In this document: in pieces, positions 1 to 64,000 of the stretch
Layout: every line of letters starts with the position of its first letter
Position numbering within the stretch: position 1 is the first letter of the stretch
Assembly (NCBI RefSeq): GCF_004796535.1
Contig: NZ_SPHY01000004.1
Span: 1-64,000 of the forward strand
Length of the DNA stretch: 64,000 nucleotides
From: Sphingomonas flavalba
Lineage (GTDB): Bacteria > Pseudomonadota > Alphaproteobacteria > Sphingomonadales > Sphingomonadaceae
Direction of reading: 5' to 3'
Translations under genes and position numbers: made by a program
Notes under the pieces: generated by a model
The model's input: only the letters and a program-made list of their open reading frames with translations
What the model was told of the DNA's origin: nothing
Databases searched by the model: none

Positions 1-107
1 TCGGCCGTCTCAAGGACTGGCGCCGCGTCGCCACGCGCTACGACCGGTGCCCGCAGGCCTTCTTCTCCGCCATCGCACTCGCAGCAACCGTCATCTTCTG
101 GCTCTGA
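1..107 (+). CDS. IS5-family transposase, C-terminal fragment (cut by window edge)
   Basis: Reading from base 3, the frame gives about 34 residues ending in a TGA at 105-107. They include RLKDWRRVATRYDRCPQAF and end in a hydrophobic ATVIFWL tail. This is the characteristic C-terminus of IS5-type DDE transposases, where 'W-R-x-x-A-T-R-Y-D' ends the catalytic domain. The catalytic residues are upstream of the window. Only the family can be assigned. Confidence 0.65.
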   Translation, partial: GRLKDWRRVATRYDRCPQAFFSAIALAATVIFWL

Positions 108-127
108 TCAATGGGTCCTGACCCTAG
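1..127 (+). mobile_element. Right end of an IS5-family-like insertion sequence
   Basis: The window opens inside an insertion sequence. The transposase tail ends at 107. It is followed at 113-124 by the self-complementary GGGTCCTGACCC and then CTAG at 124-127. A stop codon directly beside a short terminal repeat and a CTAG-type target is typical of IS5-group elements. The left end lies outside the window, so element length, duplication and activity cannot be judged. Confidence 0.6.
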
Positions 128-269
128 AGACCTGTTAGCTCCGGGCTGCGTCGCGCACCAACCATTCTAGAATTCTCGTAGCGGGAGCGAGGCGGTGGCG
201 CAGACGAGCACCATCTATGCCTAGCCGGTATACTGGTATCGCCCAGTTGGTCGACGCCGGAATGCAGTA

Positions 270-540
270 GTCGTCGTAGCTGCGGCGGCGTGCCGTAAGC
301 CTTCTGCACCTGCAGCAGCCGCCCCGCAGCATCATAGCTGTCGCGCGTGATCCGGTCCTGCCCGGACGCCCCCTGCGCCCCCTGCGCGCACGCATCCGCC
401 GACAGCGCGCCAAACACCGCCGGGTTCATCCGCACCGTCGAGCAGATCTGCTGCCCCCGGTCGTCGAACGACGCGCTCATGGCCTTGTAGGGGCCCCGTC
501 GACGACGTGACCGTCTTGATCGCATTGGCGGTCACAGGCC
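270..540 (-). pseudogene. RHS-repeat protein remnant
   Basis: The minus strand encodes pieces typical of RHS/YD-repeat proteins in two different frames. One frame has TANAIKTVTSSTGP near 500-540. The other has SASFDDRGQQICSTVRMNP and then SYDAAGRLLQVQKAYGTP, which contains the YDAAGRL core of the YD repeat. The change of frame near 485-500 and the loss of similarity below about 275, close to the IS end, show a decayed internal fragment and not a gene. RHS proteins are large secreted polymorphic toxins or surface proteins. Nothing here could encode a toxin domain. Confidence 0.6.
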
Positions 541-564
541 GGATCTGTTCGCCGGTCGCTTGTC

Positions 565-3201
565 CTAGCGGACAAGCGGCCCGAAAAGGATCGCGTTGAA
601 CAGCAGTTGGTGAAGGTGGGTCCACTGATTGCGCAGGTTGGGGTCCTCCGCAAACATGATGACGTTGCCCTTGCCGACGGCCTCGGTGATCAGGAAATCG
701 CTGCCGGCGATGCTGGCATGGTCCCCTTCGGTCAGATAACCGGCGATCTTCAGCTTGTCCGGAGCCGAGTAGGACAGGACCGCCTTTCCATTCTCACCCG
801 CCGTGAACAAACGCGTGTTGCGCGCCAGCACGTGGAACGACTGGGGGTAGCCGATGGTCAGCGGCGAGCGACCGTTCGCCTTGACCTCGACGATCGCGCC
901 GGGGGTTTGCTTGGTCACGCCCTGTGACTCAGTGCTCGTCAGAGCACCGCCGTCGGCGGCCGCGAATGCCGTGCCGCCCTTGACGGTGATAAGGGTGCCG
1001 CCCTGCTCGACCCAGGTCTTGAGATGCCTGGTGCCGCTCTCGCGAAAATACCATTCATACGGCTTGCCCCTCAGGCCGCCACGACCAGACGTCTGCCCGC
1101 CGTCGGGAAGAATGATCGTGTTGTAGCGGCGCAAGTCGGCTTCGGTCAGATCGTTGATGGAAATGGGGGTGAAAGGCAGGCCGTACATTTGATCGAAAAA
1201 GAAATAGAAGCTGCCCCAGGAGGTGATGTCGGTGCCGTCGCGGGTGACGACCGCGACGGACGGCTTACTCACCGGCCGCATGACGCCTGATCCGAGATCC
1301 GAACCCGACGTCGAATGGACGGTCGACAGCGCCTGGATACGGACCGGAAAACGCGTGGCGGTGGCTTCGACCTTTTCGTGGACCGAGAGCTCATTCTCGT
1401 CGATCGGCACGACGAAAGCCGGTCCATAGGACTGGCCGCCGATTTCGAACGGACCGGGATGCACGTAGAGATTCACGCCCTTCTCGGCGAGCGCATAGGC
1501 CGCCGCAGCATCGAGCGCGCCGCGATAGGGCCAAACATAAGCGGTACCGGCCTGCCCGCCGATGACGCCGTTGGGCAGGGAAAGCGGTTGCGTCACCGGT
1601 TCGGTGGCGACTTTCGGCGCCGTGTTGGTCCAGTAGCCGTCGATGCCGTAAAGATAGGGAAGCGCCCATACCGAGACGTCGTAGAATACCGGAATCGAGT
1701 GGAACGGTTCCTTTTCGAGCAGCGCGTTGGCCAGGCGGCTGAGCGGCTGCCTCAGCGAGACCACATAGGAACCGGCGGGAAAGTCCTTGCGTCGCGGCCC
1801 GGGATAATAGCCTTCGCTCTGGCTCATCGAGAATGGCTGCGTGGTCCGTTGCACCTCGATGCCGTGGGCAAGCAGGCTGTCGATGAACTGCGACATCTTG
1901 TTCGGGTCAGCATCGGGAGGGAATACATAGGCCTTCTGCGCCACGCCGGGTACGCCATTCATCGACGACGCAAAGAAGGTCTGGAAGTCGCGGTGCAGGT
2001 CTTCGCGGTTCGCGACCGTGGTATCCAGATACGACATGATGCCGGTGACGTGATGTTCTATGCGGTCGTTCAGCGTCAGGATCGATCCGTTCCGGCGCTC
2101 GATCGCCAGGCCGCCGCTGCCGGCCGCCTGTTCGAACAGAATGCCGATCATGCCGTGATATTGGGTGTACAGCGTGTGCATGCCCAGAAACGGCGAGCCG
2201 AAGCTGTCGCCGGAATAATAGCGCCATCCGCGCCGATCGAACTGCTGGCGCATGTCCTGTGCATAGATGTTCCACCACTTTTTCAGCCAGTCGATCGACA
2301 GGTTGGTGTTGTAGGGTTCGGGATAGGGAGGAAAGAAAAAGGTGGAGTCCACGCCCATCTCGTGAATGTCTAGCGCCAGTTCGGGCCGCCAGTCACGGAT
2401 GAGCTTCACCTTCGCCTGCCCTTCCAGCATCTTGAGCGGGACCATGTCGCGATTGGGATCGAGCTGATAATGATTGGCATCGTTGCCGATGCCCCAGGGC
2501 TCATTATGCTCGGCGGCGTTCGGATCGGTCTTGATGATCCGGCTCTGCGCCGTGCGATACCACGAAACGTAACGCTCCCGCGCCGAAGGGTTCTCCACCG
2601 GGATGATGTAGGTCAGGACATTGTCGAGTATGCGTTTCGTCCGTGCATCGGTGCCGGCGAGCAATTGATAGGCAACCACTTGCATCGCCTCGACCGAGGA
2701 GGCTTCGCTCGTGTCGATGGTGGAGACCATGACGGCCGCGGGCGTGTTCCTGACGATGCCGTCGAGCTCTCCGGCGCCAAGCGTACGCGGATCGGCGAGC
2801 TTACCCAGCTTGCCGACATGCTTGTCCAGCGCGGCTATGTTTTCCGGGCTGCTGACGACCAGCATGTACAGCGTCTTGCCCTCATAATCCTTGCCGTAGG
2901 GGATGAGCTTGGCCCGGTTGGAAATCGCGGCCCAGCGGTGGAGCAGTGTTTCCGTCTCATAGAAGCTCGTCATCTGCGTGCCCGGCGAAAAGCCGAGCAC
3001 CTGATGGATGGTGGGGATCGCAGGATCGTAGGTGCTGCCCGGAACCCAATCCGGCTCCGACTGGCCCGATGCCGTGCCGGCGGCTTGCGGCGGTGCGGCG
3101 CCCTGATCCGCCGCGACGGGATTCGCGGACACATGGGCGGACAAAGCGAGGCACAGAAGAATACCGGTCCCCCCAGCGAGTTTAGCAAGCCTCATCGACA
3201 T
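565..3201 (-). CDS. Secreted M14-family zinc carboxypeptidase-like protein (878 aa)
   Basis: An N-terminal signal peptide (residues 1-26, hydrophobic GILLCLALSAHVSA) is followed by an M14 domain (about 75-400) and a long C-terminal region with a beta-rich/GATase-like feel. Visible M14 elements are LDPNRD (about 247-252, substrate-binding Asn-Arg), DIHEMG (His280, third zinc ligand) and ILFEQA (Glu357, catalytic Glu). The first zinc motif, normally HxxE, reads DTSE at 163-166, so one histidine ligand is replaced by Asp. It probably acts on peptides in the periplasm or outside the cell. The next gene upstream on the same strand is a second M14 protein 181 bp away. The start has a good purine-rich stretch (GGGAGATG) just before ATG. 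Confidence 0.8.
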   Translation of the reverse strand: MSMRLAKLAGGTGILLCLALSAHVSANPVAADQGAAPPQAAGTASGQSEPDWVPGSTYDPAIPTIHQVLGFSPGTQMTSFYETETLLHRWAAISNRAKLIPYGKDYEGKTLYMLVVSSPENIAALDKHVGKLGKLADPRTLGAGELDGIVRNTPAAVMVSTIDTSEASSVEAMQVVAYQLLAGTDARTKRILDNVLTYIIPVENPSARERYVSWYRTAQSRIIKTDPNAAEHNEPWGIGNDANHYQLDPNRDMVPLKMLEGQAKVKLIRDWRPELALDIHEMGVDSTFFFPPYPEPYNTNLSIDWLKKWWNIYAQDMRQQFDRRGWRYYSGDSFGSPFLGMHTLYTQYHGMIGILFEQAAGSGGLAIERRNGSILTLNDRIEHHVTGIMSYLDTTVANREDLHRDFQTFFASSMNGVPGVAQKAYVFPPDADPNKMSQFIDSLLAHGIEVQRTTQPFSMSQSEGYYPGPRRKDFPAGSYVVSLRQPLSRLANALLEKEPFHSIPVFYDVSVWALPYLYGIDGYWTNTAPKVATEPVTQPLSLPNGVIGGQAGTAYVWPYRGALDAAAAYALAEKGVNLYVHPGPFEIGGQSYGPAFVVPIDENELSVHEKVEATATRFPVRIQALSTVHSTSGSDLGSGVMRPVSKPSVAVVTRDGTDITSWGSFYFFFDQMYGLPFTPISINDLTEADLRRYNTIILPDGGQTSGRGGLRGKPYEWYFRESGTRHLKTWVEQGGTLITVKGGTAFAAADGGALTSTESQGVTKQTPGAIVEVKANGRSPLTIGYPQSFHVLARNTRLFTAGENGKAVLSYSAPDKLKIAGYLTEGDHASIAGSDFLITEAVGKGNVIMFAEDPNLRNQWTHLHQLLFNAILFGPLVR

Positions 3202-3382
3202 CTCCCTTCGCGTATGGCGGTAATTATTATAGATTTAAACTAGTGTGTCGCTTTAATGATGACGAATCCGACCCAATCGTGACCCCATTTCAAGGCAGCG
3301 ATTGCGCCTCCATGTTTCATGCCCGGCTCTTTTCCTTCATTGACTATGGCGACTTCCCGAATACGCTAAGCCCGTCATTCCA

Positions 3383-6244
3383 TTACCAGCCGTTATTCGG
3401 GCTGCCCGAAAGCAACAGCGCGTTGAGCAGGAAGCGGTAGCTGCCCGATGCCTGGCCCCGATAGGTGACCTCCGGCCCCAGCAGCGTGACGTTGCCCTTG
3501 CCCAGCCTGACGTCGACGATCGCGGCGCCGCCATCCAGGTAGTGCTCGCCGAGCAGAAAGCCGCTGCGCAGCAGGTTGGAGCCTTTGTACGAGGCGACAA
3601 CCCGCAGGTCCGGCCCCTGCGCGACGCGGTAGACCGGGCTTGAATCGTACATCACGTCCTCGCGCGGCTCGGCGCCGAAGGCGATCGGCGTCGCCGGATC
3701 CACGCTGAGCGACAGCACCGACGGCGCGACGAAGAACTTGTTCTTCGGCAGCGGTTCGGCCTTGCCGTCGCGGTTCTCCGTCAGATAGTCGCCGACCGGC
3801 AATCCCAGGAAACCGACCATGTTGCCGCCCGAACCGACCGACACGATAGTGCCGCCGGCGGCCGCGAAGCCGCCGAGTTCGCGCGACGCCTTTTCCTCAA
3901 GGTCGCCGACCATATAGGCGTATTGCGGGGCAACCTTGCTGCGGTCGGAAATCTGCGGACTGCCGACAATCCGCCCGCCGACTTTCTTCAGCGAGCCGTT
4001 GCTGAACAGGATCACGTCATATTTGGCCGAAAGGTCGCCGCGATTAATCTCCGGCGCGTAGACGGTCGTGTACGGAATCTCGAACTTGTCGAGCAGCCAG
4101 CGATTCCAGCCGGCTGGCATCAGGCCACCATAGGTATCGTAAAGCGCGATCCGCGGCATTTTGAGCGGCAGGAGGTCGGTGGGCGCTGTGGCAACGCGAT
4201 AGGCATTGAGGCCGAGCTCGGCGACAGCTTTCTCGACCGTCGCGCGGTTCTGGCCAGTATTCGGCACCCAGAGCGCGCCCGGAGCAAGCGCCTGGCTTTC
4301 CGTTGCGCTGGAGCCTCTTGCCCACGCTATGCGTGCCCCGGCCTTGAGCAGCCGGCTGGCGAGGATGAAGCTGTTGTTGGCGCGATGATCGACCAGGAAC
4401 CCCGCGTCGCCTGTTCCGATGATCGTGCCTGGCGGCACAGCGAGGACTTCGTCGTGCGCGTCGAAAGGTCCGTCGAAACCATCGAGAATCCGATCGAACC
4501 GTACCCCCATCTGGAAGGCCAGGGTGTAGCCGGCGACGTCATAGGTCACGCGCGGCGCCCCCCCGGGATAGAGGAGGTCGTCGTCCGGATAATCCTGCGG
4601 CTCGAATACGTCGAAGATATGCGGCCGATAAGGCTGAGCGGTTCGCACGACGAGCGAGCCGGCGGGATAGGATTTGCCGGCGACCTCAAATGACGCGCGC
4701 GCGCGCTCCACGGTCACGCCGCTCCGGATGAGCGCGTTGGCGAATTCGACCGCATTCGGAAAGTCGGCCTGGTCAGCGGGCAGGATGTAGCCGCGCGGAT
4801 CACGCTCGGCCGGTTTGCGCAGATATGTGTCGTAGAGCGCGGCGTCGACCTGGCTCCAGCCGCGAAGGTTGCCGGGCAGGCCGGCGGAACGGCCGAAATC
4901 GCCATAGTCCGGTTCGACCATGCCCTTCGCGGCCTGTTCGAGCGCCTTGATGTGCCGTGGGCGGACCGTCCAGCTATCCCGTTCGCCCGCCTCGATCGAT
5001 TCCGCGCGGGTCAGATAGGTATCCCACAGCAACTGTTCGCGGTTCGTGGCGATGTAGCGCATCGTCGCGCGATGGGCGCTGATCTGATACTGCAGCCCTT
5101 CGCTGGCGTGGAAGATGCGGGGCTGGATCGGCCGAGGCAGCGTGAAATCGCCGAGCTGCTTTTCGGGGACCAGCGGGATCTGGATCGGGTGCGGCTGTCC
5201 ACTCAGCTCGGTCGCGATGCTCTGCACGTTGTGCATGAGGCTGGCGCCGATCTGGTTCGCCGTGCCCCAATGGTCGTATGTGGCCTTGTCGCTGGAATAC
5301 ATGCCCTCCTTGCCCTCGGCCAGCAGACGGCCGGTTACCGCTGCGCCGGATTCCTTCAGCCGGTTCTTGATGATCGGATGCATGTAGTAGCTGGTCGGCC
5401 CCAGCGCGGGCGTGATCCAGATGCTGCCGCCCTGCGGGCCGGTCTGATGGGCGTTGTAGGAGAATTGGGGCAGCCAGTCCTTGAACAGCACGCGGCTGAT
5501 ATTGGCGGTTTCCGGCAGAGCGATGCGCGCATAGTCGCGGTTGCTGTCATGCCCGGCATTCGCGGGGGTAAGGAACGGCTGGGTATCCGCGAGCACGACG
5601 GCGCGCTTCTTCGGGTCTTTCTCCGCCATGTAGCCCTTGGCCAGCTCGTCCATGGCGTCGGGGTTCGCATTGCCGAGCAGCAGGATGTTCTCCCGCAGGA
5701 AGCCCAGCGTCTCGTCGTCGTTGAGCGAGGCCATCTGGTAAGCCTGCTCGAACAGCGACTGGCACGGAATGCTTTCCGTGGTGTGCAGGCATCCGTCGAT
5801 CCACAGGATCGCCCGCCCTTCCTGCGCCAGCTTCCGGCCTTCCTCGCGGGAGACCCCGTGGGGGAAGCCGATTTTGCGTGCGATCGCACGGTAATGATTG
5901 AGCTTGGCGAGATTTTCCGGCGACGAGATCACCAGCATCAGCTGCCGTCGTCCGGCGGTGGTGGGGCCGATGTCGACCAGCTTGATCCGGTCCGACCGGG
6001 CGGCAAGCATGGTCCAATACTCGGTGAGCTTCTCGTAGCTTGCGAGCGTATAGTCGGCACTGACCTCATGCCCGAGAAAGCTGGCCGGCGAGGGAAGGAG
6101 GCCGCCTCGTGCCTGCCCCGGCGCTTGCGCTCCTATGTTCGCCGTCGGAACCGATATGGTGACGGTGAAGACAAGAGCGAGGCAAACCCGACGGAACGCT
6201 GTCGACGGAACCCTCTTCAAACCCTTCTTGAAGGCATCCGTCAT
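3383..6244 (-). CDS. Secreted M14-family zinc carboxypeptidase (953 aa)
   Basis: Large exported M14 peptidase related to the downstream neighbour. Residues 1-40 contain a basic stretch followed by a hydrophobic core (CLALVFTVTISV) and GAQA, a likely signal peptide. The M14 domain spans about 60-400, with HTTE at 154-157 (canonical HxxE zinc motif), SNRD at 234-237 (substrate Asn-Arg) and YNAHQTG with His266 as third zinc ligand. The remaining 500 residues resemble the C-terminal region of the neighbour. I chose ATG at 6244; an in-frame ATG at 6259 would add five residues. The tandem arrangement suggests duplication, with this copy keeping the full metal site. Confidence 0.85.
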   Translation of the reverse strand: MTDAFKKGLKRVPSTAFRRVCLALVFTVTISVPTANIGAQAPGQARGGLLPSPASFLGHEVSADYTLASYEKLTEYWTMLAARSDRIKLVDIGPTTAGRRQLMLVISSPENLAKLNHYRAIARKIGFPHGVSREEGRKLAQEGRAILWIDGCLHTTESIPCQSLFEQAYQMASLNDDETLGFLRENILLLGNANPDAMDELAKGYMAEKDPKKRAVVLADTQPFLTPANAGHDSNRDYARIALPETANISRVLFKDWLPQFSYNAHQTGPQGGSIWITPALGPTSYYMHPIIKNRLKESGAAVTGRLLAEGKEGMYSSDKATYDHWGTANQIGASLMHNVQSIATELSGQPHPIQIPLVPEKQLGDFTLPRPIQPRIFHASEGLQYQISAHRATMRYIATNREQLLWDTYLTRAESIEAGERDSWTVRPRHIKALEQAAKGMVEPDYGDFGRSAGLPGNLRGWSQVDAALYDTYLRKPAERDPRGYILPADQADFPNAVEFANALIRSGVTVERARASFEVAGKSYPAGSLVVRTAQPYRPHIFDVFEPQDYPDDDLLYPGGAPRVTYDVAGYTLAFQMGVRFDRILDGFDGPFDAHDEVLAVPPGTIIGTGDAGFLVDHRANNSFILASRLLKAGARIAWARGSSATESQALAPGALWVPNTGQNRATVEKAVAELGLNAYRVATAPTDLLPLKMPRIALYDTYGGLMPAGWNRWLLDKFEIPYTTVYAPEINRGDLSAKYDVILFSNGSLKKVGGRIVGSPQISDRSKVAPQYAYMVGDLEEKASRELGGFAAAGGTIVSVGSGGNMVGFLGLPVGDYLTENRDGKAEPLPKNKFFVAPSVLSLSVDPATPIAFGAEPREDVMYDSSPVYRVAQGPDLRVVASYKGSNLLRSGFLLGEHYLDGGAAIVDVRLGKGNVTLLGPEVTYRGQASGSYRFLLNALLLSGSPNNGW

Positions 6245-6474
6245 TCTGCACCGCCCCATTTCGCAGCAGGATAGACTTAGTGCGCGTGAGAGTATGTAGA
6301 TAAATATGAAAATGCAATATAATTACCAAGTCCCCCCCGCAACGGTCATCTTAGAGCATCGCTACGCCGGCATGCTTGCGACAGAGCGCAGGCAAGCCGG
6401 AGCCCCGGCATCCGTTGCTTCGCGAACTGGTGATGCGCTTTACCGGCTACCGAAGGCCCATGACCTGATCACCG

Positions 6475-6801
6475 ACCCATCTTCATCGCCACGTGCGCCG
6501 CATGCAGCGGCTCTACGAGCGTCGACGGACCGCCTTGCTCGATGGCCTGCGAAACCGATTTGGGAACCACATCGCAATCCTGCCGTCCGCTGCAGGGCTG
6601 CATTTCTCGTTCCGGCTCACCGGGCCGGTGGACTGGGAAAAGGCGTTGCAGCGGGCCAGCGAACGCAACGTCGCATTCGAACGATGCTCGCGCTACGCGA
6701 TGATCAGCCAGCCGCTTTCGGGCTGCGCGATCGGTTTCGGCCTCCTCAAGGACAATCAGGTTTCGTCGGCGGTGGATAGGCTGGTTGCGATTTTTGAGTG
6801 A
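6475..6801 (+). pseudogene. MocR/PdxR-type regulator (aminotransferase domain), C-terminal remnant
   Basis: About 105 residues beginning near THLHRHVRRMQRLYERRR and ending VSSAVDRLVAIFE match the last part of the class-I aminotransferase domain in MocR-type GntR regulators, where 'GxLxRHxRRMRxxYxxRR' opens the segment. The frame is closed upstream by a stop at 6466-6468. No HTH domain or PLP lysine region is present in the preceding 200 bp. It is a leftover 3' end. The 6245-6474 stretch before it contains only AT-rich DNA upstream of the M14 gene and nothing I can name. Confidence 0.65.
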
Positions 6802-6829
6802 GAATGCCGCCCGCATCAACGGCGTCTGC

Positions 6830-8425
6830 TCAGCGCGGCGCGGCGCCGAGGTCGTTGATCCGGCCGAGCAGCGCTTCGAAGGTCGAGGGCGCTGCGCCAT
6901 GCCAGGTGCGTTCCGCGACGACAACCATCGGCTCGAACGCTTCGCCGAGCATCCGCTCGTCCGACCACGCCTCCGCCGCATCGGCCCACAGCGCGACGCT
7001 GTAGCCGAGCACGTTTGACCCGGTGACGAAGGGTTGCGTTTCATAGACCTGCTTCGAACGGACCAGGCCGTAGCCCTGCCCGTCGAAATCGGCGATGCCG
7101 GGGACGACGTAGAGCATCTCCTCCGGCGAGACGATCACCCGGTAGCCGCTGGCGAGGATGTCACGCAGGCGCGGCGCGTTCCACGTCTCGATGACGATGT
7201 CGGTGCTCGGCTCGATCGTCGTCCGGTCGTCCTTGAACCGCCACCAGTTCCAGATGACCGTGGTCTTGCCGTGCTTGCGGACCAGCGCGTTGGTCTCGTT
7301 GATCCAGTCGACGAACACGTCGCCCGGCGTGGCGAGGCCGCGCTGCTTCGCCGCCGCGACCAGTTCGGGGCAGCGGGTCTTGTCGGCGTCATATTGATAT
7401 TCGTCGCCGCCGATGTGGAAATACGGCCCGCTAAACCACGGGATGAACTCGCCGAGCAGCCCGGCCAGCCAGGCGCGGTTTTCGGCGCGGGTGATGTCGA
7501 CCGTCCATGCCAGATCGGCGGCGCGATCGCCGGCCGCCCGGCTCAGCCATTCCGACTGGCGCATCGACGGGCATTGGAAGGCAAGCGACGGGCGATGGCG
7601 GATCAGCGCTGCGGCATGGGCCGGCAGGTCGATTTCCGGAATGATCGTGATGTGCAGTTGGCGGGCGAGCCGCTCCAGCCGCGCGATGTCGGCCCGGTCA
7701 TAGGCGCGCGCGTCGGCCAGGCCGGGATAACGGTCGGAGCGGAGGCGGAAAGCCGGCCAGTCGGTGAAATGCAGATGCAGCGTGTTCATCTTCATCCACG
7801 CCATCCGGCGCATCAGCGCCTCGATCTGGCTGACCGCGTAATATTTACGGCCGACGTCGAGCATCATCTGGCGCATCGGATAGGCAGGCCAGTCGACGAT
7901 GGTGCCGCGCGGCAGGGTGGCGGATCCCGGCGACCGGCGCAGCAGTTGGAGCAGGCTCTGCCCGGCATAGAACAGCCCCGTGGCGTTCCCCGCGCGCAGC
8001 GTCGTCCGCTCGCCGACGATCAGGCGATAGGCTTCGTCGGCCGGGGCGCCGGCGGGCACCGCCGGATCGGCGACGTCGAGCACGATGTCGCCGGCGCGCG
8101 CACCAGTCGAAACGACGGGCAGGTCAGGCCCGCCGATCGCGACCAGCGCGGCGCGCAGATGGGCACCGACCTCCGCCACCCGCGCGTCGGCGCCGCGCGC
8201 CACGACGATGCGGGCGGTGCCGGCGATCGCCGCGGTGCCACCATCCGGCTGCCAGTACCGCACCGCCGGTACGATCCATTTCGCGACGTCGCTTTCCGGC
8301 GCCGGCGGGGTCTGCGACTGCGGCGGCAACTGCGCCGCCGCGCCGCCCGGTGCGACGGCGGCAACCAGTCCCGCCGCAAGGGCAATCGCCATCCGCCGGG
8401 CGGACGTCCGGATCTCGATCAGCAT
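6830..8425 (-). CDS. Beta-N-acetylhexosaminidase, GH20 (531 aa)
   Basis: Releases terminal GlcNAc or GalNAc from glycans or chito-oligosaccharides. A signal peptide (residues 1-31, AIALAAGLVAAVAPGGAAA) is followed by a GH20b-type N-domain (about 50-175) and the TIM-barrel catalytic domain. The catalytic HIGGDE motif is at 337-342, with the Asp-Glu pair used in substrate-assisted catalysis. LHLHFTDWPAFR (about 216-227) and EIDLPAHA (about 264-271) are also typical. The ATG at 8425 lies 11 bases beyond the stop of the TonB receptor gene, so the two are cotranscribed. A TTG further upstream would add five residues. It is the gene that best marks the amino-sugar theme of this island. Confidence 0.92.
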   Translation of the reverse strand: MLIEIRTSARRMAIALAAGLVAAVAPGGAAAQLPPQSQTPPAPESDVAKWIVPAVRYWQPDGGTAAIAGTARIVVARGADARVAEVGAHLRAALVAIGGPDLPVVSTGARAGDIVLDVADPAVPAGAPADEAYRLIVGERTTLRAGNATGLFYAGQSLLQLLRRSPGSATLPRGTIVDWPAYPMRQMMLDVGRKYYAVSQIEALMRRMAWMKMNTLHLHFTDWPAFRLRSDRYPGLADARAYDRADIARLERLARQLHITIIPEIDLPAHAAALIRHRPSLAFQCPSMRQSEWLSRAAGDRAADLAWTVDITRAENRAWLAGLLGEFIPWFSGPYFHIGGDEYQYDADKTRCPELVAAAKQRGLATPGDVFVDWINETNALVRKHGKTTVIWNWWRFKDDRTTIEPSTDIVIETWNAPRLRDILASGYRVIVSPEEMLYVVPGIADFDGQGYGLVRSKQVYETQPFVTGSNVLGYSVALWADAAEAWSDERMLGEAFEPMVVVAERTWHGAAPSTFEALLGRINDLGAAPR

Positions 8426-8436
8426 CGTTCGCCCCG

Positions 8437-11229
8437 TCAAAAACGCTGGGAAAGGGTAAGCTTATACTGGCGTCCGTAATCGGCGTAGCTGATAAACTGC
8501 GAATCGTAGGTAGCGTGCGACAGCACCTTCTCCCCGGTCAGGTTGACGACGTCGACCGCCAGCGTCGTCCCCTTCAGCAGCGCCAGGCTGACCCGCGCGT
8601 CGATCTGGTGATAGGTCTGATAATTCCGCGGCTGCGGCGGCGCGGTTCCGCCGTAGTTCGGCTGGGCAAGAAATTTCCCGCGCCAGTTATACGCCACCCG
8701 CGCGCCGAACGGCCCACGTTCGAAGAACGCGATCAGGTTCGCGGTGTCGCTCAGCCCCGGCAGCGCGAAGCTGCCAACCGCCGGGTCGCTCGACTTCACC
8801 TTGCCGCTGACCTTGGTGTAGTTGGCCTGGAAACCGAAGCCGAAGTCAAAAATATGGGTCCACGCGACGGTCAGGCCGTTGATCCACGCGGTGTCGGCGT
8901 TGCGCGGCCGGGTAATGGTGAAGGTCTGGTACGCCGGTGTCGCGACGGTATCGATCACCTCGTCGGCAACGCCCGAAACGATGTAGTTGTCGATGTCCTT
9001 GTGGAAGAACGCCACGGACAGCGCGCTGTCCTTTTTGTAATACCATTCGACCGAGCCGTCGATGTTGATCGAGGTGAACGGCCGCAGATAGGGGTTGGAT
9101 CCCTTGGCATAGCGGGCGACCTTGAACATGCTGCCATAGGTGATCTGCGGCGCCAGATCCTCCAGGATCGGCCGCGTCATCGTCCGCGACGCGGCGAGGC
9201 GCAGGACGAAGCCGCTCGGCAGGTCCCACCTGGCGTTGAACGACGGCATAAAATAACCGTATCGGTTCTTCGCAACAATCCGTTCGAGCCCGTTCGATGA
9301 ATAAAGCGGCGTCAATATGCCGGTCGTCTCCCCCGGCGCGGTGTAGAGGTCGACGAGGATTCGCGTCGTCCCTTCCGAACTCTGGCTGGTGTGGGAATAG
9401 CGCAGGCCGCCAACCAGGCTGAGCGGCGACCCGAGCAGATCGGTGTCGAGGTGCAGGTCGACATAGGCCGACAGGTCCTTTTCGTCGATCACGTAGGAAT
9501 CGCCGCTCTTGACCGCGGCCCAGCTGTTGCCGTTGGCGATGAATTCCGCCAGCCCGCCGCCGCCGGGGTTGAGCGTGCGGTTTGCAAGGTTGACCGGGTC
9601 CGCCATCCACGCGCGCAGCGCCTCGCCGTCGATCAGGTACATGTCGCCGTTGAGCAGCGGGTTGCCGAACACATTGCCCGGCCGGGCGATGCCGGTGATG
9701 ATCGACTGGTAATCGATCACCTGCTTCTGCGCGTTCTTATGGTACATGCGGCGGATCGCCTCCGGCGTCTGCCAGAATTCGTTCTGCTTGCGGGCGTTCA
9801 GGTAGGACCCGCCGAACTGGGCGCGGAACGACGACGAGAATTCATAGTCGAAATCGGCGCGCGCCTGCCAGTTGGTCGCCTTCACATAAGTGCCCGAATT
9901 GCTGTTGATCCGGGCGCGCAGCAGGCTCTCGTTCGCTTCGTTGACGACAAAGCCCTGGCCGTCGAGATACGGCACCCCGCCCGGCGGCGTCACCACCAGG
10001 AAGCCTGGCTGGTCCAGCGCCTCCAGCGTGTAGTCGCGGTCACGCCCGCGGTTGTTGTTGATCGCCTGCGACCAGGACAGGTCGAAAACGCCGGTCAGCC
10101 GGCTGTCCGGCGTCCATTTGGTGTTGAAGCCGAGTTGCTGGGTCGTCGTCGGCCGCTGCTGCTTCTGGAGGATGAACGCATAGCCGGACAACCCCATGCC
10201 GACGCCGTGGTCGAAGGTGGTGTAGACGCCGTGCGGGTCGACGACGTTGCGGCTGGTATCCTGCACCGCCCAGAACCAGTTGGAGGCGGCGTTGACGGTG
10301 GTGTCGACCTTGAAGCGGGAATAGAGATAGTCGAGGGTGAACAGCAACTTGTCGCTCGGCTCGAACTGGATCACCGCGCTGCCGCCGGTGCGGGTGCGTT
10401 TCTCGTCGACGATCGAGCGCTGCAGGTCCTGCATCCGCCACGCCTCGTCCAGGTCGTCGGACACATAGGCATAGGCGCTGGTGTCGTAGAACAGGTTGTG
10501 GATCGTTGCGCTGTTCTGGACCAGATAGGTGCGGTTGCGCCGTTCCTGGTGGGTGAACGACAGCAGGATGCCCAGCTTGCCGTCGGCGAAGCGGTCGCTG
10601 GCGATGAACGACAGTTGCGGGCTGGTCTTCTTGCTGTTGCCTTCATACTGGGCCGAGGCGCTGCCGGCGAAGGTGAAGCCGGAATAGTCGAACGGCCGCG
10701 CGGTGATGACATCGATGGTACCGCCGACGCCGCCTTCGGGAATGCGGGCATTGGCCGATTTGTAGACGTTGACGGTGGACACCAGCTCCGACGCGATGGT
10801 GTCGAAGCTGAACGAGCGGTCCGGGTTGTCGCTGGCGATCGGCCGGCCATTGACGAGCACGGACGAGAATTCCGGCCCCAGCCCGTTGATGCTGACGAAG
10901 CGCCCTTCTCCGCCCTGGCGGTCGATCGACACGCCGGGAATCCGTTGCAGCGATTCGGCGACATTGCTGTCGGGGAACTTGCCGATACTTTCCGACGAAA
11001 TGCTGTCGATGATCGAATCGGCGCTGCGCTTGCTCTGCAACGCTTGGTCGATGCTGGCGCGAATGCCGGTGACGACGATGTCCTGCTGGTCGCCCGGCTG
11101 GGCCGCATCCTGCGCGTGGGCGGCGGGCGCTAGGCCGAAGGCGGCCGCGGCCAGAGCAACAGGCGAGACGCCGTAGCGCGCGCGGTGCAGCTTTTGGAAC
11201 GACCCGTTGAGTATCCGGTTCACAGACAT
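8437..11229 (-). CDS. TonB-dependent outer-membrane receptor, glycan type (930 aa)
   Basis: Imports oligosaccharides across the outer membrane. A signal peptide ends at AHAQ (about residue 40). It is followed by a TonB-box-like DIVVTGIRAS and the linker ALQSKRSADSIIDSISSE, the signature of the carbohydrate-type receptors common in Caulobacterales, Xanthomonadales and Sphingomonadales. A plug (GKFPDSNVAESLQRIPGV) and a 22-strand-type barrel follow, ending in the typical aromatic terminus LTLSQRF. The ATG at 11229 is chosen because it starts a proper signal peptide; an earlier in-frame start adds 16 unlikely residues. A promoter with an RpiR-like palindrome lies at 11329-11360. GH20 follows 11 bases downstream. 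Confidence 0.93.
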   Translation of the reverse strand: MSVNRILNGSFQKLHRARYGVSPVALAAAAFGLAPAAHAQDAAQPGDQQDIVVTGIRASIDQALQSKRSADSIIDSISSESIGKFPDSNVAESLQRIPGVSIDRQGGEGRFVSINGLGPEFSSVLVNGRPIASDNPDRSFSFDTIASELVSTVNVYKSANARIPEGGVGGTIDVITARPFDYSGFTFAGSASAQYEGNSKKTSPQLSFIASDRFADGKLGILLSFTHQERRNRTYLVQNSATIHNLFYDTSAYAYVSDDLDEAWRMQDLQRSIVDEKRTRTGGSAVIQFEPSDKLLFTLDYLYSRFKVDTTVNAASNWFWAVQDTSRNVVDPHGVYTTFDHGVGMGLSGYAFILQKQQRPTTTQQLGFNTKWTPDSRLTGVFDLSWSQAINNNRGRDRDYTLEALDQPGFLVVTPPGGVPYLDGQGFVVNEANESLLRARINSNSGTYVKATNWQARADFDYEFSSSFRAQFGGSYLNARKQNEFWQTPEAIRRMYHKNAQKQVIDYQSIITGIARPGNVFGNPLLNGDMYLIDGEALRAWMADPVNLANRTLNPGGGGLAEFIANGNSWAAVKSGDSYVIDEKDLSAYVDLHLDTDLLGSPLSLVGGLRYSHTSQSSEGTTRILVDLYTAPGETTGILTPLYSSNGLERIVAKNRYGYFMPSFNARWDLPSGFVLRLAASRTMTRPILEDLAPQITYGSMFKVARYAKGSNPYLRPFTSINIDGSVEWYYKKDSALSVAFFHKDIDNYIVSGVADEVIDTVATPAYQTFTITRPRNADTAWINGLTVAWTHIFDFGFGFQANYTKVSGKVKSSDPAVGSFALPGLSDTANLIAFFERGPFGARVAYNWRGKFLAQPNYGGTAPPQPRNYQTYHQIDARVSLALLKGTTLAVDVVNLTGEKVLSHATYDSQFISYADYGRQYKLTLSQRF

Positions 11230-11328
11230 AGCCCCCTTCCCAATCGCGCGGCACCGCCGGCCGCTGCCCGGTTGCACCGCCCGACGCCGGACAGGCGCGG
11301 ACGTCGGTGCACCGACATATTTGTAGCC

Positions 11329-11360
11329 ATATTACGTAACCGAGTTACAGAGATTGTCAA
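11329..11360 (-). promoter_or_regulatory. Promoter of the TonB receptor gene with embedded RpiR-like operator
   Basis: On the minus strand TTGACA (11355-11360) and TAATAT (11329-11334) look like -35 and -10 boxes. The 20-base spacer is longer than ideal. The spacer contains the palindrome GTAAC-CGA-GTTAC (11336-11348). Its outer GTAA...TTAC arms match the sites at 12987 and 22102. An operator between the two boxes would fit repression by the RpiR regulator encoded at 22331. Both the promoter and the operator are read by eye only. Confidence 0.45.
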
Positions 11361-11426
11361 CGCCCTGCTGCATGGGTGGGGCAAGACAACGCATCGCCTT
11401 CATCGGGGCGGCCGCCCCCGGGGCGG

Positions 11427-12044
11427 TCAGGCGGTCAGCCGCCCGTCCGGGTCGTCGATCGGCTCGCCGGGCACGACATAGTCGAATATCGCGTGGATTC
11501 GCGGCGCCGGCGCCTGATTGCGGACCGCGTGCGCCTTGCGGTTGTTGATCTCCCACAGCTCGCCGGCCGGCAGGTGGCGGATATTGCCGGCAACGGCGAA
11601 CAGCGTGTCGGGATGGGTGACGATCGGCAGGTGGATGCGATGCGCCCGCGACAGCGAAAAGCCGTTGTCGCGATGCGAGGCGATACTGCCCTCCCCGGCC
11701 AGCCGGGTCAGGATGATCCGCACGAAATAACCCGCCTGCCCGGCGGACCAGCGCGCGACCAGCGCGGTGTGATGATCGGCTATCGCGGTCATCGCCGGCC
11801 GGAGCAGCGGGCCGAACTCGGCGAGCGCCGGCCATTCGGTCGGTCGGCTGTGCCGCATGTCCGGGTCGAACAGGATCGGGATCGTCTCGGTCTGCGAATG
11901 GACGCGGTAGACCTGCTGCCGCGCGCTCTGTTCCGCCCAGCGCGCGTCCGGCAGCGCGGCAACGGCCGCCTGTATCGGGGCCGGGTCAACCTTGCCGATC
12001 GGCCGGTATTCGCCGTCGAAGAACATGCCGCATCCGCTCCCCAT
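11427..12044 (-). CDS. Aspartyl/asparaginyl beta-hydroxylase-like Fe(II)/2OG oxygenase (205 aa)
   Basis: Resembles the AspH domain. It has ILTRLAGEGSIASHRDNGFS with a probable iron-ligand His124, then RIHLPIVTHPDTLFAVAG, and a second histidine in ELWEINNRKAHAVRN (His172). In the family the two His residues bind Fe(II) and an Arg binds 2-oxoglutarate. No signal peptide is seen, so it is probably cytoplasmic. The gene lies 12 bases after the GH16 gene and upstream of the TonB receptor on the same strand. The substrate is unknown. An internal ATG at 12026 (MFFDGEYRP) is an alternative start. Bacterial AspH-like genes recur beside glycan-type TonB receptors without an established role. Confidence 0.75.
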   Translation of the reverse strand: MGSGCGMFFDGEYRPIGKVDPAPIQAAVAALPDARWAEQSARQQVYRVHSQTETIPILFDPDMRHSRPTEWPALAEFGPLLRPAMTAIADHHTALVARWSAGQAGYFVRIILTRLAGEGSIASHRDNGFSLSRAHRIHLPIVTHPDTLFAVAGNIRHLPAGELWEINNRKAHAVRNQAPAPRIHAIFDYVVPGEPIDDPDGRLTA

Positions 12045-12056
12045 GCCGCCGCCCGC

Positions 12057-12911
12057 TCAGGGCAGCGCACTGATCCTGACCCAGTCGACATACAGGTGGG
12101 CGACGTCGACGGCATAGTCCATTCCCGGCCAGGGCGCCGGCCAGGCGCCGACCCAAAGTTGCGGCGGGTCCGTGCCGACATGCGCCGTCGTCGCCGCCTG
12201 CCATACGCCGTCGACATACCAGTCGATCCGCGTCGTTCCGTCGACGCCGTCGCGCCAGTCGAAGCGATAGACATGGAAGCGCCCGTCGAACGGGTCGATC
12301 GGCGCGGCGTGGCTAATCATCGTCGCATCCGCGTCGGCGTCGCTGCGGCTCCAACTGTTCAGGCCCAGCATCCGGCGCCATTCCGCCCATGCCGGCGGTA
12401 CCGGGGTGACATGGGCGGGCACCTCGATGTCGATCTCGGTATAGCGGCGCGCCGCCGGCGGCCGCGCGTTATTGTCGCTGCCGTAGTAATTCCAGATGCA
12501 GGAACAGCCGTGCGGCCCCGGCAGGTTCCGCATGCGGACCTCGTACCGGCCACCGCCATAGCGCTGCCGGGTGATCAGCACGCCGCCCTGCCGCCGCGCC
12601 CCGCGATGCCTGTCGCCGAAGATCTGCGCTTCGACGACGGTAACCGGCGCACCGTCATCGTCGGCAATCGTCCGCAGCGCCAGATTGCCGGGCCTGACCG
12701 GGTATTTGCCAGCGATCTTCAGGTCGGCGCGACGCCATTTCGCGGCATCGATCGCCGGCCCGTCAAAATCATCACAGGACAGATAGGCGCCGGCACAGGC
12801 CCCGGCCCCAGCCACGGCCGGCGCGGCGGTCAGCCCGACCAGCACCACGCCGCAGCCCAGCCAGCACCGCCCGGCGGCAGTTCCGGCGCATGATGTAGCG
12901 TCGACCGGCAT
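12057..12911 (-). CDS. Secreted glycoside hydrolase, GH16 (284 aa)
   Basis: Endo-acting beta-glycanase fold. A hydrophobic signal (residues 18-37) is followed by a beta-jelly-roll. The GH16 catalytic motif ExDxE is visible as EIDIE (Glu159 nucleophile, Asp161, Glu163 acid/base). GGRYEVRMRNLPGPHG and a late WYVDGVWQ are also typical. Two cysteines near residues 39 and 46 and two near 136-138 could pair outside the cytoplasm. The ATG at 12911 follows AAGGGG; an ATG at 12947 would add 12 residues before the signal. GH16 covers laminarinases, agarases and endo-beta-galactosidases, and the substrate cannot be told from this sequence. With GH20 next to it, a GlcNAc-containing polymer such as poly-LacNAc or keratan type is possible. 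Confidence 0.82.
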   Translation of the reverse strand: MPVDATSCAGTAAGRCWLGCGVVLVGLTAAPAVAGAGACAGAYLSCDDFDGPAIDAAKWRRADLKIAGKYPVRPGNLALRTIADDDGAPVTVVEAQIFGDRHRGARRQGGVLITRQRYGGGRYEVRMRNLPGPHGCSCIWNYYGSDNNARPPAARRYTEIDIEVPAHVTPVPPAWAEWRRMLGLNSWSRSDADADATMISHAAPIDPFDGRFHVYRFDWRDGVDGTTRIDWYVDGVWQAATTAHVGTDPPQLWVGAWPAPWPGMDYAVDVAHLYVDWVRISALP

Positions 12912-12986
12912 CGCGTCGCCCCTTTTCCGAAATATAAGACAACCCATTGCGTTACAACGGGAACACCGGATACCGTCCCCGCAATA

Positions 12987-13001
12987 TGTAATTTATAGAC
13001 A
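12987..13001. promoter_or_regulatory. RpiR/HexR-like operator between GH16 and dgoK
   Basis: The 15-mer TGTAATTTATAGACA matches the better palindrome at 22102-22116 (TGTAATTTGAGTACA) at 12 of 15 positions. It sits in the 159-bp divergent promoter region. It overlaps a minus-strand -10-like TATAAA (12992-12997), which pairs with TTGACT (13017-13022) over a 19-base spacer for GH16. A repressor here could control both the hydrolase genes and the kinase/aldolase pair. Confidence 0.5.
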
Positions 13002-13070
13002 TTTATCGCCTTGGCGAGTCAAGGTTCATGTAGTAAAGTGAGAGGGGCGGATATCCGGGAAGGAGCTTGC

Positions 13071-13958
13071 GTGAATCCGACGGCCAGCCCGGATTATATC
13101 GCGATCGATTGGGGCACATCGCGGCGGCGGGCCTATCGGGTCGATGCGGCGGGGCGGATCCTCGCGAGGATCGAGGATGATTGCGGCGCGCGCTCGGTCG
13201 CCGCCGGCGGCTATCCAGCGGTGCTCGCCGGGCTTCGCGACGCGCTCGGCCCCCTGCCGGTCATCGCCGCCGGCATGGTCGGCTCGCAGCTCGGCTGGCA
13301 ATCGACCCCTTATCTCTCCGCCCCGGTGACACTGGCGGCGCTGGCCGGCGCGGCAACGCGGGTGACGGCGGAAGACTGCACCCTCACCCCCGGCGTGTCG
13401 CTGGACGCGGCGGAAGGCTGCGACGTGATGCGCGGCGAGGAGATACAGGCGCTTGGCGCCGCCGCCGCTGGCCTTGTCCCGCCCGATGCGCTGGTCTGCC
13501 AGCCAGGCACCCACAGCAAGTGGATCACGCTGGCCGATGGGCGGATCGCGACCTTCCGCAGCGTGATGACCGGGGAATTGTTCGCCCTGCTGCGCGGCGA
13601 CGGGTCGCTGGCGATGCTGCTCGACGGCCCGGTTGCAGTCGGGGTGGCGTTTCGCGACGGAGTCAGCGCCGGGGCGGCGGCGCGCAGCCTGGGCGCGGCG
13701 CTGTTCGGCACGCGCGCGGCGGTGCTGCTCGGCCGGTTGCCGGTGGGCAATGCCGCCGCCTATGCCAGCGGCGTGCTGATCGGCGCCGAAATCGCCGGCG
13801 AGCTGGGCGACGCGGCGGGCACTGTCTACATCATCGCCGACGACCGGCTCGGCGCACTCTATGCGGAAGCGATCGGACTGCTCGGCGGCGCGGCCGTCCG
13901 GGTCGATTCGCATACCGCCTTCGTCGCCGGCATCCACGCCTTGCAGGCATCGCTATGA
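13071..13958 (+). CDS. dgoK: 2-dehydro-3-deoxygalactonokinase / KDG-type kinase (295 aa)
   Basis: Phosphorylates 2-keto-3-deoxy-galactonate (or the gluconate epimer) at C6, making the substrate of the aldolase encoded immediately downstream. Family signatures are AIDWGTSRRRAY at 11-22, TPGVSLDAAEGCDVMRGEE at about 106-124 and CQPGTHSKW at 143-151. Length is normal for DgoK. The start is a GTG at 13071, chosen because GGAAGGAG lies six bases upstream; earlier in-frame codons have no ribosome-binding site. Its stop overlaps the ATG of the aldolase (ATGA). In this context it could serve galactose (De Ley-Doudoroff) or the KDG formed from glucosaminate. Confidence 0.9.
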   Translation: MNPTASPDYIAIDWGTSRRRAYRVDAAGRILARIEDDCGARSVAAGGYPAVLAGLRDALGPLPVIAAGMVGSQLGWQSTPYLSAPVTLAALAGAATRVTAEDCTLTPGVSLDAAEGCDVMRGEEIQALGAAAAGLVPPDALVCQPGTHSKWITLADGRIATFRSVMTGELFALLRGDGSLAMLLDGPVAVGVAFRDGVSAGAAARSLGAALFGTRAAVLLGRLPVGNAAAYASGVLIGAEIAGELGDAAGTVYIIADDRLGALYAEAIGLLGGAAVRVDSHTAFVAGIHALQASL

Positions 13959-14596
13959 GCGACGCACTCGCCCGCTTCACCGCCGCGCGCCGCGTCTGCC
14001 CGCTGATCGCCATCCTCCGCGGGGTAACAACGGCCGAGATCGACGGGGTCGCGGCGGCGCTGATCGAGGCCGGCATCGGCCTGATCGAGGTGCCGCTCAA
14101 CTCACCCGATCCGTTCCGCACGATCGAGCGGCTGGCGACGATCGCCGGCAACCGCGCTGTCATCGGCGCTGGCACCGTGCTGAGCGCCGACGCCGCGCGC
14201 CGAGTGCGCGACGCCGGCGGCCAGTTGATGGTCGCCCCCAACAGCGATCCGGCGGTGATCGCCGCCGCCGTCGCCGCCGGGCTGGTCGCGGTGCCAGGCT
14301 ACATGACCCCGTCGGAAGCGTTCGCGGCGCTCGCCGCCGGCGCCCACGCGCTGAAGCTGTTCCCTGCCGAAGCCGCGACCCCGGCGGTGCTGCGCGCCCA
14401 GCGCGCGGTGCTCCCGGCGCAGCTTCCGGTGTTTGTTGTCGGCGGCGCGTCGGCGGCGACAATGCCCGGCTGGCACGCCGCCGGGGCGGACGGCTTCGGC
14501 ATCGGCTCGGCGCTCTACCGGCCGGGCAAGCCGCTTGACCGGATCGCGGCAGATGCCGCCACTCTGGTCGCCGCCGCCCGCGCCCTCAGCCGCTAA
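13955..14596 (+). CDS. dgoA: 2-dehydro-3-deoxy-6-phosphogalactonate/gluconate aldolase (213 aa)
   Basis: Splits KDPGal or KDPG into pyruvate and glyceraldehyde-3-phosphate. Class-I aldolase residues are visible: Glu45 in IEVPLNSP, VIGAGTVLS at 69-77, and the Schiff-base Lys134 in LKLFPAE. VVGGASAATMPGW and GFGIGSALY form the phosphate-binding end. PLNSP, where KDPG aldolases usually have TLRT, favours the DgoA subgroup. It is translationally coupled to dgoK by a 4-base overlap. The stop (14594-14596) overlaps the stop codon of the convergent sulfotransferase gene. Confidence 0.9.
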   Translation: MSDALARFTAARRVCPLIAILRGVTTAEIDGVAAALIEAGIGLIEVPLNSPDPFRTIERLATIAGNRAVIGAGTVLSADAARRVRDAGGQLMVAPNSDPAVIAAAVAAGLVAVPGYMTPSEAFAALAAGAHALKLFPAEAATPAVLRAQRAVLPAQLPVFVVGGASAATMPGWHAAGADGFGIGSALYRPGKPLDRIAADAATLVAAARALSR

Positions 14597-15285
14597 AGGG
14601 GGAAGGCATAGCGATAGCGCTCGATCACCGGCGCGTCCTGTGCCGCCACCAGCGCCCGCAACGGCGCGTCGTAATAGGACGCGACATCGGCGTGGCGGCT
14701 GCGGTTCATCGCCGGTGCCTGGTCGATATACAGCCGGGCGAGCGGCGGCATGTCGGGCAGGCGGCGGCCGAGATAGGCGGACAGCCCGGCACGCAAATCC
14801 TCGGCCGGCAGGATCGCCGGTTCAACCGCGCCACGATAGAGCCGGTCGTGGAGGAAGGTATAGAAGCCAAGGCCCGATCCGCGCAGCCCTTCGATGCACG
14901 ACCGGGTCAGGTTCAGGCCATGACCGACGAACTGCTCCGGGAGGGCGGCGGCCAGCCGGTCGATGCGGTAATCGTCCTGGTGCAGGCGCAGCAGATTGGC
15001 GGTGGTCGCGGCGAAATCCAGCGTACCGCCCTCGCTGCACACCTCGAACAAGGCATTGCGGCGGTTGAGGCCGGACTGGAAAGCGAACCAGCTGACGTAA
15101 TAGGCGTAAGGGTTGCGGACGGTGCCGAGCACCGGCAGGCCTCGCAGCGCGTCCGGGCACATGGCATAGGGCAGGTGATAGCCGATCTGCCGCGCACCGG
15201 CGATGCAGCGCAGCAGCAACTGGTTGACGAAGGTGCCGCCGGATTTGTGCAGGTGAAGGAACAGGAAATGGTCGCAGGCGATCAT
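14593..15285 (-). CDS. Sulfotransferase-family protein (230 aa)
   Basis: Short PAPS-dependent sulfotransferase-like protein. LFLHLHKSGGTFVNQ near the N-terminus matches the 5'-phosphosulfate loop (PxxGxTxx type, as in the sulfotransferase-2 group). LGTVRNPYAYYVSWFAF (about 76-92) matches the 3'-phosphate motif with Arg and Ser. No signal peptide or membrane segment is seen. The start at 15285 is 32 bases from the divergent TPR-sulfotransferase start, so the two probably share a promoter. The acceptor is unknown. The position between the kinase/aldolase pair and the deacetylase operon suggests a role linked to the glycan island, but that is inference. Confidence 0.72.
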   Translation of the reverse strand: MIACDHFLFLHLHKSGGTFVNQLLLRCIAGARQIGYHLPYAMCPDALRGLPVLGTVRNPYAYYVSWFAFQSGLNRRNALFEVCSEGGTLDFAATTANLLRLHQDDYRIDRLAAALPEQFVGHGLNLTRSCIEGLRGSGLGFYTFLHDRLYRGAVEPAILPAEDLRAGLSAYLGRRLPDMPPLARLYIDQAPAMNRSRHADVASYYDAPLRALVAAQDAPVIERYRYAFPL

Positions 15286-15317
15286 CGCGCCCCGCTCCCC
15301 CGCCCCGGCCGCGCCGC

Positions 15318-16898
15318 ATGACCCGGGCGACACCGCCCCCGGCCGCGATCGACGCGGCGCGCACTGCGATCGTCGAGGGGCGGATCGTCGCGGCGCGCGC
15401 CGCCGTCGACCGACTGATCGCCCGTTGGCCGGACTGCGCACAGGCGCATTTCCTCGCCAGCCGCCTCGCCGCCGTGACTGGCGACCCGGCCCGCGAGATG
15501 GAGGCTCTCGCCCGCGCCGCCGCGCTCGATCCGACCGATCCGCTGCCGCCCGCTTTCCTCGCCCGCCTCCATGCCCGGGCGCGGCAGGTCGAGCAGGCGC
15601 TGGCGCTCGCCCGTCAGGCTGAGGCGCTGGCCGGGACCGACGCCATCGCGCTGGACGCAGTCGCCACTGCCTTCGCTCAGTGCGGGGAGCATCGCGCGGC
15701 GCGGGACGCTCTGGCCCGCGCGGCGGCAGCCGGGTCGCTGAACCCGGCGGTGCATTTCAACCTCGGCACCCAGGCGAAGTTCCTCGGCGCGTTCGACGAG
15801 GCGCGCGCCGCCTACGAAACCGCGATCCGGATCGCGCCGGACTATCACAAGGCCCATGCGGCGCTGACCTCGCTGGGCGGGATGACCGCAACCGACAACC
15901 ATCTCGACCGGCTGCTGCCGCTGATCGCGGCAACGCCCGATCCGCGCCGACGCATCCATGTCGTCCACGCCGCCGCGCGCGAACTGGAACAGATCGGCCG
16001 CCATGATGAGGCGTTCACGCTGCTGGCGCGCGGCAAGGCGGATCTGCGCGCGGTACTGCCGCCGGAACCGGTCCTGCCGCCGCCGGTGGAGGCGATCGCC
16101 GCCGCCGTCGACGCCACCGCGCTGCCCCCGGCGGAGGATGATCCGGACGGTCCGATCTTCGTTGTCGGCATGCCGCGTTCCGGCACCACCGTCGTCGACC
16201 GCATCCTGTCCGGCCACCCCCGCTGCCGCTCGCTCGGCGAGCCGATGCACGCCGCCGCGATCCTGCGCCGCGCGAGCGGAAGCACCGGCCGCGCCCTGCT
16301 CGACCAGCCGATGCTCGATCTGCTGGCGCGTAGCAAAAGCCTGGTTGCGCTGGGCGACGCCTATCGCGCGCTTGCGCGCGGGCGGGACGGCCCGGTGGTT
16401 CACCGCACGATCGACAAGATGCATCTGAATGTCCTGCTGGTCGGCCATATCATGGCGATGCTGCCGGGGGCGAGGGTGGTCTGCCTGGTCCGCGACCCGC
16501 TCGACACCGTCGCCAGCAATTTCCGGCAACTGTTCGAGTTCGACAGCCCGATCTACCGCTATTCGCTGGATATCGAGGATACGGCGCGCTTCGTCATCGC
16601 CTTCCGCGCGCTCGAGCGGCTGTGGCGGGACCGCTTTCCGGACCGCTTCCTCAGCATCCACTACGAGGATCTGGTGCGCGATCCCCGCGCCGGAACCGCC
16701 CGCCTGCTCGCCTTCTGCGGTCTCGGCTGGGACGAGGCCTGCGTCCATATCGAACGCAACGCCGGCGCGGTGACGACGGCCAGCGCCGTGCAGGTGCGCC
16801 AGCCGATCAACGCGGCGTCGGTCGGCGCCTGGCGCCGCTATGCGCGGCAGGTCGAGCCGGCACGCCGCCTGCTCCACGCCGCCGGCTATGCGGACTGA
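15318..16898 (+). CDS. TPR-repeat sulfotransferase (526 aa)
   Basis: The N-terminal half (about 1-230) is built of Ala-rich helical pairs that read as tetratricopeptide repeats (for example HFNLGTQAKFLGAFDEARAA). The C-terminal half is a sulfotransferase: IFVVGMPRSGTTVVDRILSG (about 278-297) is the PAPS 5'-phosphosulfate loop, and CLVRDPLDTVASNF is the 3'-phosphate motif. Such fusions are common near TonB receptors in sphingomonads and caulobacters, and their substrates are undefined. The gene is divergent from the shorter sulfotransferase and overlaps the end of the D-aminoacylase gene by 13 bases tail to tail. Confidence 0.88.
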   Translation: MTRATPPPAAIDAARTAIVEGRIVAARAAVDRLIARWPDCAQAHFLASRLAAVTGDPAREMEALARAAALDPTDPLPPAFLARLHARARQVEQALALARQAEALAGTDAIALDAVATAFAQCGEHRAARDALARAAAAGSLNPAVHFNLGTQAKFLGAFDEARAAYETAIRIAPDYHKAHAALTSLGGMTATDNHLDRLLPLIAATPDPRRRIHVVHAAARELEQIGRHDEAFTLLARGKADLRAVLPPEPVLPPPVEAIAAAVDATALPPAEDDPDGPIFVVGMPRSGTTVVDRILSGHPRCRSLGEPMHAAAILRRASGSTGRALLDQPMLDLLARSKSLVALGDAYRALARGRDGPVVHRTIDKMHLNVLLVGHIMAMLPGARVVCLVRDPLDTVASNFRQLFEFDSPIYRYSLDIEDTARFVIAFRALERLWRDRFPDRFLSIHYEDLVRDPRAGTARLLAFCGLGWDEACVHIERNAGAVTTASAVQVRQPINAASVGAWRRYARQVEPARRLLHAAGYAD

Positions 16899-18376
16899 TC
16901 CGGCGGCGCGGCGCGCGGCTGGCGGCGCAGGAAGCGGCCGGCGCGCGTGCCGGTGCCCTCGCCGCGCCGCCAGCTCAGCCGGCCGTTGACGAAGACCAGA
17001 TCTATGCCCCGGGCGATCGCCTGCGGCACGTCGTAAGTGGCCGTATCGGCAACCGACGTCGGGTCGAACACCGTGATATCCGCCGCCATGCCGGGGGCGA
17101 TCACCCCCCGATCGGCCAGCGCGAAGGTAGCCGCCGAAAGCCCGGTCATCCGGTGGACCGCCTGTTCGAGGGTGAACAGGCCTAGCTCGCGCGTGTAGCG
17201 CCCCAATACCCGTGGAAAGGTTCCCCACAGCCGGGGATGCGGCAGCGGATCAACCGGCAGCCCGTCGGAGCCGATCATGCAGCCGTCATGAGCGATGATC
17301 CGCCGCATGTCGTCCTCGTGGATCTGGAAATAGCTGGCGCCGCCGGGTGCCAGCCGGCGTGCCGCCGCCGGCTGGTCGCATCCCCATTCGGCGGCGATGT
17401 CGGCCAGTTGGCGCCCGGCCATTTCCGGGTGCGGTTCCGACCAGTTGATCAGGATCTCGATCTTGCCGTCGGCCAGGTCGTCGCGGATGATCGTCGACCC
17501 GGCGGTATAGGGATAGCAGTCAAGCAGCACCGGCTGCCTGATGCGGGCGGCGTCGATCAGGCCAAGCGTCTCGACCGAGCGTCCCCAATTCTGGACGCCG
17601 GCGCATTTGTGGTGGGATATGACCAGCCTTACCCGGTCCGGCCCGGCGATCTCGAACGCTTCGTCGAGCGCGGCGGCGACCTCGTTATATTCGTCGCGGA
17701 TATGGGCGGTGTAGACCGCTTCGGCCGCCGCCAGCGCCCCCATCAACCCGCGCAGCTCGGCGATGTCGGCGGCGCGGGCGGGCGAATAGAACACGCCGGA
17801 GCTGAGGCCCAGCGCGCCGTCGCGCAGCGCATCGGCCAGGAGCGCGCGCATCGCGGCGATTTCCTCGGCGCCGGCCGGGCGGTCGCGCGCCGCCATGCAG
17901 GCCAGCCTCAGCGTCGAATGGCCGATCAGCGCGCCGACATTGACCGCCGGCCGGGTGCGGTCGACCGCGGCGGCATAGTCGGCAAAACCGGGAAAGGTGA
18001 AGCGGTCGGCGTCGCCAAGCAGGTTGAACGGTTCCGGCACCGCCGCGTCGAAGCGCAGATGGGTGGCGGAAATGCCGCAATTGCCGACGATCACGCTGGT
18101 CACACCCTGGCTCAGCTTCGCCGTCATCTCCGGCGCGGCCAGGCAGGCAAGGTCGTCATGGGTGTGGACGTCGATGAAGCCGGGGGCAACGGCAAGGCCG
18201 CGCGCGTCGATCTCGCTCGGCGCGGTCATTCCGCCCAGCGCGCCGACCGCGACGATCCGGTCGCCGGCGATCGCCACGTCGGCGACGACCGGCGCGCTGC
18301 CGAGTCCGTCGACAACGGTGCCTCCGCGCAGGATGATATCAGCCGATTGCCCGTACGCCACCCGACGATCCCTCAA
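16886..18376 (-). CDS. D-aminoacylase-family amidohydrolase, candidate N-acetylglucosaminate deacetylase (496 aa)
   Basis: Metal-dependent N-acyl hydrolase of the N-acyl-D-amino-acid deacylase family. Motifs are GFIDVHTHDD (His71, His73), VIVGNCGIS (Cys100, the family's bridging ligand), YTAHIRDE and VISHHKC, the later His ligands, then IGSDGLP. It is the last gene of a five-gene operon. Its TTG start overlaps the preceding TGA (TTGA), and a GTG at 18361 is an alternative. Known members remove acyl groups from D-amino acids. With the neighbouring PLP deaminase-like enzyme, SDR, KDG kinase and aldolase, I infer that it removes the acetyl group from N-acetylglucosaminate. Confidence 0.85.
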   Translation of the reverse strand: MRDRRVAYGQSADIILRGGTVVDGLGSAPVVADVAIAGDRIVAVGALGGMTAPSEIDARGLAVAPGFIDVHTHDDLACLAAPEMTAKLSQGVTSVIVGNCGISATHLRFDAAVPEPFNLLGDADRFTFPGFADYAAAVDRTRPAVNVGALIGHSTLRLACMAARDRPAGAEEIAAMRALLADALRDGALGLSSGVFYSPARAADIAELRGLMGALAAAEAVYTAHIRDEYNEVAAALDEAFEIAGPDRVRLVISHHKCAGVQNWGRSVETLGLIDAARIRQPVLLDCYPYTAGSTIIRDDLADGKIEILINWSEPHPEMAGRQLADIAAEWGCDQPAAARRLAPGGASYFQIHEDDMRRIIAHDGCMIGSDGLPVDPLPHPRLWGTFPRVLGRYTRELGLFTLEQAVHRMTGLSAATFALADRGVIAPGMAADITVFDPTSVADTATYDVPQAIARGIDLVFVNGRLSWRRGEGTGTRAGRFLRRQPRAAPPDQSA

Positions 18377-19671
18377 AAACAGGTCCGCAGGCCGACGACG
18401 ACGGTGAAAGCATCGTCCACCTCCAGCAACAGCGGCCAGCGATCAAACGTCGTGCACGGGTGCGATATGCCGAGGATCACGACGTCGCCGACCGCGATCG
18501 CCGGCGCGCTCGGCCCCAGCCGCAGGAAGGCGTGCTGGTCGCTGAGGCTGAACACCGCGCCGTCGTCGAAGCGTTCGGGTGCGGCGTGGTGGCCGGGGCG
18601 GAACCAGCGGTCGGCCACCGGCAGGTCGATATCGAAGGACAGATCGCGCTTGCCCGCCGACAGGATTGCCAGATCCGGCTCCGGCCGGCTCAGCACCCGC
18701 GCCCACAGCTCAAGCGCTGGGGCAAGCGCCGGCGGTGCCCCGCTCGTCGCGCGCGCGCGCGCTTGGTCGTGATGGCGGGCATAGAAGCCGTGGTCGTGCG
18801 CGACGTAGCAGCCGCTGCGGATGACGACACGCGCGCCGTCCAGCCCGGACCGCGCCAGCCGGTCGACGACCATGTCGTAATAAACCGACCCGCCGGCGCT
18901 GAGGATGACGCCGCCCGCGACATCGAACAGCCCTTCGGCGGCGATCGCGCCGGCCGCCGCGCAAACGCTGTCGAGATAGCGCTCGGTCGCGGCCGGGTCG
19001 GCGCTGCCGTCGGCGGCAAGCAGCAGCCCTTCATACCCCTCGATCCCGCGCAGCGACAGGCGGTCGAGGCGGCGGACGTGCGCGGCCAGCGCCAGCGCGG
19101 CATCGATCGAGCGGACACCGCAGCGGCCGCCGGCGAAACCGATCTCGACCAACACCTGCGCCGGTCCGGCCCCGCCCGCGCGGGCGAAGGCGGCCTGCGC
19201 CTGATCGGCGCCGGCGATCGAATCGACCAGGAAGATATACTCCGCCGCCGGCCGCTCCGCCGCCATCCGCGCCAGCGCGTCAAGCTCGGCATCGCCGACC
19301 ACCTCGTTCGCGATCAGCACGCGGTCGACGCCGGTCGCATGGCATAGCGCCAATTGCTGGACGTTGGCGACGGTGATCCCCCATGCTCCCGCGTCGATCT
19401 GCCGCGCGAACAGCTCCGGGCACAGCGTCGTCTTGCCGTGCGGGGCGAGCAGCGCGCCGCGCTCGGCAAGATAGCTCTGCATCGCGGCGATATTGGCCGC
19501 GACATGCGATCGTCGCAGCACCGCCGCCGGCAACGGCACGTCCCCGCGCAGCAGGTTCCAGCCGCGCCCGGCGATGTCGGCGGCGGCGAAGCCGGCTGGC
19601 AGGCCGGGGGGCAGCCCCTTGGTTCCCGGCGGCAACGGCGCCCGGCGCAGCGGGTCGAGAGCAAGCGGCAT
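18373..19671 (-). CDS. Fold-type III PLP enzyme (D-serine dehydratase/D-threonine aldolase family), candidate glucosaminate deaminase (432 aa)
   Basis: The alanine-racemase-type N-terminal barrel carries LLAPHGKTT with PLP-binding Lys80. The C-terminal domain ends in GISHPCTTFDRW, the His-x-Cys metal site found in eukaryotic-type D-serine dehydratases. Other typical stretches are VEIGFAGGRCGVRS and RSGCYVAHDHGFY. The family eliminates ammonia from beta-hydroxy D-amino acids. D-glucosaminate is itself a 2-amino-3-hydroxy acid, so deamination to 2-keto-3-deoxygluconate would be the matching reaction in this island. Its start overlaps the SDR stop (TGATG), and a Rid protein is encoded in the same operon. 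Confidence 0.82.
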   Translation of the reverse strand: MPLALDPLRRAPLPPGTKGLPPGLPAGFAAADIAGRGWNLLRGDVPLPAAVLRRSHVAANIAAMQSYLAERGALLAPHGKTTLCPELFARQIDAGAWGITVANVQQLALCHATGVDRVLIANEVVGDAELDALARMAAERPAAEYIFLVDSIAGADQAQAAFARAGGAGPAQVLVEIGFAGGRCGVRSIDAALALAAHVRRLDRLSLRGIEGYEGLLLAADGSADPAATERYLDSVCAAAGAIAAEGLFDVAGGVILSAGGSVYYDMVVDRLARSGLDGARVVIRSGCYVAHDHGFYARHHDQARARATSGAPPALAPALELWARVLSRPEPDLAILSAGKRDLSFDIDLPVADRWFRPGHHAAPERFDDGAVFSLSDQHAFLRLGPSAPAIAVGDVVILGISHPCTTFDRWPLLLEVDDAFTVVVGLRTCF

Positions 19672-20453
19672 CAGAAGCGCTCCAGCGTCAGTTCGGCTGC
19701 CATCACCGGGTTGCCGGCGGTCAGCCCCGCGTCGACCGGCAGCACGACGCCGGTGATCATCCGCGCCGCATCGCTCGCCAGGAATTCGGCGGCGGCGGCG
19801 ATGTCGGACGGGTCGGGGAAGTCGCGCAGCGGATACCATTTGCGCAGCGCTGTGAAGATATCGGGGTTGCGTTCCGCCCGGGCGTTCCACGCCTGCGTCC
19901 GCACCGTGCCGGGGCAGATGATGTTCGCCCGGATGCCAAGCGGCCCGTATTCGACCGCCAGCGCGCGGGTATAGCTGATAAGCCCGGCCTTGGCGGCACT
20001 GTAGGCCGGGTGGCCAAGCGCGTGGAAGGCGTTGACCGAGCCGATATTGACGATGACGCCGGCACCGCGCGCGATCATCGCCGGCTTGACCGCCTCGACG
20101 CAATGGTAGGCGGCGGTGAGGTTGATATCCAGGTCTTGCCGCCACGCTTCCGGCGTCAGGTTGGCGAGCGCGGTCGCCGCCGCCGCGCCGGCATTGTTGA
20201 TCAGCACATCGACCGGGCCGTGCGCGTCGGCGAAGGCACTGACCGCCGCCGCCACCGCCGCCGCATCGAGCAGGTCGACGACGGTAGGATGGACGAGGCC
20301 GGGACGCCGGGCGGCGAGCGCGGCAAGGCCGGCCTCGTCGACGTCAAGCGCCAGCACGCGCGCGCCGCGATCGGCGAAATGGGTGCACAAACCGGTGCCG
20401 ATGCCGCCGGCCGCGCCAGTGACCAGGATATTGCGTTGCTGCGTCGATGTCAC
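19671..20453 (-). CDS. Short-chain dehydrogenase/reductase (260 aa)
   Basis: Classical SDR. It has the NAD(P) loop VTGAAGGIGTG at 11-21, Asp near residue 37 (ALDVDEAG) favouring NAD(H), NNAG near 86, a catalytic Ser in NIGSVNAF and YSAAK for the Tyr-Lys pair. The substrate is not visible from sequence. Within this operon the simplest role is C1 oxidation of GlcNAc (or a related sugar) to the aldonolactone or aldonate that the amidohydrolase and PLP enzyme then process. Translation is coupled on both sides by 3-4 base overlaps. Confidence 0.88.
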   Translation of the reverse strand: MTSTQQRNILVTGAAGGIGTGLCTHFADRGARVLALDVDEAGLAALAARRPGLVHPTVVDLLDAAAVAAAVSAFADAHGPVDVLINNAGAAAATALANLTPEAWRQDLDINLTAAYHCVEAVKPAMIARGAGVIVNIGSVNAFHALGHPAYSAAKAGLISYTRALAVEYGPLGIRANIICPGTVRTQAWNARAERNPDIFTALRKWYPLRDFPDPSDIAAAAEFLASDAARMITGVVLPVDAGLTAGNPVMAAELTLERF

Positions 20454-21622
20454 CGAGCAATCTCCCCGAAGGCCGCGACCGCACGCTCGACCCAGTCCAG
20501 GCTGGCGGTCGGCAGCAGACCGAAATTGTAGAAGGACAGGTCGCGCAGCCCCGCCCCGGTCACGCGCTCCAGCGTCGCATCAAGCTGCGCGGCGCTGGCC
20601 ATGTCCGGCGGCCCCGGCCGCAGAATCGCGCTCGGCGTCACCCCGTCCGGCAGCAGGCCCAGCACATAGCGCAGGTCGTCCGCCACCGCGTCGGGCGTCG
20701 GCTGGTAGAGCGGCAGTTCCAGCCCGTCGGTCACCGCCGCGATGGCGGCCAGATCGTGCCCTTCCCAGATCGCGGCGGCGTGCGGCCGCTGGCAGGTGGA
20801 AATCACCCTGACTGCAACCGCCGCCGGCACCGCCGCCCGGATCTCGGCGCACAAACCGGTGACGACGGTGCAGCGCCAGCCGAGATAGCGCTGGATGCAG
20901 TCGTCGGCGATCAGCGCGCGCGACCGGGCCTCGGCCGCTTCGGAGCTATCGCCCAGCGCGTCGGCCAGATGGCCGGCGACGACGTGGCGCAGCGCTTCCG
21001 CGTCGATGCCGGCGGCGCCGGCCGAGCCCACGCAATGGCGGCAGAAGCACAGGCCGAGCAGCGCCGCCGTGGCCGGCCCCACCTCCACCTGCGCGAATTC
21101 ATGGTGATAACCATGGGCGAAGGCCAGCCAACCGGGGCTTTCGAGGAGCAGCGCCTGCACGCCATAGCCGCGCGCCAGATCGGCGCAGAGCGTGACGGCA
21201 TAATGGCGCACCTCCGGGTGGGCCGGGCACAGGCTGTACGGATAGGGGTCGCCGAACGCGTTGCGCGCCACCGCGTCCGGGTGCTGCCAGCCGAGCCGGC
21301 TGTTGTGGTTCAGCACCGTCCACGCGCGGATCGGCATTATGTCGGCCGCGCACAGATCGGCCAGCGTGTCCTGCGCGACAGTGGTCGTGGCGACGCGGGG
21401 CGACAGCAGGCCGTAATCGGCGCGCGCCGGATGGAAATAGACCGTCCCGTCCTCCGGGAAATAGACGCGGGCGCGCGGATCGCGCGGCTGCACGAACTTG
21501 CCGGCATGGTAGCTGGCCGCAACCGTCAGATGGCCAAGCCCCGCATCCTGCATGTGCCGCAGCTCGTCGCGCGGCGCGTGCAGGTTCCACGGATAGGCGT
21601 AATAGCCGAAGCTTGCCGTCAT
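20450..21622 (-). CDS. Uncharacterised protein, probable TIM-barrel, with CxC-x2-C cluster (390 aa)
   Basis: I cannot name this family. The N-terminus FGYYAYPWNLHAPRDEL and repeated beta-strand/helix units resemble glycosidase-like TIM barrels. ALLLESPGWLAFAHGYHHEF (about 159-178) looks like an active-site strand with Glu and His residues. CFCRHC (near 197-202) could bind a metal or form a disulfide. ELPLYQPTPDAV and FYNFGLLP are near the C-terminus. No signal peptide is seen. It lies inside a fully overlapping operon between RidA and the SDR, so it should act in the same pathway. A lactonase, epimerase or other step on the oxidised amino sugar would be plausible but is not shown. Confidence 0.8.
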   Translation of the reverse strand: MTASFGYYAYPWNLHAPRDELRHMQDAGLGHLTVAASYHAGKFVQPRDPRARVYFPEDGTVYFHPARADYGLLSPRVATTTVAQDTLADLCAADIMPIRAWTVLNHNSRLGWQHPDAVARNAFGDPYPYSLCPAHPEVRHYAVTLCADLARGYGVQALLLESPGWLAFAHGYHHEFAQVEVGPATAALLGLCFCRHCVGSAGAAGIDAEALRHVVAGHLADALGDSSEAAEARSRALIADDCIQRYLGWRCTVVTGLCAEIRAAVPAAVAVRVISTCQRPHAAAIWEGHDLAAIAAVTDGLELPLYQPTPDAVADDLRYVLGLLPDGVTPSAILRPGPPDMASAAQLDATLERVTGAGLRDLSFYNFGLLPTASLDWVERAVAAFGEIAR

Positions 21623-22011
21623 CGGCGGCCGTCGGGCTGGTAGGCAATCGCATCCATCTCGATCTTGCCGTCGACCATCAGCGCCGACTGGACGCACGAC
21701 CGCGCCGGCGGCGCATCGCCGAAATAGCCGGCATAGACACGGTTGAACGCCTGGAAATCACGCGGATCGTCGAGCCAGACACCGACCTTGACGACATCGG
21801 CCAGCGTGCAGCCCGCTTCTTCGAGGACGGCAATGACGTTGCGCATCGTCTGGTGGGTCTGCGCGACAATGCCGCCGGGTACGATCTCGCCGTCCGCGTC
21901 AAACGCCACCTGCCCGGAAACGAATACGAAATCGCCGGCGCGGGTCGCGCGACTGAACGGCAGCGGCTGGCCGCCCGATCCGGTGCGCGTGCCGCCAATC
22001 CTCTCGATCAT
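21619..22011 (-). CDS. RidA-family imine/enamine deaminase (130 aa)
   Basis: YjgF/YER057c/UK114 family. Rid proteins hydrolyse the reactive enamine/imine released by PLP dehydratases. The family Arg is present in PPARSCVQ (about 102), and IEMDAIAY near the C-terminus replaces the usual VEIEAIA. It is the first gene of the operon that also encodes the fold-III PLP enzyme, which fits a partner role in releasing ammonia. The RpiR-like operator at 22102-22116 lies 91 bp before the start. The stop overlaps the next start (TGATG). Confidence 0.9.
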   Translation of the reverse strand: MIERIGGTRTGSGGQPLPFSRATRAGDFVFVSGQVAFDADGEIVPGGIVAQTHQTMRNVIAVLEEAGCTLADVVKVGVWLDDPRDFQAFNRVYAGYFGDAPPARSCVQSALMVDGKIEMDAIAYQPDGRR

Positions 22012-22101
22012 GCTATGCCCTGCCCCTTCCGTTGCTCTGGTCGCGGTCGCAGCGCCGACCCGGCCACTATGCGCGGCGGTGGCGGCGGTGGTCAAGCAAA
22101 A

Positions 22102-22116
22102 TGTAATTTGAGTACA
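22102..22116. promoter_or_regulatory. RpiR/HexR-like operator between the ridA operon and rpiR
   Basis: TGTAATTTGAGTACA has perfect TGTA...TACA arms and is the best of three related sites in the island (others at 11335 and 12987). It lies in the 319-bp divergent region 22012-22330. That region otherwise holds no gene, only GC-rich leader and a GTTACACCGG stretch at 22124-22133 that echoes GTTACAACGG before dgoK. The arm sequence resembles the HexR palindrome as I remember it. The divergent position suggests control of both the catabolic operon and the regulator-transporter pair. Confidence 0.55.
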
Positions 22117-22279
22117 TTCATCGTTACACCGGCAACGGTATAGCGCCATCCGCTCGTTCCACGGCGGAAATCCCCGGCACACCCCGGCGCGGCCCTGGCG
22201 CTCCGCGCAATCGCTTGTCACGACGCAGATGGGGTCGCCCCCACAAAAGGCGGTTGCGGTCGGGTTGGAAACGTGCAAA

Positions 22280-22297
22280 TGTAACAAAGCTTCTACA
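22280..22297. promoter_or_regulatory. Possible second RpiR half-site pair upstream of rpiR
   Basis: TGTAAC and TCTACA arms, six bases apart, end 33 bp before the rpiR start. The arms resemble the TGTA/TACA ends of the main operator but the spacing differs (18 bp in total), so this is only a tentative autoregulatory site. Confidence 0.2.
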
Positions 22298-22330
22298 AGA
22301 GGGGGTTGCGCGACAACCCGGAGAGAGACG

Positions 22331-23278
22331 ATGCTCGGGGATACCGTGGACAACGATCTGCTCGGCAAAATCGAGGCGGCGATACCGGGGATGAGCCGAT
22401 CGGACGTCAAGATCGCCAAGCTGCTGCTTGCCTCGCCGCACGCCTTCATCCGCTCGAGCGTCCGCGAGATCGCGTCGGAGATCGGGATCAGCGAGCCGAC
22501 CGTCGTCCGCTTCTGCCGCAATGTCGGCTGCGAGGGGTTCAAGGACCTGAAGTTCCGGATAACCCAGGAACTGGCCGTGCTGCAGGCGCAGCGCGATTCC
22601 ACCCTGCCGATGCCGGAACGGCGCCCGCCGGCGGCCGCGACCGCCGCGTCGGGCACCGGCGACGCGAAGATCGCCCCCGGCGAAGCCTATGCCGCACACT
22701 TGCATGCGCGGGCGGTGCAGGCGATCGACAGCGCGCTTGCCGAGATCGATTTCAGGCAACTGGAGCTGGCCGCCGGCATGCTCGCCCGCGCCCGCCGCGT
22801 CGCGATCTACGGTTTGGGCGGCAGTTCGGCGATCATGGCGGAGGAAATGCACAACCGCCTCTATCGGTTGGGCATCGCCTCGGTCTTCGTCGGCGAAAGC
22901 TATACCCAGCGGATGCTGGCCGCGACGCTGACGGCGGAGGACGTGGCGATGTTCGTCTCGTCGACCGGCCGGCCGCGCGCGCTGCAGGACAGCCTCGACA
23001 TCGCCCAATATTACGGCGCCCAGTCGATCGCGATCACCGACAACGACAGCCGACTTGGCCGCGATGTCGACGTCTGCCTGAAGGTCGGCCTGTCGCAATC
23101 CGGCGTCAACGAATTCCAGCCGAATCCGATGCGTTACAGCCAGTTGTTCGTCATCGACCTGCTGGCGTTCAAGGTCGCCGACACGCTGGGCGACAAGGCC
23201 CGGCAGGTGCTGCGCCAGACACGTGCCAGCGTCGCATCGCTGCACGGCATCGCGCCGCAACAACCGATCGGCGACTGA
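22331..23278 (+). CDS. RpiR/HexR-like transcriptional regulator (315 aa)
   Basis: N-terminal RpiR HTH (about 1-80): SRSDVKIAKLLLASPHAFIR followed by ISEPTVVRFCRNVGCEGFKD, the classic recognition segment. The C-terminal SIS domain (about 130-280) starts RRVAIYGLGGSSAIMAEEMH and contains SSTGRPRALQ, which binds phosphosugars. HexR, the best-known relative, senses KDPG, the very product expected from the kinase encoded here. Start ATG 22331 follows GAGAGAG. It probably represses the GH/TonB, dgoKA and ridA operons through the palindromes at 11335, 12987 and 22102. The MFS gene follows 48 bp downstream on the same strand. Confidence 0.88.
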   Translation: MLGDTVDNDLLGKIEAAIPGMSRSDVKIAKLLLASPHAFIRSSVREIASEIGISEPTVVRFCRNVGCEGFKDLKFRITQELAVLQAQRDSTLPMPERRPPAAATAASGTGDAKIAPGEAYAAHLHARAVQAIDSALAEIDFRQLELAAGMLARARRVAIYGLGGSSAIMAEEMHNRLYRLGIASVFVGESYTQRMLAATLTAEDVAMFVSSTGRPRALQDSLDIAQYYGAQSIAITDNDSRLGRDVDVCLKVGLSQSGVNEFQPNPMRYSQLFVIDLLAFKVADTLGDKARQVLRQTRASVASLHGIAPQQPIGD

Positions 23279-23326
23279 CCGGCCGGCCGCGCCGCCCGGT
23301 CGCGGGCGGCGTCATCGCAACGAAAA

Positions 23327-24641
23327 ATGGGGGTGGGGATGCGCGAAACGCCGCAGGAAATCCGTCCAGGCCGGCCCGGCGCCGCCGGCGCGCCGCAGGA
23401 CGGCATCTCGCTGAAGCTGGCGATGACGATCATCGGCGCGTTGTTCTTTGTCTTCGGCTTCGTCACCTGGCTGAACGGGCCGCTGATCACCTTCGTCAAA
23501 CTCGCCTTCACCCTGACCGATTTCGAGGCGTTCCTGGTGCCCTCGGTCTTCTACATGTCCTATTTCGTGCTCGCCCTGCCCGCCGCCTGGCTGCTCCGCC
23601 GCACCGGCATGAAGAACGGCATGGTCATTGGCCTGCTGACGATTTCGGCCGGCGCACTGCTGTTCGGGCAATTCGCCACCCACCGCTGGTTCGGCGGGGC
23701 GCTGGCCGGGCTGTTCGTCATCGGCGGCGGCCTCGCCGTGCTGCAGACCGCTGCCAACCCCTATATCGCCATCCTCGGCCCGATCGAAACCGGCGCCCGG
23801 CGGATCGCGATCATGGGCATCTGCAACAAGACGGCGGGGATGCTGGCGCCGATCGCCTTCGGCCTGCTGGTGATGCGCGGCATCGGCTCGCTGCAAGCCC
23901 GCCTCGATGCCACCGCCCCGGCGGCGCGGGCCGCGCTGCTCGACGAATTCGCGCAGAAGATCTACTGGCCCTACATCGCGATGGCGGTCGTGCTCGCGGT
24001 GCTGGCGCTGCTCGTCCACCGCTCGCCGCTGCCGACGCTGGAGGCCAAGGTCTCTGTCCCCCCAGCCGACGGCATGACGTCGATCTTTCGCCATCGCCAC
24101 CTCGTCCTCGGCGTCGTCGCGCTGTTCATGGCGATGGGGGCGGAGGTGATGGCCGGCGACGCGATCGGCACCTACGGCGCCGCCTTCGGCCTGCCGCTCG
24201 AACAGACCGCCTACTTCACCTCCTTCACCCTGGCGGCGATGTTGCTCGGCTATATCGCCGGGCTGCTCGCCATCCCGCGCTTCGTGTCGCAGGAACGCTA
24301 TCTGGCGCTGTCGGCGCTGGCCGGAATCGCCGCGGTCGCAAGCGCCTACCTGACGACCGACTACGTCTCGGTCGGCTTCGTCGCCGCGCTCGGCTTCGCC
24401 AACGCGATGATGTGGCCGGCGATCTTCACCCTCGCGGTGCGCGGGCTGGGCCACCAGACCGAAACCGGCGCGGCGATGCTGATCATGGCGATCAGCGGCG
24501 GCGCGGTGATCCCGCAACTGTTCGCCGCGCTGATCCCCCATGTCGATTTCCAGGCGGTTTTCTCTGCGATCATGCTGCTGCTTTATCTGTATATCGCCTA
24601 TTACGCGCTGCACGGCTGCCGCATCGCCGGCGCACGTCCCG

Positions 24642-24664
<23 letters not shown>
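23327..24664 (+). CDS. MFS sugar transporter, FucP/glucose-galactose/GlcNAc type (445 aa)
   Basis: Inner-membrane sugar:proton symporter with 12 predicted segments. FVFGFVTWLNGPLI at the first helix and LQTAANPYIAILGP near helix 5 are the hallmarks of the FucP/GluP/NagP group. The loop between helices 6 and 7 is long, as usual. ATG 23327 or ATG 23339 (after GGGGGTGGGG) could be the start. It probably imports the monosaccharide freed by GH20 or GH16. The last 23 bases overlap the tail of the convergent CobW gene, an unusually long 3' overlap. Confidence 0.88.
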
Positions 24665-25629
<965 letters not shown>

Positions 25630-25640
<11 letters not shown>

Positions 25641-27219
25641 GCACGACCCGGCCTTCGAAGACCGTCAGTTCGACCTTCGTGTGTTCGATCGCCGATACCG
25701 GCACCTCGAACAGGTTGCGGTCGAGCACGATGAAATCGGCCGACTTCCCGACCTCGATCGATCCGGCGACAGCCCCCAGCCCCACCGCCTGCGCGCCGGC
25801 CAGCGTCAGCATTTCCAGCGCGCGTTCCAGCGACACGGCCTCCTTGCCATGCTGCAACACCCCTTGCAGGGCCGGGAAAAGATTGGGTTCGGGCAGGAAG
25901 ATCCAGTCCGTGCCGAGCGTGATTCGGGTGCCAAGCGCTGCCAGCGACGCGAACGGATAGCCCCGTTCCCTAAAGGCGGCGAGTTCCGGCGCATCGCCCA
26001 CCCAGACCGGCGGCGACATCTCCGCGGTGACGTTCAGGTCAGCGAAGCGCTTCAGGTCGTCCGCATTGACGAAGCAGCAATGGCTGACTTCCTGGATCGT
26101 CTCGCACGCGCCGCTGGCGCGCGCATCCGCTATCGCCTGCAGCACGCGCTGGACGGCGGCGTCGCCGGTGCAATGGATCTTGGCGGTGATCCCGGCCCGG
26201 TCCCATGCCTTCAGCGCCTCCGCCAGCACTTCGCGTTCGAACAGCAGCTTGCCCGGCACCGGCATGCCGGTTTCCGGGTCGAGTTGCGCGTCGGTGAAGT
26301 GCGGGGCCAGCGGCGTGCCGTCCATGAACACCTTGACGAAATCGGTGCGGACGTTGCGGCCCGAATAGGCATGGCGCCCGGCGATCAGGCGGTCCAGCTC
26401 CTCGCTGGTCGCCATGCCGAAATGCTCTTCGCGCCAGGGAATATGCGCCGCGACCCGCATCGGCAGGCTGCCGTCCTCGTCGAACGCCTTCAGGAATTCC
26501 AGTTCCGGTCGGGTCGCGGACGCCTCCTGCGCCGACGTGACGCCGAACCGGCTGGCGGTCTTCAGCGCCCATTTCAGCGCGTCGCGATAGATATCGGGGT
26601 CGCGCTGCGGAATGACGTTGACGACTTTCCACGTCGCCCGCTCGACCAGTTCGCCGGTCGGCTCGTCGCTGCCTTCGCGGCGGACGATGCGCCCGCCGAA
26701 CGGGTCCTCGGTCGCCGCGTCGATGCCCGCCAGCTCCAGCGCGCGGCTATTGGCAAGGCCGTGATGGAGCGACCAGTCGGTGAGGAAGACCGGGCGGTCG
26801 GGGAAAGCCTCGTCCAGGAATTTCCGGTCGACGGTTCCCGGCTCGGACAGCAACTGGTTGAAATCGCCGCCGATCACCCAGTCGCCCAGCTTGCCGCCCA
26901 TGCAGCGCACGCATTCGCAGAGCTGGCCGGCGTAATCGGTCGCTTTCGCGTCCGGCGACAACCGGCATTCGTAGAGGTTCTTCAGGCCGCTGAACAGCAG
27001 GTGCGAATGAGCATCGTGGATGCCCGGCATCGCCATCCGCCCACCCAGGTCGACAACCTTCCCGCCGGCGCCCAGCGCCGCGCTGATGTCGGCGGACGAG
27101 CCGACGGCAGCGATCCGGCCGTCCCGTACCAGTATCGCCTCCGCCCAGGGTCGGGCGGCATCCACCGTGTAGATGCGCCCGTTCACATAGGCCGTCGGCA
27201 CCGGGTCGTTGTCGCTCAT
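25630..27219 (-). CDS. YtcJ-type metal-dependent amidohydrolase (529 aa)
   Basis: Composite TIM-barrel amidohydrolase of the YtcJ/amidohydrolase-3 family. PGIHDAHSHLL (about 65-75) carries the first metal HxH, and TDWSLHHGLANSRAL is typical of the family. KIHCTGDAAVQRVLQA and TLGTDWIFLPEPN give the later ligands. Natural substrates of the family are mostly unknown. Start ATG 27219 gives MSDNDPVPT; earlier in-frame codons are less likely. It lies between the truncated TonB receptor and the CobW gene on the same strand and is probably cotranscribed with both. Confidence 0.85.
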
Positions 27220-27243
27220 CGGCTCTGTCCCCACCGAAAATCG

Positions 27244-28439
27244 TTACCAGCGGAAGCTGGCCGCCACGCCAAACACACGTGGCATGGCGTAACGCGACTG
27301 CACAATCCCCAGCGAGGCGAAGGACGGACCACCGTAGGTGCGGTTCTTGCGGTTGCCGATATTGTCGACGAAGGCCCGCAGGTCCCAGCCGCTGTCGAGC
27401 GTCAGCGCGATCGACGCATTATGCTTGAAATAGCCTTCCAGCGCAGTCCCCGGATCGCCGAAATTCCCGGAGAAGCGGGCGCTGCGCGCCTCGAAATTCC
27501 AGTCGAACGCCACCTCGCCGGTGCCCTCGATCGGCACGGTATAGGTCAGCCCGCCGCTGCCGCTCCATTTCGGGGCGAAGGCCATGCTGCGATCGTCGAC
27601 CACCAGGTCGCCGTTCGGCGCGGCCTTGGCCACGTCGAAGATCTTGGTCTTCAGATAGGCGGCCGATCCGTAAATGGTCAGTTCCGGCAGGACGCGCGCC
27701 TCGATCTCCGTCTCGAAGCCATAGGCCCTGGCGTCCTGGTTGGAGATCAGGCCGACCAGCCCGAAATAGTTGAACACCTGGTAGTCGTTGTAATCATAGT
27801 AGAAGATGCTGGAATTAATACGTAGCTTGCGGTCAAGCAGCGTGATCTTCTCGCCGACCTCGAAGGCATGCAGCGTCTCGTCGCCATAGGGAATCTGGCT
27901 AAGCGACGTATTGTCCGGATAGAAGCCGTTGTTGAAGCCGCCGCCTTTCGTGCCCCGCGATACGCTGGCATAGAGGAGGGTATCGGCGTTCGGCTTGTAA
28001 TCCAGCTGGATCTTGCCGGACACCAGCCAGGCGTCATAACCAAGCGCGAACGGGTTGGGCGTGCCGTCGCCGCCGTCCGCCTTCAGGAAGCACGACCCCG
28101 GCTGCCCGCTGTCGCAGGTCCGGAAGGCCGCGTTGTCCGCGTCCTTGAAGGTCTTGTCGTCATGGGTCACCCGCACGCCGGCGAGCAGGGTCAGTTCCGG
28201 CGTCAGGTCGTGCTCGACCTGCCCGAAGGCGGAGATCGAATTGGTGCGCAGCCGCCAGTCGGCGTTCAGCGACAGCGGGAACACGGCACCGTTGTACATG
28301 CCGTCCGCGGCCGGCGGGTCGACCGGGAAGTTGAACACCGCGCTCGGCTGGTTCTTGCCGGTCGCGCGCAGCGCATAGACGCCGACGGTCCAGTCGGTGG
28401 TCGCGCCGTCGTGGAACAGCCGGAATTCCTTTGCCCCGA
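27244..28439 (-). pseudogene. TonB-dependent receptor, C-terminal half only
   Basis: About 398 residues of the beta-barrel are present, from KEFRLFHDGATTDWTVGVYA to the normal terminus FGVAASFRW. TLLAGVRVTHDDKTFKD, ASVSRGTKGGGFNNGFYP and DWNFEARSARFSGNFGDP are all typical of iron/substrate receptors of the FecA-like group. No plug, TonB box or signal peptide precedes it. Instead the DNA switches at about 28440 to the middle of a LysR gene in another frame. The missing roughly 350 residues mean no functional receptor can be made. It looks like one side of a deletion. Confidence 0.75.
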
Positions 28440-29033
28440 TATCTGCGCCGGCAGGATCGCCTTCTCCCGGGCCAGCGCGTGGCTTTCGGGGACGAACAGA
28501 GAAAAGGGCTGACGCGTGGTCGCCAGGATCTTCAGCGGAACATCCTGCGCGGTGTCGAACAGAAGGCCGAACTGCGCGCTGTCGTTCAGCACCAGATTCT
28601 GCGCCTCGTCGCCATCGACGGTGCGCATCTCGATGTTGATGTCGGGGAACCTGCCGCACACCGCCGCGAACGCCTTCAGGAAGCGGCCGGCGAGCAGCCC
28701 CTGCGCGACGACGACGCGGATCGTCGACGATCGCGTGCTGCGCAGGTCGGCGAGGCGGACCATCAGTTCCTGATGCTCGACAACGCGGCGGTCGTAATAT
28801 TCGACCAGCAACTGGCCGGCTTCGGTCAGCTGGACCTTGTACGACCCCTTGACGACCAGATCGATGCTGAGCACGCGCTCGAGCAGCTTGATCTGCCGGC
28901 TGATCGAAGAGGCGGCGACACCGAGGTAATCGGCGGCGGCGCGCATCGAGCCATGGCGCGCGCATAACGACAGATATTGCAGCCGATGATCCTGGACGCT
29001 GATCTCGTAGGTGCGGCGGCTTACACCTGGCAT
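28440..29033 (-). pseudogene. LysR-type regulator, truncated after about 198 residues
   Basis: An intact LysR HTH (about 15-75: YLSLCARHGSMRAAADYLGV followed by SSISRQIKLLERVL) and the first lobe of the effector domain (TIRVVVAQGLLAGRFLK ... LFVPESHALAREKAILP) are present. At about 28440 similarity stops. The frame then runs 57 nonsense residues inside TonB-receptor DNA before a stop at 28266. LysR proteins are about 300 residues, so the second lobe is missing. The start ATG abuts the TAG of the NTF2-like gene upstream. The product may still bind DNA but should not sense an effector normally. Confidence 0.75.
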
Positions 29034-29534
29034 CTAGCTGTCCACTCTCCGCCGGCCGCGGGCCGCTGCCTGGGGCCGCATGCCACGTCGGCGCGGGATC
29101 CGCATCGTGTCGATCTCGTCGATCGAAGGCGCGAATTCCAGTTCGGTCAGCAGCAGGTCCTGCTCGGCGAAGAAGAAATCGCGGGACACGAACCAGTCGC
29201 CGTCCACCTCCTGCCAGATCATCAGCACGCGGTGGATCTCGATCTCTCCGCTGGTCAGCGTGTTGCGGTTGGTGATGTTGCCGAACGCCACCTTGCCGAC
29301 CACGGTGAGCGCGTCGAGCTCGATGTCGATCCGGCAGCACGCGCTCCGCGCCTCGGTGAAGATGCGGGTGATCGCCTTGTGGCCGACCTGGGCCGGCAGG
29401 TCCCGCCCTTCCATCACCGCGTCGGGCAGATAGAAATCCCGGACCATCGCGGGGATCCGCTTCGCGCGGAAACGGCTCTCGAACTGCCTGCACTTGCTGG
29501 CCACCCGCTGCGAAACGGCCTCTACACCAGACAT
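29034..29534 (-). CDS. NTF2/SnoaL-like protein (166 aa)
   Basis: Cone-shaped NTF2-like fold inferred from SKCRQFESRFRAKRIPAMVR, FYLPDAVMEGRD, GHKAITRIFTEAR, VGKVAFGNITNRN and IWQEVDGDWFVSRDFFF, the usual pattern of a small alpha+beta barrel. No catalytic Asp-His pair can be picked out with certainty. Arg-rich residues at the C-terminus (RRRGMRPQAAARGRRR) are odd for the family and could reflect decay near the rearranged region. ATG 29534 is preferred over one five codons earlier. It sits between another SnoaL-like gene and the broken LysR gene. Confidence 0.65.
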   Translation of the reverse strand: MSGVEAVSQRVASKCRQFESRFRAKRIPAMVRDFYLPDAVMEGRDLPAQVGHKAITRIFTEARSACCRIDIELDALTVVGKVAFGNITNRNTLTSGEIEIHRVLMIWQEVDGDWFVSRDFFFAEQDLLLTELEFAPSIDEIDTMRIPRRRGMRPQAAARGRRRVDS

Positions 29535-29585
29535 CCGGAACCACTCCATCCCATGCAGAAATCCGTGACGGCCAGCGGCGGCGGG

Positions 29586-30008
29586 CTAGCTGCCAAGGGC
29601 GTCCACCACCGCCGCCGTGTCAAGAAACTCCTCGAAACTCGTCATCAGGCCGTCCTTCACCCGATAGACGTGCACCCATTCCACGCGGTATTCCCGACCC
29701 GTCGCCAGCGACACGCTGTGCTCCACGCCGCGTCCCAGCACGCTGCCGTCCGCCGCCCCACCGGCAATGCCGACCAGCGCGGACGGCGTCATCTCCTTGA
29801 TGCGGATGGTTTCCGCCGCGCGGGCGAAAAACTGCCTTACCCCGTCATGGCCGCGGAACGCGCCGGCGAAGGGAATCCTGTCCTCCGGCCCATAGTATGT
29901 CCAGGTGATGTCCGGCGCGAGCATGGCGAACGCCCCGTCCATGTCGCCGGCGCCGAACGCGGTGAAGAACCGCCTGACGACGTCGGCACTATCCTGGGGA
30001 CTCGTCAT
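29586..30008 (-). CDS. SnoaL-like NTF2-family protein (140 aa)
   Basis: Ketosteroid-isomerase-like/SnoaL fold: RRFFTAFGAGDMDGAFAML, PDITWTYYGPEDRIPFAG, FRGHDGVRQFFARAAETI, VEWVHVYRVKDGLMTSFEEF. The same motifs (TWTYYGPPDKLPFGG, HVFKVRDGKIVSFEEF) occur in the N-terminal domain of the cytochrome c fusion at 36342-37448, so the two are paralogues in one neighbourhood. The substrate is unknown. It is the first gene of the minus-strand series that includes the second NTF2 protein, LysR fragment and amidohydrolase, and is divergent from the APC permease gene (238 bp between starts). Confidence 0.8.
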   Translation of the reverse strand: MTSPQDSADVVRRFFTAFGAGDMDGAFAMLAPDITWTYYGPEDRIPFAGAFRGHDGVRQFFARAAETIRIKEMTPSALVGIAGGAADGSVLGRGVEHSVSLATGREYRVEWVHVYRVKDGLMTSFEEFLDTAAVVDALGS

Positions 30009-30246
30009 CGCGACACCTCATCGAAGCTGGCGCGCCGGTGGGGGCGGTTCCCCGGCGGGCCGATTGATCCGGCGCGGATTGATGACGATACCGGCCTGAA
30101 GGTCAATATCGGCAGCCAGAGCGGTTGTTGCGCCGCCGGCAACATTTTCGCCGCCGGGCGGGATTGAGCGTTTGCGCTATTCCCGCGAAGCATGCGCCGG
30201 ATGATGGTGCGCGCTCGCCACGCATCCGCAGCCGGAGGCCGATATA

Positions 30247-31716
30247 TTGCACGACACGACCACCACACCACCCGCCGCGGCGGAAGATCGGCTTTCGGAA
30301 GGCGTGCTGGGCAGCGTCGACATCACCTTCATGGTGCTGGCGGTGGCGGCGCCGATGGCGATCGTGGTGGCGACGATGCCGATCGCCTTCGCGCTCGGCA
30401 ACGGCATGGGGGTCGCCGGGACGTATGCGATGTCCGGGCTGGCGATCACGCTGTTCGCCATCGGCTATGTCCGCCTCATCCCCTACATCCGCAATGCGGG
30501 GGCGTTCTACGCGATCATCTCGCAGACCTTCGGAAAGGTCGTCGGGCTTGGCGGCTCCTACGTGGCGCTGGTCTCCTACATGGCGCTGAGCTGCGCGACG
30601 CTGGGGGCACTGTCCTATTTCCTCACCGGCTTCCTGCACACGCTCGGCCTGGATTTCCTGCACTGGGGCGCGGTGGCGCTGGCGACCGTCGCCATTCTCG
30701 CCACCCTGTCCTATTTCCGCATCGATTTCACCGCGAAGCTGCTGGCGGTGGCGCTGGGTGCGGAGGTGCTGGCCATTCTCCTGCTCGATTTCGCCATCCT
30801 GCATGCAGAGGGTCTCGGCACGCCGCGCGCGGTGTTCGCACCTTCGGTCGTCTTCGCGCCGGGCTTCGGCGTCGCCGCGATCTATGCGTTCAACTCGGTG
30901 ATCGGCTTCGAGGCGACGGCGATCTATCAGGAAGAGGCCCGCAACCCGCGGGTGAGCATTCCGCGCGCAACCTATGCCGCGATCGTCGTCATCTGCCTGT
31001 TCTACGTGTTCACCGCCTACGCCTTCGCCGTCGCCAACGGGCCGGGCATCGCGGCGATCGCGGGCAAGGATCCCGGTGCGTTCGTCTTCGGCATGGCCCG
31101 TCATTATCTGGGCCGCGAGGCGGAGACCGTTCTGTCGCTGCTGGTGATCAGCAGCGCCTTCGCCGCCGCGCTCGGCCTGTTCAACAACAGCACCCGCTAC
31201 ATGTTCGCGCTCGCCCGCGACGGCGTGCTGCCGGCCTTCCTCGCCCGCACGCGCAAAGCGAACGGCGCGCCGTTCAACGCCGGCCTGCCGATCGTCGCCG
31301 TCCTCTCGATCGTCATCATCCTGTTCGCGCTGGCCGGGCTTGATCCGCTGCTGTCGCTGACCACCGCGCTCACCGGCTTCGGCTCCGTCGGGCTGATGGC
31401 GCTGCTATGCGTCACCGCCTTCGCCGTGCCGTTCTTCCTGCGCGCCGAAACCGGCGGCTTTGGCCGCGTGTCGCTCTTTCCCTTCGCGGGCGGGCTGCTG
31501 CTGCTCGCCGGCACGGTCATGTCGGTCGGCAACTACCCGCTGCTGACCGGCACGGATTCGGTGCTCGTCAACCGCCTGCCGATCCTGCTGGTGGTGATCG
31601 CGCTGGCCGGCGGGCTGCAGGCGGTGGCGCTGCGCCGTCGCCGGCCGGACATCTTCGCGCGCATCGGCTCCAGCCGGATCGCCGGCCAACCATCCAGCCA
31701 GGAGAAGACCCCATGA
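30247..31716 (+). CDS. APC-family amino acid/amine permease (489 aa)
   Basis: Inner-membrane transporter with 12 apparent helices. The first is unwound at VAAPMAIVVATMP. FNSVIGFEATAIYQEEARNP is the conserved helix-6/loop region of APC carriers. The start is a TTG at 30247, the only start codon before the first helix with a plausible site (GGAGG about nine bases upstream). Its stop overlaps the ATG of the aldehyde dehydrogenase (ATGA). With the dehydrogenase and the flavoproteins on the other strand it probably imports an amine or amino acid that is oxidised to an aldehyde. Confidence 0.88.
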   Translation: MHDTTTTPPAAAEDRLSEGVLGSVDITFMVLAVAAPMAIVVATMPIAFALGNGMGVAGTYAMSGLAITLFAIGYVRLIPYIRNAGAFYAIISQTFGKVVGLGGSYVALVSYMALSCATLGALSYFLTGFLHTLGLDFLHWGAVALATVAILATLSYFRIDFTAKLLAVALGAEVLAILLLDFAILHAEGLGTPRAVFAPSVVFAPGFGVAAIYAFNSVIGFEATAIYQEEARNPRVSIPRATYAAIVVICLFYVFTAYAFAVANGPGIAAIAGKDPGAFVFGMARHYLGREAETVLSLLVISSAFAAALGLFNNSTRYMFALARDGVLPAFLARTRKANGAPFNAGLPIVAVLSIVIILFALAGLDPLLSLTTALTGFGSVGLMALLCVTAFAVPFFLRAETGGFGRVSLFPFAGGLLLLAGTVMSVGNYPLLTGTDSVLVNRLPILLVVIALAGGLQAVALRRRRPDIFARIGSSRIAGQPSSQEKTP

Positions 31717-33221
31717 CCACAGCCAACGACCTTTCGCTGCTCAGCGCCAAGGCGGCCGCTTTCATCTCCGGCGAAAAGGCGCTGTTCATCGACGGCGAAT
31801 GGCGCCCGGCCGAAACCGGAGAGACGCTGCCGGTGATCGACCCGAGCAGCGGCCGGGAAGTCGGCCGGATCGCGCAGGCGGGCGCCGCCGACGTCGACGC
31901 GGCGGTGCGGGCGGCACGGCGCGGGCTGGAAGATTCGGCCTGGGCGCGAATGCGCCCCCATCGGCGCGAGGAGATCATGCTGCGGCTGGCCGAGCTGATC
32001 GGCGCCGAAGCCCAGGCGCTCGCCGAGATAGAGACCGTCAACAGCGGCAAGCTGATCAGCAACACCCGGCTGTTCGACGCCGACCTGTCCGTCCACACGC
32101 TGCGCTACATGGCCGGCTGGGCGACGAAGCTGCACGGCGAGACGATGGACCTGTCCGTCCCCTATCTGCCGGACGTCCGCTTCAACGGCTTCACCCGCCG
32201 CTTTCCGATCGGCGTCGTCGCCGCGATCACGCCGTGGAACGTGCCGCTGTGCCAGGCGGTGTGGAAGCTGGCGCCAGTGCTGGCGACGGGCTGCACCCTG
32301 GTGCTCAAGCCGTCCGAGTTCACCTCGCTGACCGCGCTGCGCCTGGCCGAGCTGTGCGACGAGGCCGGCGTGCCGCCGGGGGTGGTGAACGTTGTCACCG
32401 GCGTCGGGGAAGTGACCGGCAAGGCGCTGGTCGAGCATCCGGGCGTCGACAAGATCAGCTTCACCGGCTCGACCCGCGTCGGGCTGGAGATCGCCGCGCA
32501 GGCAGCCAGCACCTTCAAGAGCTACAATCTGGAACTCGGCGGGAAATCCCCGCTGATCATCGCCGAGGACGCCGATCTCGAAAAGGCCATTCCCGGCGCG
32601 GCATGGGCGATCTACGGCAATTCGGGGCAGAATTGCTGCGCCGGTTCGCGCGCGCTGATCCACGCGAGGCATTTCGACCGGGTGGTCGCGGGCGTGGCGG
32701 ACATCGCCGCGTCGGTCCGCCTCGGTCCCGGCCTCGACCCGGCGTCGATGATGGGGCCGCTGGTGCGCGACAGCCACCGCGCCCGCGTCGCGCAGCATGT
32801 CGAGCGGGCGCGCGCCGCCGGCGCGCAGGTCATCGGCGGCGAAAGCGTCGACGGCGCCGGCAGCTATTTCACCCCCGCGGTGATCACCGGCCTCGATCAC
32901 ACCCATCCGACAGTGCAGCAGGAGATCTTCGGCCCGGTGCTGTGCGCCTTTGCGTTCAGGGACGACGACGAGGCCCTGCGCATCGCCAACGACACGCGGT
33001 TCGGGCTCGGCGCCAGCATCTGGACGGAGGGGCTGCAAAGGGCCAACCGCTATTTCGAGCGGCTGAAGGCCGGCACGGTCTGGATCAACACCCACAACAT
33101 CCTCGACCTTGCCCTGCCGTTCGGCGGCACCAAGGAATCGGGGGTCGGCTTCGAACTGGGCCGCGAAGGCGTGTTCTCGCACACCGTGGTCCGCGCCGGG
33201 GTGATGCCGGTCGCGGACTGA
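31713..33221 (+). CDS. NAD(P)-dependent aldehyde dehydrogenase (502 aa)
   Basis: Complete ALDH-superfamily enzyme. It has ITPWNVPLCQAVWKLAPVLA for the NAD-binding start, FTGSTRVGLEIA, catalytic Glu in NLELGGKSPLI (about 272) and catalytic Cys in SGQNCCAGSR (about 309). PFGGTKESGVGFELG lies near the end. It is most like betaine-aldehyde/phenylacetaldehyde-type dehydrogenases by motif, but the substrate cannot be read off. It overlaps the permease by 4 bases, and only 8 bases separate it from the convergent DadA-like gene. It would oxidise the aldehyde left after amine oxidation. Confidence 0.92.
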   Translation: MTTANDLSLLSAKAAAFISGEKALFIDGEWRPAETGETLPVIDPSSGREVGRIAQAGAADVDAAVRAARRGLEDSAWARMRPHRREEIMLRLAELIGAEAQALAEIETVNSGKLISNTRLFDADLSVHTLRYMAGWATKLHGETMDLSVPYLPDVRFNGFTRRFPIGVVAAITPWNVPLCQAVWKLAPVLATGCTLVLKPSEFTSLTALRLAELCDEAGVPPGVVNVVTGVGEVTGKALVEHPGVDKISFTGSTRVGLEIAAQAASTFKSYNLELGGKSPLIIAEDADLEKAIPGAAWAIYGNSGQNCCAGSRALIHARHFDRVVAGVADIAASVRLGPGLDPASMMGPLVRDSHRARVAQHVERARAAGAQVIGGESVDGAGSYFTPAVITGLDHTHPTVQQEIFGPVLCAFAFRDDDEALRIANDTRFGLGASIWTEGLQRANRYFERLKAGTVWINTHNILDLALPFGGTKESGVGFELGREGVFSHTVVRAGVMPVAD

Positions 33222-33229
33222 GGGCGCGC

Positions 33230-34531
33230 CTACAGCCGCTCCAGCCGGTACGGTGCCGGATCGACGATCGGCGCCGAGCCCGTCGCGAGGTCGGCGGCAA
33301 GCTGCCCCGCCGCCGGCGATGTTCCGAAGCCGTGCCCGGAAAAGCCGGAGGCGAGGGTCAGGCCCGGCAGCTTCGCCACCGGCGCGATCACCGGCAGCGA
33401 ATCCGGAGTGACGTCGATCATCCCGGCCCAGGCCTGCCGGACCACCGCCTGGCCGAAAACCGGCCAGGCCGCGGCAAGGTTGCGCATCGCCTCCGCGTTC
33501 AGGCCCGCGTTGACCGGCGGGTCCATCGTCCGCACCCGTTCGAACGGCGACGGCGAACCCGCGCGCCAGCGGCGCGGCAGCGCCAGGTCGTCCAGCAGGG
33601 CGCGGCCCAGCGACAGCCTGATGCTTTTCCACTGCGTCCGCAGCATCGGCAGGTAGCGCAGCCCGATCAGCAGATTGTCCAGCACCAGCGGCGCGACGAA
33701 GGCGCCGCGCTGGGTGATCGTGTAGCCGCCGTCATGGCTCTTGCGGAACGAGAAGTCCGGCGCGCCGACCGCGATGTCCGTCGGCCCCTCCATCGGCGCG
33801 GTGCGCAGCACGGACGCCACCACCGGCAGGGTCGGCAGCGCAACGCCGTGATTGCCGAGGAAACGACGCGACCACAATCCCCCCGCCAGTATGACCTGGT
33901 TGCAGCGCAGCTCGCCGCGTTCGGTGACGACGCCGCTGACCCGGCCGGCGGTCGTCGACAGGGTCCGCACCGCGCAATTCTCGACGATCACCGCGCCAAG
34001 TGCCATCGCCCTGCTGGCGATCGCGCTCGATGCGAGCGTCGGCTCCGCGCGCCCGTCGGTGGACGTGAAGATGCCCCCTGCCCAGCCCCCCGTCCCGCCC
34101 GGCACCAGTCGGTCGATGTCGGCGGCGGACAACAGCCGCGAGTCCGGCGACGCCGCGCCGACCCGCTGCAGCCACCCGCGATGCGCCGCCATTTCCGCAT
34201 CGGTACGCGCTATGTACATGATGCCAGCGCGGCGATAGCCGACATCCGCGCCCACCCGCTCGGCCATCGCCGCCCATAGCCGGTCGGACGCGAGCGCGAG
34301 CGGCAGGTCGTCCTCCTCCCGCCCCATCTTGCGGACCCAGCCGAGGTTGCGCGAGGACTGTTCTCCGGCGATCCGGCCCTTTTCCAGCACCACCGCCGGA
34401 ATGCCGCGCTCGGCCAGGGTCAAGGCCGCGGTAAGGCCGATGATGCCGCCGCCGATGATCGCCACCGTCGTCGTCGCCGGCAGCGTCCCGCCGGTCCGGA
34501 CCGGAACGATGGCTGGGGCCCTGTTTTCCAT
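33230..34531 (-). CDS. DadA-like FAD-dependent amino acid oxidoreductase (433 aa)
   Basis: D-amino-acid dehydrogenase/glycine-oxidase fold. VAIIGGGIIGLTAALTLAER (about 24-43) is the FAD Rossmann motif, SSRNLGWVRKMG follows where DAO-type enzymes bind the flavin, and DSLPVIAPV with SGFSGHGFGTSPAAG closes the FAD site. No signal peptide. ATG 34531 is preferred over a TTG two codons before. It is the last gene of the minus-strand series flavoprotein / cytochrome / OCD-like / Rid. It is also the only D-amino-acid dehydrogenase candidate in the window that could oxidise cis-4-hydroxy-D-proline, although it lies outside that island. Confidence 0.85.
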   Translation of the reverse strand: MENRAPAIVPVRTGGTLPATTTVAIIGGGIIGLTAALTLAERGIPAVVLEKGRIAGEQSSRNLGWVRKMGREEDDLPLALASDRLWAAMAERVGADVGYRRAGIMYIARTDAEMAAHRGWLQRVGAASPDSRLLSAADIDRLVPGGTGGWAGGIFTSTDGRAEPTLASSAIASRAMALGAVIVENCAVRTLSTTAGRVSGVVTERGELRCNQVILAGGLWSRRFLGNHGVALPTLPVVASVLRTAPMEGPTDIAVGAPDFSFRKSHDGGYTITQRGAFVAPLVLDNLLIGLRYLPMLRTQWKSIRLSLGRALLDDLALPRRWRAGSPSPFERVRTMDPPVNAGLNAEAMRNLAAAWPVFGQAVVRQAWAGMIDVTPDSLPVIAPVAKLPGLTLASGFSGHGFGTSPAAGQLAADLATGSAPIVDPAPYRLERL

Positions 34532-34575
34532 CTTCAAACCCCCTATCCGGCGATTGCCTGCGCAGCCGCTGCCCG

Positions 34576-34998
34576 TCAGGCGGGAAGCACGATCTCTTCG
34601 ACATCGGCCGCCGACGCGCCGCGCCAGGCCGTTACCTCGATCTCCACCTTGAACGCGCTCGAGCCCAGCGGCGGAGAGGTCAGGGTCAGGGTCGGCTCGA
34701 TCCCGCGCATCCGCTCCGCATAGGCCGCCATTACCGCGTCGATATCCTCCGGGAACTGGATGAACACGCGCGCTGCGACGACATCGGCCAGGGTCGCGTC
34801 CACCGCCGCCAGCGCCCGCTCGATGTTGGCGAGCACCTGGCGCGTCTGCTCGGCCGGATCGGCGAGGATCAGCCCGGTCTGCGGATGGCGCCCGGCGGTG
34901 TTCGACACGAAGATCAGGTCGTCCACCGCGACGATGCGCGAATAGCTGCCCAGCGCCTCGGCCTTGGACCCCGTCTTGACCTTCACGATAGCGACCAT
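34576..34998 (-). CDS. Rid-family protein lacking the usual Arg (140 aa)
   Basis: YjgF/Rid fold: SYSRIVAVDDLIFVSNTAGR near the N-terminus, QVLANIERALAAVDATLADV in the middle and FKVEIEVTAW at the end. Where active RidA proteins have PARS with a substrate-binding Arg, this one reads PTLTLTSPPLGSS. Enamine deaminase activity is therefore doubtful, and it may belong to another Rid subgroup. It is 42 bp downstream of the OCD-like gene and 44 bp upstream of the DadA-like gene. A role with imines produced by the flavoproteins is plausible. Confidence 0.85.
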   Translation of the reverse strand: MVAIVKVKTGSKAEALGSYSRIVAVDDLIFVSNTAGRHPQTGLILADPAEQTRQVLANIERALAAVDATLADVVAARVFIQFPEDIDAVMAAYAERMRGIEPTLTLTSPPLGSSAFKVEIEVTAWRGASAADVEEIVLPA

Positions 34999-35040
34999 GC
35001 CGCCCGCTCCCTTAATGAATGTCGGTGGAATCCGCCCAGC

Positions 35041-36210
35041 TCAGCGCAGCGCCGGCTGCTCCCACAGGTTGAGCCTGACGCCGATGCCGTTCCGCACCGC
35101 ATTGCGATAGACGACGGTGCCCCAGGCCACGTCCTCCACCGGCATGCCGCCCACCGACATGATGATGATCTCGTCGTCGCCGGTGCGCCCCGCCGCCTCG
35201 CCGGCGACGATCTTGCCGAGGTCCTCGAGCGCGCTGCGCGGCACCCGGCCTTCCGCGACCAGATCGAGGTAGCGGATGCCAACGACCGGAACCAGCTTGT
35301 GGACCGGCTTGGGGTTTTCCTCGTACCAGGCTTCATAGAGGCCGGGATTGTCCAGCACCTTGCGGACATCGGCCGCCTCCATACCTTCGTCGACATTGGT
35401 GAGCGAGGGCATCGACAGGAAGGTCCCGGGGCTGACCCATTCCCGCTTCACCGTCGGGTAGAGCGACGGATCGCCGATCGCGCCGGACTGGCAGAAGGTG
35501 ACGATGTCGGATTCGCGCACCACCGCCTCGACGCTGTCGACGACCTGCACGTTGGTGACCTGCGGGTAGGTTTCCGCCAGCCAAGCGAGGAAGGCGTCCA
35601 GGCTTTTCTGCCCGCGCCCCTTCACCTTCACCGTATCGATCTGCGGGCAGACCGCGATGAATGCCGCGAGCGAGGTCCTCGCCATGACCCCCGGCCCCAG
35701 AATGCCGACCACCCTGGAATCCTTCCGCGCCAGATGGCGCGCGCCCACCCCCGGCACGGCGCCGGTGCGATAGGCCGAAAGCAGGTTCGCCGACATGAAG
35801 GCGAGCGGTGCGCCGCTGTCGGCGTCGTTCAGCACGAAGGTCAGGATCGAGCGCGGCAGGCCCTTGGAACGATTTTCGATATTGGAGCCGTACCATTTCA
35901 TTCCGGCGGTGCGGAAACGCCCGCCCAGATAGGCCGGCATCGCCATGAAGCGGCGGTCGGGCGTCGCCTTGGGCATGTCCGGGAACGGCGAATTGTCCGG
36001 GAAGATGATGACCGACCCGTGCGAATTGTTGTTGGCGCCGGCCATGCGGTAGTCGCCGTGGTAGAGGAGCGCGAACATCTCCTCCATCGTGTCGACGCAA
36101 GCCGCCATGTCGGTCACCCCGGCACGGATCATGTCCGCTTCGGACAGATAGAGGAAATCGATCCGCGTCGACGCGTCCGCTACCTGCGCTGTTTCTACGA
36201 CGCTATGCAT
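35041..36210 (-). CDS. Ornithine cyclodeaminase/mu-crystallin-family protein ('tyramine oxidase subunit B' type) (389 aa)
   Basis: NAD(P)-binding OCD/mu-crystallin fold. YLSEADMIRAGVTDMAACVD and MEEMFALLYHGDYRMAG open the protein, KWYGSNIENRSKGLPRS and SANLLSAYRTGAVPGVGARH are the conserved core, and VVGILGPGVMAR is the dinucleotide loop. The N-terminal pattern is that of proteins annotated as tyramine oxidase subunit B. That name implies an amine substrate but biochemical support is thin as far as I recall. ATG 36210 is chosen; an ATG at 36225 would add five residues. It fits an amine-oxidation operon. Confidence 0.8.
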   Translation of the reverse strand: MHSVVETAQVADASTRIDFLYLSEADMIRAGVTDMAACVDTMEEMFALLYHGDYRMAGANNNSHGSVIIFPDNSPFPDMPKATPDRRFMAMPAYLGGRFRTAGMKWYGSNIENRSKGLPRSILTFVLNDADSGAPLAFMSANLLSAYRTGAVPGVGARHLARKDSRVVGILGPGVMARTSLAAFIAVCPQIDTVKVKGRGQKSLDAFLAWLAETYPQVTNVQVVDSVEAVVRESDIVTFCQSGAIGDPSLYPTVKREWVSPGTFLSMPSLTNVDEGMEAADVRKVLDNPGLYEAWYEENPKPVHKLVPVVGIRYLDLVAEGRVPRSALEDLGKIVAGEAAGRTGDDEIIIMSVGGMPVEDVAWGTVVYRNAVRNGIGVRLNLWEQPALR

Positions 36211-36341
36211 GGGCGCTTCCCGCATGCGCGGTCGGCATATGGGCATAACCGCCATATGCGCGGGAATTCGGTCGCCTCGATATTTCCAATGCACGGGACT
36301 TTCTTCTTATGGTCATCGAAAATGCTCTCAATCTGGATTGA

Positions 36342-37448
36342 TCACTTGCCGTAATATGCGGCGAGGGCGTCGATCGCCTTGCGGTCCGGGATCGTCTGGG
36401 CCGAAGCCGCCATCGTCGCGCCGGCGACATCGTCGGCATGGTAGCCGCGCTTGCCGGTGCGGAAATTGACCAGTTGCCGGGCGATGTAGTCGGCGTCCAG
36501 CCGATCGAGCGCTGGCGCCTGCAGGGCGGCGTTGCCCTCGCCGGCCGCGCCGTGGCAGGCCGCGCAGGTGGGGACGATGGCGCGGATCGCCGCCGGCACC
36601 GGGCGGTTGGCGACCGGCGCCGCCTGCGGTTTCGGCAACGCCGTGATGTAGGACACCACCGCCTTCACCCCATCCGGCCCGGGTATGGCGGTCGCCCTGC
36701 CGACCATCTGGAAGCCGTGGGCATCGTCCAGCTTGCCGCGCTTGCCGGTGCGGTAATTGGTCAACTGGCGGGCAAGATATTCCGCATCCAGCCCGGTCAG
36801 GTCCGGCGCGTGCATATAGGCACGCCCCTGCCCGTCATTGCCATGGCAGCCAAGGCAGGTGGTGAACGCGGCCTTGCCCGCGCTTCTGTCGACGGGCCGG
36901 CGCGCGCCGCCGGCCGCCGGGGCCGATGCGGCCCGCGCGCCGCCGATTCCGGCGCTGCCGTCGCCCTGGAAGGCAAGCAGCACCTTGCCGCTGTCGATGA
37001 ACTCCTCGAAGCTGACGATCTTGCCGTCGCGCACCTTGAAGACATGGACCAGATCCGCCTTGTAGCGGATGCCGGTCTTCCGGACCGTGCTCTCCTCGGT
37101 GCCGGGAACGGCGACCATGTCGCCGGAAACGATGAATGCGCGCTGGACGGCAACCGGATTTTCAAGGGTTTCGTCGACCGTGGCGAAGAACTCTGCCACG
37201 CCCTTCGGCCCATGGCGGGTACCGCCGAACGGCAGCTTGTCGGGCGGCCCGTAATAGGTCCACGTCGCATCGGGCGCGATCAGCTGCTCGAGCGCGACCA
37301 TGTCGCCGCGCTCGAACGCCGCATATAGTTCCCGCACGACCGTGGCGGAATCCGCCGGCTTTCCGGCGGTCAGAGCCTGTTGCGCGCCGACGCCGGAGAG
37401 CAGGACCAGCGCCGCGACGATACCGGCCTTCGGCAATTTCGATGTCAT
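36342..37448 (-). CDS. Exported NTF2-like/di-haem cytochrome c fusion (368 aa)
   Basis: Three domains in one chain. A signal peptide (1-28) precedes a SnoaL/NTF2-like domain (about 34-155; TWTYYGPPDKLPFGG, HVFKVRDGKIVSFEEF). Then come two class-I cytochrome c domains with haem motifs CLGCH (198-202) and CAACH (295-299). FQMVG (Met248) and ATMAAS (Met346) are likely axial methionines. Export to the periplasm is needed for haem attachment. It lies directly after the Tat-exported flavoprotein gene (60 bp gap), so it may accept that enzyme's electrons. The NTF2 domain could bind the substrate or product. The domain order is one I do not recognise from any characterised protein. Confidence 0.88.
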   Translation of the reverse strand: MTSKLPKAGIVAALVLLSGVGAQQALTAGKPADSATVVRELYAAFERGDMVALEQLIAPDATWTYYGPPDKLPFGGTRHGPKGVAEFFATVDETLENPVAVQRAFIVSGDMVAVPGTEESTVRKTGIRYKADLVHVFKVRDGKIVSFEEFIDSGKVLLAFQGDGSAGIGGARAASAPAAGGARRPVDRSAGKAAFTTCLGCHGNDGQGRAYMHAPDLTGLDAEYLARQLTNYRTGKRGKLDDAHGFQMVGRATAIPGPDGVKAVVSYITALPKPQAAPVANRPVPAAIRAIVPTCAACHGAAGEGNAALQAPALDRLDADYIARQLVNFRTGKRGYHADDVAGATMAASAQTIPDRKAIDALAAYYGK

Positions 37449-37508
37449 GGCACGGCTTTCGGCAAGACGGGTTGCACGGGCGCGGGCATCCGGGCCGCGC
37501 GGACGGGG

Positions 37509-38996
37509 TCAGGATTCGCCATAAAAGCCATGGAACACGCCCTTCGGGTCCCACTGCCCGCGCAACGCGGCGAGGCGCTTCCACGCCTGCGGAGAGTAGC
37601 ATTCGTGGATGTCCTGCGGCCGCCCTTCCTGGTCCATCTCGTTGATGTAGCTGCCGCGCGCGACGGGCTTCAGGGCGTTGAACACCTTCAGGCAATAGGC
37701 GCGGCTCGCCGCCTCCTCCGCCGGCTCGTCCCACTCCATGTAATACGCCAGGTAGAAGCGCGCGATCCGCGAGCAGGCCGCGTCCGGCAGCGGGTTGGTC
37801 CCCATGTAGAGCAGCACCGGCGTGGCGCGCGGGGCCGGGCATTCCGGCATATGCGCCTTCAGCACCGCCATCGCCGCCTGCGGATCGTCGACCCAGACGG
37901 CGTCGCCCATCCAGTGGCCTTGCGGAAAGGACGCCTCGTTGTCGCTATAATAGCGGTCGAAATTACCTGCCCGGTTCTCGATCCTCTCGATCGCGCGGGC
38001 GATTAGCGGCTGGTCGAGCAGCGGGGTCAGCTTGCGCCGGCCTTCCGCCTCGCTGGCGACGAAGGCGTTCACGTCCAGATAGATGCGCTGGCGCTTCTCC
38101 GGCGGCTCGCCGAACGGAACGTCCGGCGCCGCGGCGATCGCGACCAACGTCTCCACGTCCTTGTCGAGCCGGGGCACGACCTCGTCCATCACCCGCGTGA
38201 CCTCGTCCAGCGCGTCGAAGGCGAACACATAGGTCGCGCCCCAGATCACCTTCGGCGCATCGAAGCACTGCAGGTGGAACTTCACCACCACCCCGAACAG
38301 GCCCGGCCCGCCGCCGCGCGCCGCCCAGAACAGGTCGGCATTGTCCTGCGCGCTGGCGCGCAGCAACCGCCCGTCGGCGGTGACGATGTCGACCGCGTTC
38401 ACCGCGAACACGCTCATGCCGCTCGACCAGGCGTTGGTGTTCATGCCGACGCCGCCGCCCAGCAGGAATCCGCTGATCGGCACCGTACCGCAATGCGCGC
38501 CGGGAAACGCCAGGCCGTCCTCCGCCAGCCGCTCGGCAAGGCCGCGGCAGAACACCCCCGGCCCGACGACGGCGGTCTTGGCCGCCTTGTCCACAGCGAT
38601 CCCGTCGAGCCGGCTGACGTCGATCAGCATGCCGGTGTCGCGCAGAAAGCAGGCGGCCATGCTGTGGCCGCCGCAGCGGGTCGTCACCTTCATGCCGTTC
38701 GCGGCAGCGAAGCGAACCGCTTCCTGCACGTCCCCGGCGCTTTCCACCTGAACGATCATGTCGGGACGGCGGTTGGCCTTGGCGCGCTGCCAGATCATCG
38801 CCTCGCGCCAGGTCTCGTATGTCTCGTCGCCCTTGACGACGACGGTGCCGGCGATCCGTTCCTGCAGCGCGGCGGCGTCGCTTCCGGCCTTGGGCCGCGA
38901 AAAGCCCTGGCAGGCCGACAGCGCCACCGCGGCGGGCACGGAAACGGCCGCAGCATTCAGAAAACGACGGCGCGACCAAAGCGCAAATCTAGCCAT
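37509..38996 (-). CDS. Tat-exported FAD-linked oxidase, berberine-bridge/PCMH type (495 aa)
   Basis: Twin-arginine signal SRRRFLNAAAVSVPAAV (8-24) with a Cys at 29 that could be lipidated (ALSACQG). The FAD-binding PCMH domain follows. His111 in TRCGGHSMA and Cys169 in GAHCGTVPISG occupy the positions used for bicovalent FAD attachment in berberine-bridge-type enzymes. GGGVGMNTNAW and FWAARGGGPGLFGVV are conserved. The C-terminal YINEMDQEG and WDPKGVFHGF are typical BBE ends. It oxidises an unknown small molecule in the periplasm. The adjacent di-haem cytochrome suggests it works as a dehydrogenase, not an oxygen-using oxidase. Confidence 0.88.
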   Translation of the reverse strand: MARFALWSRRRFLNAAAVSVPAAVALSACQGFSRPKAGSDAAALQERIAGTVVVKGDETYETWREAMIWQRAKANRRPDMIVQVESAGDVQEAVRFAAANGMKVTTRCGGHSMAACFLRDTGMLIDVSRLDGIAVDKAAKTAVVGPGVFCRGLAERLAEDGLAFPGAHCGTVPISGFLLGGGVGMNTNAWSSGMSVFAVNAVDIVTADGRLLRASAQDNADLFWAARGGGPGLFGVVVKFHLQCFDAPKVIWGATYVFAFDALDEVTRVMDEVVPRLDKDVETLVAIAAAPDVPFGEPPEKRQRIYLDVNAFVASEAEGRRKLTPLLDQPLIARAIERIENRAGNFDRYYSDNEASFPQGHWMGDAVWVDDPQAAMAVLKAHMPECPAPRATPVLLYMGTNPLPDAACSRIARFYLAYYMEWDEPAEEAASRAYCLKVFNALKPVARGSYINEMDQEGRPQDIHECYSPQAWKRLAALRGQWDPKGVFHGFYGES

Positions 38997-39000
38997 GTGA

Positions 39001-39382
39001 ACTCCAGGCGATCACCTCAGCCTGTCTGAAGATGCACGAAAATGCATTCAATGCCCCGTGCCAACCGACATGTTGCACGGAGGACAACGACTGCCTCGAA
39101 CCCGCGCCGCGCCGCGCCAGGCCGCCCTCTCCCGCCCCCGCCCGAAACCGCTATGGTGGCCCCCATGGGGAAGCGATCCCGCGCTTCAGCCGTGGACAGG
39201 CGAAACGAGGATAGGCCGGTTAGCGGCCCGCCGTAGCGACCGGTCGAATGGCGGAGACGCGCGCCTCTCTGCGAAGAAAAAACGGAAACCGCTGTTTCCA
39301 TTCCGGCGAGGCCTGGCCGTCAGCGGCCGTGCGGCTTCCGGGATTTAGATAAAGGTAATTGCCGATTTGGGCCTGGGCCGCT
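39001..39382. other. Gene-free stretch between the flavoprotein gene and mscS-like gene
   Basis: No open frame here has a recognisable protein, and the possible ones overlap each other in several frames as expected for GC-rich DNA. It holds the upstream region of the flavoprotein gene, with a repeated TGCA/TGCATT motif near 39030-39050, and the terminator at 39277-39299. I see nothing else in it. Confidence 0.6.
39277..39299 (-). terminator. Rho-independent terminator of the MscS-like gene
   Basis: On the minus strand a perfect 6-bp stem GGAAAC/GTTTCC with an AGCG tetraloop (39284-39299) is followed by GTTTTTT. It lies 84 bp beyond the MscS stop codon, in the right orientation. Confidence 0.75.
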
Positions 39383-40243
39383 TCAACTCTCCTTCCGCAC
39401 AGCAGTCTTTCCCGCAGCGCGCAGAGTATGAACCAGATCGCCGATACGGCTGGCGATGGCCCGTTCGGCATCGCCAGCGAGTTCGGGCTTGCTGTAAAAT
39501 ATAACCTCAAGCCGGTACTTGCCGATATCGCTCGTGCCGACATTAACGGTGATGGATGGGGGGTGATCGCCTTCCGCCCGTGATGCCGCCGGCGCGCCCC
39601 GTTGCCGCTTCGATTGGCCCGCAGCCGTGTTCGCGTAAGCCTCGAGTGCCGCCGCCTCGATCGCGGCGCGCTCGGCGAAGAGATTGGCATCCGGCTCGAA
39701 CGTCATGCTGAACACGTGCTGGACGCGAGCGCCGGCATGCCCTTCCACGCGTACCGGAGAACTCAGCAGCAAGCTGTGCGGAAGGATGATCTCCTTTCCG
39801 GTGCGATTGAACGATCCGTCCTGCTTCTCAAATTCCCGGAGCCGCGTGACCAGCAGGTTGAAGTCCATCACCTCGCCGCGTTTGCCGCCGATCTCGATAT
39901 AGTCCCCGACCGAATAGGCGCGCGACAAGGTACGCAGCGCCGAGCCGGAGAAGCACATGATCAGCTCCTTCATCGCGATGACCGAGGCCACGGCGAAGGC
40001 GGTGAGCGACAGCGCGAAGGTGCGCAGTTGCGGCGCCCAGATCATCACCAGGCCGATAATCGCGACGAGGATCAGCACATTCCGCAGACTGGCGGTCCAG
40101 CGGCGCACGACCAGCGGCGGGAATTCCCCTCGCTTCAATGCCCGTCCGGCCAGGAAGCGAATGACGAACAGGGCGGCCAGCAGGGTTGCCGACGCCAAAA
40201 CGCCGGACTGCAGCAACTGTTCTCTTAGAATTTCAGACATCAT
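39383..40243 (-). CDS. MscS-family mechanosensitive ion channel (286 aa)
   Basis: Small-conductance-type channel. Three membrane segments are visible: LASATLLAALFVIRFLAG, VLILVAIIGLVMIWAP and FALSLTAFAVASVIAMKELI. They are followed by the beta domain with SRAYSVGDYIEIGGKRGEV, the signature MscS sequence after the pore helix, and VTRLREFEKQDGSFN. The cytoplasmic cage is short and ends around RIGDLVHTLRAAG. It releases solutes on hypo-osmotic shock. Two adjacent ATGs (40243, 40240) could start it. It stands alone, with its own terminator downstream. Confidence 0.88.
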   Translation of the reverse strand: MMSEILREQLLQSGVLASATLLAALFVIRFLAGRALKRGEFPPLVVRRWTASLRNVLILVAIIGLVMIWAPQLRTFALSLTAFAVASVIAMKELIMCFSGSALRTLSRAYSVGDYIEIGGKRGEVMDFNLLVTRLREFEKQDGSFNRTGKEIILPHSLLLSSPVRVEGHAGARVQHVFSMTFEPDANLFAERAAIEAAALEAYANTAAGQSKRQRGAPAASRAEGDHPPSITVNVGTSDIGKYRLEVIFYSKPELAGDAERAIASRIGDLVHTLRAAGKTAVRKES

Positions 40244-40331
40244 GGCTCTGGTTATGCCTCATTCGCCCCCGTGCGGCACATCTACCGACAAGGCAGCCGT
40301 TATGACAGAACGCAAGCCTCCCGAAACGGCG

Positions 40332-40367
40332 GGCGGGTTTTTCGGTTATCGCCCCTCAAAACCCGCC
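40332..40367. repeat. 10-bp perfect inverted repeat
   Basis: GGCGGGTTTT (40332-40341) and AAAACCCGCC (40358-40367) are exact reverse complements separated by 16 bases. The T and A runs lie on the loop side, the wrong way round for a normal terminator on either strand, so the function is unclear. Confidence 0.45.
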
Positions 40368-40800
40368 GGGTCTCGACGGTCAGCTTGCGGGCGCTTGGCG
40401 GGAATGGCTGACGGTGACTCCCCCTCACATTGCCGCGGCAGCCCGCGACCCTCCGTACGGCCGCTCAACTAATGCTTGCGTGCCCGACCACCGTGGACAT
40501 TATTGCTTAGTTCATGGGGGACGGATGGCACATCATGCGGGTACTACTGAAAACCAGCCAATAGGCGAAGAAGCGGGGCATGGTTGATAAGCTTCAATGC
40601 CAGCTTTCGCGCTTTCCCTCCCAAAGCGGGCCAACCGGGGCCAACGTTGCGTTTTCCTGCGGCACGAGTGTCCGCTCTCAGGCATGCCGGGTGCGCCCCG
40701 AGTGACTGGGGTACTACGGATCCAAATTCGATTGCGAACGGCAAAACAACGCACTACTCGAAGGACGAGATGACACGTCATCTCGCTGAAAGCTCTCACG

Positions 40801-40821
40801 AAAAAATGCCGTCAAGCGGCA
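40801..40821 (-). terminator. Rho-independent terminator downstream of tRNA-Glu
   Basis: Minus strand: TGCCG-CTTGA-CGGCA followed by six T residues. It has a 5-bp stem and 5-base loop and lies 100 bp after the 3' end of the tRNA gene. Confidence 0.7.
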
Positions 40822-40920
40822 CCGCAAAAGAACAAGCGCGCAAAGCCGCGATTTCAGCGGCGCGGCTGCAGGTCGCAGTCAGCACCCTCAAACCGAATTT
40901 TCTTTTGTATTTCACCATTC

Positions 40921-40996
40921 TGGTGACCCCTACGGGACTCGAACCCGTGTTTTCGCCGTGAGAGGGCGACGTCCTAGACCGCTAGACGAAGGGGCC
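40921..40996 (-). tRNA. tRNA-Glu (anticodon CTC), CCA encoded
   Basis: The minus strand folds as a cloverleaf of 76 nt. The acceptor is GGCCCCT pairing with AGGGGTC (one G-U), followed by A73 and an encoded CCA. The anticodon stem TCGCC/GGCGA encloses the loop CTCTCAC, giving anticodon CTC for GAG codons. The T arm carries GGTTCGAGTCC. It lies 49 bp after the end of the M28 peptidase gene on the same strand. Confidence 0.95.
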
Positions 40997-41045
40997 GCTT
41001 GCGCGAAGCCGGGCATCTATGGGGTGTCCGGGCTGGCGTCAAGCG

Positions 41046-43292
41046 TCAGCCGGCGGGGAGCAGGGCGCGGGCCTCCTCCAGCCGCTGAGCGTAGCGGGTT
41101 AGCGCCTCCGCCGTCAGCCGGGCGTAGGCGTTGGCGTCGTCGAAGCGGCGGTCCTCAATCGCCTCGCGCACGCCGGGCAGCGTCTTCGCGCCATAGCCGG
41201 TCAGCCGGCCGGGGGCGTAGACGGAGTTCCTGAACCACGGCCGGCCGGGCAGGCCCTGGGCGATCAGCAGCGTCTGGTCGATGTCGCGCAGCTTGGCGTT
41301 CAGCTGGGTGCGGGTCGCGGCGGGCAGGGCGGCGCCCTTGCTGGCGTAGGCGGCGTCATAGGCGGTCGCCGCCGCTTTCAGCCGGTCGACGGCATTGGCG
41401 AGCACGGCCAGCTCGACATGCGGCGTGGCGGCCAGAGTTTCGGGCGCGCCCAGCGGCTTCAGCGGGTCGCTGGCCAGCCGATAGCTGCCGTCGGCGAGCA
41501 GCGCGCCGCGCTTGCCGTCCTCGCCGCGCCGGTCGTCGGCCAGCTTCCGGATCTCGTCGAAATAGCGGCCGACGGTGGTGGCGAAATCAGCGAAGCGCAC
41601 CGGCGGCGTATCCGCCTCGGCGATGCGCAGCACCAGCCGGCCCGCCGTTTTCGACAGGGCGGCGCCGTAAAGCAGGCCGGGGTCATCGAAGCGGGTGAAA
41701 TGGTCGAAGCTGTCATAGGCGGAATGATAGACGCCGTCGCCTTCGTCCTCGCCGCCATAGCCCAGATTGATCGACGGGATGCCGAGATGCTGGATGAAGG
41801 CGGTATAGTCGGAGCCGGAGCCGAGCGGCCCGATCGGCAGGTCTGCGCCCTTTTCGGCGGCGGCGAGCGCGACCGGGTCGCTGCGGCCGGTGCCGTCGGC
41901 GGCGTCGGCGCGGATGTTGGCGCGCAGCCGGTCGGCGACCGAGGCGCCGGTTTCCGGGTCGGTCACGTCCTCCGCCACCCGGTTTACCAGGTGCTGCCAG
42001 CCGTGCGAGCCCTGCGCGCCGAGGAAGCCGCGGCCGTTGCCGTCGGTATTGATGTAGATGACGGCCTTCTTCTGCAGTTCGGCGGCATGGGTTTCCGCCC
42101 ACTCGGTCGAGCCGAGCAGCGCGGGCTCCTCGCCGTCCCAACTGGCGTAAACGATCGTCCGCTTCGGCCGCCAGCCGGCCTTGACCAGCGCGCCCAGCGC
42201 CTTCGCCTCAGACAGCATCGCGACGTTACCCGACAACGGGTCGCCGGCGCCGAACACCCAGCCGTCGTGGTGGTTGCCGCGGACGATCCATTCGTCGGGC
42301 AATGTGCTGCCTTTCAGCGTCGCTACGACGTCATATATGGCGCGCTGCTTCCATTCGGACTTGACCGCCAGGCGCAACTGCACCCCGCCGTCGCCGCCGA
42401 AATGATAGGTGAAGGGCAGCGCCCCGCGCATGGCGCCGGTCGCGACCGGGCCGCCGAGGCGCGACAGGATCTTCTCCGCGTCGCCATAGCCCATCGGCAG
42501 GACCGGGATCTTCAGGATGGTCGGCGCGGTCTCGCGGGTCAGCCGCTTGGCGCCCTCGGTCGCGCCGATGCCGGGGGTCAGCGGGTCGCCGGGGTAGATC
42601 GGCATGTCCATCACCGATCCGCGCTGCACCCCCTGCGGCGGGCGAGCGCCGCCCTTGGGGTAGGTGTCGCCAATCGCGTAGCCGTCCTGCGCCGGGTCGG
42701 AATAGATGATGCAGCCGATCGCGCCGTGCATCTGGGCGAGCAGCGGCTTCAGCCCGCGCCAGCCGGCGCCGTAGCGGGCGACGACGATCTTGCCCTTCAC
42801 GTCGATGCCCAGCCGCTTCAGATGGTCGTAGTCGGCGGGCATGCCGAAATTGACGTAGACGACGTCGCCGGTGACGTCGCCGTCGCCCTGATAGGCGACA
42901 TAAGGCGGCAGCGCGTCGGCCAGCTTGCGCGACGTGGCGTCGCCCTCCACCGCCGTTTCCTGTCCGCCCAGGGGGATCCGGTCCGGCGCGATCAGCTCCA
43001 CCGTGGTGCTGATCGGCGTTGGGTAGAGCACCGAGAAGGTCTCGAGCCGCGCGTCCCAGCCCCAGGATTTGAACAGGGCGACGCTTGCCTCGGCATTGGC
43101 CTTGTTGTGGGGCGCGCCGACATGGTTCGGCGCCGACGCCATCCGCTTCAGCCATTCCAACTGGTCGGCGGAGCTGATGCCCGCGTCGAACCGTGCCTCC
43201 AGCGCCTTCTGTTCCGGCGAAACCGCCGCCGGGGCGGTGCCGGCGACCAGCGCGATCAGCGGAAGGGCGAGCAGAGAAGGACGAACGGCCAT
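41046..43292 (-). CDS. Secreted M28-family peptidase, glutamate carboxypeptidase II type (748 aa)
   Basis: Exported zinc aminopeptidase/carboxypeptidase like GCPII/NAALADase. A signal peptide (1-22, [17 protein letters not shown]) is followed by a PA domain (about 125-270; [31 protein letters not shown]). The M28 zinc domain has [15 protein letters not shown] (His and Asp ligands) and [15 protein letters not shown] (catalytic Glu and ligand Glu). [18 protein letters not shown] and [10 protein letters not shown] carry the last ligands. A transferrin-receptor-like dimerisation domain closes it. It removes C-terminal Glu/Asp or N-terminal residues from peptides in the periplasm. Start ATG 43292 begins the signal peptide and is divergent from the kinase gene. 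Confidence 0.92.
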
Positions 43293-43474
43293 CGGCGAAA
43301 ACCCCCTGTCACAACAAGAAGAAGCGCCCGCTATATGGGCCCGCTGGCGCGCCGTCCATGCCGCTTGCGCGCCGCCCCGGCGGGTGCCACCATTCCCGCC
43401 GGGCGACAGGTGCGGCGCGTATTGCCGCAACCGCAGCCTTGCGGGGTGCCGCCGCCGGAAAGGCCGGAGTACAT

Positions 43475-45067
43475 ATGCGTAAGGGCGGTGAACGGGGGGA
43501 TGCGGCCGGGCCGGTGGCGGACGATGTCGCGCTGCGCCTGGCGGCGATCGTCGAGTCGTCCGACGACGCGATCGTCGGCAAGACGCTGGACGGCACGATC
43601 ACCAGCTGGAACAAGGCGGCAGAGCGGCTGTTCGGCTATCGCGAGGACGAGATACTCGGCCGCTCGATTCTGACCCTGATCCCGCCCGAGCGGCAGCATG
43701 AGGAACACGAGATCGTCGCCCGGCTGCGGCGCGGCGAGCGAGTCCAGCATTTCGAGACGGAACGCTGCCGCAAGGACGGCAGCCGGGTACCGGTGTCGCT
43801 GACCGTGTCGCCGATCCTGCGCGCCGACGGTACGCTGATCGGTGCGTCGAAGATCGCCCGCGACATCAGCGAGCGCAAGGCGGCGGAGGCGCAACTGCGC
43901 CGGCAGAGCCAGCGCCTCGCCACCCTCAACCGCGTCGCCCAGCTGATCCTGCGCGAGCTCGACATCGACCGGCTCGTCCACACCGTCACCGACATCGCGA
44001 CGGAGCTGAGCGGCGCGCAGTTCGGCGCCTTCTTCTACAATGTCCGCGACGACAGCGGCGAATCCTACCTGCTCTACACCCTGTCTGGCGCGCCGCGAGA
44101 GGCATTCGCGAATTTCGGCATGCCGCGCAATTCGGCGGTGTTCGCGCCGACCTTCGCCGGGACGGAGATCGTCCGCTCCGACGATATCCGCCGGGATCCG
44201 CGCTACGGTCGCAACCCGCCGCATTTCGGCATGCCGAAGGGGCATCTGCCGGTGGTCAGCTATCTGGCGGTGCCGGTCGTCTCCGGCACCGGCGAGGTGA
44301 TCGGCGGCCTGTTCTTCGGCCATGAGCAGCCCAGGATGTTCAGCGAGGATAGCGAGATGCTGATCGCCGCCATCGCGGCGCAGGCGGCGGTGGCGATGGA
44401 CAATGCCCGGCTGCACCGCGACGCCCAGCGCGAGATCGCCGAGCGCCGAGCGGCAGAGGAAGCGAAGGCGCTGATGCTCGACGAGCTGAAGCACCGGGTC
44501 AAGAACACGCTGGCGACGATCCAGGCGATCGCGCGCCAGACGTTTCGTGCCACCCCGCCGGCGGAGCGCGATACCTTCCTCGCCCGGCTGCAGGCGCTGT
44601 CCGACGCCCACGACCTGTTGAACGAAACCCGCTGGCGGGGGGCGACGATGGACGACACCGCCCGCCGCGCGCTCCGTCCGTTCCACGACCGGTGGAGCGA
44701 ACGCATCGCCGCGCGCGGTCCGCCGGTCGACCTGCCGAGCAATGTCGCGCTGCTGCTGGCGATGGCGCTGCACGAATTGGGCACCAACGCCTGCAAATAC
44801 GGCGCGCTCGCCAACGACAGCGGCCGGGTCGCGGTCGAATGGGCGCTGGACGGCGCGGGTCGGCTGAGCGTGACCTGGCAGGAAAGCGGGGGCCCGTCGG
44901 TCACGCCGCCGCGCGCGGCCGGCTTCGGTTCGCGGATGATCGAGCGGACGGTGGCGGCGGAGCGCGGCACCGTCGCCTTCGATTACGCGCCCGGCGGCCT
45001 GTCCTGCGTGATCACCCTGCCATATCGCTTGCATCGCGAAGCGGCGGCCGTAACAAACCCCCGGTGA
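43475..45067 (+). CDS. PAS-GAF-HWE/HisKA_2 sensor histidine kinase (530 aa)
   Basis: Cytoplasmic-looking sensor kinase with no membrane segment. The PAS domain (about 20-140) contains [20 protein letters not shown] and the PAC ending [20 protein letters not shown] domain (about 155-310) contains [20 protein letters not shown]. The kinase domain has the phospho-acceptor His in [20 protein letters not shown] and the HWE-type N box [15 protein letters not shown]. Alphaproteobacterial HWE kinases often feed the general stress response or light/redox pathways. No response regulator is encoded next to it, so it is an orphan here. It is divergent from the M28 gene; the quinone reductase follows by 14 bp. 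Confidence 0.9.
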
Positions 45068-45081
45068 CACGGGAGGACGAC

Positions 45082-46056
45082 ATGGCGCGGGTGGCAAGGA
45101 TCGATCGGATCGGCGGGCCGGAGGTCATCGCCTGGCACGATGTCGCGCTGCCGCCGCCGGGCGCCGGCGAAGTGCTGGTCCGCCAGACCGCGGTCGGGCT
45201 GAACTTCATCGACACCTATCACCGCTCCGGCGTCTATCCGGTGCCGCTGCCGAGCGGACTGGGAACGGAGGCGGCCGGCGTCGTCGAGGCGGTCGGCCCC
45301 GACGTCACCGGCCTCGCCCCCGGCGACCGGGTCGGCCATTTCGGCGCCCGGCGCGGCGCCTATGCCAGCCACCGCGTCCTGCCCGCCGCCGAGCTGGTCA
45401 GGCTGCCCGACTCGGTCGATGCAGAGACGGCGGCGGCGGTGCTGCTGAAAGGCTGCACCGCCGAGTTCCTGATCGAACGCTGCGCCCGGGTCGAGGCCGG
45501 CTGGCCGGTGCTGGTCCACGCCGCGGCAGGCGGCGTCGGCCTGCTGCTGGTGCAATGGCTGAAGGCGCTCGGCGCGACGGTGATCGGCACGGTCGGCGAT
45601 CCGGCGAAGGCGGCGCTGGCGTCGGCGGCGGGGGCGGACCATGTCCTGCTGTCGCGCACCGACGACATCCCCGCGCGGGTGCGGGCGCTGACCGACGGCA
45701 CCGGCGTCCGCGTCGCCTTCGACGGGGTCGGCATGGCGACGTGGGAAGCGACGCTGGCCAGCGTCGCCAGGCGCGGGCTGATCGTCAGCTACGGCAACGC
45801 CGGCGGGCCGGTCACCGGCGTCGGCCTCGGCGCGCTCGCCGCGCATGGCTCGCTGTTCGTCACCCGGCCGACGCTGTTCGATTACTACGTGACGGCGGAG
45901 GAACGCGCCGCCGGGGTCGCCCGGCTGTGGGCGATGCTCGCCTCCGGCGCGGTCGGGGTGACAATCGGCCAGCGCTATCCGCTGGAGGACGCAGCCCGCG
46001 CCCATGCCGATCTGGAGGCGCGGCGCACCACCGGCTCCACCGTCCTCATCCCCTGA
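45082..46056 (+). CDS. Quinone oxidoreductase, zeta-crystallin/QOR type (324 aa)
   Basis: Zinc-free medium-chain dehydrogenase/reductase. VGLNFIDTYHRSGVYPVPLP and PSGLGTEAAGVVEAVG are the QOR signatures. VLVHAAAGGVGLLLVQWLKA is the NADPH-binding loop, and FDYYVTAEERAAGVARLWA lies near the C-terminus. It reduces quinones with NADPH and is often a detoxification enzyme. GGGAGGA lies just before the ATG. It is probably cotranscribed with the kinase gene, 14 bp upstream. Transcription may end in the palindrome at 46064-46115. Confidence 0.9.
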   Translation: MARVARIDRIGGPEVIAWHDVALPPPGAGEVLVRQTAVGLNFIDTYHRSGVYPVPLPSGLGTEAAGVVEAVGPDVTGLAPGDRVGHFGARRGAYASHRVLPAAELVRLPDSVDAETAAAVLLKGCTAEFLIERCARVEAGWPVLVHAAAGGVGLLLVQWLKALGATVIGTVGDPAKAALASAAGADHVLLSRTDDIPARVRALTDGTGVRVAFDGVGMATWEATLASVARRGLIVSYGNAGGPVTGVGLGALAAHGSLFVTRPTLFDYYVTAEERAAGVARLWAMLASGAVGVTIGQRYPLEDAARAHADLEARRTTGSTVLIP

Positions 46057-46063
46057 CGCGGGC

Positions 46064-46115
46064 TAGGACGGATCGCCATTTGCAGGCCATCAGGGCTAAA
46101 TGGCGATCCGTCCTA
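46064..46115. repeat. Perfect 18-bp palindromic repeat with 16-base loop
   Basis: TAGGACGGATCGCCATTT (46064-46081) and its exact complement AAATGGCGATCCGTCCTA (46098-46115) flank a 16-base loop. The element lies between convergent genes, starting 7 bases after the quinone reductase stop. Its last three bases are the TAG stop of the haem-binding-type gene on the other strand. There is no T tract, so it is either a strong bidirectional structured terminator or RNA stabiliser, or one copy of a dispersed palindromic element. No second copy was noticed in this window. Confidence 0.85.
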
Positions 46116-46571
46116 CAGCGCGGCGGCTATCCCGGCGCGGGCGCATTCCTCGTCCTGCGCCTCGGTCGCGCCGCTGACGCCGACGGTGCCGGCCAGCCGC
46201 CCGTCGACCATCACCGGCAGGCCGCCGGCATAGGTGACCGCGTTGAAAGCGCGCTGCGCCGTTTCAGCCATCTTCGCCACCTCGGCGGTGCTGCGGCCGG
46301 TGCGGAACACGGTTCCCGCCTTGCCCTGGGCGAGGACGGCGCTGGTCCGGCTGGCGCCGTCCATGCCGACGAAGCGGACCAGGTCGCCATGCTCGTTCAG
46401 CACCGCGACATGCACTTTCCAGCCGGACTTGGAGGCCAGCGCCAGGCAGGCGTCGGTGATCGTCTGCGCGTCGGTGGCGTTGATCGTCCGGGTCCGGGCG
46501 ATCTGCGCCGGCGCGGCGGCGGTGGTCAGCAGCGCGGCCAGCGCGCAGGCGCCGGCAAGATGGCGGGTCAT
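46113..46571 (-). CDS. Exported haem-binding/GlcG-HbpS-family protein (152 aa)
   Basis: Small secreted protein of the GlcG/HbpS type. A signal peptide (1-22, ACALAALLTTAAAPAQ) is followed by KSGWKVHVAVLNEHGDLVRF, DGASRTSAVLAQGKAGTVFR and GGLPVMVDGRLAGTVGVSGA with QDEECARAG at the end, the family pattern. Some members bind haem or degraded haem; others are of unknown role. ATG 46571 is preferred over one five codons earlier. It lies 62 bp downstream of the S10 carboxypeptidase gene and is probably cotranscribed with it. The stop codon is part of the palindromic repeat. Confidence 0.85.
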   Translation of the reverse strand: MTRHLAGACALAALLTTAAAPAQIARTRTINATDAQTITDACLALASKSGWKVHVAVLNEHGDLVRFVGMDGASRTSAVLAQGKAGTVFRTGRSTAEVAKMAETAQRAFNAVTYAGGLPVMVDGRLAGTVGVSGATEAQDEECARAGIAAAL

Positions 46572-46633
46572 GGCAATCCTCCCCATGGCAAAAAGGCCGG
46601 CCGCCGCCTGAGACGCAGCCCCGCCGGTGGCGT

Positions 46634-48211
46634 TCAGCGGCGGACCGCCTCGTCATACCACTGGTCGAGGTCGCGCTTCAGCGCGGTCAGCGAACCCGGT
46701 TCGATATAGATCATGTGGCCGGACTCGTAATAGCGATAGGTGATGTTCTTGCGCAGCGTCGGGTCGATCTGCATGTGCTTCAGGTCGTATTCGGCGCCGA
46801 AGAACGGTGTCGCCGTGTCGTAATAGCCGTTCAGCGACAGCACCTTCAGATAGGGGTTGATCCGCATCGCCGTGCCCAGGTCGATCGAGGTTGCGGCCAG
46901 CGCCATCGTCCGCCCGTCCGGCGCCTTGTGCTTCTGGTCCCACTTGCCCGAAATGCCGGAATAGAAATTGGGGCGATAGCTGAGGTTCGTCTTGTACCCC
47001 AATGTCCCGAAAAGATATTTGTTCAGCGCGCCGATGTAAGGCCCGCCGATCGCCGCGTCGGCCGCGTCGAATTCGGGCGAGTCGCCGCCGGCGTCGACGT
47101 CGATGCCGAGGAAGCGGGTGTCGAGCCGGCCGATCGTCCGCCGCTGATCGCGCAGCAACTCCTTGCGGAACCGCGACAGGTCGACGCGCAGGTCGGCGTC
47201 GAGCAGGAACTTGGGCGACAGGCCGGTATAGGCGCTCATCTGCTCGGCGATGGCGTTGCGCTCCGCGTCGCTCAGGTCGTCGCCCTTGGACAGGGCGGAC
47301 AGATACGGTCCGCGCGCCCATTCGCGCACTTCGGTCAGGAACGGTTCCAGCGTCGCCGGCCGGTTCTGCAGCCGCTTGTGATACCAGGCGGCGGCGGCGT
47401 AGCTGGGCATATAGGTAACGAAGAACTGGTCGTAATTGGGCTGGCGGATGCCGTAGTTCAGGATCGATGACAGCAGGATCACGCCGGTCATCTGCGCGCC
47501 GCGCGATTGCAGCGTGTGGACGAGGCCGGCGGCGCGCAGCGTGCCATAGCTCTCGCCGAGCAGGAATTTCGGCGAATCCCAGCGGTCGTTGATCGCCAGA
47601 TAGCGCAGGATGCCGCGCGCGAAGGCGTCGATGTCCTGGTCGACGCCCCAGAAATCGGCGCCCTTGGCCTTGCCGATCGGCCGCGACAGGCCGGTGCCGA
47701 TCGCGTCGATGAACACCAGGTCGGTGCGGTCGAGGATGGACTGGTGGTTCTCGACGATATTGTAGGGCGGCGGCGGGTTGGCGGTGTCGAGCGGCGTGTC
47801 GACCCGGACCGGGCCGAACGAGCCCATGTGCAGCCACATGCTCGACGATCCGGGGCCGCCGTTGAAGGTGAAGGTGACCGGACGCGGCGGCGCCCCGGCC
47901 GGCCGGTCCGCGACATAGGCGACGTAGAACATGCTGGCGACCGCCTGCCCTTCGTCGTTGCGGATGGTCAACGTGCCGGGGGTGACGGTATAGCCGATGC
48001 GCTTGCCGGCGATGGTGACGCTGCCGCGCTTCGGCTGCGCGTCCTCCTCGGCGGTGGCGGCAGCGGTGTCGACTTCGCTCGCCGCGGCGACACGACTTGC
48101 GCTGTCCGCCGCGCGGGCGCCGTCCTTGGCGGTGTCGCGCTGTTGCGCGGCAAGCGGCGTGGACAGCAAGGCGCCAAGGGCGATCGAGAGCAAAAGGCGG
48201 TGCGAGCGCAT
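46634..48211 (-). CDS. Secreted serine carboxypeptidase, S10 family (525 aa)
   Basis: Alpha/beta-hydrolase carboxypeptidase. A signal peptide (1-22, LLLSIALGALLSTPLAAQ) is followed by a low-complexity Ala-rich linker and the S10 domain. TFNGGPGSSSMWLHMGSFGP forms the oxyanion region, FIDAIGTGLSRP is conserved, and catalytic Ser lies in LLGESYGTLRAAG. Catalytic Asp lies in NGYYDTATPF and His in YYESGHMIYI. It trims C-terminal residues from peptides outside the cytoplasm; many members accept Pro-containing ends. The divergent region with DUF885 contains three GntR-type palindromes, placing it in the hydroxyproline/peptide regulon. Confidence 0.9.
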   Translation of the reverse strand: MRSHRLLLSIALGALLSTPLAAQQRDTAKDGARAADSASRVAAASEVDTAAATAEEDAQPKRGSVTIAGKRIGYTVTPGTLTIRNDEGQAVASMFYVAYVADRPAGAPPRPVTFTFNGGPGSSSMWLHMGSFGPVRVDTPLDTANPPPPYNIVENHQSILDRTDLVFIDAIGTGLSRPIGKAKGADFWGVDQDIDAFARGILRYLAINDRWDSPKFLLGESYGTLRAAGLVHTLQSRGAQMTGVILLSSILNYGIRQPNYDQFFVTYMPSYAAAAWYHKRLQNRPATLEPFLTEVREWARGPYLSALSKGDDLSDAERNAIAEQMSAYTGLSPKFLLDADLRVDLSRFRKELLRDQRRTIGRLDTRFLGIDVDAGGDSPEFDAADAAIGGPYIGALNKYLFGTLGYKTNLSYRPNFYSGISGKWDQKHKAPDGRTMALAATSIDLGTAMRINPYLKVLSLNGYYDTATPFFGAEYDLKHMQIDPTLRKNITYRYYESGHMIYIEPGSLTALKRDLDQWYDEAVRR

Positions 48212-48226
48212 GAAATCTCCCCTAAA

Positions 48227-48257
48227 TTGTACGAGTTTTCGTACAACGTATACGAAT
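48227..48257. promoter_or_regulatory. Double GntR-type operator upstream of the S10 carboxypeptidase
   Basis: Two overlapping palindromes are present. TTGTACGA-N4-TCGTACAA (48227-48246) is perfect over 8-bp arms. CAACGTATACGAAT (48244-48257) carries the same GTATACGA core as the sites at 48295, 52441 and 63086. The 48227 arm covers a TACAAT box that could be the -10 of the S10 promoter, 16 bp before its start codon. Confidence 0.55.
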
Positions 48258-48294
48258 GCCGTCAAGTGCGGACCGTGCTTGGCAGGGATTATTA

Positions 48295-48308
48295 TACGGT
48301 ATACGATG
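48295..48308. promoter_or_regulatory. GntR-type operator at the DUF885 promoter
   Basis: TACGGTATACGATG matches TATCGTATACGATA (63086) in 11 of 14 positions. It overlaps a plus-strand -10-like TATACG (48300-48305), with TTGGCA 15 bases upstream (48279-48284), so a bound regulator would block polymerase. It lies 32 bp before the DUF885 start codon. Confidence 0.55.
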
Positions 48309-48340
48309 CATCCATCTAACTCATTTTTCGGGGCTTCCCA

Positions 48341-50092
48341 ATGACTCGTCGTTTCGCTGGCCTTGCCGTCGCCCTGCTCCTCGCCGGGGCGGCCGTTCCC
48401 GCGCATGCCGATCCGGCGACCGATGCGCGCTTCACCGAATTGTCGTCGGCCGAATGGGGCTGGCGGCAGCAACAGATGGCGGGTGGCGAGGATGACGACG
48501 GCGCGATCCAGGCCAGGCTGCCGGACGTGCGGCCGGAAACGCAGGCGGCCCGCCTCGCCCATTGGCGCGACGTCCGCCGCAAGCTCGATGCGATTCCGGT
48601 AGCGTCGCTGTCGCCGGCGGCGCAGGTCGACTATGCGGTCTACCGCGATCAGATCGACACGCTGATCGCCCAGCAGGAATTTCGGGAATATGAGAAGCCG
48701 TTGAACGCCGACAGCTCCTTCTGGGGCGATTTCGGCTATACCGCGCGGCGGCCGTTCACCACGGAGGCGGACTATCGCGCCTTCATCGGCCAGATGAACG
48801 ACATCCCGCGCTACTTCAGCGAGCAGACCGCCAACATGCGCGCCGGGCTGGCGCGCGGCTTCACTCCGCCCAGGGTGACGCTGCAGGGGCGCGACGCGCC
48901 GATCCGCGCGGTCGTCGACGCGAAGACGCCGGAGGATTCGCTCTTCTACCTGCCGTTCAAGACGATGCCGGCGTCGATCCCGGCGGCGACGCAGGCGGAA
49001 CTGCGCGCGGCGGCGGTCAAGGCGATCACCGACTCGGTCGTCCCCGCGCACCGCACGCTGCTGCGCTTCATGCAGGACGAATATATCCCGAAGGCCCGCA
49101 CCGCGCTGGCGGCGGAGAAGATGCCCAACGGCAAGGCCTATTATCAGTCGCTGATCAAGGAATTCGCCACCCTCGACCTGACGCCCGACCAGATCCATGC
49201 GATCGGCCTCAGCGAGATGGCGAAGCTGCGGACGGAGATGGAGGCGGTGCGCCAGCAGGTCGGCTTCAAGGGCGACATGCCCGCCTTCCTCCACTTCCTG
49301 CGCACCGATCCGCAATTCTACGCCAAGACCCCGGCGGAGCTGCTGAAGGAGGCGGCGTGGATCGCCAAGCAGGTCGACGACCGGATCGGCAAGTGGATCG
49401 GCCACCTGCCGCGCCAGCGCTTCGGCGTCATCCCGGTGCCGGATGACATCGCGCCGTTCTACACCTCCGGCCGGGGCGGACCGGGCATCTATCTGGTCAA
49501 CACCTACGACCTGCCGTCGCGCGCGCTCTATTCGCTGCGCGCGCTGACCCTGCACGAATCGGCGCCGGGCCACGCGTTCCAGATGCCGCTCGCCAACGAG
49601 AACAAGGCTCAGCCGGCGTTCCGCAAGGTCTATATCTCCGCCTATGGCGAGGGCTGGGCGCTCTATTGCGAGCGGCTCGGCACCGAAATGGGGATATACG
49701 AAACGCCCTACGACGTGTTCGGCATGCTCAGCTACCAGGCGTGGCGCGCGGCGCGGCTGGTCGTCGATACCGGCATCCATGCCAAGGGCTGGACGCGCGA
49801 GCAGGCCCAGCAATATCTGCGCGACAACACCGCCCTGTCCAATCACGAGATCGAGACGGAGGTCGACCGCTATATCGCCTGGCCGGGGCAGGCCCTGTCC
49901 TACTATCTGGGCGAGATGGAGATCATGAAGGGGCGGGCCAAGGCGGAAGCGGCGCTCGGGTCGAAATTCGACATCCGCGCTTTCCACGATACCGTTCTCG
50001 AACTCGGATCGGTGCCGCTGCCGGTGTTGTCGGCCCGCATCGACCGGTTCATCGCCGATGGCGGCAAAGGCCCTTACCCCGACGAGGAATGA
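48341..50092 (+). CDS. Exported DUF885-family metallopeptidase-like protein (583 aa)
   Basis: All-helical DUF885 protein with zincin character. A signal peptide (1-23, GLAVALLLAGAAVPAHA) is followed by the long helical body. LTLHESAPGHAFQ holds the HExxPGH zinc motif that marks the family, and SAYGEGWALYCERLG supplies the downstream Glu. NHEIETEVDRYIAWPGQALSY is also typical. Relatives are carboxypeptidase-like enzymes, but few are characterised. Only one base separates its stop from the ATG of the Ldh-family gene. An operator at 48295 sits in the promoter. It probably digests peptides in the periplasm. Confidence 0.87.
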   Translation: MTRRFAGLAVALLLAGAAVPAHADPATDARFTELSSAEWGWRQQQMAGGEDDDGAIQARLPDVRPETQAARLAHWRDVRRKLDAIPVASLSPAAQVDYAVYRDQIDTLIAQQEFREYEKPLNADSSFWGDFGYTARRPFTTEADYRAFIGQMNDIPRYFSEQTANMRAGLARGFTPPRVTLQGRDAPIRAVVDAKTPEDSLFYLPFKTMPASIPAATQAELRAAAVKAITDSVVPAHRTLLRFMQDEYIPKARTALAAEKMPNGKAYYQSLIKEFATLDLTPDQIHAIGLSEMAKLRTEMEAVRQQVGFKGDMPAFLHFLRTDPQFYAKTPAELLKEAAWIAKQVDDRIGKWIGHLPRQRFGVIPVPDDIAPFYTSGRGGPGIYLVNTYDLPSRALYSLRALTLHESAPGHAFQMPLANENKAQPAFRKVYISAYGEGWALYCERLGTEMGIYETPYDVFGMLSYQAWRAARLVVDTGIHAKGWTREQAQQYLRDNTALSNHEIETEVDRYIAWPGQALSYYLGEMEIMKGRAKAEAALGSKFDIRAFHDTVLELGSVPLPVLSARIDRFIADGGKGPYPDEE

Positions 50093-50093
50093 C

Positions 50094-51113
50094 ATGACCG
50101 ATACCGACACCGTCACCCTGAGCCTGGACGAGGTGGCGGCGCTGTCGCGCGCCGTGCTGACCCGCCACGGCCTTGCCCCCGACCATGTCGAGGCGGTGAC
50201 CGAGACGATCGTCGCCGGCGAGCGCGACGAATGCGCCGCGCATGGCGTCTATCGTCTGCTCGGGTGCATCAACACATTGAAAACAGGGAAGGTTTCTGCC
50301 GACGCCCAGCCCGTCGTAGACGACATCGCCCCGGCGCTGGTCCGCGTCGATGCCGGTGGAGGTTTCGCCCAGCTCGCTTTCAAGCGGGGTGTTCCACACC
50401 TGATAACCAAGACGAAAACTTGCGGCATCGCCGCCCTCGCCCTCAACAACTGCGTCCACTTCGCCGCCCTCTGGCCGGAAGTCGAGGCGGTCGTCGCCGA
50501 AGGGCTGGTCGCGCTCGCCATCACCCCCAGCCATGCCTGGGTCGCCCCGGCCGGCGGCCGCAAACCGTTGTTCGGCACCAACCCGATCGCCTTCGGCTGG
50601 CCGCGCCCCGGTCCGTTCCCGTACGTCTTCGACTTCGCGACCAGCGCCGTCGCCCGCGGCGAGATCGAGCTGCACCGCCGCGCCGGCAAGCCGATTCCGG
50701 AGGGTTGGGGCGTCGACGGCGACGGGCGGCCGACCACCGACGCGGCGACCGCGCTCGCCGGCGCGATGCTGACCTTCGGCGGCCACAAGGGATCCGCGCT
50801 GTCGACGATGGTCGAGCTGATCGCCGGCCCGCTGATCGGCGACATGACCAGCGCCGAGTCGCTCGCCTTCGACGACGGCGCCGGCTCCGCACCCTATGGA
50901 GGCGAGCTGATCGTCGCGATCGACCCGGCCGGTTTCCTCGGCGCCGCCGCCGCCGACCACATCGCCCGCGCCGAGGCGGTGTTCGACGGCATCACCGGGC
51001 AGGGCGCCCGCCTGCCCTCGCAGCGCCGCTACGAAGGGCGGGTCCGCAGCCTGGCCAACGGCGTCACCATCCCCCGCGCGCTGTACGACGATATCCGCGC
51101 CTTGCTGGACTGA
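50094..51113 (+). CDS. Ldh2/malate-dehydrogenase-like oxidoreductase, candidate pyrroline-2-carboxylate reductase (339 aa)
   Basis: Type-2 malate/lactate dehydrogenase family, which includes NAD(P)H-dependent Delta1-pyrroline/piperideine-2-carboxylate reductases and ureidoglycolate dehydrogenase. ERDECAAHGVYRLLG carries the catalytic His (about 51), and FGTNPIAFGWP and DFATSAVARGEIELHRRAG form the cofactor site. GGHKGSALSTMVELIAGPL is the later signature. The family fold lacks a Rossmann motif, as here. Location between the DUF885 and M24 genes in a hydroxyproline island suggests reduction of the cyclic imine from trans-3-hydroxyproline or D-proline. The dehydratase needed for the former is not in the window. 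Confidence 0.85.
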   Translation: MTDTDTVTLSLDEVAALSRAVLTRHGLAPDHVEAVTETIVAGERDECAAHGVYRLLGCINTLKTGKVSADAQPVVDDIAPALVRVDAGGGFAQLAFKRGVPHLITKTKTCGIAALALNNCVHFAALWPEVEAVVAEGLVALAITPSHAWVAPAGGRKPLFGTNPIAFGWPRPGPFPYVFDFATSAVARGEIELHRRAGKPIPEGWGVDGDGRPTTDAATALAGAMLTFGGHKGSALSTMVELIAGPLIGDMTSAESLAFDDGAGSAPYGGELIVAIDPAGFLGAAAADHIARAEAVFDGITGQGARLPSQRRYEGRVRSLANGVTIPRALYDDIRALLD

Positions 51114-51117
51114 CCAC

Positions 51118-52320
51118 TCAGCCGAACGGGCGGTCTATCGCCGGCGAAGGCTCGGTGAACCAGGCCGCGCCGGTCTCGGTCACATGGAAATGGTCCTCGA
51201 GCCGGACGCCGAACTTGTCCGGCACGACGATCATCGGCTCGTTGGAGAAGCACATGCCCGGCGCCAATGGCGTCGTATCGCCCGGCACCAGATAGGCCGG
51301 CTCGTGGATCGACAGGCCGATGCCGTGGCCGGTGCGGTGGGGCAGACCGGGCAAACGATAGCCCGGGCCAAGACCCGCTTTCTCCAGCACCGCCCGTGCC
51401 GCCGCGTCGACCGCCTCGCACGGTACGCCGGGCCGCACCGCGTCGAACGCCGCTTGCTGCGCCGCCTGCTCCAGCGCCCAGATCCGCTTTTGCTCCTCCG
51501 ACGCCTCGCCGAACACATAGGTGCGGGTGATGTCGGAATGATAGCCGCCGATGACGCAGCCGGTATCGATCAGCACGATATCGCCTTCCGCCAGCACGCA
51601 TTCGCCGGGCAGCCCGTGGGGGAAGGCGGTCGAGCGGCCGAACTGGACGATGCAGAAGCCGTTGCCGTCCGGCGCGCCGATCGCCCGGTGGGCCTGGTCG
51701 ATGAAATAGCGGACCTCCGAAGCGGTGATCCCCGGCGCCAGCGCCCGGGCAGCGCGGCGGTGGACCTCCAGCGTCATCGCCTTCGCCTGCTGCATCAGCG
51801 CCAGTTCCGCCGGCGACTTGATCATCCGGCAGCCGTCGACAATCGCCGACCCGGCGACGAGCGTCGCCGTCGGCGCGGCGCGGGCGATGCGGTCGACGAA
51901 CAGGAACGCCATCGCCGGGTCGATCGCCAGCGTTTCGACGCCCAGTTCGCGCAGCGCCGCCGCGACCAGCGCGGCCGGGCTTTCGTCTTCCTCCCACAGC
52001 CGGATGTCGGCCTCGATCGCCAGGTCGGCCTGCAGCGTTCCCAGCTCGAAAGCAGGAGCGACGACGATCGGCCGGCCGGTGCGCGGCAGCAGCATCGCGA
52101 CCAGCCGCTCGCTGGCGCCCCACGGCACGCCGGCGAAATAGCGCAGGCTGGCGCCGGCGCCGACCAGCAGCGCGTCTGCGCCGGCGTCCGCCGTCAGTCG
52201 GCGTGCCTTTTCGATCCGCGCGCCGCGCTCGTCGGCGGTGATCGCGGGGGCGGGATTGGCCCATGGCCGGATGGCGGCCAGTTCCGCGGCGGGAGTCGAT
52301 CCGCCGATGCCGTTGGTCAT
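51118..52320 (-). CDS. M24-family Xaa-Pro peptidase (400 aa)
   Basis: Creatinase/prolidase fold. The N-domain (about 30-160) precedes the pita-bread domain with all five metal ligands: Asp in VLIDTGC, Asp in YHSDITRTY, His in GHGIGLSIHEP, Glu in SNEPMIV and Glu in LEDHFHV. No signal peptide, so it is cytoplasmic. It cleaves the bond before proline or hydroxyproline in di- or oligopeptides, supplying free (hydroxy)proline. It is divergent from the DHDPS-family gene, with the operator at 52441 in between, and ends 5 bases from the convergent Ldh-family gene. Confidence 0.9.
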   Translation of the reverse strand: MTNGIGGSTPAAELAAIRPWANPAPAITADERGARIEKARRLTADAGADALLVGAGASLRYFAGVPWGASERLVAMLLPRTGRPIVVAPAFELGTLQADLAIEADIRLWEEDESPAALVAAALRELGVETLAIDPAMAFLFVDRIARAAPTATLVAGSAIVDGCRMIKSPAELALMQQAKAMTLEVHRRAARALAPGITASEVRYFIDQAHRAIGAPDGNGFCIVQFGRSTAFPHGLPGECVLAEGDIVLIDTGCVIGGYHSDITRTYVFGEASEEQKRIWALEQAAQQAAFDAVRPGVPCEAVDAAARAVLEKAGLGPGYRLPGLPHRTGHGIGLSIHEPAYLVPGDTTPLAPGMCFSNEPMIVVPDKFGVRLEDHFHVTETGAAWFTEPSPAIDRPFG

Positions 52321-52440
52321 TGCTCTGTGCCTTGCAAATTATGATGTGGAACGATGAAGGTTGTGATTGTCATACGGGCTTTCCGACGCCTAGGACAACG
52401 TATCGACCGGGACCGATCAGGGTTGCAGATATTGATCATA

Positions 52441-52454
52441 TACCGTATACGATA
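52441..52454. promoter_or_regulatory. GntR-type operator before the hydroxyproline operon
   Basis: TACCGTATACGATA matches the perfect palindrome at 63086 in 13 of 14 bases. It overlaps a -10-like TATACG (52446-52451), which follows TTGCAG (52423-52428) by 17 bases, a good promoter for the plus-strand operon. A weaker copy, ACAACGTATCGA, is at 52395-52406. It sits between the M24 gene and the DHDPS-family gene and could control both. Confidence 0.6.
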
Positions 52455-52482
52455 ATCGTCTTCAATGAAGGGACTCCGTTGA

Positions 52483-53406
52483 ATGAACGCGTCGCAGGCC
52501 TTGTGGCGGGGGGTGTATCCCGCCGCAACCACACAGTTTGCCGAGGATTTCTCGGTCGATCTCGACGCGACTCAGCAGGTCCAGACCGCCCTTGTCGACG
52601 ATGGCGTCGACGGCCTCGTCCTGCTCGGAACCTGTGGCGAGAACAACTCGCTCGAACCTGAAGAAAAGCGCGCGGTGCTGCGCGCGTCAGTCGAGGCGGT
52701 CGGCGGACGCGTGTCGCTCGTCGCCGGCGTGTCGGAACTGACTACGGCGCGCGCGGTGGAATATGCACGCGATGCCGAGGCGATCGGCGTTTCGGCGCTG
52801 ATGGTGCTGCCGGCGATGGTCTACGTGCCGACGGTCGAGGAGTTGCGGACGCATCTGCGCGCGGTGGCGGCGGCAACGACGCTGCCGGTCATGCTATACA
52901 ACAACCCGGCCGCCTACCGGGTCAACATGAGCTTCGAGCTGCTCGACGGGCTGGTCGATGTGCCGAACATCGTCGCACTGAAGGAATCGGAACCCGACAC
53001 CCGCCGGTTCACCGACGTCGCCAACCGCTATGGCGATCGCTTTACGATGATGGCCGGGCTGGACGACGTCGCGCTCGAAGGGCTGCTGCTCGGCGCCAGC
53101 GGCTGGGTGTCCGGCCTGACCAGCGCCTTTCCGGCCGAATCCGTCCGCCTGGTCGCGGCGGTCTACGAAGGGCGGATCGAGGAAGCGCGTGACATCTACC
53201 GCTGGTTCATGCCGCTGCTCCACCTCGATTCGGTGCCCGACCTCGTCCAGTGCATCAAACTGGCTGAGCAGGTGATGGGGCGTGGCAACGAACGGGTCCG
53301 CATGCCGCGGATGCCGCTGTCCGGCGCGCGCCGGCAGCAAGTGATCGCCTGGGTCGAGCACTGCGCCGAGACCCGGCCCAGCGCGCACGTTCCGCTCGCC
53401 GCCTGA
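52483..53406 (+). CDS. DHDPS/NAL-family lyase, candidate 1-pyrroline-4-hydroxy-2-carboxylate deaminase (307 aa)
   Basis: Class-I aldolase TIM barrel of the dihydrodipicolinate synthase family. GTCGENNSLEPEE (49-61) is the GTTGE-like loop, Tyr139 lies in VMLYNNP, and the Schiff-base Lys167 lies in NIVALKESE. The family includes dapA, neuraminate lyase, keto-deoxysugar dehydratases and the hydroxyproline-pathway deaminase that makes alpha-ketoglutaric semialdehyde. The next gene is 4-hydroxyproline epimerase, six bases on, which makes the last option the best. It is the first gene of the operon with the epimerase, GntR regulator and permease. Confidence 0.87.
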   Translation: MNASQALWRGVYPAATTQFAEDFSVDLDATQQVQTALVDDGVDGLVLLGTCGENNSLEPEEKRAVLRASVEAVGGRVSLVAGVSELTTARAVEYARDAEAIGVSALMVLPAMVYVPTVEELRTHLRAVAAATTLPVMLYNNPAAYRVNMSFELLDGLVDVPNIVALKESEPDTRRFTDVANRYGDRFTMMAGLDDVALEGLLLGASGWVSGLTSAFPAESVRLVAAVYEGRIEEARDIYRWFMPLLHLDSVPDLVQCIKLAEQVMGRGNERVRMPRMPLSGARRQQVIAWVEHCAETRPSAHVPLAA

Positions 53407-53412
53407 TCCGAG

Positions 53413-54411
53413 ATGCGGCACAGCTTCTTTTGCATCGACGGACATACCGCCGGTAATCCGGTCCGTCTTGTCGCCGGGGGTGCGCCGCTGCTGCGCGGTC
53501 AGTCGATGGCGGAACGCCGCCAGGATTTCCTCGCCCGGTTTGACTGGATCCGGACCGGCCTGTGCTTCGAGCCGCGCGGCCACGACATGATGTCCGGCGG
53601 CTTCCTCTATCCGCCCACGCGGGAGGACAGCGACGCCGGCATCCTGTTCATCGAAACCAGCGGTTGCCTGCCGATGTGCGGGCACGGCACGATCGGCATT
53701 CTGACCTTCGCGCTCGAAAACGGGCTGATCACGCCCCGCGAACCAGGCCGGGTGCGGGTGGAGGTGCCTGCCGGCGTCATCGACGCAGATTATCGGGTCG
53801 AGGGCGACCGGGTGGTCGCCGTCCGCATCCGCAACGTTCCCGCCTATCTGGCGCTGGAAGGCATAGAGATCGACGTGCCCGGTTTCGGCTCGCTGACTGT
53901 CGACGTCTCCTACGGAGGCAATTTCTATGCGATCATAGAGCCGCAGGGGCCGTATACCGGACTGGACGCGCTCGGTGCCTCGCGGATCATCGACCTCAGC
54001 CGGACGATCCGGGCGATGCTGCGCGAACGCTGCGAACCGGTCCATCCGCTGGAAAGCACGATCCGCGGCGTCAGCCATGTGCTGTGGGCCGACGCGCCCA
54101 AGGGCGATGGCGCCGACGGCCGCAACGCCGTGTTCTACGGTGAGAAGGCGATCGACCGCAGCCCGTGCGGCACCGGCACCTCGGCGCGGATGGCGCATCT
54201 CGTCGCGCGCGGGAAACTGAAGGTCGGCGACCGGTTCGTCCATGAAAGCTATATCGGCAGCCGTTTCATCGGCCGGGTCGAGGCAACCGCCGATATTGCC
54301 GGAAAACCGGGGATCATTCCCTCGATCGAGGGTTCGGCGATCGCGACCGGGATCAATACGATATGGATTGATCGCGCAGACCCCTTTTGGGCGGGGTTTT
54401 CGGTGGTATGA
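53413..54411 (+). CDS. 4-hydroxyproline 2-epimerase, proline-racemase family (332 aa)
   Basis: Interconverts trans-4-hydroxy-L-proline and cis-4-hydroxy-D-proline. Proline-racemase superfamily. IDGHTAGNPVRLV opens the protein, CLPMCGHGTIG contains catalytic Cys89, and DRSPCGTGTSARM contains catalytic Cys252. Having Cys at both positions indicates an epimerase or racemase, whereas trans-3-hydroxyproline dehydratases have Thr at the second. ESYIGSRFIGRVEATADIAG near the end is also conserved. It is cytoplasmic. The ATG follows the deaminase stop by six bases, and the GntR gene starts seven bases after its stop. Confidence 0.92.
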   Translation: MRHSFFCIDGHTAGNPVRLVAGGAPLLRGQSMAERRQDFLARFDWIRTGLCFEPRGHDMMSGGFLYPPTREDSDAGILFIETSGCLPMCGHGTIGILTFALENGLITPREPGRVRVEVPAGVIDADYRVEGDRVVAVRIRNVPAYLALEGIEIDVPGFGSLTVDVSYGGNFYAIIEPQGPYTGLDALGASRIIDLSRTIRAMLRERCEPVHPLESTIRGVSHVLWADAPKGDGADGRNAVFYGEKAIDRSPCGTGTSARMAHLVARGKLKVGDRFVHESYIGSRFIGRVEATADIAGKPGIIPSIEGSAIATGINTIWIDRADPFWAGFSVV

Positions 54412-54418
54412 GGCGTGC

Positions 54419-55078
54419 ATGAGCCTCGTCGTCCGCAACCTTTCCGATCAGTTGTTTGATCTCGTACGAAGCCGGATCCTGTCCGGCGCCGTCCCTCCCG
54501 ATAAGCCGATCCGACAGGACGCCCTGGCTGCCGAACTCGGCATCAGCAAGATCCCGCTGCGCGAGGCGCTGGCGCGGCTGGAGCAGGAGGGGCTGGTCCA
54601 TTCCCAGGCCAATCGCGGCTTCTTCGTCCGCCCGCTATCCGCCGACGAGGCGGAGGAAGTCTACGCGTTGCGGCTGAAGCTGGAGCCGGAGGTGATGGCC
54701 CTCGCCGCCCAGCGCGCCAATGACGAGGAGCGCCGTTTCGCCATCGATACGCTGGCTACCCTCTACCAGGTGACGGACGAACGCGGGGACGGCATCGGCG
54801 CCTTCAACCGCGCCTTTCACATGGCGCTGATCTGGCCCAGCGGCCAGCCGGTGACCAACCATTTCCTGGAACGGCTACACGTTCTGTCGGAGCGGTATGC
54901 GCGCAAACACCTGGAACCGCTTGGCCGGGATGAGCGCGCCAACGAGGAGCATCGCGAAATGCTCGATACCTGGCTGGCCCGCGATGGCGACGCCATCGCG
55001 CGGCTGACCTATGCGCACGTCAGCAAGACGCTTGATGATCTGCGCCAGCAACTGGCCGGAGAAGACGTGCAGCCGTGA
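54419..55078 (+). CDS. GntR/FadR-subfamily regulator with FCD domain (219 aa)
   Basis: N-terminal winged HTH (about 5-75): FDLVRSRILSGAVPPDKPIR, LAAELGISKIPLREALARLE and GLVHSQANRGFFVRPLS. The all-helical FCD domain follows, with FNRAFHMALI and HREMLDTWLARDGD carrying His/Asp residues that bind a metal and a carboxylate effector in this subfamily. It is encoded inside the hydroxyproline operon. GntR/FadR proteins bind short palindromes, and TATCGTATACGATA-type sites occur at 48244, 48295, 52441 and 63086. The effector could be hydroxyproline or a pathway intermediate. The ATG at 54419 is the first of the HTH-containing frame that gives a normal length. Confidence 0.9.
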   Translation: MSLVVRNLSDQLFDLVRSRILSGAVPPDKPIRQDALAAELGISKIPLREALARLEQEGLVHSQANRGFFVRPLSADEAEEVYALRLKLEPEVMALAAQRANDEERRFAIDTLATLYQVTDERGDGIGAFNRAFHMALIWPSGQPVTNHFLERLHVLSERYARKHLEPLGRDERANEEHREMLDTWLARDGDAIARLTYAHVSKTLDDLRQQLAGEDVQP

Positions 55079-55128
55079 CGCTGCCTTGCACCGCCGAAGG
55101 GCAATAAAGGACAATTGAGGGGAGACGC

Positions 55129-56547
55129 ATGACCATCCTAGGGCCAATCAAGCCGATCGAAAGCCAGGCGGCCGACGCCGCCCACCGCCTTCGACCCACG
55201 CTAAGCTGGTACCATCTCATCGCCCTTGGGGTCGGTGCGATCGTCGGCACGGGCATCTACACGCTGACCGGCGTGGGTGCCGAACGGGCCGGGCCGGCGG
55301 TGATCCTCGCCTTCGCGATCGCCGGCGCGGTCTGCGCCTGCGCGGCGCTGGCCTATGCGGAAATGGCGACGCTGATCCCGACATCGGGCAGCGCCTACAC
55401 CTACACCTATTCGGTAATCGGCGAGACCGTCGCCTGGGTCGTTGGCTGGAGCCTGATCCTCGAATATTCGCTCGCCTGCTCGGCCGTGGCGGTCGGCTGG
55501 TCCGGCTATCTGGTCGGCTGGCTGCAATCGGCCGGTGTCTGGTTGCCGGAGGCATTGCTGTCCAGCCCGCATGCCGGCGGGCTGGTCAACATGCCCGCCG
55601 TGCTGGTGTCGCTGACCGTCGCCGGGCTTCTGATGGCCGGTACGCGGGAAAGCGCGACGCTCAACATCGTGCTGGTCATCATCAAGCTCACCGCGCTTGC
55701 CGCCTTTGTTGTCATGGCATTGCCGGCGTTCGACATCGCCAACCTGAAACCGTTCATGCCCTATGGCTTCATCAGCCATGTCGAGGGCGGTGAGACGCGC
55801 GGGGTCATGGCGGCAGCGGCGGTCGTATTCTTTGCCTTCTACGGCTTTGACGCAGTGGCGACCTCGGCCGAGGAAACCCGCAACCCCGGCCGCGACCTGA
55901 AGATCGGCATCATCGGATCGATGGCCGTGTGTACGCTGATCTACATGGCGGTCGCGCTCGCCGCGATCGGCGCGATGCCCTACACCGCGCTCGGCAAGTC
56001 GCCGGAGCCGCTGGCGCTGGTGCTGCGCACGCTGGGCCATCCCGGCGCGTCCTACATCGTCGCCGGCGCCGCGCTCGTCGCGCTGCCGTCGGTCATCCTG
56101 GTGATGATGTACGGGCAGAGCCGCGTGTTCTTCGTCATGGCCCGCGACGGGCTGCTGCCGCACGGCCTGGCGAAGGTGTCGCCGCGCACCGGCTCGCCGC
56201 TGCTGATCACCGGGCTGACCGGCGTGTTCGTCGCCGGTGTCGCCGGCTTCTTCCGCCTCGACGAGATCGCCGAACTGGCCAATGCCGGTACGCTGATCGC
56301 GTTCATCGCGGTCGGCGCCTGCCTGATGATCCTGCGCAAGCGCGCGCCGGACCTGGAGCGGGTGTTCCGTTGCCCGGCGCCCTATCTGGTCGGCACCGGC
56401 GCGATCGTCGGCTGCGTCTATCTGCTGGCCAGCCTGCCGACGCACACGCTGACCCGGTTCCTGATCTGGAACCTGATCGGCCTGGCGGTCTACTTCGTCT
56501 ACAGCCGCAGCCGCAGCCTGATGAAGAAGGGGCATGAAGCGGCCTGA
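55129..56547 (+). CDS. APC-superfamily amino acid permease, cationic-amino-acid-transporter type (472 aa)
   Basis: Twelve membrane helices. HLIALGVGAIVGTGIYTLTG is the helix-1 signature of CAT/YfnA-type carriers, FFAFYGFDAVATSAEETRNP is the conserved helix-6 loop, and MMYGQSRVFFVMARDGLLP lies around helix 8. GAGGGGAGA precedes the ATG closely. It is the last gene of the operon and probably imports hydroxyproline or proline. A GC-rich hairpin follows its stop. Confidence 0.88.
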   Translation: MTILGPIKPIESQAADAAHRLRPTLSWYHLIALGVGAIVGTGIYTLTGVGAERAGPAVILAFAIAGAVCACAALAYAEMATLIPTSGSAYTYTYSVIGETVAWVVGWSLILEYSLACSAVAVGWSGYLVGWLQSAGVWLPEALLSSPHAGGLVNMPAVLVSLTVAGLLMAGTRESATLNIVLVIIKLTALAAFVVMALPAFDIANLKPFMPYGFISHVEGGETRGVMAAAAVVFFAFYGFDAVATSAEETRNPGRDLKIGIIGSMAVCTLIYMAVALAAIGAMPYTALGKSPEPLALVLRTLGHPGASYIVAGAALVALPSVILVMMYGQSRVFFVMARDGLLPHGLAKVSPRTGSPLLITGLTGVFVAGVAGFFRLDEIAELANAGTLIAFIAVGACLMILRKRAPDLERVFRCPAPYLVGTGAIVGCVYLLASLPTHTLTRFLIWNLIGLAVYFVYSRSRSLMKKGHEAA

Positions 56548-56555
56548 TCGTGAGG

Positions 56556-56584
56556 CCCCGCCCTTCCACCACGGAGGGGCGGGG
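56556..56584. terminator. GC-rich hairpin between convergent genes
   Basis: CCCCGCCC (56556-56563) pairs perfectly with GGGCGGGG (56577-56584) across a 13-base loop. It lies between the permease stop (56547) and the DUF4139 stop (56586). No T tract follows on either strand, so it may act as a weak bidirectional terminator or mRNA 3' stabiliser. Confidence 0.5.
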
Positions 56585-56585
56585 T

Positions 56586-58130
56586 TCAGCGGTCGAGTTT
56601 CACGCGATAGGCAAGGTCTGCGCTGCCGTTGGCGGCGACTCGCGTCTTCAGCAGCCAGCCGCCCTCGCCGCGTTCCACCCCAGCGGGGCGGTCGGCCAGC
56701 TCGTAGGGGATGACGAACTCCGCGTCGATCGCAACCGGCAGGGCGTTGGTCACCGCAATCCGCCAGTCCTGCCGGCGCCTGTTCTCACCGGTGCGCTTCA
56801 GCGTCCATTGCACGTCCGGGCTGTCGCCGAGGGCGATTTCCACCTCCTCGCCGATCGCGCGGTCGGCGAGCCGATCTTCCCCGGCCAGCAGGCTGCGGCC
56901 GGCGACCGGCTCGAACACCGCGACGCCGCCGGCAGGGAGCGGCAGGCCGAGACCGCTGGCCTTGTCGTTCTTCGCGCGCAGGACGAGGGTCATCGCCTGA
57001 GGCGTGTCTTCCCCAGCACTGACGTTGGCGACATAGCGGCAGACGAATTTCGCCGCCGGCTGGTTCAGCATCGCCACCTGCTTCTGGCCTTTGGCGGCAA
57101 CGGTCACCCGGATCGGGACGCGGTAGAGCTTCAGGTCGCCCAGTTCCTCCTGCTCCGCGCTGATCGCGACGACCGGCGTCGGCGATGCCAGCGGCGCCGA
57201 CCGGCGCTGCGCGGTGACGACGATGCTCTCCGCCATGTCCATCGCCATGGGCGGCGGCGGCGCGGGCGGCGGTGGCGGAGCTAGCGACCAGCGCGGATGG
57301 GTGCTGGTGACGTCCATCGGCCAGCATTGCAGGCGGAGTGCCGGCGGCGGGCCGGCTGGCGCGCCGCGCCGGGCGCGCTCGCGGTTAGGCTGGCCGGCGA
57401 CGACCTGCAGGCTGGCGTCAGCGAAGCCCTGACTGCCGCCGTTGGCGACGGTCAGCCAGGCGAACAGGCCGAGGGTGGCGCCGCTTTCCGCCATGGCGGC
57501 GACATAGTTGGCGGACCAGTCGAACCCCTGCGCCAGATAGCTGAGTTGGACGGTGACCTCCGTCGCACGGTCGCTGGTGGTCAGCACCGACAGGGTCGGC
57601 CGCGCCGACAGGTCGTCCGGCACGCCGGCGTAGAGCATGCGTTCGGGCAGGCCCGAGCAACCGAGCGCTTCGATGCCCTCGTCGGTCTGGAGCAACACGC
57701 CGCCGTTCGGCCCAGCCTGGATGATCGCCTCCTGCTCGCGCAGCTCGCCGGTCCGGCGATCGGTGCGTTGCAGGGTGACACGGCGTTTGAGATTGGCGTC
57801 GACCAGCCCGGCTGGCGAGATCAGCCGGGCGTCGCGATTCTTCTCACGCACGCCGGAGGGCAGGCCGGAGACGATCGCGGTTTCCGGCAGCATGCCGTCG
57901 GCGACCCCGACGAAGCGGATCACCGATTCGCCCGCCGGGATGCGCAGCGTCCGTGTCTCGCTGACCAGCGCGTAGCCGCCCGGCCACGCATGATTCATCG
58001 CGCCTTCGCGCCGGCCAGGGTCGCGGTAGATGGTAATGGACACGTCGGATACGCTGTCAGACACCACCGTCCCGGCGGTTGCCGGCGCGGCGCCGGACAG
58101 CAGAACCAGCAGCAGGGCAGTTGCCCGCAT
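56586..58130 (-). CDS. Exported DUF4139-domain protein with TonB-box-like segment (514 aa)
   Basis: A signal peptide (1-19, ALLLVLLSGAAPATAG) is followed by a DUF4140/DUF4139-type architecture: VSDVSITIYRDPGRR, the coil region, and QLSYLAQGFDWSANYVAAM, the hallmark of DUF4139. A Pro-rich stretch near residues 283-295 (PPPPPAPPPP) leads into ESIVVTAQRR (about 300-309), which looks like the TonB box and start of outer-membrane receptors. DLKLYRVPIRVTVAAKGQKQ resumes the family pattern. The biochemical role of DUF4139 proteins is unknown. The start lies two bases after the stop of the next DUF4139 gene, so the two form an operon. Confidence 0.87.
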   Translation of the reverse strand: MRATALLLVLLSGAAPATAGTVVSDSVSDVSITIYRDPGRREGAMNHAWPGGYALVSETRTLRIPAGESVIRFVGVADGMLPETAIVSGLPSGVREKNRDARLISPAGLVDANLKRRVTLQRTDRRTGELREQEAIIQAGPNGGVLLQTDEGIEALGCSGLPERMLYAGVPDDLSARPTLSVLTTSDRATEVTVQLSYLAQGFDWSANYVAAMAESGATLGLFAWLTVANGGSQGFADASLQVVAGQPNRERARRGAPAGPPPALRLQCWPMDVTSTHPRWSLAPPPPPAPPPPMAMDMAESIVVTAQRRSAPLASPTPVVAISAEQEELGDLKLYRVPIRVTVAAKGQKQVAMLNQPAAKFVCRYVANVSAGEDTPQAMTLVLRAKNDKASGLGLPLPAGGVAVFEPVAGRSLLAGEDRLADRAIGEEVEIALGDSPDVQWTLKRTGENRRRQDWRIAVTNALPVAIDAEFVIPYELADRPAGVERGEGGWLLKTRVAANGSADLAYRVKLDR

Positions 58131-58132
58131 CG

Positions 58133-59509
58133 TCAATAGCGGGTGTCGAAGGTCACGGTCAGTTCGGCAGAGCCGTTGGCAGGCACCGGCACCTTCCACT
58201 CGACGCGGTCGGCCGACACCCGGTCGCCGGTCAGGCTCTGCGCCTCGATCCGCGCATCGCCCCACAGGCCGGCCTGCGCCAGATCGACGGTCACCGCATC
58301 CGGCCGAGCGTTGGTCAGCGTATAGCGCATCCGGGTGCGCCAGCGGCGGCTGGACAGGCGGGTCCGTTCCTCGACCACCGTCTTGACCTTGACGTCGAAC
58401 GCCTCGCCGGTGCGGACCGCCATGCTCGACCCCATCGGCGTATGGTCGATCCGGTTCTCGCCGATGAACTGCGGGTTGCCGCGCGCGTCGCGCAGATAGA
58501 CGCGCACCGTCCCCGCCGGCAGCTGGTCGCCAAGCCCGCCCTGTGCGGAAGTGGAGAATTTGAGCGCGGTCACCGCGCTGCGTGGCTGGTCGTTGCTGCC
58601 CAGCCAGCCGTTGACGAACTCATAGGCCTTGCGCGCCGGCGCGCCCTTCACGTCGAGGAAGCTGACCTGTTTCTGCTGGGCATTGGCGATCGTCGTGCGT
58701 TCCTTCAGCGGGTAGAGATAGTAATCCCCCAGCCGCTCGCGCGTGCCGCTTTCGGTGCCGGCCTCCTCAAGGCTGTCGACCGGCATCGGCCGGACCATGC
58801 GGCGGGTGTTGCCGCTGCCGCTGTTGACGTTGCCGGCGACAAGCAGGGTGTCCGCCCGCGCAAAGCTGGTGCCGGTATTGTTGGTCAGCGTCACCCAGCC
58901 CTGCATGTCGATCGTGCCCTTGCCTTCGTCGAACAAGGCGACATAGTCGCTGGTCCAGCCGAGACCGGGGGTCAGGTAGGACAGGCGGGCCGGGATCGTT
59001 TCGGCCCGCGCGGCGTCGATCGTCACCGACAGGGTCGGGCGGGCGCGCAGATTGTCCGGCACCTTGTCGAACACGACGCGCACCGGCAGGCCGTCGTCGC
59101 GCAGCACCTCTATCCGCTGGCCGATCTGCAGGACGATACCGCCGTTCGCGGCCAGCACCTTCGCCTGTTCGCGGGTTTCGGCGCCGGTCGCCGGGTTGGT
59201 GCGGACGATGGTGATCGTCTGGCCGACCGCCTTTTCCATCAGCTTGTCCGGCGACAGCAGGTCAAAATCGAAATTCTGCTCGACGATGGCGATGCCCGCG
59301 CCGGCGAGGGTGACGGTTTCCGGCCGGATCTGGGCGGAAACGTCCGGAAATTCCTGGCGGGACCGGCCGGCGGCGACGCTCAGCTGGCGCGTGTCCTGCA
59401 CCAGCGCCAGATTGTTGTTGTAGATGGTGACCGACAGATCGCCTTGCGCGGATTGGGCGAAAGCGGGCGTCGACAGCCCGGCCAGCAACAGCATCAGTCG
59501 ATATCGCAT
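58133..59509 (-). CDS. Exported DUF4139-domain protein (458 aa)
   Basis: Paralogue of the downstream gene, without the Pro-rich/TonB-box-like insert. A signal peptide (1-18, LMLLLAGLSTPAFAQ) is followed by LSVTIYNNNLALVQDTRQL (DUF4140-like N-terminal strand), ARLSYLTPGLGWTSDYVALF (DUF4139 hallmark) and QKQVSFLDVKGAPARKAYEF. WKVPVPANGSAELTVTFDTRY ends the protein. Probably periplasmic. The beta-rich C-terminal part resembles surface-exposed repeat folds. It is transcribed first of the pair and divergent from the FMN reductase gene 178 bp away. Confidence 0.88.
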   Translation of the reverse strand: MRYRLMLLLAGLSTPAFAQSAQGDLSVTIYNNNLALVQDTRQLSVAAGRSRQEFPDVSAQIRPETVTLAGAGIAIVEQNFDFDLLSPDKLMEKAVGQTITIVRTNPATGAETREQAKVLAANGGIVLQIGQRIEVLRDDGLPVRVVFDKVPDNLRARPTLSVTIDAARAETIPARLSYLTPGLGWTSDYVALFDEGKGTIDMQGWVTLTNNTGTSFARADTLLVAGNVNSGSGNTRRMVRPMPVDSLEEAGTESGTRERLGDYYLYPLKERTTIANAQQKQVSFLDVKGAPARKAYEFVNGWLGSNDQPRSAVTALKFSTSAQGGLGDQLPAGTVRVYLRDARGNPQFIGENRIDHTPMGSSMAVRTGEAFDVKVKTVVEERTRLSSRRWRTRMRYTLTNARPDAVTVDLAQAGLWGDARIEAQSLTGDRVSADRVEWKVPVPANGSAELTVTFDTRY

Positions 59510-59687
59510 CGTCGTCCCCGTATCACCTGCGCCATGGCGAGAATGGCCAAATTGCATCGACTTGCCTAGCGATGATTGCACGGTACGCGAGCAGCCGGGC
59601 GGCCCGGCATGGCGCGGTGGGGACAAGGCACTATATGAAGTGCGGGCACCGCGGCGCGCGTGGGCACATGGAGCGAAGGAGTCGGGC

Positions 59688-60248
59688 GTGGTTTCAATCG
59701 TCGGCGTGTCGGGCAGCCTCAGACGGCACTCGTTCAACGGCGGCTTGCTGCGGGCGGCGGCGAAGGCGATGCCGGCCGGTTCGGCGCTGACCACGGCATC
59801 GATCGCCGGGGTGCCGCTCTACAACGCCGACGACGAGGCGGCGCAAGGCATTCCCGCTGCCGTCGCGGCGCTGAAGGAAGCGATCGCCGGGGCGGACGGG
59901 CTGTTGCTGGTCACGCCGGAATACAACAACGGCATTCCCGGCGTGTTCAAGAACGCGATCGACTGGGCTTCGCGCCCCGCCGACGACATCGGTCGGGTGT
60001 TCGGCGGCAAGCCGGTGGCGGTGATCGGCGCCTCGCCCGGCGGCTTCGGCACGCTGCTCGCCCAGGATTCGTGGCTCAGCGTTCTGCGCACCCTTGGCAC
60101 CCGGCCGTGGTTCGAGGGGCGGCTGCTCGTTTCCCGCGCCGGCGCCGCCTTTGACGCGCAAGGCAATCTGACCGACGATACGGTGGCGGAACGGCTGCGC
60201 GGCTTTCTCGCCGGGTTCGCGGCGTTCGTGGAAAGGAGCAGAACATGA
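59688..60248 (+). CDS. NADPH-dependent FMN reductase-family protein (186 aa)
   Basis: Flavodoxin-like fold. SIVGVSGSLRRHSFN (3-17) is the FMN phosphate loop and LLVTPEYNNGIPGVFKNAID the family signature (as in ChrR/ArsH/YieF). PVAVIGASPGGFGT lies in the second half. These enzymes reduce quinones, chromate or azo dyes using NAD(P)H. The GTG start at 59688 is chosen because GAAGGAG lies seven bases upstream and the flavodoxin fold begins directly after. The stop overlaps the ATG of the OsmC gene (ATGA). Confidence 0.87.
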   Translation: MVSIVGVSGSLRRHSFNGGLLRAAAKAMPAGSALTTASIAGVPLYNADDEAAQGIPAAVAALKEAIAGADGLLLVTPEYNNGIPGVFKNAIDWASRPADDIGRVFGGKPVAVIGASPGGFGTLLAQDSWLSVLRTLGTRPWFEGRLLVSRAGAAFDAQGNLTDDTVAERLRGFLAGFAAFVERSRT

Positions 60249-60679
60249 GCGACAAGGTCAGAGCCCGCGTTTCAGAAAACGGCGACAGCGCGTTCAGCGT
60301 GCGGGTGGATGCGGGCGGCATCGCCTTCGTCGGCGACGAACCGGTGGCGATGGGCGGCGGCGGGCTTGGCCCCAACCCTTATGAGTTGCTGAGCGCCGCG
60401 CTGGCCGAGTGCACGGCGATGACGGTGCGCTGGTACGCCCGGCAGCACGACTGGCCGGTCGAGCATGTCGCGGTCGAGGTGACGCACGAGAAAGGCCCGA
60501 TCGAGGGGCAGGCGCGCCCCGGCGACATATTCCACAAGACGGTCGCGATCCGCGGCGATGCGCTGAGCGAGGACCAGCGCAGGCGACTGATCGACGTCGC
60601 CGCCAAATGCCCGGTGCACCGCACGCTCGAGGGAACGCCGTCGATCACCACCAGCACGGCGGAGGCGGTCCATGTCTGA
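60245..60679 (+). CDS. OsmC/Ohr-family peroxide-stress protein (144 aa)
   Basis: Thiol peroxidase fold with the two redox cysteines in ALAECTAMTVRWYA (Cys about 57) and AAKCPVHRTLEG (Cys about 122). Such proteins reduce organic hydroperoxides or store reactive sulfur. GPNPYELLSAALAEC is the usual lead into the first cysteine. It is coupled to the FMN reductase upstream and overlaps the HTH gene by 8 bases, forming a small redox-stress operon. Confidence 0.9.
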   Translation: MSDKVRARVSENGDSAFSVRVDAGGIAFVGDEPVAMGGGGLGPNPYELLSAALAECTAMTVRWYARQHDWPVEHVAVEVTHEKGPIEGQARPGDIFHKTVAIRGDALSEDQRRRLIDVAAKCPVHRTLEGTPSITTSTAEAVHV

Positions 60680-60992
60680 GCCGGCGGACCATCCGGTGAC
60701 CGGCGCGCAATGCCGGGCGGCGCGGGCATTGGTCGAATGGCCGCGCGATCATGTCGCGGCGCGGGCGCATATTCCCGTCGCCGCGCTCGCCGATTTCGAA
60801 GCCGGCATCGGCAGCCTTGATGACGAGGCGCGCCGGCGGCTGCGCCAGGCGCTGGAATCAGGGGGTGCGGTGTTCATCCCCGAAAATGGTGGCGGGGGCA
60901 TCGGCGTCCGCCTGCGTTTCAGCAGCGGCGACGTCCGCGTTCTCAACAAATGGGAAGGCGAAGGCGGCCAGGTCGGCGACGACGACGTCTAG
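60672..60992 (+). CDS. Small XRE-like HTH protein (106 aa)
   Basis: The N-terminal half reads as a Cro/CI-type helix-turn-helix: TGAQCRAARALVEWPRDHVA, RAHIPVAALADFEAG, LDDEARRRLRQALESGG. The C-terminal half, AVFIPENGGGGIGVRLR, appears in many short alphaproteobacterial XRE-like proteins that follow the HTH with a small beta domain. It may regulate its own OsmC/FMN-reductase operon. The start overlaps the OsmC gene by 8 bases. Downstream, 60993-61092 holds only GC-rich spacer. Confidence 0.78.
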   Translation: MSEPADHPVTGAQCRAARALVEWPRDHVAARAHIPVAALADFEAGIGSLDDEARRRLRQALESGGAVFIPENGGGGIGVRLRFSSGDVRVLNKWEGEGGQVGDDDV

Positions 60993-61092
60993 CAAGAGTG
61001 TGCGGTGCCCGCCCAGCCCCCCAACCACCCGCCATCTCCCTTCCGGGATGCCGGCGTTGGGACGCCGGGCGGGGGGCTGGAGGGCGGTGCCG

Positions 61093-61323
61093 TCAGTTGG
61101 TTACCGGGCGGCTGAAGCGGCGGCTGACCCGGTCCTCAAGCCGGTCGGCCAGCGAGCGCCGGATCGGCTGGCCGGACAGCAGCTTGCGCCAGGTGTTGTA
61201 GCTGATTCCGAACTGCGCCTGTAGCGTTTCGTCAGTCTGGCCGGTGCAGTTGTCGACCATGTGGTCGACCACGGCCGGGTCTACGGCGCGCACAGCCCGG
61301 CCTCCGGAGCCGCCAGCCTTCAT
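61093..61323 (-). CDS. Small conserved-looking protein with HTH-like core (76 aa)
   Basis: Begins GGSGGRAVRAVDPAVVDHMV and contains ETLQAQFGISYNTWRKLLSG, which reads as a helix-turn-helix with a recognition helix SYNTWRKLL. It ends in Arg-rich SLADRLEDRVSRRFSR. I cannot assign a family. It starts 30 bp after the aldehyde dehydrogenase stop on the same strand, so it may be the last gene of that transcript. The start ATG at 61323 follows GAGAGGAAC; an ATG at 61338 is possible. Confidence 0.6.
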   Translation of the reverse strand: MKAGGSGGRAVRAVDPAVVDHMVDNCTGQTDETLQAQFGISYNTWRKLLSGQPIRRSLADRLEDRVSRRFSRPVTN

Positions 61324-61353
61324 GTTCCTCTCCCTCATTCGTTCTTCGCTTTG

Positions 61354-62928
61354 TCAGTTCACCAAATCGTGTGGAACGGCGCTGCCGTCGCGCAACGCGT
61401 CGGGGAGCAGCGCCTGCGGCATGTCCTGGTAGCAGACCGGGCGCAGGAAGCGGCGGATCGCCAGCGTCCCGACCGACGTCGAACGCCCGTCCGATGTCGC
61501 CGGGAACGGGCCGCCATGAACCATCGCCGGGCTGACCTCGACGCCGGTGCCGAAGCCGTTGACCAGCAGCCGGCCGGCCTTGTCCTCCAGCGCCGGCAGC
61601 AGCGTCCGTGCCGCCGGCAGGTCGGCATCGGCCAGGTGCAGCGCAATGGTCAGCTGTCCCTCCATCGCCTCGATGATCCGCCGCAGCATCGCCATGTCCG
61701 GCACCCGGACGAGCACGGAGCTTGGCCCAAAGGTCTCTTCCTGAAGACGCGGGTCAGCGAGGAAACTGTCAGCGTCGGTCTCGAACAGCGCCGCCTGCGC
61801 CTGATGCGGGCCGGACGGGGCCGCGCCGCGAACCAGCGTCGCGACCGCTGAATGGCCGGCGAGCGCGCCGACCTGCCGGTCGTAGGCGGCGTGGATACCG
61901 GCGGTCAGCATCGTCTGCGCGCCGCTTTCCGCCAGCTTGGCCTGCGCGCCAGCGATGAAGCTGTCGACCCCCGGCCCGTCGAGCGCGAGGACGACGCCGG
62001 GATTGGTGCAGAACTGGCCGGCGCCAAGCTGGAGCGCGGCGGCGAACGCCTCGCCGATCGCCTCGCCGCGTTCGGCAAGGGCGCCGGGGAACAGCAGCAC
62101 CGGGTTGACGCTGCTCATTTCCGCATAGACCGGGATCGGCTGATGCCGCGCCGCCGCCGTCGCCATCAGCGCCAGGCCGCCGGCGCGCGATCCGGTAAAG
62201 CCGACCGCCTTGATCCGCGGATCGTTGACCAGCGCCTGGCCGACCGCGTTGCCCGGCCCCTGGAGCAGCGAAAACACGCCTTCGTGCAGGCCGCAGGCGG
62301 CGACCGCGTCGCGGATCGCGGTGCCGATCAGCGCCGAGGTGCCGGGGTGCGCGGGATGGGCACGCACCACCACCGGACAGCCGGCGGCAAGCGCGGAGGC
62401 GGTGTCGCCGCCAGCGACCGAGAAGGCGAGCGGGAAGTTCGACGCGCCGAACACCGCGACCGGCCCGATCGCGACGTTGCGCAGCCGGAGGTCGACGCGG
62501 GGCAGCGGCTTGCGGTCCGGCTGGGCCGGGGCGATGCGCGCGTCGAGCCAGGTGCCGGAGCGGACGAGATCGGCGAATAGGCGCAACTGGCCGACGGTGC
62601 GGCCGCGTTCGCCCTCGACGCGGGGACGGGGCAGGCCGCTTTCCGCCATGACCCGTTCGATCAGCGCGTCGTCGAGCTTCAGGATATTGTCGGCGATGGT
62701 TTCGAGGAAGGCAGCGCGATCGGCGAGGCTGGTTTCGCGGTAGGTTATCAGCGCTTCATCAGCGAGCGAACATGCCTGTTGGACGTCGGCCGCGGTGGCG
62801 CCGCCGAACACCGGGTCGAGCGCCTCGCCGGTGGCGGGGTTGATCCCGCGCAGCGGTTCTCCGCCGCCGGTGACCGGCGTGGCGCCGATCAGCATTTCAC
62901 CAGTGAGCGGGGAATTTCCGGACGCCAT
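61354..62928 (-). CDS. Alpha-ketoglutaric semialdehyde (2,5-dioxovalerate) dehydrogenase-type ALDH (524 aa)
   Basis: Member of the ALDH subgroup that oxidises 2,5-dioxopentanoate to alpha-ketoglutarate. Typical are [13 protein letters not shown] at the N-terminus, [49 protein letters not shown] (catalytic Glu) and [15 protein letters not shown] (catalytic Cys). The C-terminus has [20 protein letters not shown], which distinguishes this subgroup from betaine-type ALDHs. It would catalyse the last step of hydroxyproline breakdown after the deaminase. A perfect copy of the GntR-type palindrome lies 158 bp before its ATG, linking it to the island 6 kb away. Confidence 0.9.
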
Positions 62929-63085
62929 AAAGAACCCTTTCAACCTGGAGAGGCCGCGCCGGGGAGCGACGCGGCCCACCCTCCCGCGACCGCGTTTCGC
63001 CGGCATGACAGGGGCCATCCGCGAAAACGCGGCGTGCCGGTCTGCGTGACGATCCTGAATCCCGGTCGGACGGGAGATTCGTGAT

Positions 63086-63099
63086 TATCGTATACGATA
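63086..63099. promoter_or_regulatory. Perfect GntR-type palindrome before the semialdehyde dehydrogenase
   Basis: TATCGTATACGATA is identical to its reverse complement and is the best example of the motif in the window. It lies between the divergent dehydrogenase (start 62928) and cyclophilin (start 63242) genes, nearer the middle, so it might affect either. Confidence 0.6.
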
Positions 63100-63241
63100 T
63101 TGTCCCCAACCGTCCAGTCCGTCCGGATGATTTTTTGCATCAGTAGAAACAATATATCATGATTATGGATACATCAACCGGGCGCCGCGCCGATGCGAAA
63201 GCGCGCCTCCATTCTGGCGCGCGATCGCCTAGACTGGCGCG

Positions 63242-63892
63242 ATGACCAGACGATTCGCCGCATTGGCCCTGATCCTCGCCCTCGCCGCGCCGGCCTTCGC
63301 CCAGGACGCCGCACCGGCGCCCACACCCACCCCGCCGCCCGCCGAGACGGTGGCCGTGGTTCTGGAGACCAGCGCGGGCGCGATCACCCTGGCGCTGGAG
63401 AAGGAGCGTGCGCCGGTCACCACCGCCAATTTCCTGCGCTATGTCGACCAGAAGAAGCTGGACGGCACGACCTTCTATCGCGCCGTCAACGTCGTGGCGG
63501 ATTTCGGCCTGATCCAGGGCGGCACGATCGGTGAGGCGAAGCGGACGCTGCCGCCGATCGCACACGAGCCGACCAGCACCACCGGCCTGACCCATACCGA
63601 CGGCACGATTTCAATGGCGCGGGCCGAGCCGGGCACCGCCGCCGGCGATTTCTTCATCACTGTCGGCGACATGCCGTCGATGGATGCCGATCCGAGCCAG
63701 CCCGGCGACAATGCCGGCTATGCCGCGTTCGGCCATGTCATCGCCGGCATGGACGTCGTGCGCGGCATCCTGGCGGCGCCGACATCGCCGACCGAGGGCG
63801 AGGGTTCGATGATCGGGCAGATGCTGTCGCCGCGCATCACCATCCTGTCGGCGCGGCGGGTGGTGCCGGCGCCGCCGCCGTCGGCGCGCTGA
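63242..63892 (+). CDS. Periplasmic cyclophilin-type peptidyl-prolyl isomerase (216 aa)
   Basis: A signal peptide (1-20, LALILALAAPAFAQ) is followed by a Pro-rich linker and a bacterial cyclophilin domain: VLETSAGAITLALEKERAPV, TTANFLRYVDQKKLDGTTFY and GTISMARAEPGTAAGDFFI, with AAFGHVIAGMDVVRGIL at the end. The usual catalytic Arg of the FHRV motif is present as FYRAVN. It assists folding of exported proteins. The C-terminus ends in VVPAPPPSAR. It is divergent from the semialdehyde dehydrogenase. Confidence 0.9.
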   Translation: MTRRFAALALILALAAPAFAQDAAPAPTPTPPPAETVAVVLETSAGAITLALEKERAPVTTANFLRYVDQKKLDGTTFYRAVNVVADFGLIQGGTIGEAKRTLPPIAHEPTSTTGLTHTDGTISMARAEPGTAAGDFFITVGDMPSMDADPSQPGDNAGYAAFGHVIAGMDVVRGILAAPTSPTEGEGSMIGQMLSPRITILSARRVVPAPPPSAR

Positions 63893-63932
63893 CGGTCGAC
63901 AAGCGCCGGGTGACGGCCTAAGGGCCCGGGCC

Positions 63933-64000
63933 ATGCGAGGGTGGTCACAGCGGATGAGCGGGGCACGCGCTGGGCTGGCGCCGCTGCTCGTCGTCCTCGC
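63933..64000 (+). CDS. Start of an unidentified gene cut by the window end
   Basis: An open frame from ATG 63933 (or ATG 63954 in the same frame) runs to the window edge. It encodes a basic start followed by ARAGLAPLLVVLA, which looks like the beginning of a signal peptide. Too little is present to name it, and it may not be a gene. Confidence 0.3.
   Translation, partial: MRGWSQRMSGARAGLAPLLVVL

Follow-up and report, generated by a model that had tools for sequence, protein, structure and literature searches.

The described system that comes closest to the locus analysed here is the ong cluster of Pseudoalteromonas, which acts on oxidised chitin. According to the excerpted text of its report, a D-aminoacylase-like enzyme deacetylates GlcNAc1A and a fold-III PLP enzyme carries out the deamination that leads to KDG; the pathway requires a RidA protein, and an RpiR repressor governs the cluster (PMC9537276). 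A second report, also excerpted, describes the pathway as working without a lactonase, GlcNAc1A equilibrating unaided with its own lactone (PMC12017989).

We compared this cluster with the window, i.e. the whole stretch of 64,000 nucleotides of Sphingomonas flavalba DNA that was analysed. The ong-type set of deacetylase, fold-III PLP deaminase, RidA and RpiR regulator is complete and lies together in the window and, as far as the excerpts describe the ong cluster, both systems have a D-aminoacylase-like deacetylase, a fold-III PLP deaminase, RidA, an RpiR regulator, a GH20 protein and a kinase. The window differs in adding an SDR oxidoreductase and a 390-residue protein, hereafter the orphan protein; its transporter is of the MFS type, as against SSS in the ong cluster, and its kinase and aldolase are of the galactonate type. 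In the ong gene list contained in the excerpts (PMC9537276), the orphan protein has no counterpart. From its predicted structure, its conserved residues and its gene neighbours, we tentatively read it as a cytosolic enzyme of the glycosidase superfamily which most likely cleaves an imported amino-sugar glycoside, a reading that we hold to be quite possible, if somewhat short of probable.

The five-gene run and its surroundings

The orphan open reading frame is a real gene. It occupies positions 20450 to 21622 of the minus strand (390 codons, ATG at 21622, stop codon ending at 20450), is present in single copy in its own genome and is second in a head-to-tail run of five, all on the minus strand. 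It follows the gene of a RidA family protein of 130 amino acids (21619–22011) and precedes those of an SDR oxidoreductase (19671–20453), a fold-III PLP enzyme of the D-serine deaminase type whose nearest solved structure is 3gwq (18373–19671), and a D-aminoacylase-like amidohydrolase matching D-aminoacylases and PpOngB (16886–18376). An earlier reading made from the letters alone (the sequence-only reading) had reported 4-base overlaps on both sides of the gene, and these are present: ATGA (21619–21622) is shared with the RidA stop codon and GTGA (20450–20453) with the SDR start. Further overlaps of 1 base and 4 bases join the SDR gene to the PLP gene and the latter to the D-aminoacylase-like gene. 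These overlaps suggest, and no more than suggest, that translation of the orphan gene is coupled with that of its neighbours; the synthesis in fixed ratio that the sequence-only reading deduced from them goes beyond this. In addition to the open reading frame, the overlaps, an AlphaFold2 model and a fold ranking, the gene is documented by residue conservation beyond chance, with 15 residues kept without exception in 47 aligned rows of homologues that are 24–47% identical to the orphan protein.

Divergent from the run, on the plus strand, lie the genes of a MurR/RpiR family regulator (22229–23278) and of an MFS transporter related to NagP and to glucose-galactose transporters (23327–24664). At 24642–27234, the gene of a CobW-family GTPase and that of another amidohydrolase (PF07969), unrelated to the first, overlap on one strand; the two may form a metal-supply pair. 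Three minus-strand genes encode a GH20 family hexosaminidase (6830–8440) with an N terminus that looks like a signal peptide by eye, a TonB-dependent receptor (8437–11277) and a GH16-like protein (12057–12947). That the window already encodes an exported-looking GH20 protein speaks against a second glycosidase in the cytosol. NagA, the usual deacetylase of HexNAc-6-P, had no match over the cut-off in the genome of the window.

Also close to the run, on the plus strand, are the genes of a 2-keto-3-deoxygalactonate kinase (DGOK, 13011–13958) and of a 2-dehydro-3-deoxy-6-phosphogalactonate aldolase (13958–14596; NF006600, over the NCBIfam cut-off). Both types, the 2-keto-3-deoxygalactonate kinase among them, are likewise found near the orphan homologues of Leeia and Sapientia, which is a hint of a galacto-configured substrate. 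In the interval between the aldolase gene and the operon (14593–16898), a Pfam-less protein, sulfotransferase-like by eye, faces a TPR-sulfotransferase fusion encoded on the opposite strand.

The match to the ong pathway, together with the neighbours of the homologues in distant lineages, bears out the earlier description of an amino-sugar operon. Its last steps do not resemble those of chitin breakdown, the kinase and the aldolase being of the galactonate type. To judge from these genes, the operon probably degrades an N-acetylated amino sugar, and the orphan protein is probably an uncharacterised enzyme of that pathway. It had also been called the only unassigned protein of the operon, which does not hold, the substrates of the SDR and of the D-aminoacylase-like protein being equally unassigned. 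The latter protein has 9g5m, named 'Amidohydrolase family protein', as its best PDB match and fits cleanly none of the specificity residues of OngB, AfDam or BbDam. Read through an alignment of D-aminoacylases, the place of OngB Ser292 would be taken by Thr, and a polar residue, Asp, would lie near that of Gln298. Its substrate may be another N-acyl acid.

Predicted fold and family kinship

AlphaFold2, run on 20 sequences, predicted a (beta/alpha)8 barrel with a pLDDT of 90.8 and a pTM of 0.92, so that the TIM barrel proposed by the sequence-only reading was recovered. In the fold ranking (Foldseek, VIA-align), glycoside hydrolases came out on top, with Z-scores of 20 to 26; since all 1000 of the 1000 chains compared reached a Z of at least 5, it is the ranking that counts, the barrel alone being generic. 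The top structural match was the GHL10 protein Cwp19 (Z 26.3, rmsd 3.0, 288 residues aligned), followed by PgaB (Z 25.3, rmsd 3.2, 315 aligned), the alpha-L-fucosidase 6tvk, which we take to belong to family GH151 (Z 23.7), the GH42 enzyme 1kwg (Z 22.1, rmsd 2.9, 293 aligned) and GH156 (Z 21.3). GHL10 (PF02638; Cwp19 and DigH/YddW) and the C-terminal domain of PgaB have the same barrel as the orphan protein (Z 25–26), and the substrates of PgaB and Cwp19 are given in the excerpted text as amino-sugar polymers (PMC5765458).

In sequence searches, nothing exceeded the cut-off in Pfam or NCBIfam, and no credible relative was found among PDB sequences with either single-sequence or profile searches, in line with the earlier statement that the protein has no nameable family. 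The sole Pfam hint was GHL10, which scored 12.3 bits where the cut-off is 27.9; weak GHL10 matches were obtained for 7 of 20 family members among hits listed to E 1 (best E 4.8e-4), and a search with GHL6 returned sub-cut-off matches only. Comparison of the family profile with seven GHL10 proteins gave 85.5% over 83 columns covering strands 3 to 4 (E 5.7e-6), whereas the same comparison forced to whole length (global) gave only 31%. In a run together with eight other profiles, GH42 included, the GHL10 profile, there made of eight rows of which one was faulty, reached 63.6%, as against 4.8% or less for the others; the hhalign comparison with GH42 was negative with two rows (6%) as well as with ten (4.8%). 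The orphan family is weakly linked to GHL10 by these sequence comparisons.

Compared with GHL10, the orphan protein has a Cys cluster, lacks an export signal, is set in a catabolic operon and scores under the Pfam cut-off. In the model, barrel strand 1 sits at the very N terminus and thus leaves no space for a signal peptide; with an N terminus opening directly on this strand, the protein is predicted to be cytosolic. The model points to an uncharacterised variant inside a known enzyme superfamily, which would be distantly related to the GHL10/PgaB/GH42 group. Against a glycosidase stand, at this level, the GHL10 similarity below the cut-off, the low global alignment, the negative GH42 comparison and the generic nature of the barrel.

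Conserved residues on the active-site face

The residues invariant in 47/47 homologues, drawn from bacteria and haloarchaea (locus L012, with too short a row, is absent from the 47-row tree), are Y38, H39, P46, P75, W101, H106, N107, C132, P133, E161, H174, C192, R250, G288 and Y306. In the model, H39 follows strand 2, H106 follows strand 3, E161 (codon 21140–21142, minus strand) is the last residue of strand 4, and Y306 follows strand 6. H39, W101, H106, N107, E161 and Y306 are placed by the model at the C-terminal strand ends or immediately beyond them, on what is the active-site face of barrel enzymes, and the end of strand 4 is where glycosidases keep their catalytic acid. The strand-7 nucleophile is absent, the place being held by R335 in the window protein and by L, T or S in the others. 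With no strand-7 Glu the classical retaining mechanism cannot run, which weighs against the glycosidase reading, and a classical clan-A retaining glycosidase was discarded. In the glycosidase reading E161 would be the general acid; for lack of this nucleophile, cleavage would be inverting or substrate-assisted, with His106, His39 or His174 as partners.

In Cwp19, according to the excerpted text, the region around strand 3 contains Trp127 and Arg132, while strand 4 carries Asp196, strand 6 Tyr297 and strand 7 Gly328 (PMC5765458). Both proteins have Trp at strands 1 and 3, Tyr after strand 6 and no strand-7 Glu, W101 and Y306 occupying the places of Trp127 and Tyr297 by strand order and, for W101, also by profile alignment. 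By strand order Asp196 becomes E161, and there are further differences: Arg132 is replaced by H106, five residues past the Trp in both proteins, Gln77 by H39 and Gly328 by R335. For the Cwp19 residues covered by the excerpts, the model suggests that the frame of the sugar pocket is kept, with Glu for Asp and His for Arg.

The GH42 beta-galactosidases (1kwg) resemble the orphan protein in their fold and in the acid ending strand 4, and 1kwg also has one Cys before strand 4 and a CxCx2C after it. They differ in the strand-7 Glu nucleophile (MEQQPG in 1kwg), which the orphan protein lacks. The CxC-x2-C cluster that the sequence-only reading had picked out is C192-F-C194-R-H-C197 (codons 192–197, CFCRHC, 21032–21049, minus strand), and with C132 (21227–21229) it resembles the Cys cluster of 1kwg, which binds metal. 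On the grounds of this likeness and of its completeness in 38/47 homologues, the cluster is probably a structural metal site. Of the 47 homologues, nine lack C194, and in seven of the nine C197 is gone too, for which reason the CxCx2C as a whole was rejected as catalytic. The losses fall in loci L081, L082 and L084–L090, from one alphaproteobacterial order, where the remaining invariant residues, C132 and C192 included, are retained. A Glu/His-rich strand had been noted as well; the motif exists, as FAHGYHHE at residues 168–175, but it forms a low-confidence loop after strand 4 (residues 171–176 under pLDDT 50) and not a strand. Within it, codons 170–175 (HGYHHE) span 21098–21115 of the minus strand and include the invariant H174.

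GH156 is an inverting sialidase with an Asp14/His134 active-site pair (PMC6811678). Besides the fold, it resembles the orphan family in an Asp just after strand 1 (43/47 homologues) and possibly in its active-site His, several His being invariant in the orphan family and thereby candidates, at the level of sequence, for the His acid. It differs from the window protein, which has Asn13 in the place of the Asp (codon 21584–21586, minus strand, just past barrel strand 1), and none of the neighbours examined was a sialic acid gene. Only in the window protein is position 13 an Asn, three haloarchaeal homologues having Thr or Arg there, so that D13 was dropped as an indispensable base. This N13, set against D in 43/47, counts against a glycosidase and, like the missing strand-7 nucleophile, would suit a non-catalytic, sugar-binding glycosidase relative kept in a regulatory or chaperone role in the pathway. 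We consider such a role very improbable: E161, H39, H106, N107, H174 and Y306 are invariant in 47/47 sequences from bacteria and archaea, which is typical of catalysis.

That His and Glu residues on the catalytic face never vary would also be compatible with other chemistry on a monosaccharide derivative, i.e. an epimerase, an isomerase, a lyase or an unusual N-acyl deacylase, perhaps with a metal held by H39, H106, H174 and E161. In the same sense, the deacylase partner changes between loci (D-aminoacylase, PF04909, AspA-like or creatininase) while the orphan protein stays. We know of no epimerase, isomerase, lyase or deacylase activity in this fold family, and an epimerase is not required, since PLP enzymes of the D-serine deaminase type need a D-configured C2, which the gluco and galacto acids both have. 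We rate such chemistry as improbable.

Gene neighbourhoods of the homologues and proposed function

A scan of GTDB genomes gave 24 loci with an orphan homologue, in proteobacteria, Streptosporangiaceae (actinobacteria), Symbiobacteriaceae and Chloroflexi, with one short match in a Nanopelagicales bin. Homologues are carried by 151 of 72,556 plasmids, 113 from Rhizobium and the rest mostly from haloarchaea, plus Alicyclobacillus. The spread is patchy (2/296 genomes of the order and 5/385 of the class to which the window belongs), and 13/22 genomes carry a homologue in one alphaproteobacterial order. Among 40 plasmid records listed, 38 call the homologue 'hypothetical protein', one has no gene there and one bears the name of a neighbour; in the Halorussus limi record, one among those opened, it is a 'putative glycoside hydrolase'. 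On a Halorussus limi plasmid (L038, 5033–17569), a distant homologue stands among genes for anhydro-MurNAc kinase, DUF1343 and NagZ, in a stretch with a peptidoglycan recognition protein and two GH18 genes, an archaeal set that looks peptidoglycan-degrading.

Within about 10 kb of the homologue, a fold-III PLP enzyme was found at 23 of 48 loci, RidA at 22, an SDR at 24 and a D-aminoacylase-like or other amidohydrolase at 24; at least one of the four was present at 41/48, and PLP enzyme, RidA and amidohydrolase together at 17/48. Not counted are L025, whose match spans 39 residues, L001 and L026, which are the window itself, and L027, which is the same gene as L083; loci shortened by contig ends (e.g. 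L002, L012, L020, L084 and L089) are scored as misses. Nor are the 48 independent, since eight loci from actinobacteria are nearly identical and another nine are closely related, all from one order. The corresponding numbers in 20 control stretches from nine genomes (15 from gene-carrying genomes, nine from the genome of the window itself) were 0, 1, 5 and 0. The association with PLP enzyme and Rid, which the sequence-only reading had named as a check, is common without being constant, and the idea that homologues always travel with both was abandoned. In the tree, the PLP association occurs in haloarchaea (one locus), rhizobia, actinobacteria and the clade of the window and, being present in several separate branches, spans deep ones. 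A single PLP subtype used as query was absent in 24/26 genomes, other subtypes being missed, for example next to the homologue in G461. In Haloferax and Haloarcula, the place of the PLP enzyme is taken by a mandelate-racemase-like enzyme together with an SDR and RidA, Haloferax adding a kinase and an aldolase. In the haloarchaeal clusters L033 (12007–17578) and L032 (11998–15640), this racemase-like enzyme, encoded beside RidA, might catalyse an ammonia-releasing dehydration by other chemistry.

As a count, the excess of SDR genes over the controls carries little weight; what supports it is proximity, an SDR lying within about 205 bases of the homologue at 18/48 loci. In the alphaproteobacterial order with 13 carriers, the nine loci sampled all have an adjoining SDR and neither a PLP enzyme nor RidA within reach; in two of them a D-aminoacylase-like gene lies about 2.4 kb off. 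These nine loci are a difficulty for the glycosidase reading. A second one comes from the transporters, of the Peripla_BP_4 type at 9/48 loci and NagP-like in the window: both usually import monosaccharides and would leave little to cleave in the cytosol.

The tight pairing with the SDR, constant in those nine loci, and the monosaccharide-type transporters at some loci favour instead an aldonolactonase, in which the pocket would hold the N-acetylhexosaminate 1,5-lactone made by the SDR, and E161 and the histidines would add water. A lost nucleophile beside a kept acid is compatible with ester hydrolysis, and hexosaminolactones are known mimics of the hexosaminidase transition state. To our knowledge, no lactonase has this fold, and 24/48 loci, among them all eight actinobacterial ones with their PLP neighbour, have no SDR match within about 10 kb. 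Other candidate lactone or lactam hydrolases adjoin the homologue, namely a PF04909 amidohydrolase in rhizobia and the creatininase family in haloarchaea and Alicyclobacillus, an SMP-30 family protein is encoded elsewhere in the genome of the window, and the ong pathway, in the excerpted account, does without a lactonase (PMC12017989). The fold, which is that of glycosidases, also speaks against the lactonase or epimerase suggested by the sequence-only reading, and we regard the lactonase as rather unlikely, yet still in contention. Glycoside cleavage accounts for loci of both kinds, those that have an SDR and those that lack one; a lactonase accounts for the close pairing with the SDR and not for the SDR-less loci.

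The activity, substrate and order of steps that we propose for the favoured glycosidase build on the predicted fold, the conservation and the gene order. The orphan protein would hydrolyse, in the cytosol, a small imported glycoside containing an N-acetylhexosamine or its aldonic acid, as the counterpart of OngA, the hexosaminidase that is periplasmic in the ong pathway. Where present, the adjacent SDR would oxidise the freed N-acetylhexosamine at C1 and feed it into the same route; SDR and orphan protein look like a front end making an N-acetylated aldonic acid. The operon would then turn this acid into a keto-deoxy acid through deacetylation by the D-aminoacylase-like protein and RidA-aided elimination of ammonia by the PLP enzyme, followed by phosphorylation and aldol cleavage. 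Because the end of the route in the window is of the galactonate type, the sugar may be N-acetylgalactosamine.

In its full form, the proposal is an oxidative, non-phosphorylating GalNAc route from GalNAc through N-acetylgalactosaminate and galactosaminate to 2-keto-3-deoxygalactonate, with kinase and aldolase thereafter. It would have a rebuilt glycosidase-fold front end, its nucleophile lost and histidines gained, that acts by inverting or substrate-assisted cleavage or by lactone opening, in a new family reaching from proteobacteria to haloarchaea; as a whole, we consider it doubtful. In the literature covered (which excludes most subscription journals), no oxidative GalNAc route was found, nor was bacterial galactosaminate catabolism in titles and the openings of abstracts.

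From alpha- and betaproteobacteria to actinobacteria and haloarchaea, the family is accompanied by the same catabolic partners, and almost all of its annotations examined read hypothetical. Once its reaction is named, it would fill a gap in the microbial recycling of oxidised amino sugars, and it would put to the test the hydrolytic role of a glycosidase barrel without a nucleophile.

Follow-up and report, generated by a model that had tools for sequence, protein, structure and literature searches.

Two adjacent genes of Sphingomonas flavalba, encoded on the reverse strand of the window (the 64,000-nucleotide stretch of contig NZ_SPHY01000004.1 analyzed here), appear to specify a periplasmic flavocytochrome-type dehydrogenase system that would pass electrons through its own di-haem cytochrome to the respiratory chain, with an NTF2-like domain most likely handling a ligand or docking. 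We assign this reading a probability of about 70%. Directly evident from the sequences are the domains and motifs of the two proteins, the gene fusion, the gene order, a paralogous split form and the rarity of the fusion.

Fusion of an NTF2-like domain to a di-haem cytochrome

The first gene (36342..37448, minus strand) encodes a protein of 368 aa, in which a signal peptide, an SnoaL_2/NTF2 domain (aa 38-160) and both domains of a cytochrome c4-like di-haem module (aa 187-366) lie in a single reading frame. Pfam searches matched SnoaL_2 (PF12680) to residues 38-146 (E 7.9e-19), Cytochrom_C to two stretches (E 1.2e-17) and Cytochrome_CBB3 to residues 294-365; together with the CxxCH motifs at positions 198-202 and 295-299, these matches confirm the combination of an SnoaL/NTF2 domain with two haem domains reported in the preliminary description. 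Both motifs are invariant across the aligned fusions, as are Met248 and Met346, the candidate axial ligands of the haems. The first 31 residues resemble a Sec signal. AlphaFold modelled residues 31-160 with confidence as an NTF2 fold, its output for the haem half being unusable, and Foldseek aligned the NTF2 model with the solved NTF2-like proteins 3ebt, 3fgy and TerC at TM scores of 0.85-0.87. The fold and the SnoaL_2 profile place the domain in the NTF2-like/SnoaL superfamily.

The haem half aligned to the cytochrome c4 structure 1etp over residues 187-365 and, with its two CxxCH domains and candidate Met ligands, falls in the cytochrome c4-like class. Cytochromes c4 (1etp, 6q2u) likewise have two class-I haem domains in succession, ligated by Met, within about 180 residues, whereas in the fusion polypeptide an NTF2 domain precedes this module. 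Outside the sphingomonads, a c4-like di-haem relative of the module shares one frame with a COX-II-like protein (locus L076, 6365-7858), and this partner reads as cytochrome oxidase subunit II.

Flavoprotein encoded next to the fusion

The gene located just upstream (37509..38996, minus strand) encodes a Tat-type EncM/BBE-like flavoprotein of 495 aa, a putative dehydrogenase. Its sole Pfam match at E<=0.01 was FAD_binding_4 (PF01565, E 1.1e-25); the C-terminal BBE domain (Pfam 08031) was not detected, and no Pfam match to the flavin amine oxidoreductase fold (PF01593) was reported. The EncM structure 6fye matched residues 42-488 (E 4.4e-39), and this lengthwise homology and the PF01565 fold assign the protein to the EncM/BBE-like subgroup of the VAO/PCMH superfamily. 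The twin-Arg signal described earlier was found as the motif SRRRFLN. An 'LSAC' sequence in the window copy resembled a lipoprotein site, but this reading was dropped since the Cys is missing in orthologues. The AlphaFold model of the flavoprotein was poor (pLDDT 40) and unusable.

His111 and Cys169, previously proposed as sites of double FAD attachment, are present and invariant in all flavoproteins of this type of cluster (cluster 1) and of the split type described below (cluster 2). The residue eight positions after the Cys (Cys+8) is Phe177 in the window protein and Tyr in its counterpart from the genus G1133 (locus L125), while bicovalent BBE-like enzymes mostly have His at the equivalent position 182 (PMC4898691). 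Since Phe177 replaces this accessory His, bicovalent attachment of FAD is no more than plausible. With EncM/BBE-like flavoproteins the window protein shares sequence homology over almost all of its mature length and the positions of the covalent-FAD His and of the Cys of bicovalent members; it differs from them in its Tat signal, its cytochrome partner and the undetected BBE domain. Unlike EncM, which has no attachment Cys, it carries Cys169.

Neighbouring genes and probable substrate class

The fusion gene is followed on the minus strand by genes for an ornithine cyclodeaminase/mu-crystallin family protein (OCD; 35041..36294, true start probably near 36174; NCBIfam name 'tyramine oxidase subunit B'), a RidA-family protein (34576..34998) and a DAO-family FAD oxidoreductase (33230..34537). 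On the plus strand are encoded an aldehyde dehydrogenase (31407..33221; catalytic domain aa 124-596), whose nearest NCBIfam entry, phenylacetaldehyde dehydrogenase StyD, was below cut-off, and an amino-acid (APC) permease with the coding frame at 30247..31716 rather than 30192-31343. Beyond two genes for NTF2-like proteins, considered below, the minus strand encodes a LysR-type regulator (28428..29033), a TonB-dependent receptor (27247..28431), an Amidohydro_3 amidohydrolase (25630..27234) and a CobW-family GTPase (24642..25640). One junction near 28428-28431 cuts both the regulator, which stops after residue 202 of 321, and the receptor, of which only the C-terminal half (residues 384-781 of 781) is left. 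About 1.7 kb is absent here compared with Sphingomonas formosensis, so the importer and the regulator of the cluster look broken in the window genome or mis-assembled; both are intact in other genomes.

OCD, RidA and DAO form a widespread, fixed set of three genes shared by unrelated proteobacteria (loci L063-L068). It is carried by plasmids from Shinella, Sagittula, Martelella and Pantoea, among others, and is often accompanied by an APC permease, an AraC regulator and an aldehyde dehydrogenase. Neither its substrate nor the origin of the name 'tyramine oxidase subunit B' was found in the literature searched. Our best guess from the neighbouring genes is that the flavoprotein acts on an amine or amino-acid-like compound. 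An amine-type substrate is likelier than the lignin-like compounds suggested earlier because of the permease, the StyD-like aldehyde dehydrogenases, the DAO/RidA/OCD enzymes and an amine oxidoreductase in a third cluster (see below). A lignin-dimer pathway was rejected, as no lignostilbene or other lignin-dimer enzyme was seen nearby; two lignin papers present an analogous flavoprotein-cytochrome pair, without an NTF2-cytochrome fusion.

Distribution of the fusion and of its split form

A peptide-pattern scan of 84,980 species genomes revealed the fusion in four other species at 70%-76% identity, in all four with the gene order flavoprotein - fusion - OCD - RidA - DAO. Sampling revealed a further, more distant genus, G1133, with a fusion of 58%-60% identity, encoded in a one-direction run of flavoprotein - fusion - OCD - RidA - DAO - SnoaL - NTF2-like - LysR - TonB receptor - amidohydrolase, with the permease and the aldehyde dehydrogenase divergent from it. 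A second, distant pair (cluster 3) is present in Sphingobium CECT 9361; BLAST identities were 44% for the flavoprotein and 47% for the fusion (overall range for the fusion, 47%-50%). This pair (locus L180, 8099-10692) lies in lower-GC DNA beside genes for an amine oxidoreductase, an amino-acid permease and GH43. In total, six sphingomonad genomes contained seven copies of the fusion, each with the flavoprotein alongside. The fused ORF and the arrangement of its neighbours recur in other species, in G1133 and in the second cluster of CECT 9361, indicating that the fusion is neither an artefact nor a chance event. The possibility that the architecture is a common one was also considered, and it proved rare: among 396 genomes evenly sampled from the Sphingomonadales the window genome was the sole carrier, no further fusion was found in a phylum sample of 349 genomes, and nothing in the plasmid collection matched over 80% of it. 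No description of an NTF2 plus cytochrome c architecture was found in the literature searched.

The window genome also contains a second (type-2) cluster, AraC - TonB receptor - aldehyde dehydrogenase - flavoprotein (45% identity) - SnoaL - di-haem lipoprotein - GMC oxidoreductase, in which the SnoaL protein and the di-haem cytochrome are products of separate adjacent genes. The split type occurs as well in Sphingomonas formosensis, Rhizorhabdus histidinilytica, G1133 and Sphingomonas Y57. In the family sample (n = 199), type-1 and type-2 flavoproteins were found in exactly the same four genomes, representing four genera; were genomes independent of one another, which is not the case, the probability of this by chance would be about 1.6e-8. 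No type-2 flavoprotein was seen in Sphingobium CECT 9361, which has the second fusion instead. Trees of the flavoprotein and of the haem module separated the clusters cleanly.

Role of the NTF2 domain

A free-standing SnoaL/NTF2 protein without a signal peptide, probably cytoplasmic, is encoded at 29586..30008 (minus strand). With 42% identity to the fused domain it is the real paralogue that the preliminary description took it for, but not the immediate sister of that domain: in the NTF2 tree, with moderate support and long outgroups, the free and split SnoaL proteins grouped together and the fused domain stood apart. Equating the split SnoaL with the fused domain was rejected on the same tree and with the same caveats. 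The cluster-2 SnoaL may act in the cytoplasm since it also has no signal peptide. A third NTF2-like protein (29034..29549, minus strand) showed a weak SnoaL_2 match below the Pfam cut-off, which its orthologue from G1133 exceeded (E 1.5e-7).

The fused domain should be periplasmic since it is placed behind the signal peptide. It has in common with the free protein (P0003) the WTYYGP motif, Glu118, His135, Glu149 and Asp152, and because these are retained, handling of a ligand in the periplasm is favoured over a mere linker function; we hypothesize that the domain may bind the substrate or product of the flavoprotein. A finer version of this reading, to which we give slightly less than even odds, is that the domain is an enzyme converting the flavoprotein product (e.g., by dehydration, hydrolysis or elimination) and coupled to the electron acceptor. 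The conserved residues are indeed those common to free SnoaL proteins, and one cluster holds three NTF2-fold proteins; on the other hand, no catalytic residue is assignable in the fused domain, and the solved proteins nearest to it in Foldseek are mostly of unknown function. NTF2 enzymes are known to act in sphingomonad catabolism, namely the deformylases LdpA and PcfL, likened here by description as members of the NTF2 superfamily; the accessible part of that report mentions no cytochrome fusion for them (PMC12997858). The fused domain could also be non-catalytic, as versions of this kind exist among NTF2-like domains (PMC3924330). Its position between the signal peptide and the haem module, and its occurrence only beside this flavoprotein family, would suit a module that serves solely for docking or dimerization, joining flavoprotein and cytochrome; we regard this as possible but less probable, since the conserved polar motif is present in free proteins lacking a haem module. 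A rather doubtful proposal is that the NTF2 fold was taken over as a functional part of a periplasmic redox complex, handling the substrate or product of the flavoprotein beside the haems, and that the signal-less split SnoaL might hitch-hike across the membrane on the Tat-exported flavoprotein. If true, this would represent a new role and a new route for NTF2 proteins.

Probable electron acceptor of the flavoprotein

In the amine oxidoreductase superfamily, a Tat signal together with an operonic cytochrome predicts cytochrome-using dehydrogenases, as demonstrated kinetically (PMC12224317), and both features are present here, as a sequence motif and in the gene order. NicA2/Pnao with CycN and the related amine dehydrogenases of that study similarly pair a Tat-exported FAD enzyme with an operonic, Sec-exported c-type cytochrome acceptor, and some such enzymes are fused to their cytochrome. 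They differ in having the flavin amine oxidoreductase fold instead of the VAO/BBE fold and a partner described without an NTF2 domain, rather than a two-haem c4-like module with one. Thus, judging from its sequence, the window flavoprotein would work like NicA2/CycN-type dehydrogenases but is not a member of that family.

The oxygen pocket of EcBBE is formed by Gly164, Val169 and His174 (PMC7312611), and the equivalents in AtBBE-like 28 are positions 172, 174, 177 and 182 (PMC4898691); the spacing of the latter places the pocket residues at Cys-2, Cys+3 and Cys+8 relative to the attachment Cys. Replacement G164A drastically lowers the O2 reaction of EcBBE (PMC7312611), Ala at the first gatekeeper denies O2 entry (PMC4898691), and the gatekeepers expected to close the pocket in dehydrogenase-type BBE-like enzymes are Ala two positions before the attachment Cys or Leu/Ile three positions after it (PMC4898691, PMC7312611). 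In the window flavoprotein, Ala167 at Cys-2 is dehydrogenase-type and Val172 at Cys+3 oxidase-type, and Ala167 and Phe177 stand in place of Gly164 and His174 of EcBBE. Read from whole ORFs, the Cys-2 residue was Ala in each of the 10 flavoproteins encoded next to a di-haem gene and in 8 homologues lacking such a neighbour; it was Gly in 38 homologues, none of which (0/38) had one. This contrast is supporting evidence only, being confounded by ancestry, as the cytochrome-bearing flavoproteins form one group. At locus L055 (6584-9451), a related Ala-type flavoprotein gene adjoins a gene of the octopine/nopaline dehydrogenase family, and a di-haem cytochrome is encoded at a distance of 6 kb.

Alternatively, the flavoprotein could be an H2O2-forming oxidase or an EncM-like oxygenase, with the NTF2-cytochrome working in a different reaction of the cluster or for a different dehydrogenase. 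Among proteins of solved structure, those most closely related to the flavoprotein are EncM, which is a flavin-dependent oxygenase, and 6-hydroxy-D-nicotine oxidase, and Val172 is oxidase-type (PMC4898691). However, Ala167 is invariant at the first gatekeeper, the di-haem gene is strictly adjacent in all copies of clusters 1, 2 and 3, and Tat export is predicted, making this alternative improbable. A periplasmic dehydrogenase delivering electrons to the respiratory chain, as proposed in the preliminary description, is well supported, albeit indirectly, by the Tat signal and the predicted Sec-exported di-haem partner, the strict neighbourhood, Ala167 and the homology to cytochrome c4. Decay of the NTF2 domain, as the relic of a fusion in a cluster that is also decaying, might be suggested by the truncated receptor and LysR genes but is highly improbable, given that these genes are intact elsewhere and that the fused gene is intact and the NTF2 motifs invariant in 7/7 copies at 50%-77% overall identity.

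Proposed mechanism and its significance

From these features we infer the export, electron transfer, substrate class and NTF2 role of the following scheme. The flavoprotein would fold around FAD, be exported by Tat and oxidize a small organic substrate in the periplasm. Because Ala167 is proposed to close the oxygen pocket, the reduced flavin would give up its electrons to the c4-like di-haem tail of the fusion, itself exported by Sec, and this tail would hand them to a terminal oxidase. The periplasmic NTF2 domain beside the haems would most likely bind or convert the flavoprotein ligand (substrate or product) or dock the flavoprotein. The amino-acid permease could import the oxidized product, whose breakdown would be completed by DAO/RidA/OCD and the aldehyde dehydrogenase.

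The pair belongs to the known kind of periplasmic flavoenzyme with a dedicated cytochrome, the NTF2 domain being its unusual part. Flavoproteins of the p-cresol methylhydroxylase type represent another VAO subfamily. In such flavocytochromes, as in PinVW and PinAB, a flavoprotein is co-expressed with its cognate cytochrome and works in the way proposed here, but the reports describe the cytochrome partner without an NTF2 domain (PMC12607616, PMC12997858).

The findings would extend the rule that a Tat flavoenzyme with an operonic cytochrome is a cytochrome-using dehydrogenase to BBE/EncM-type flavoproteins, and the replacement A167G makes it possible to test oxygen exclusion in bacteria through a single residue. 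Covalent joining of an NTF2 domain, putatively ligand-binding, to an electron-transfer module has no precedent in the literature searched. With their receptor, permease and catabolic enzymes, the clusters that recur outline an uncharacterized periplasmic catabolic pathway in sphingomonads, and in the few soil members that carry it the pair most likely serves to channel electrons from a scavenged organic compound straight into respiration.
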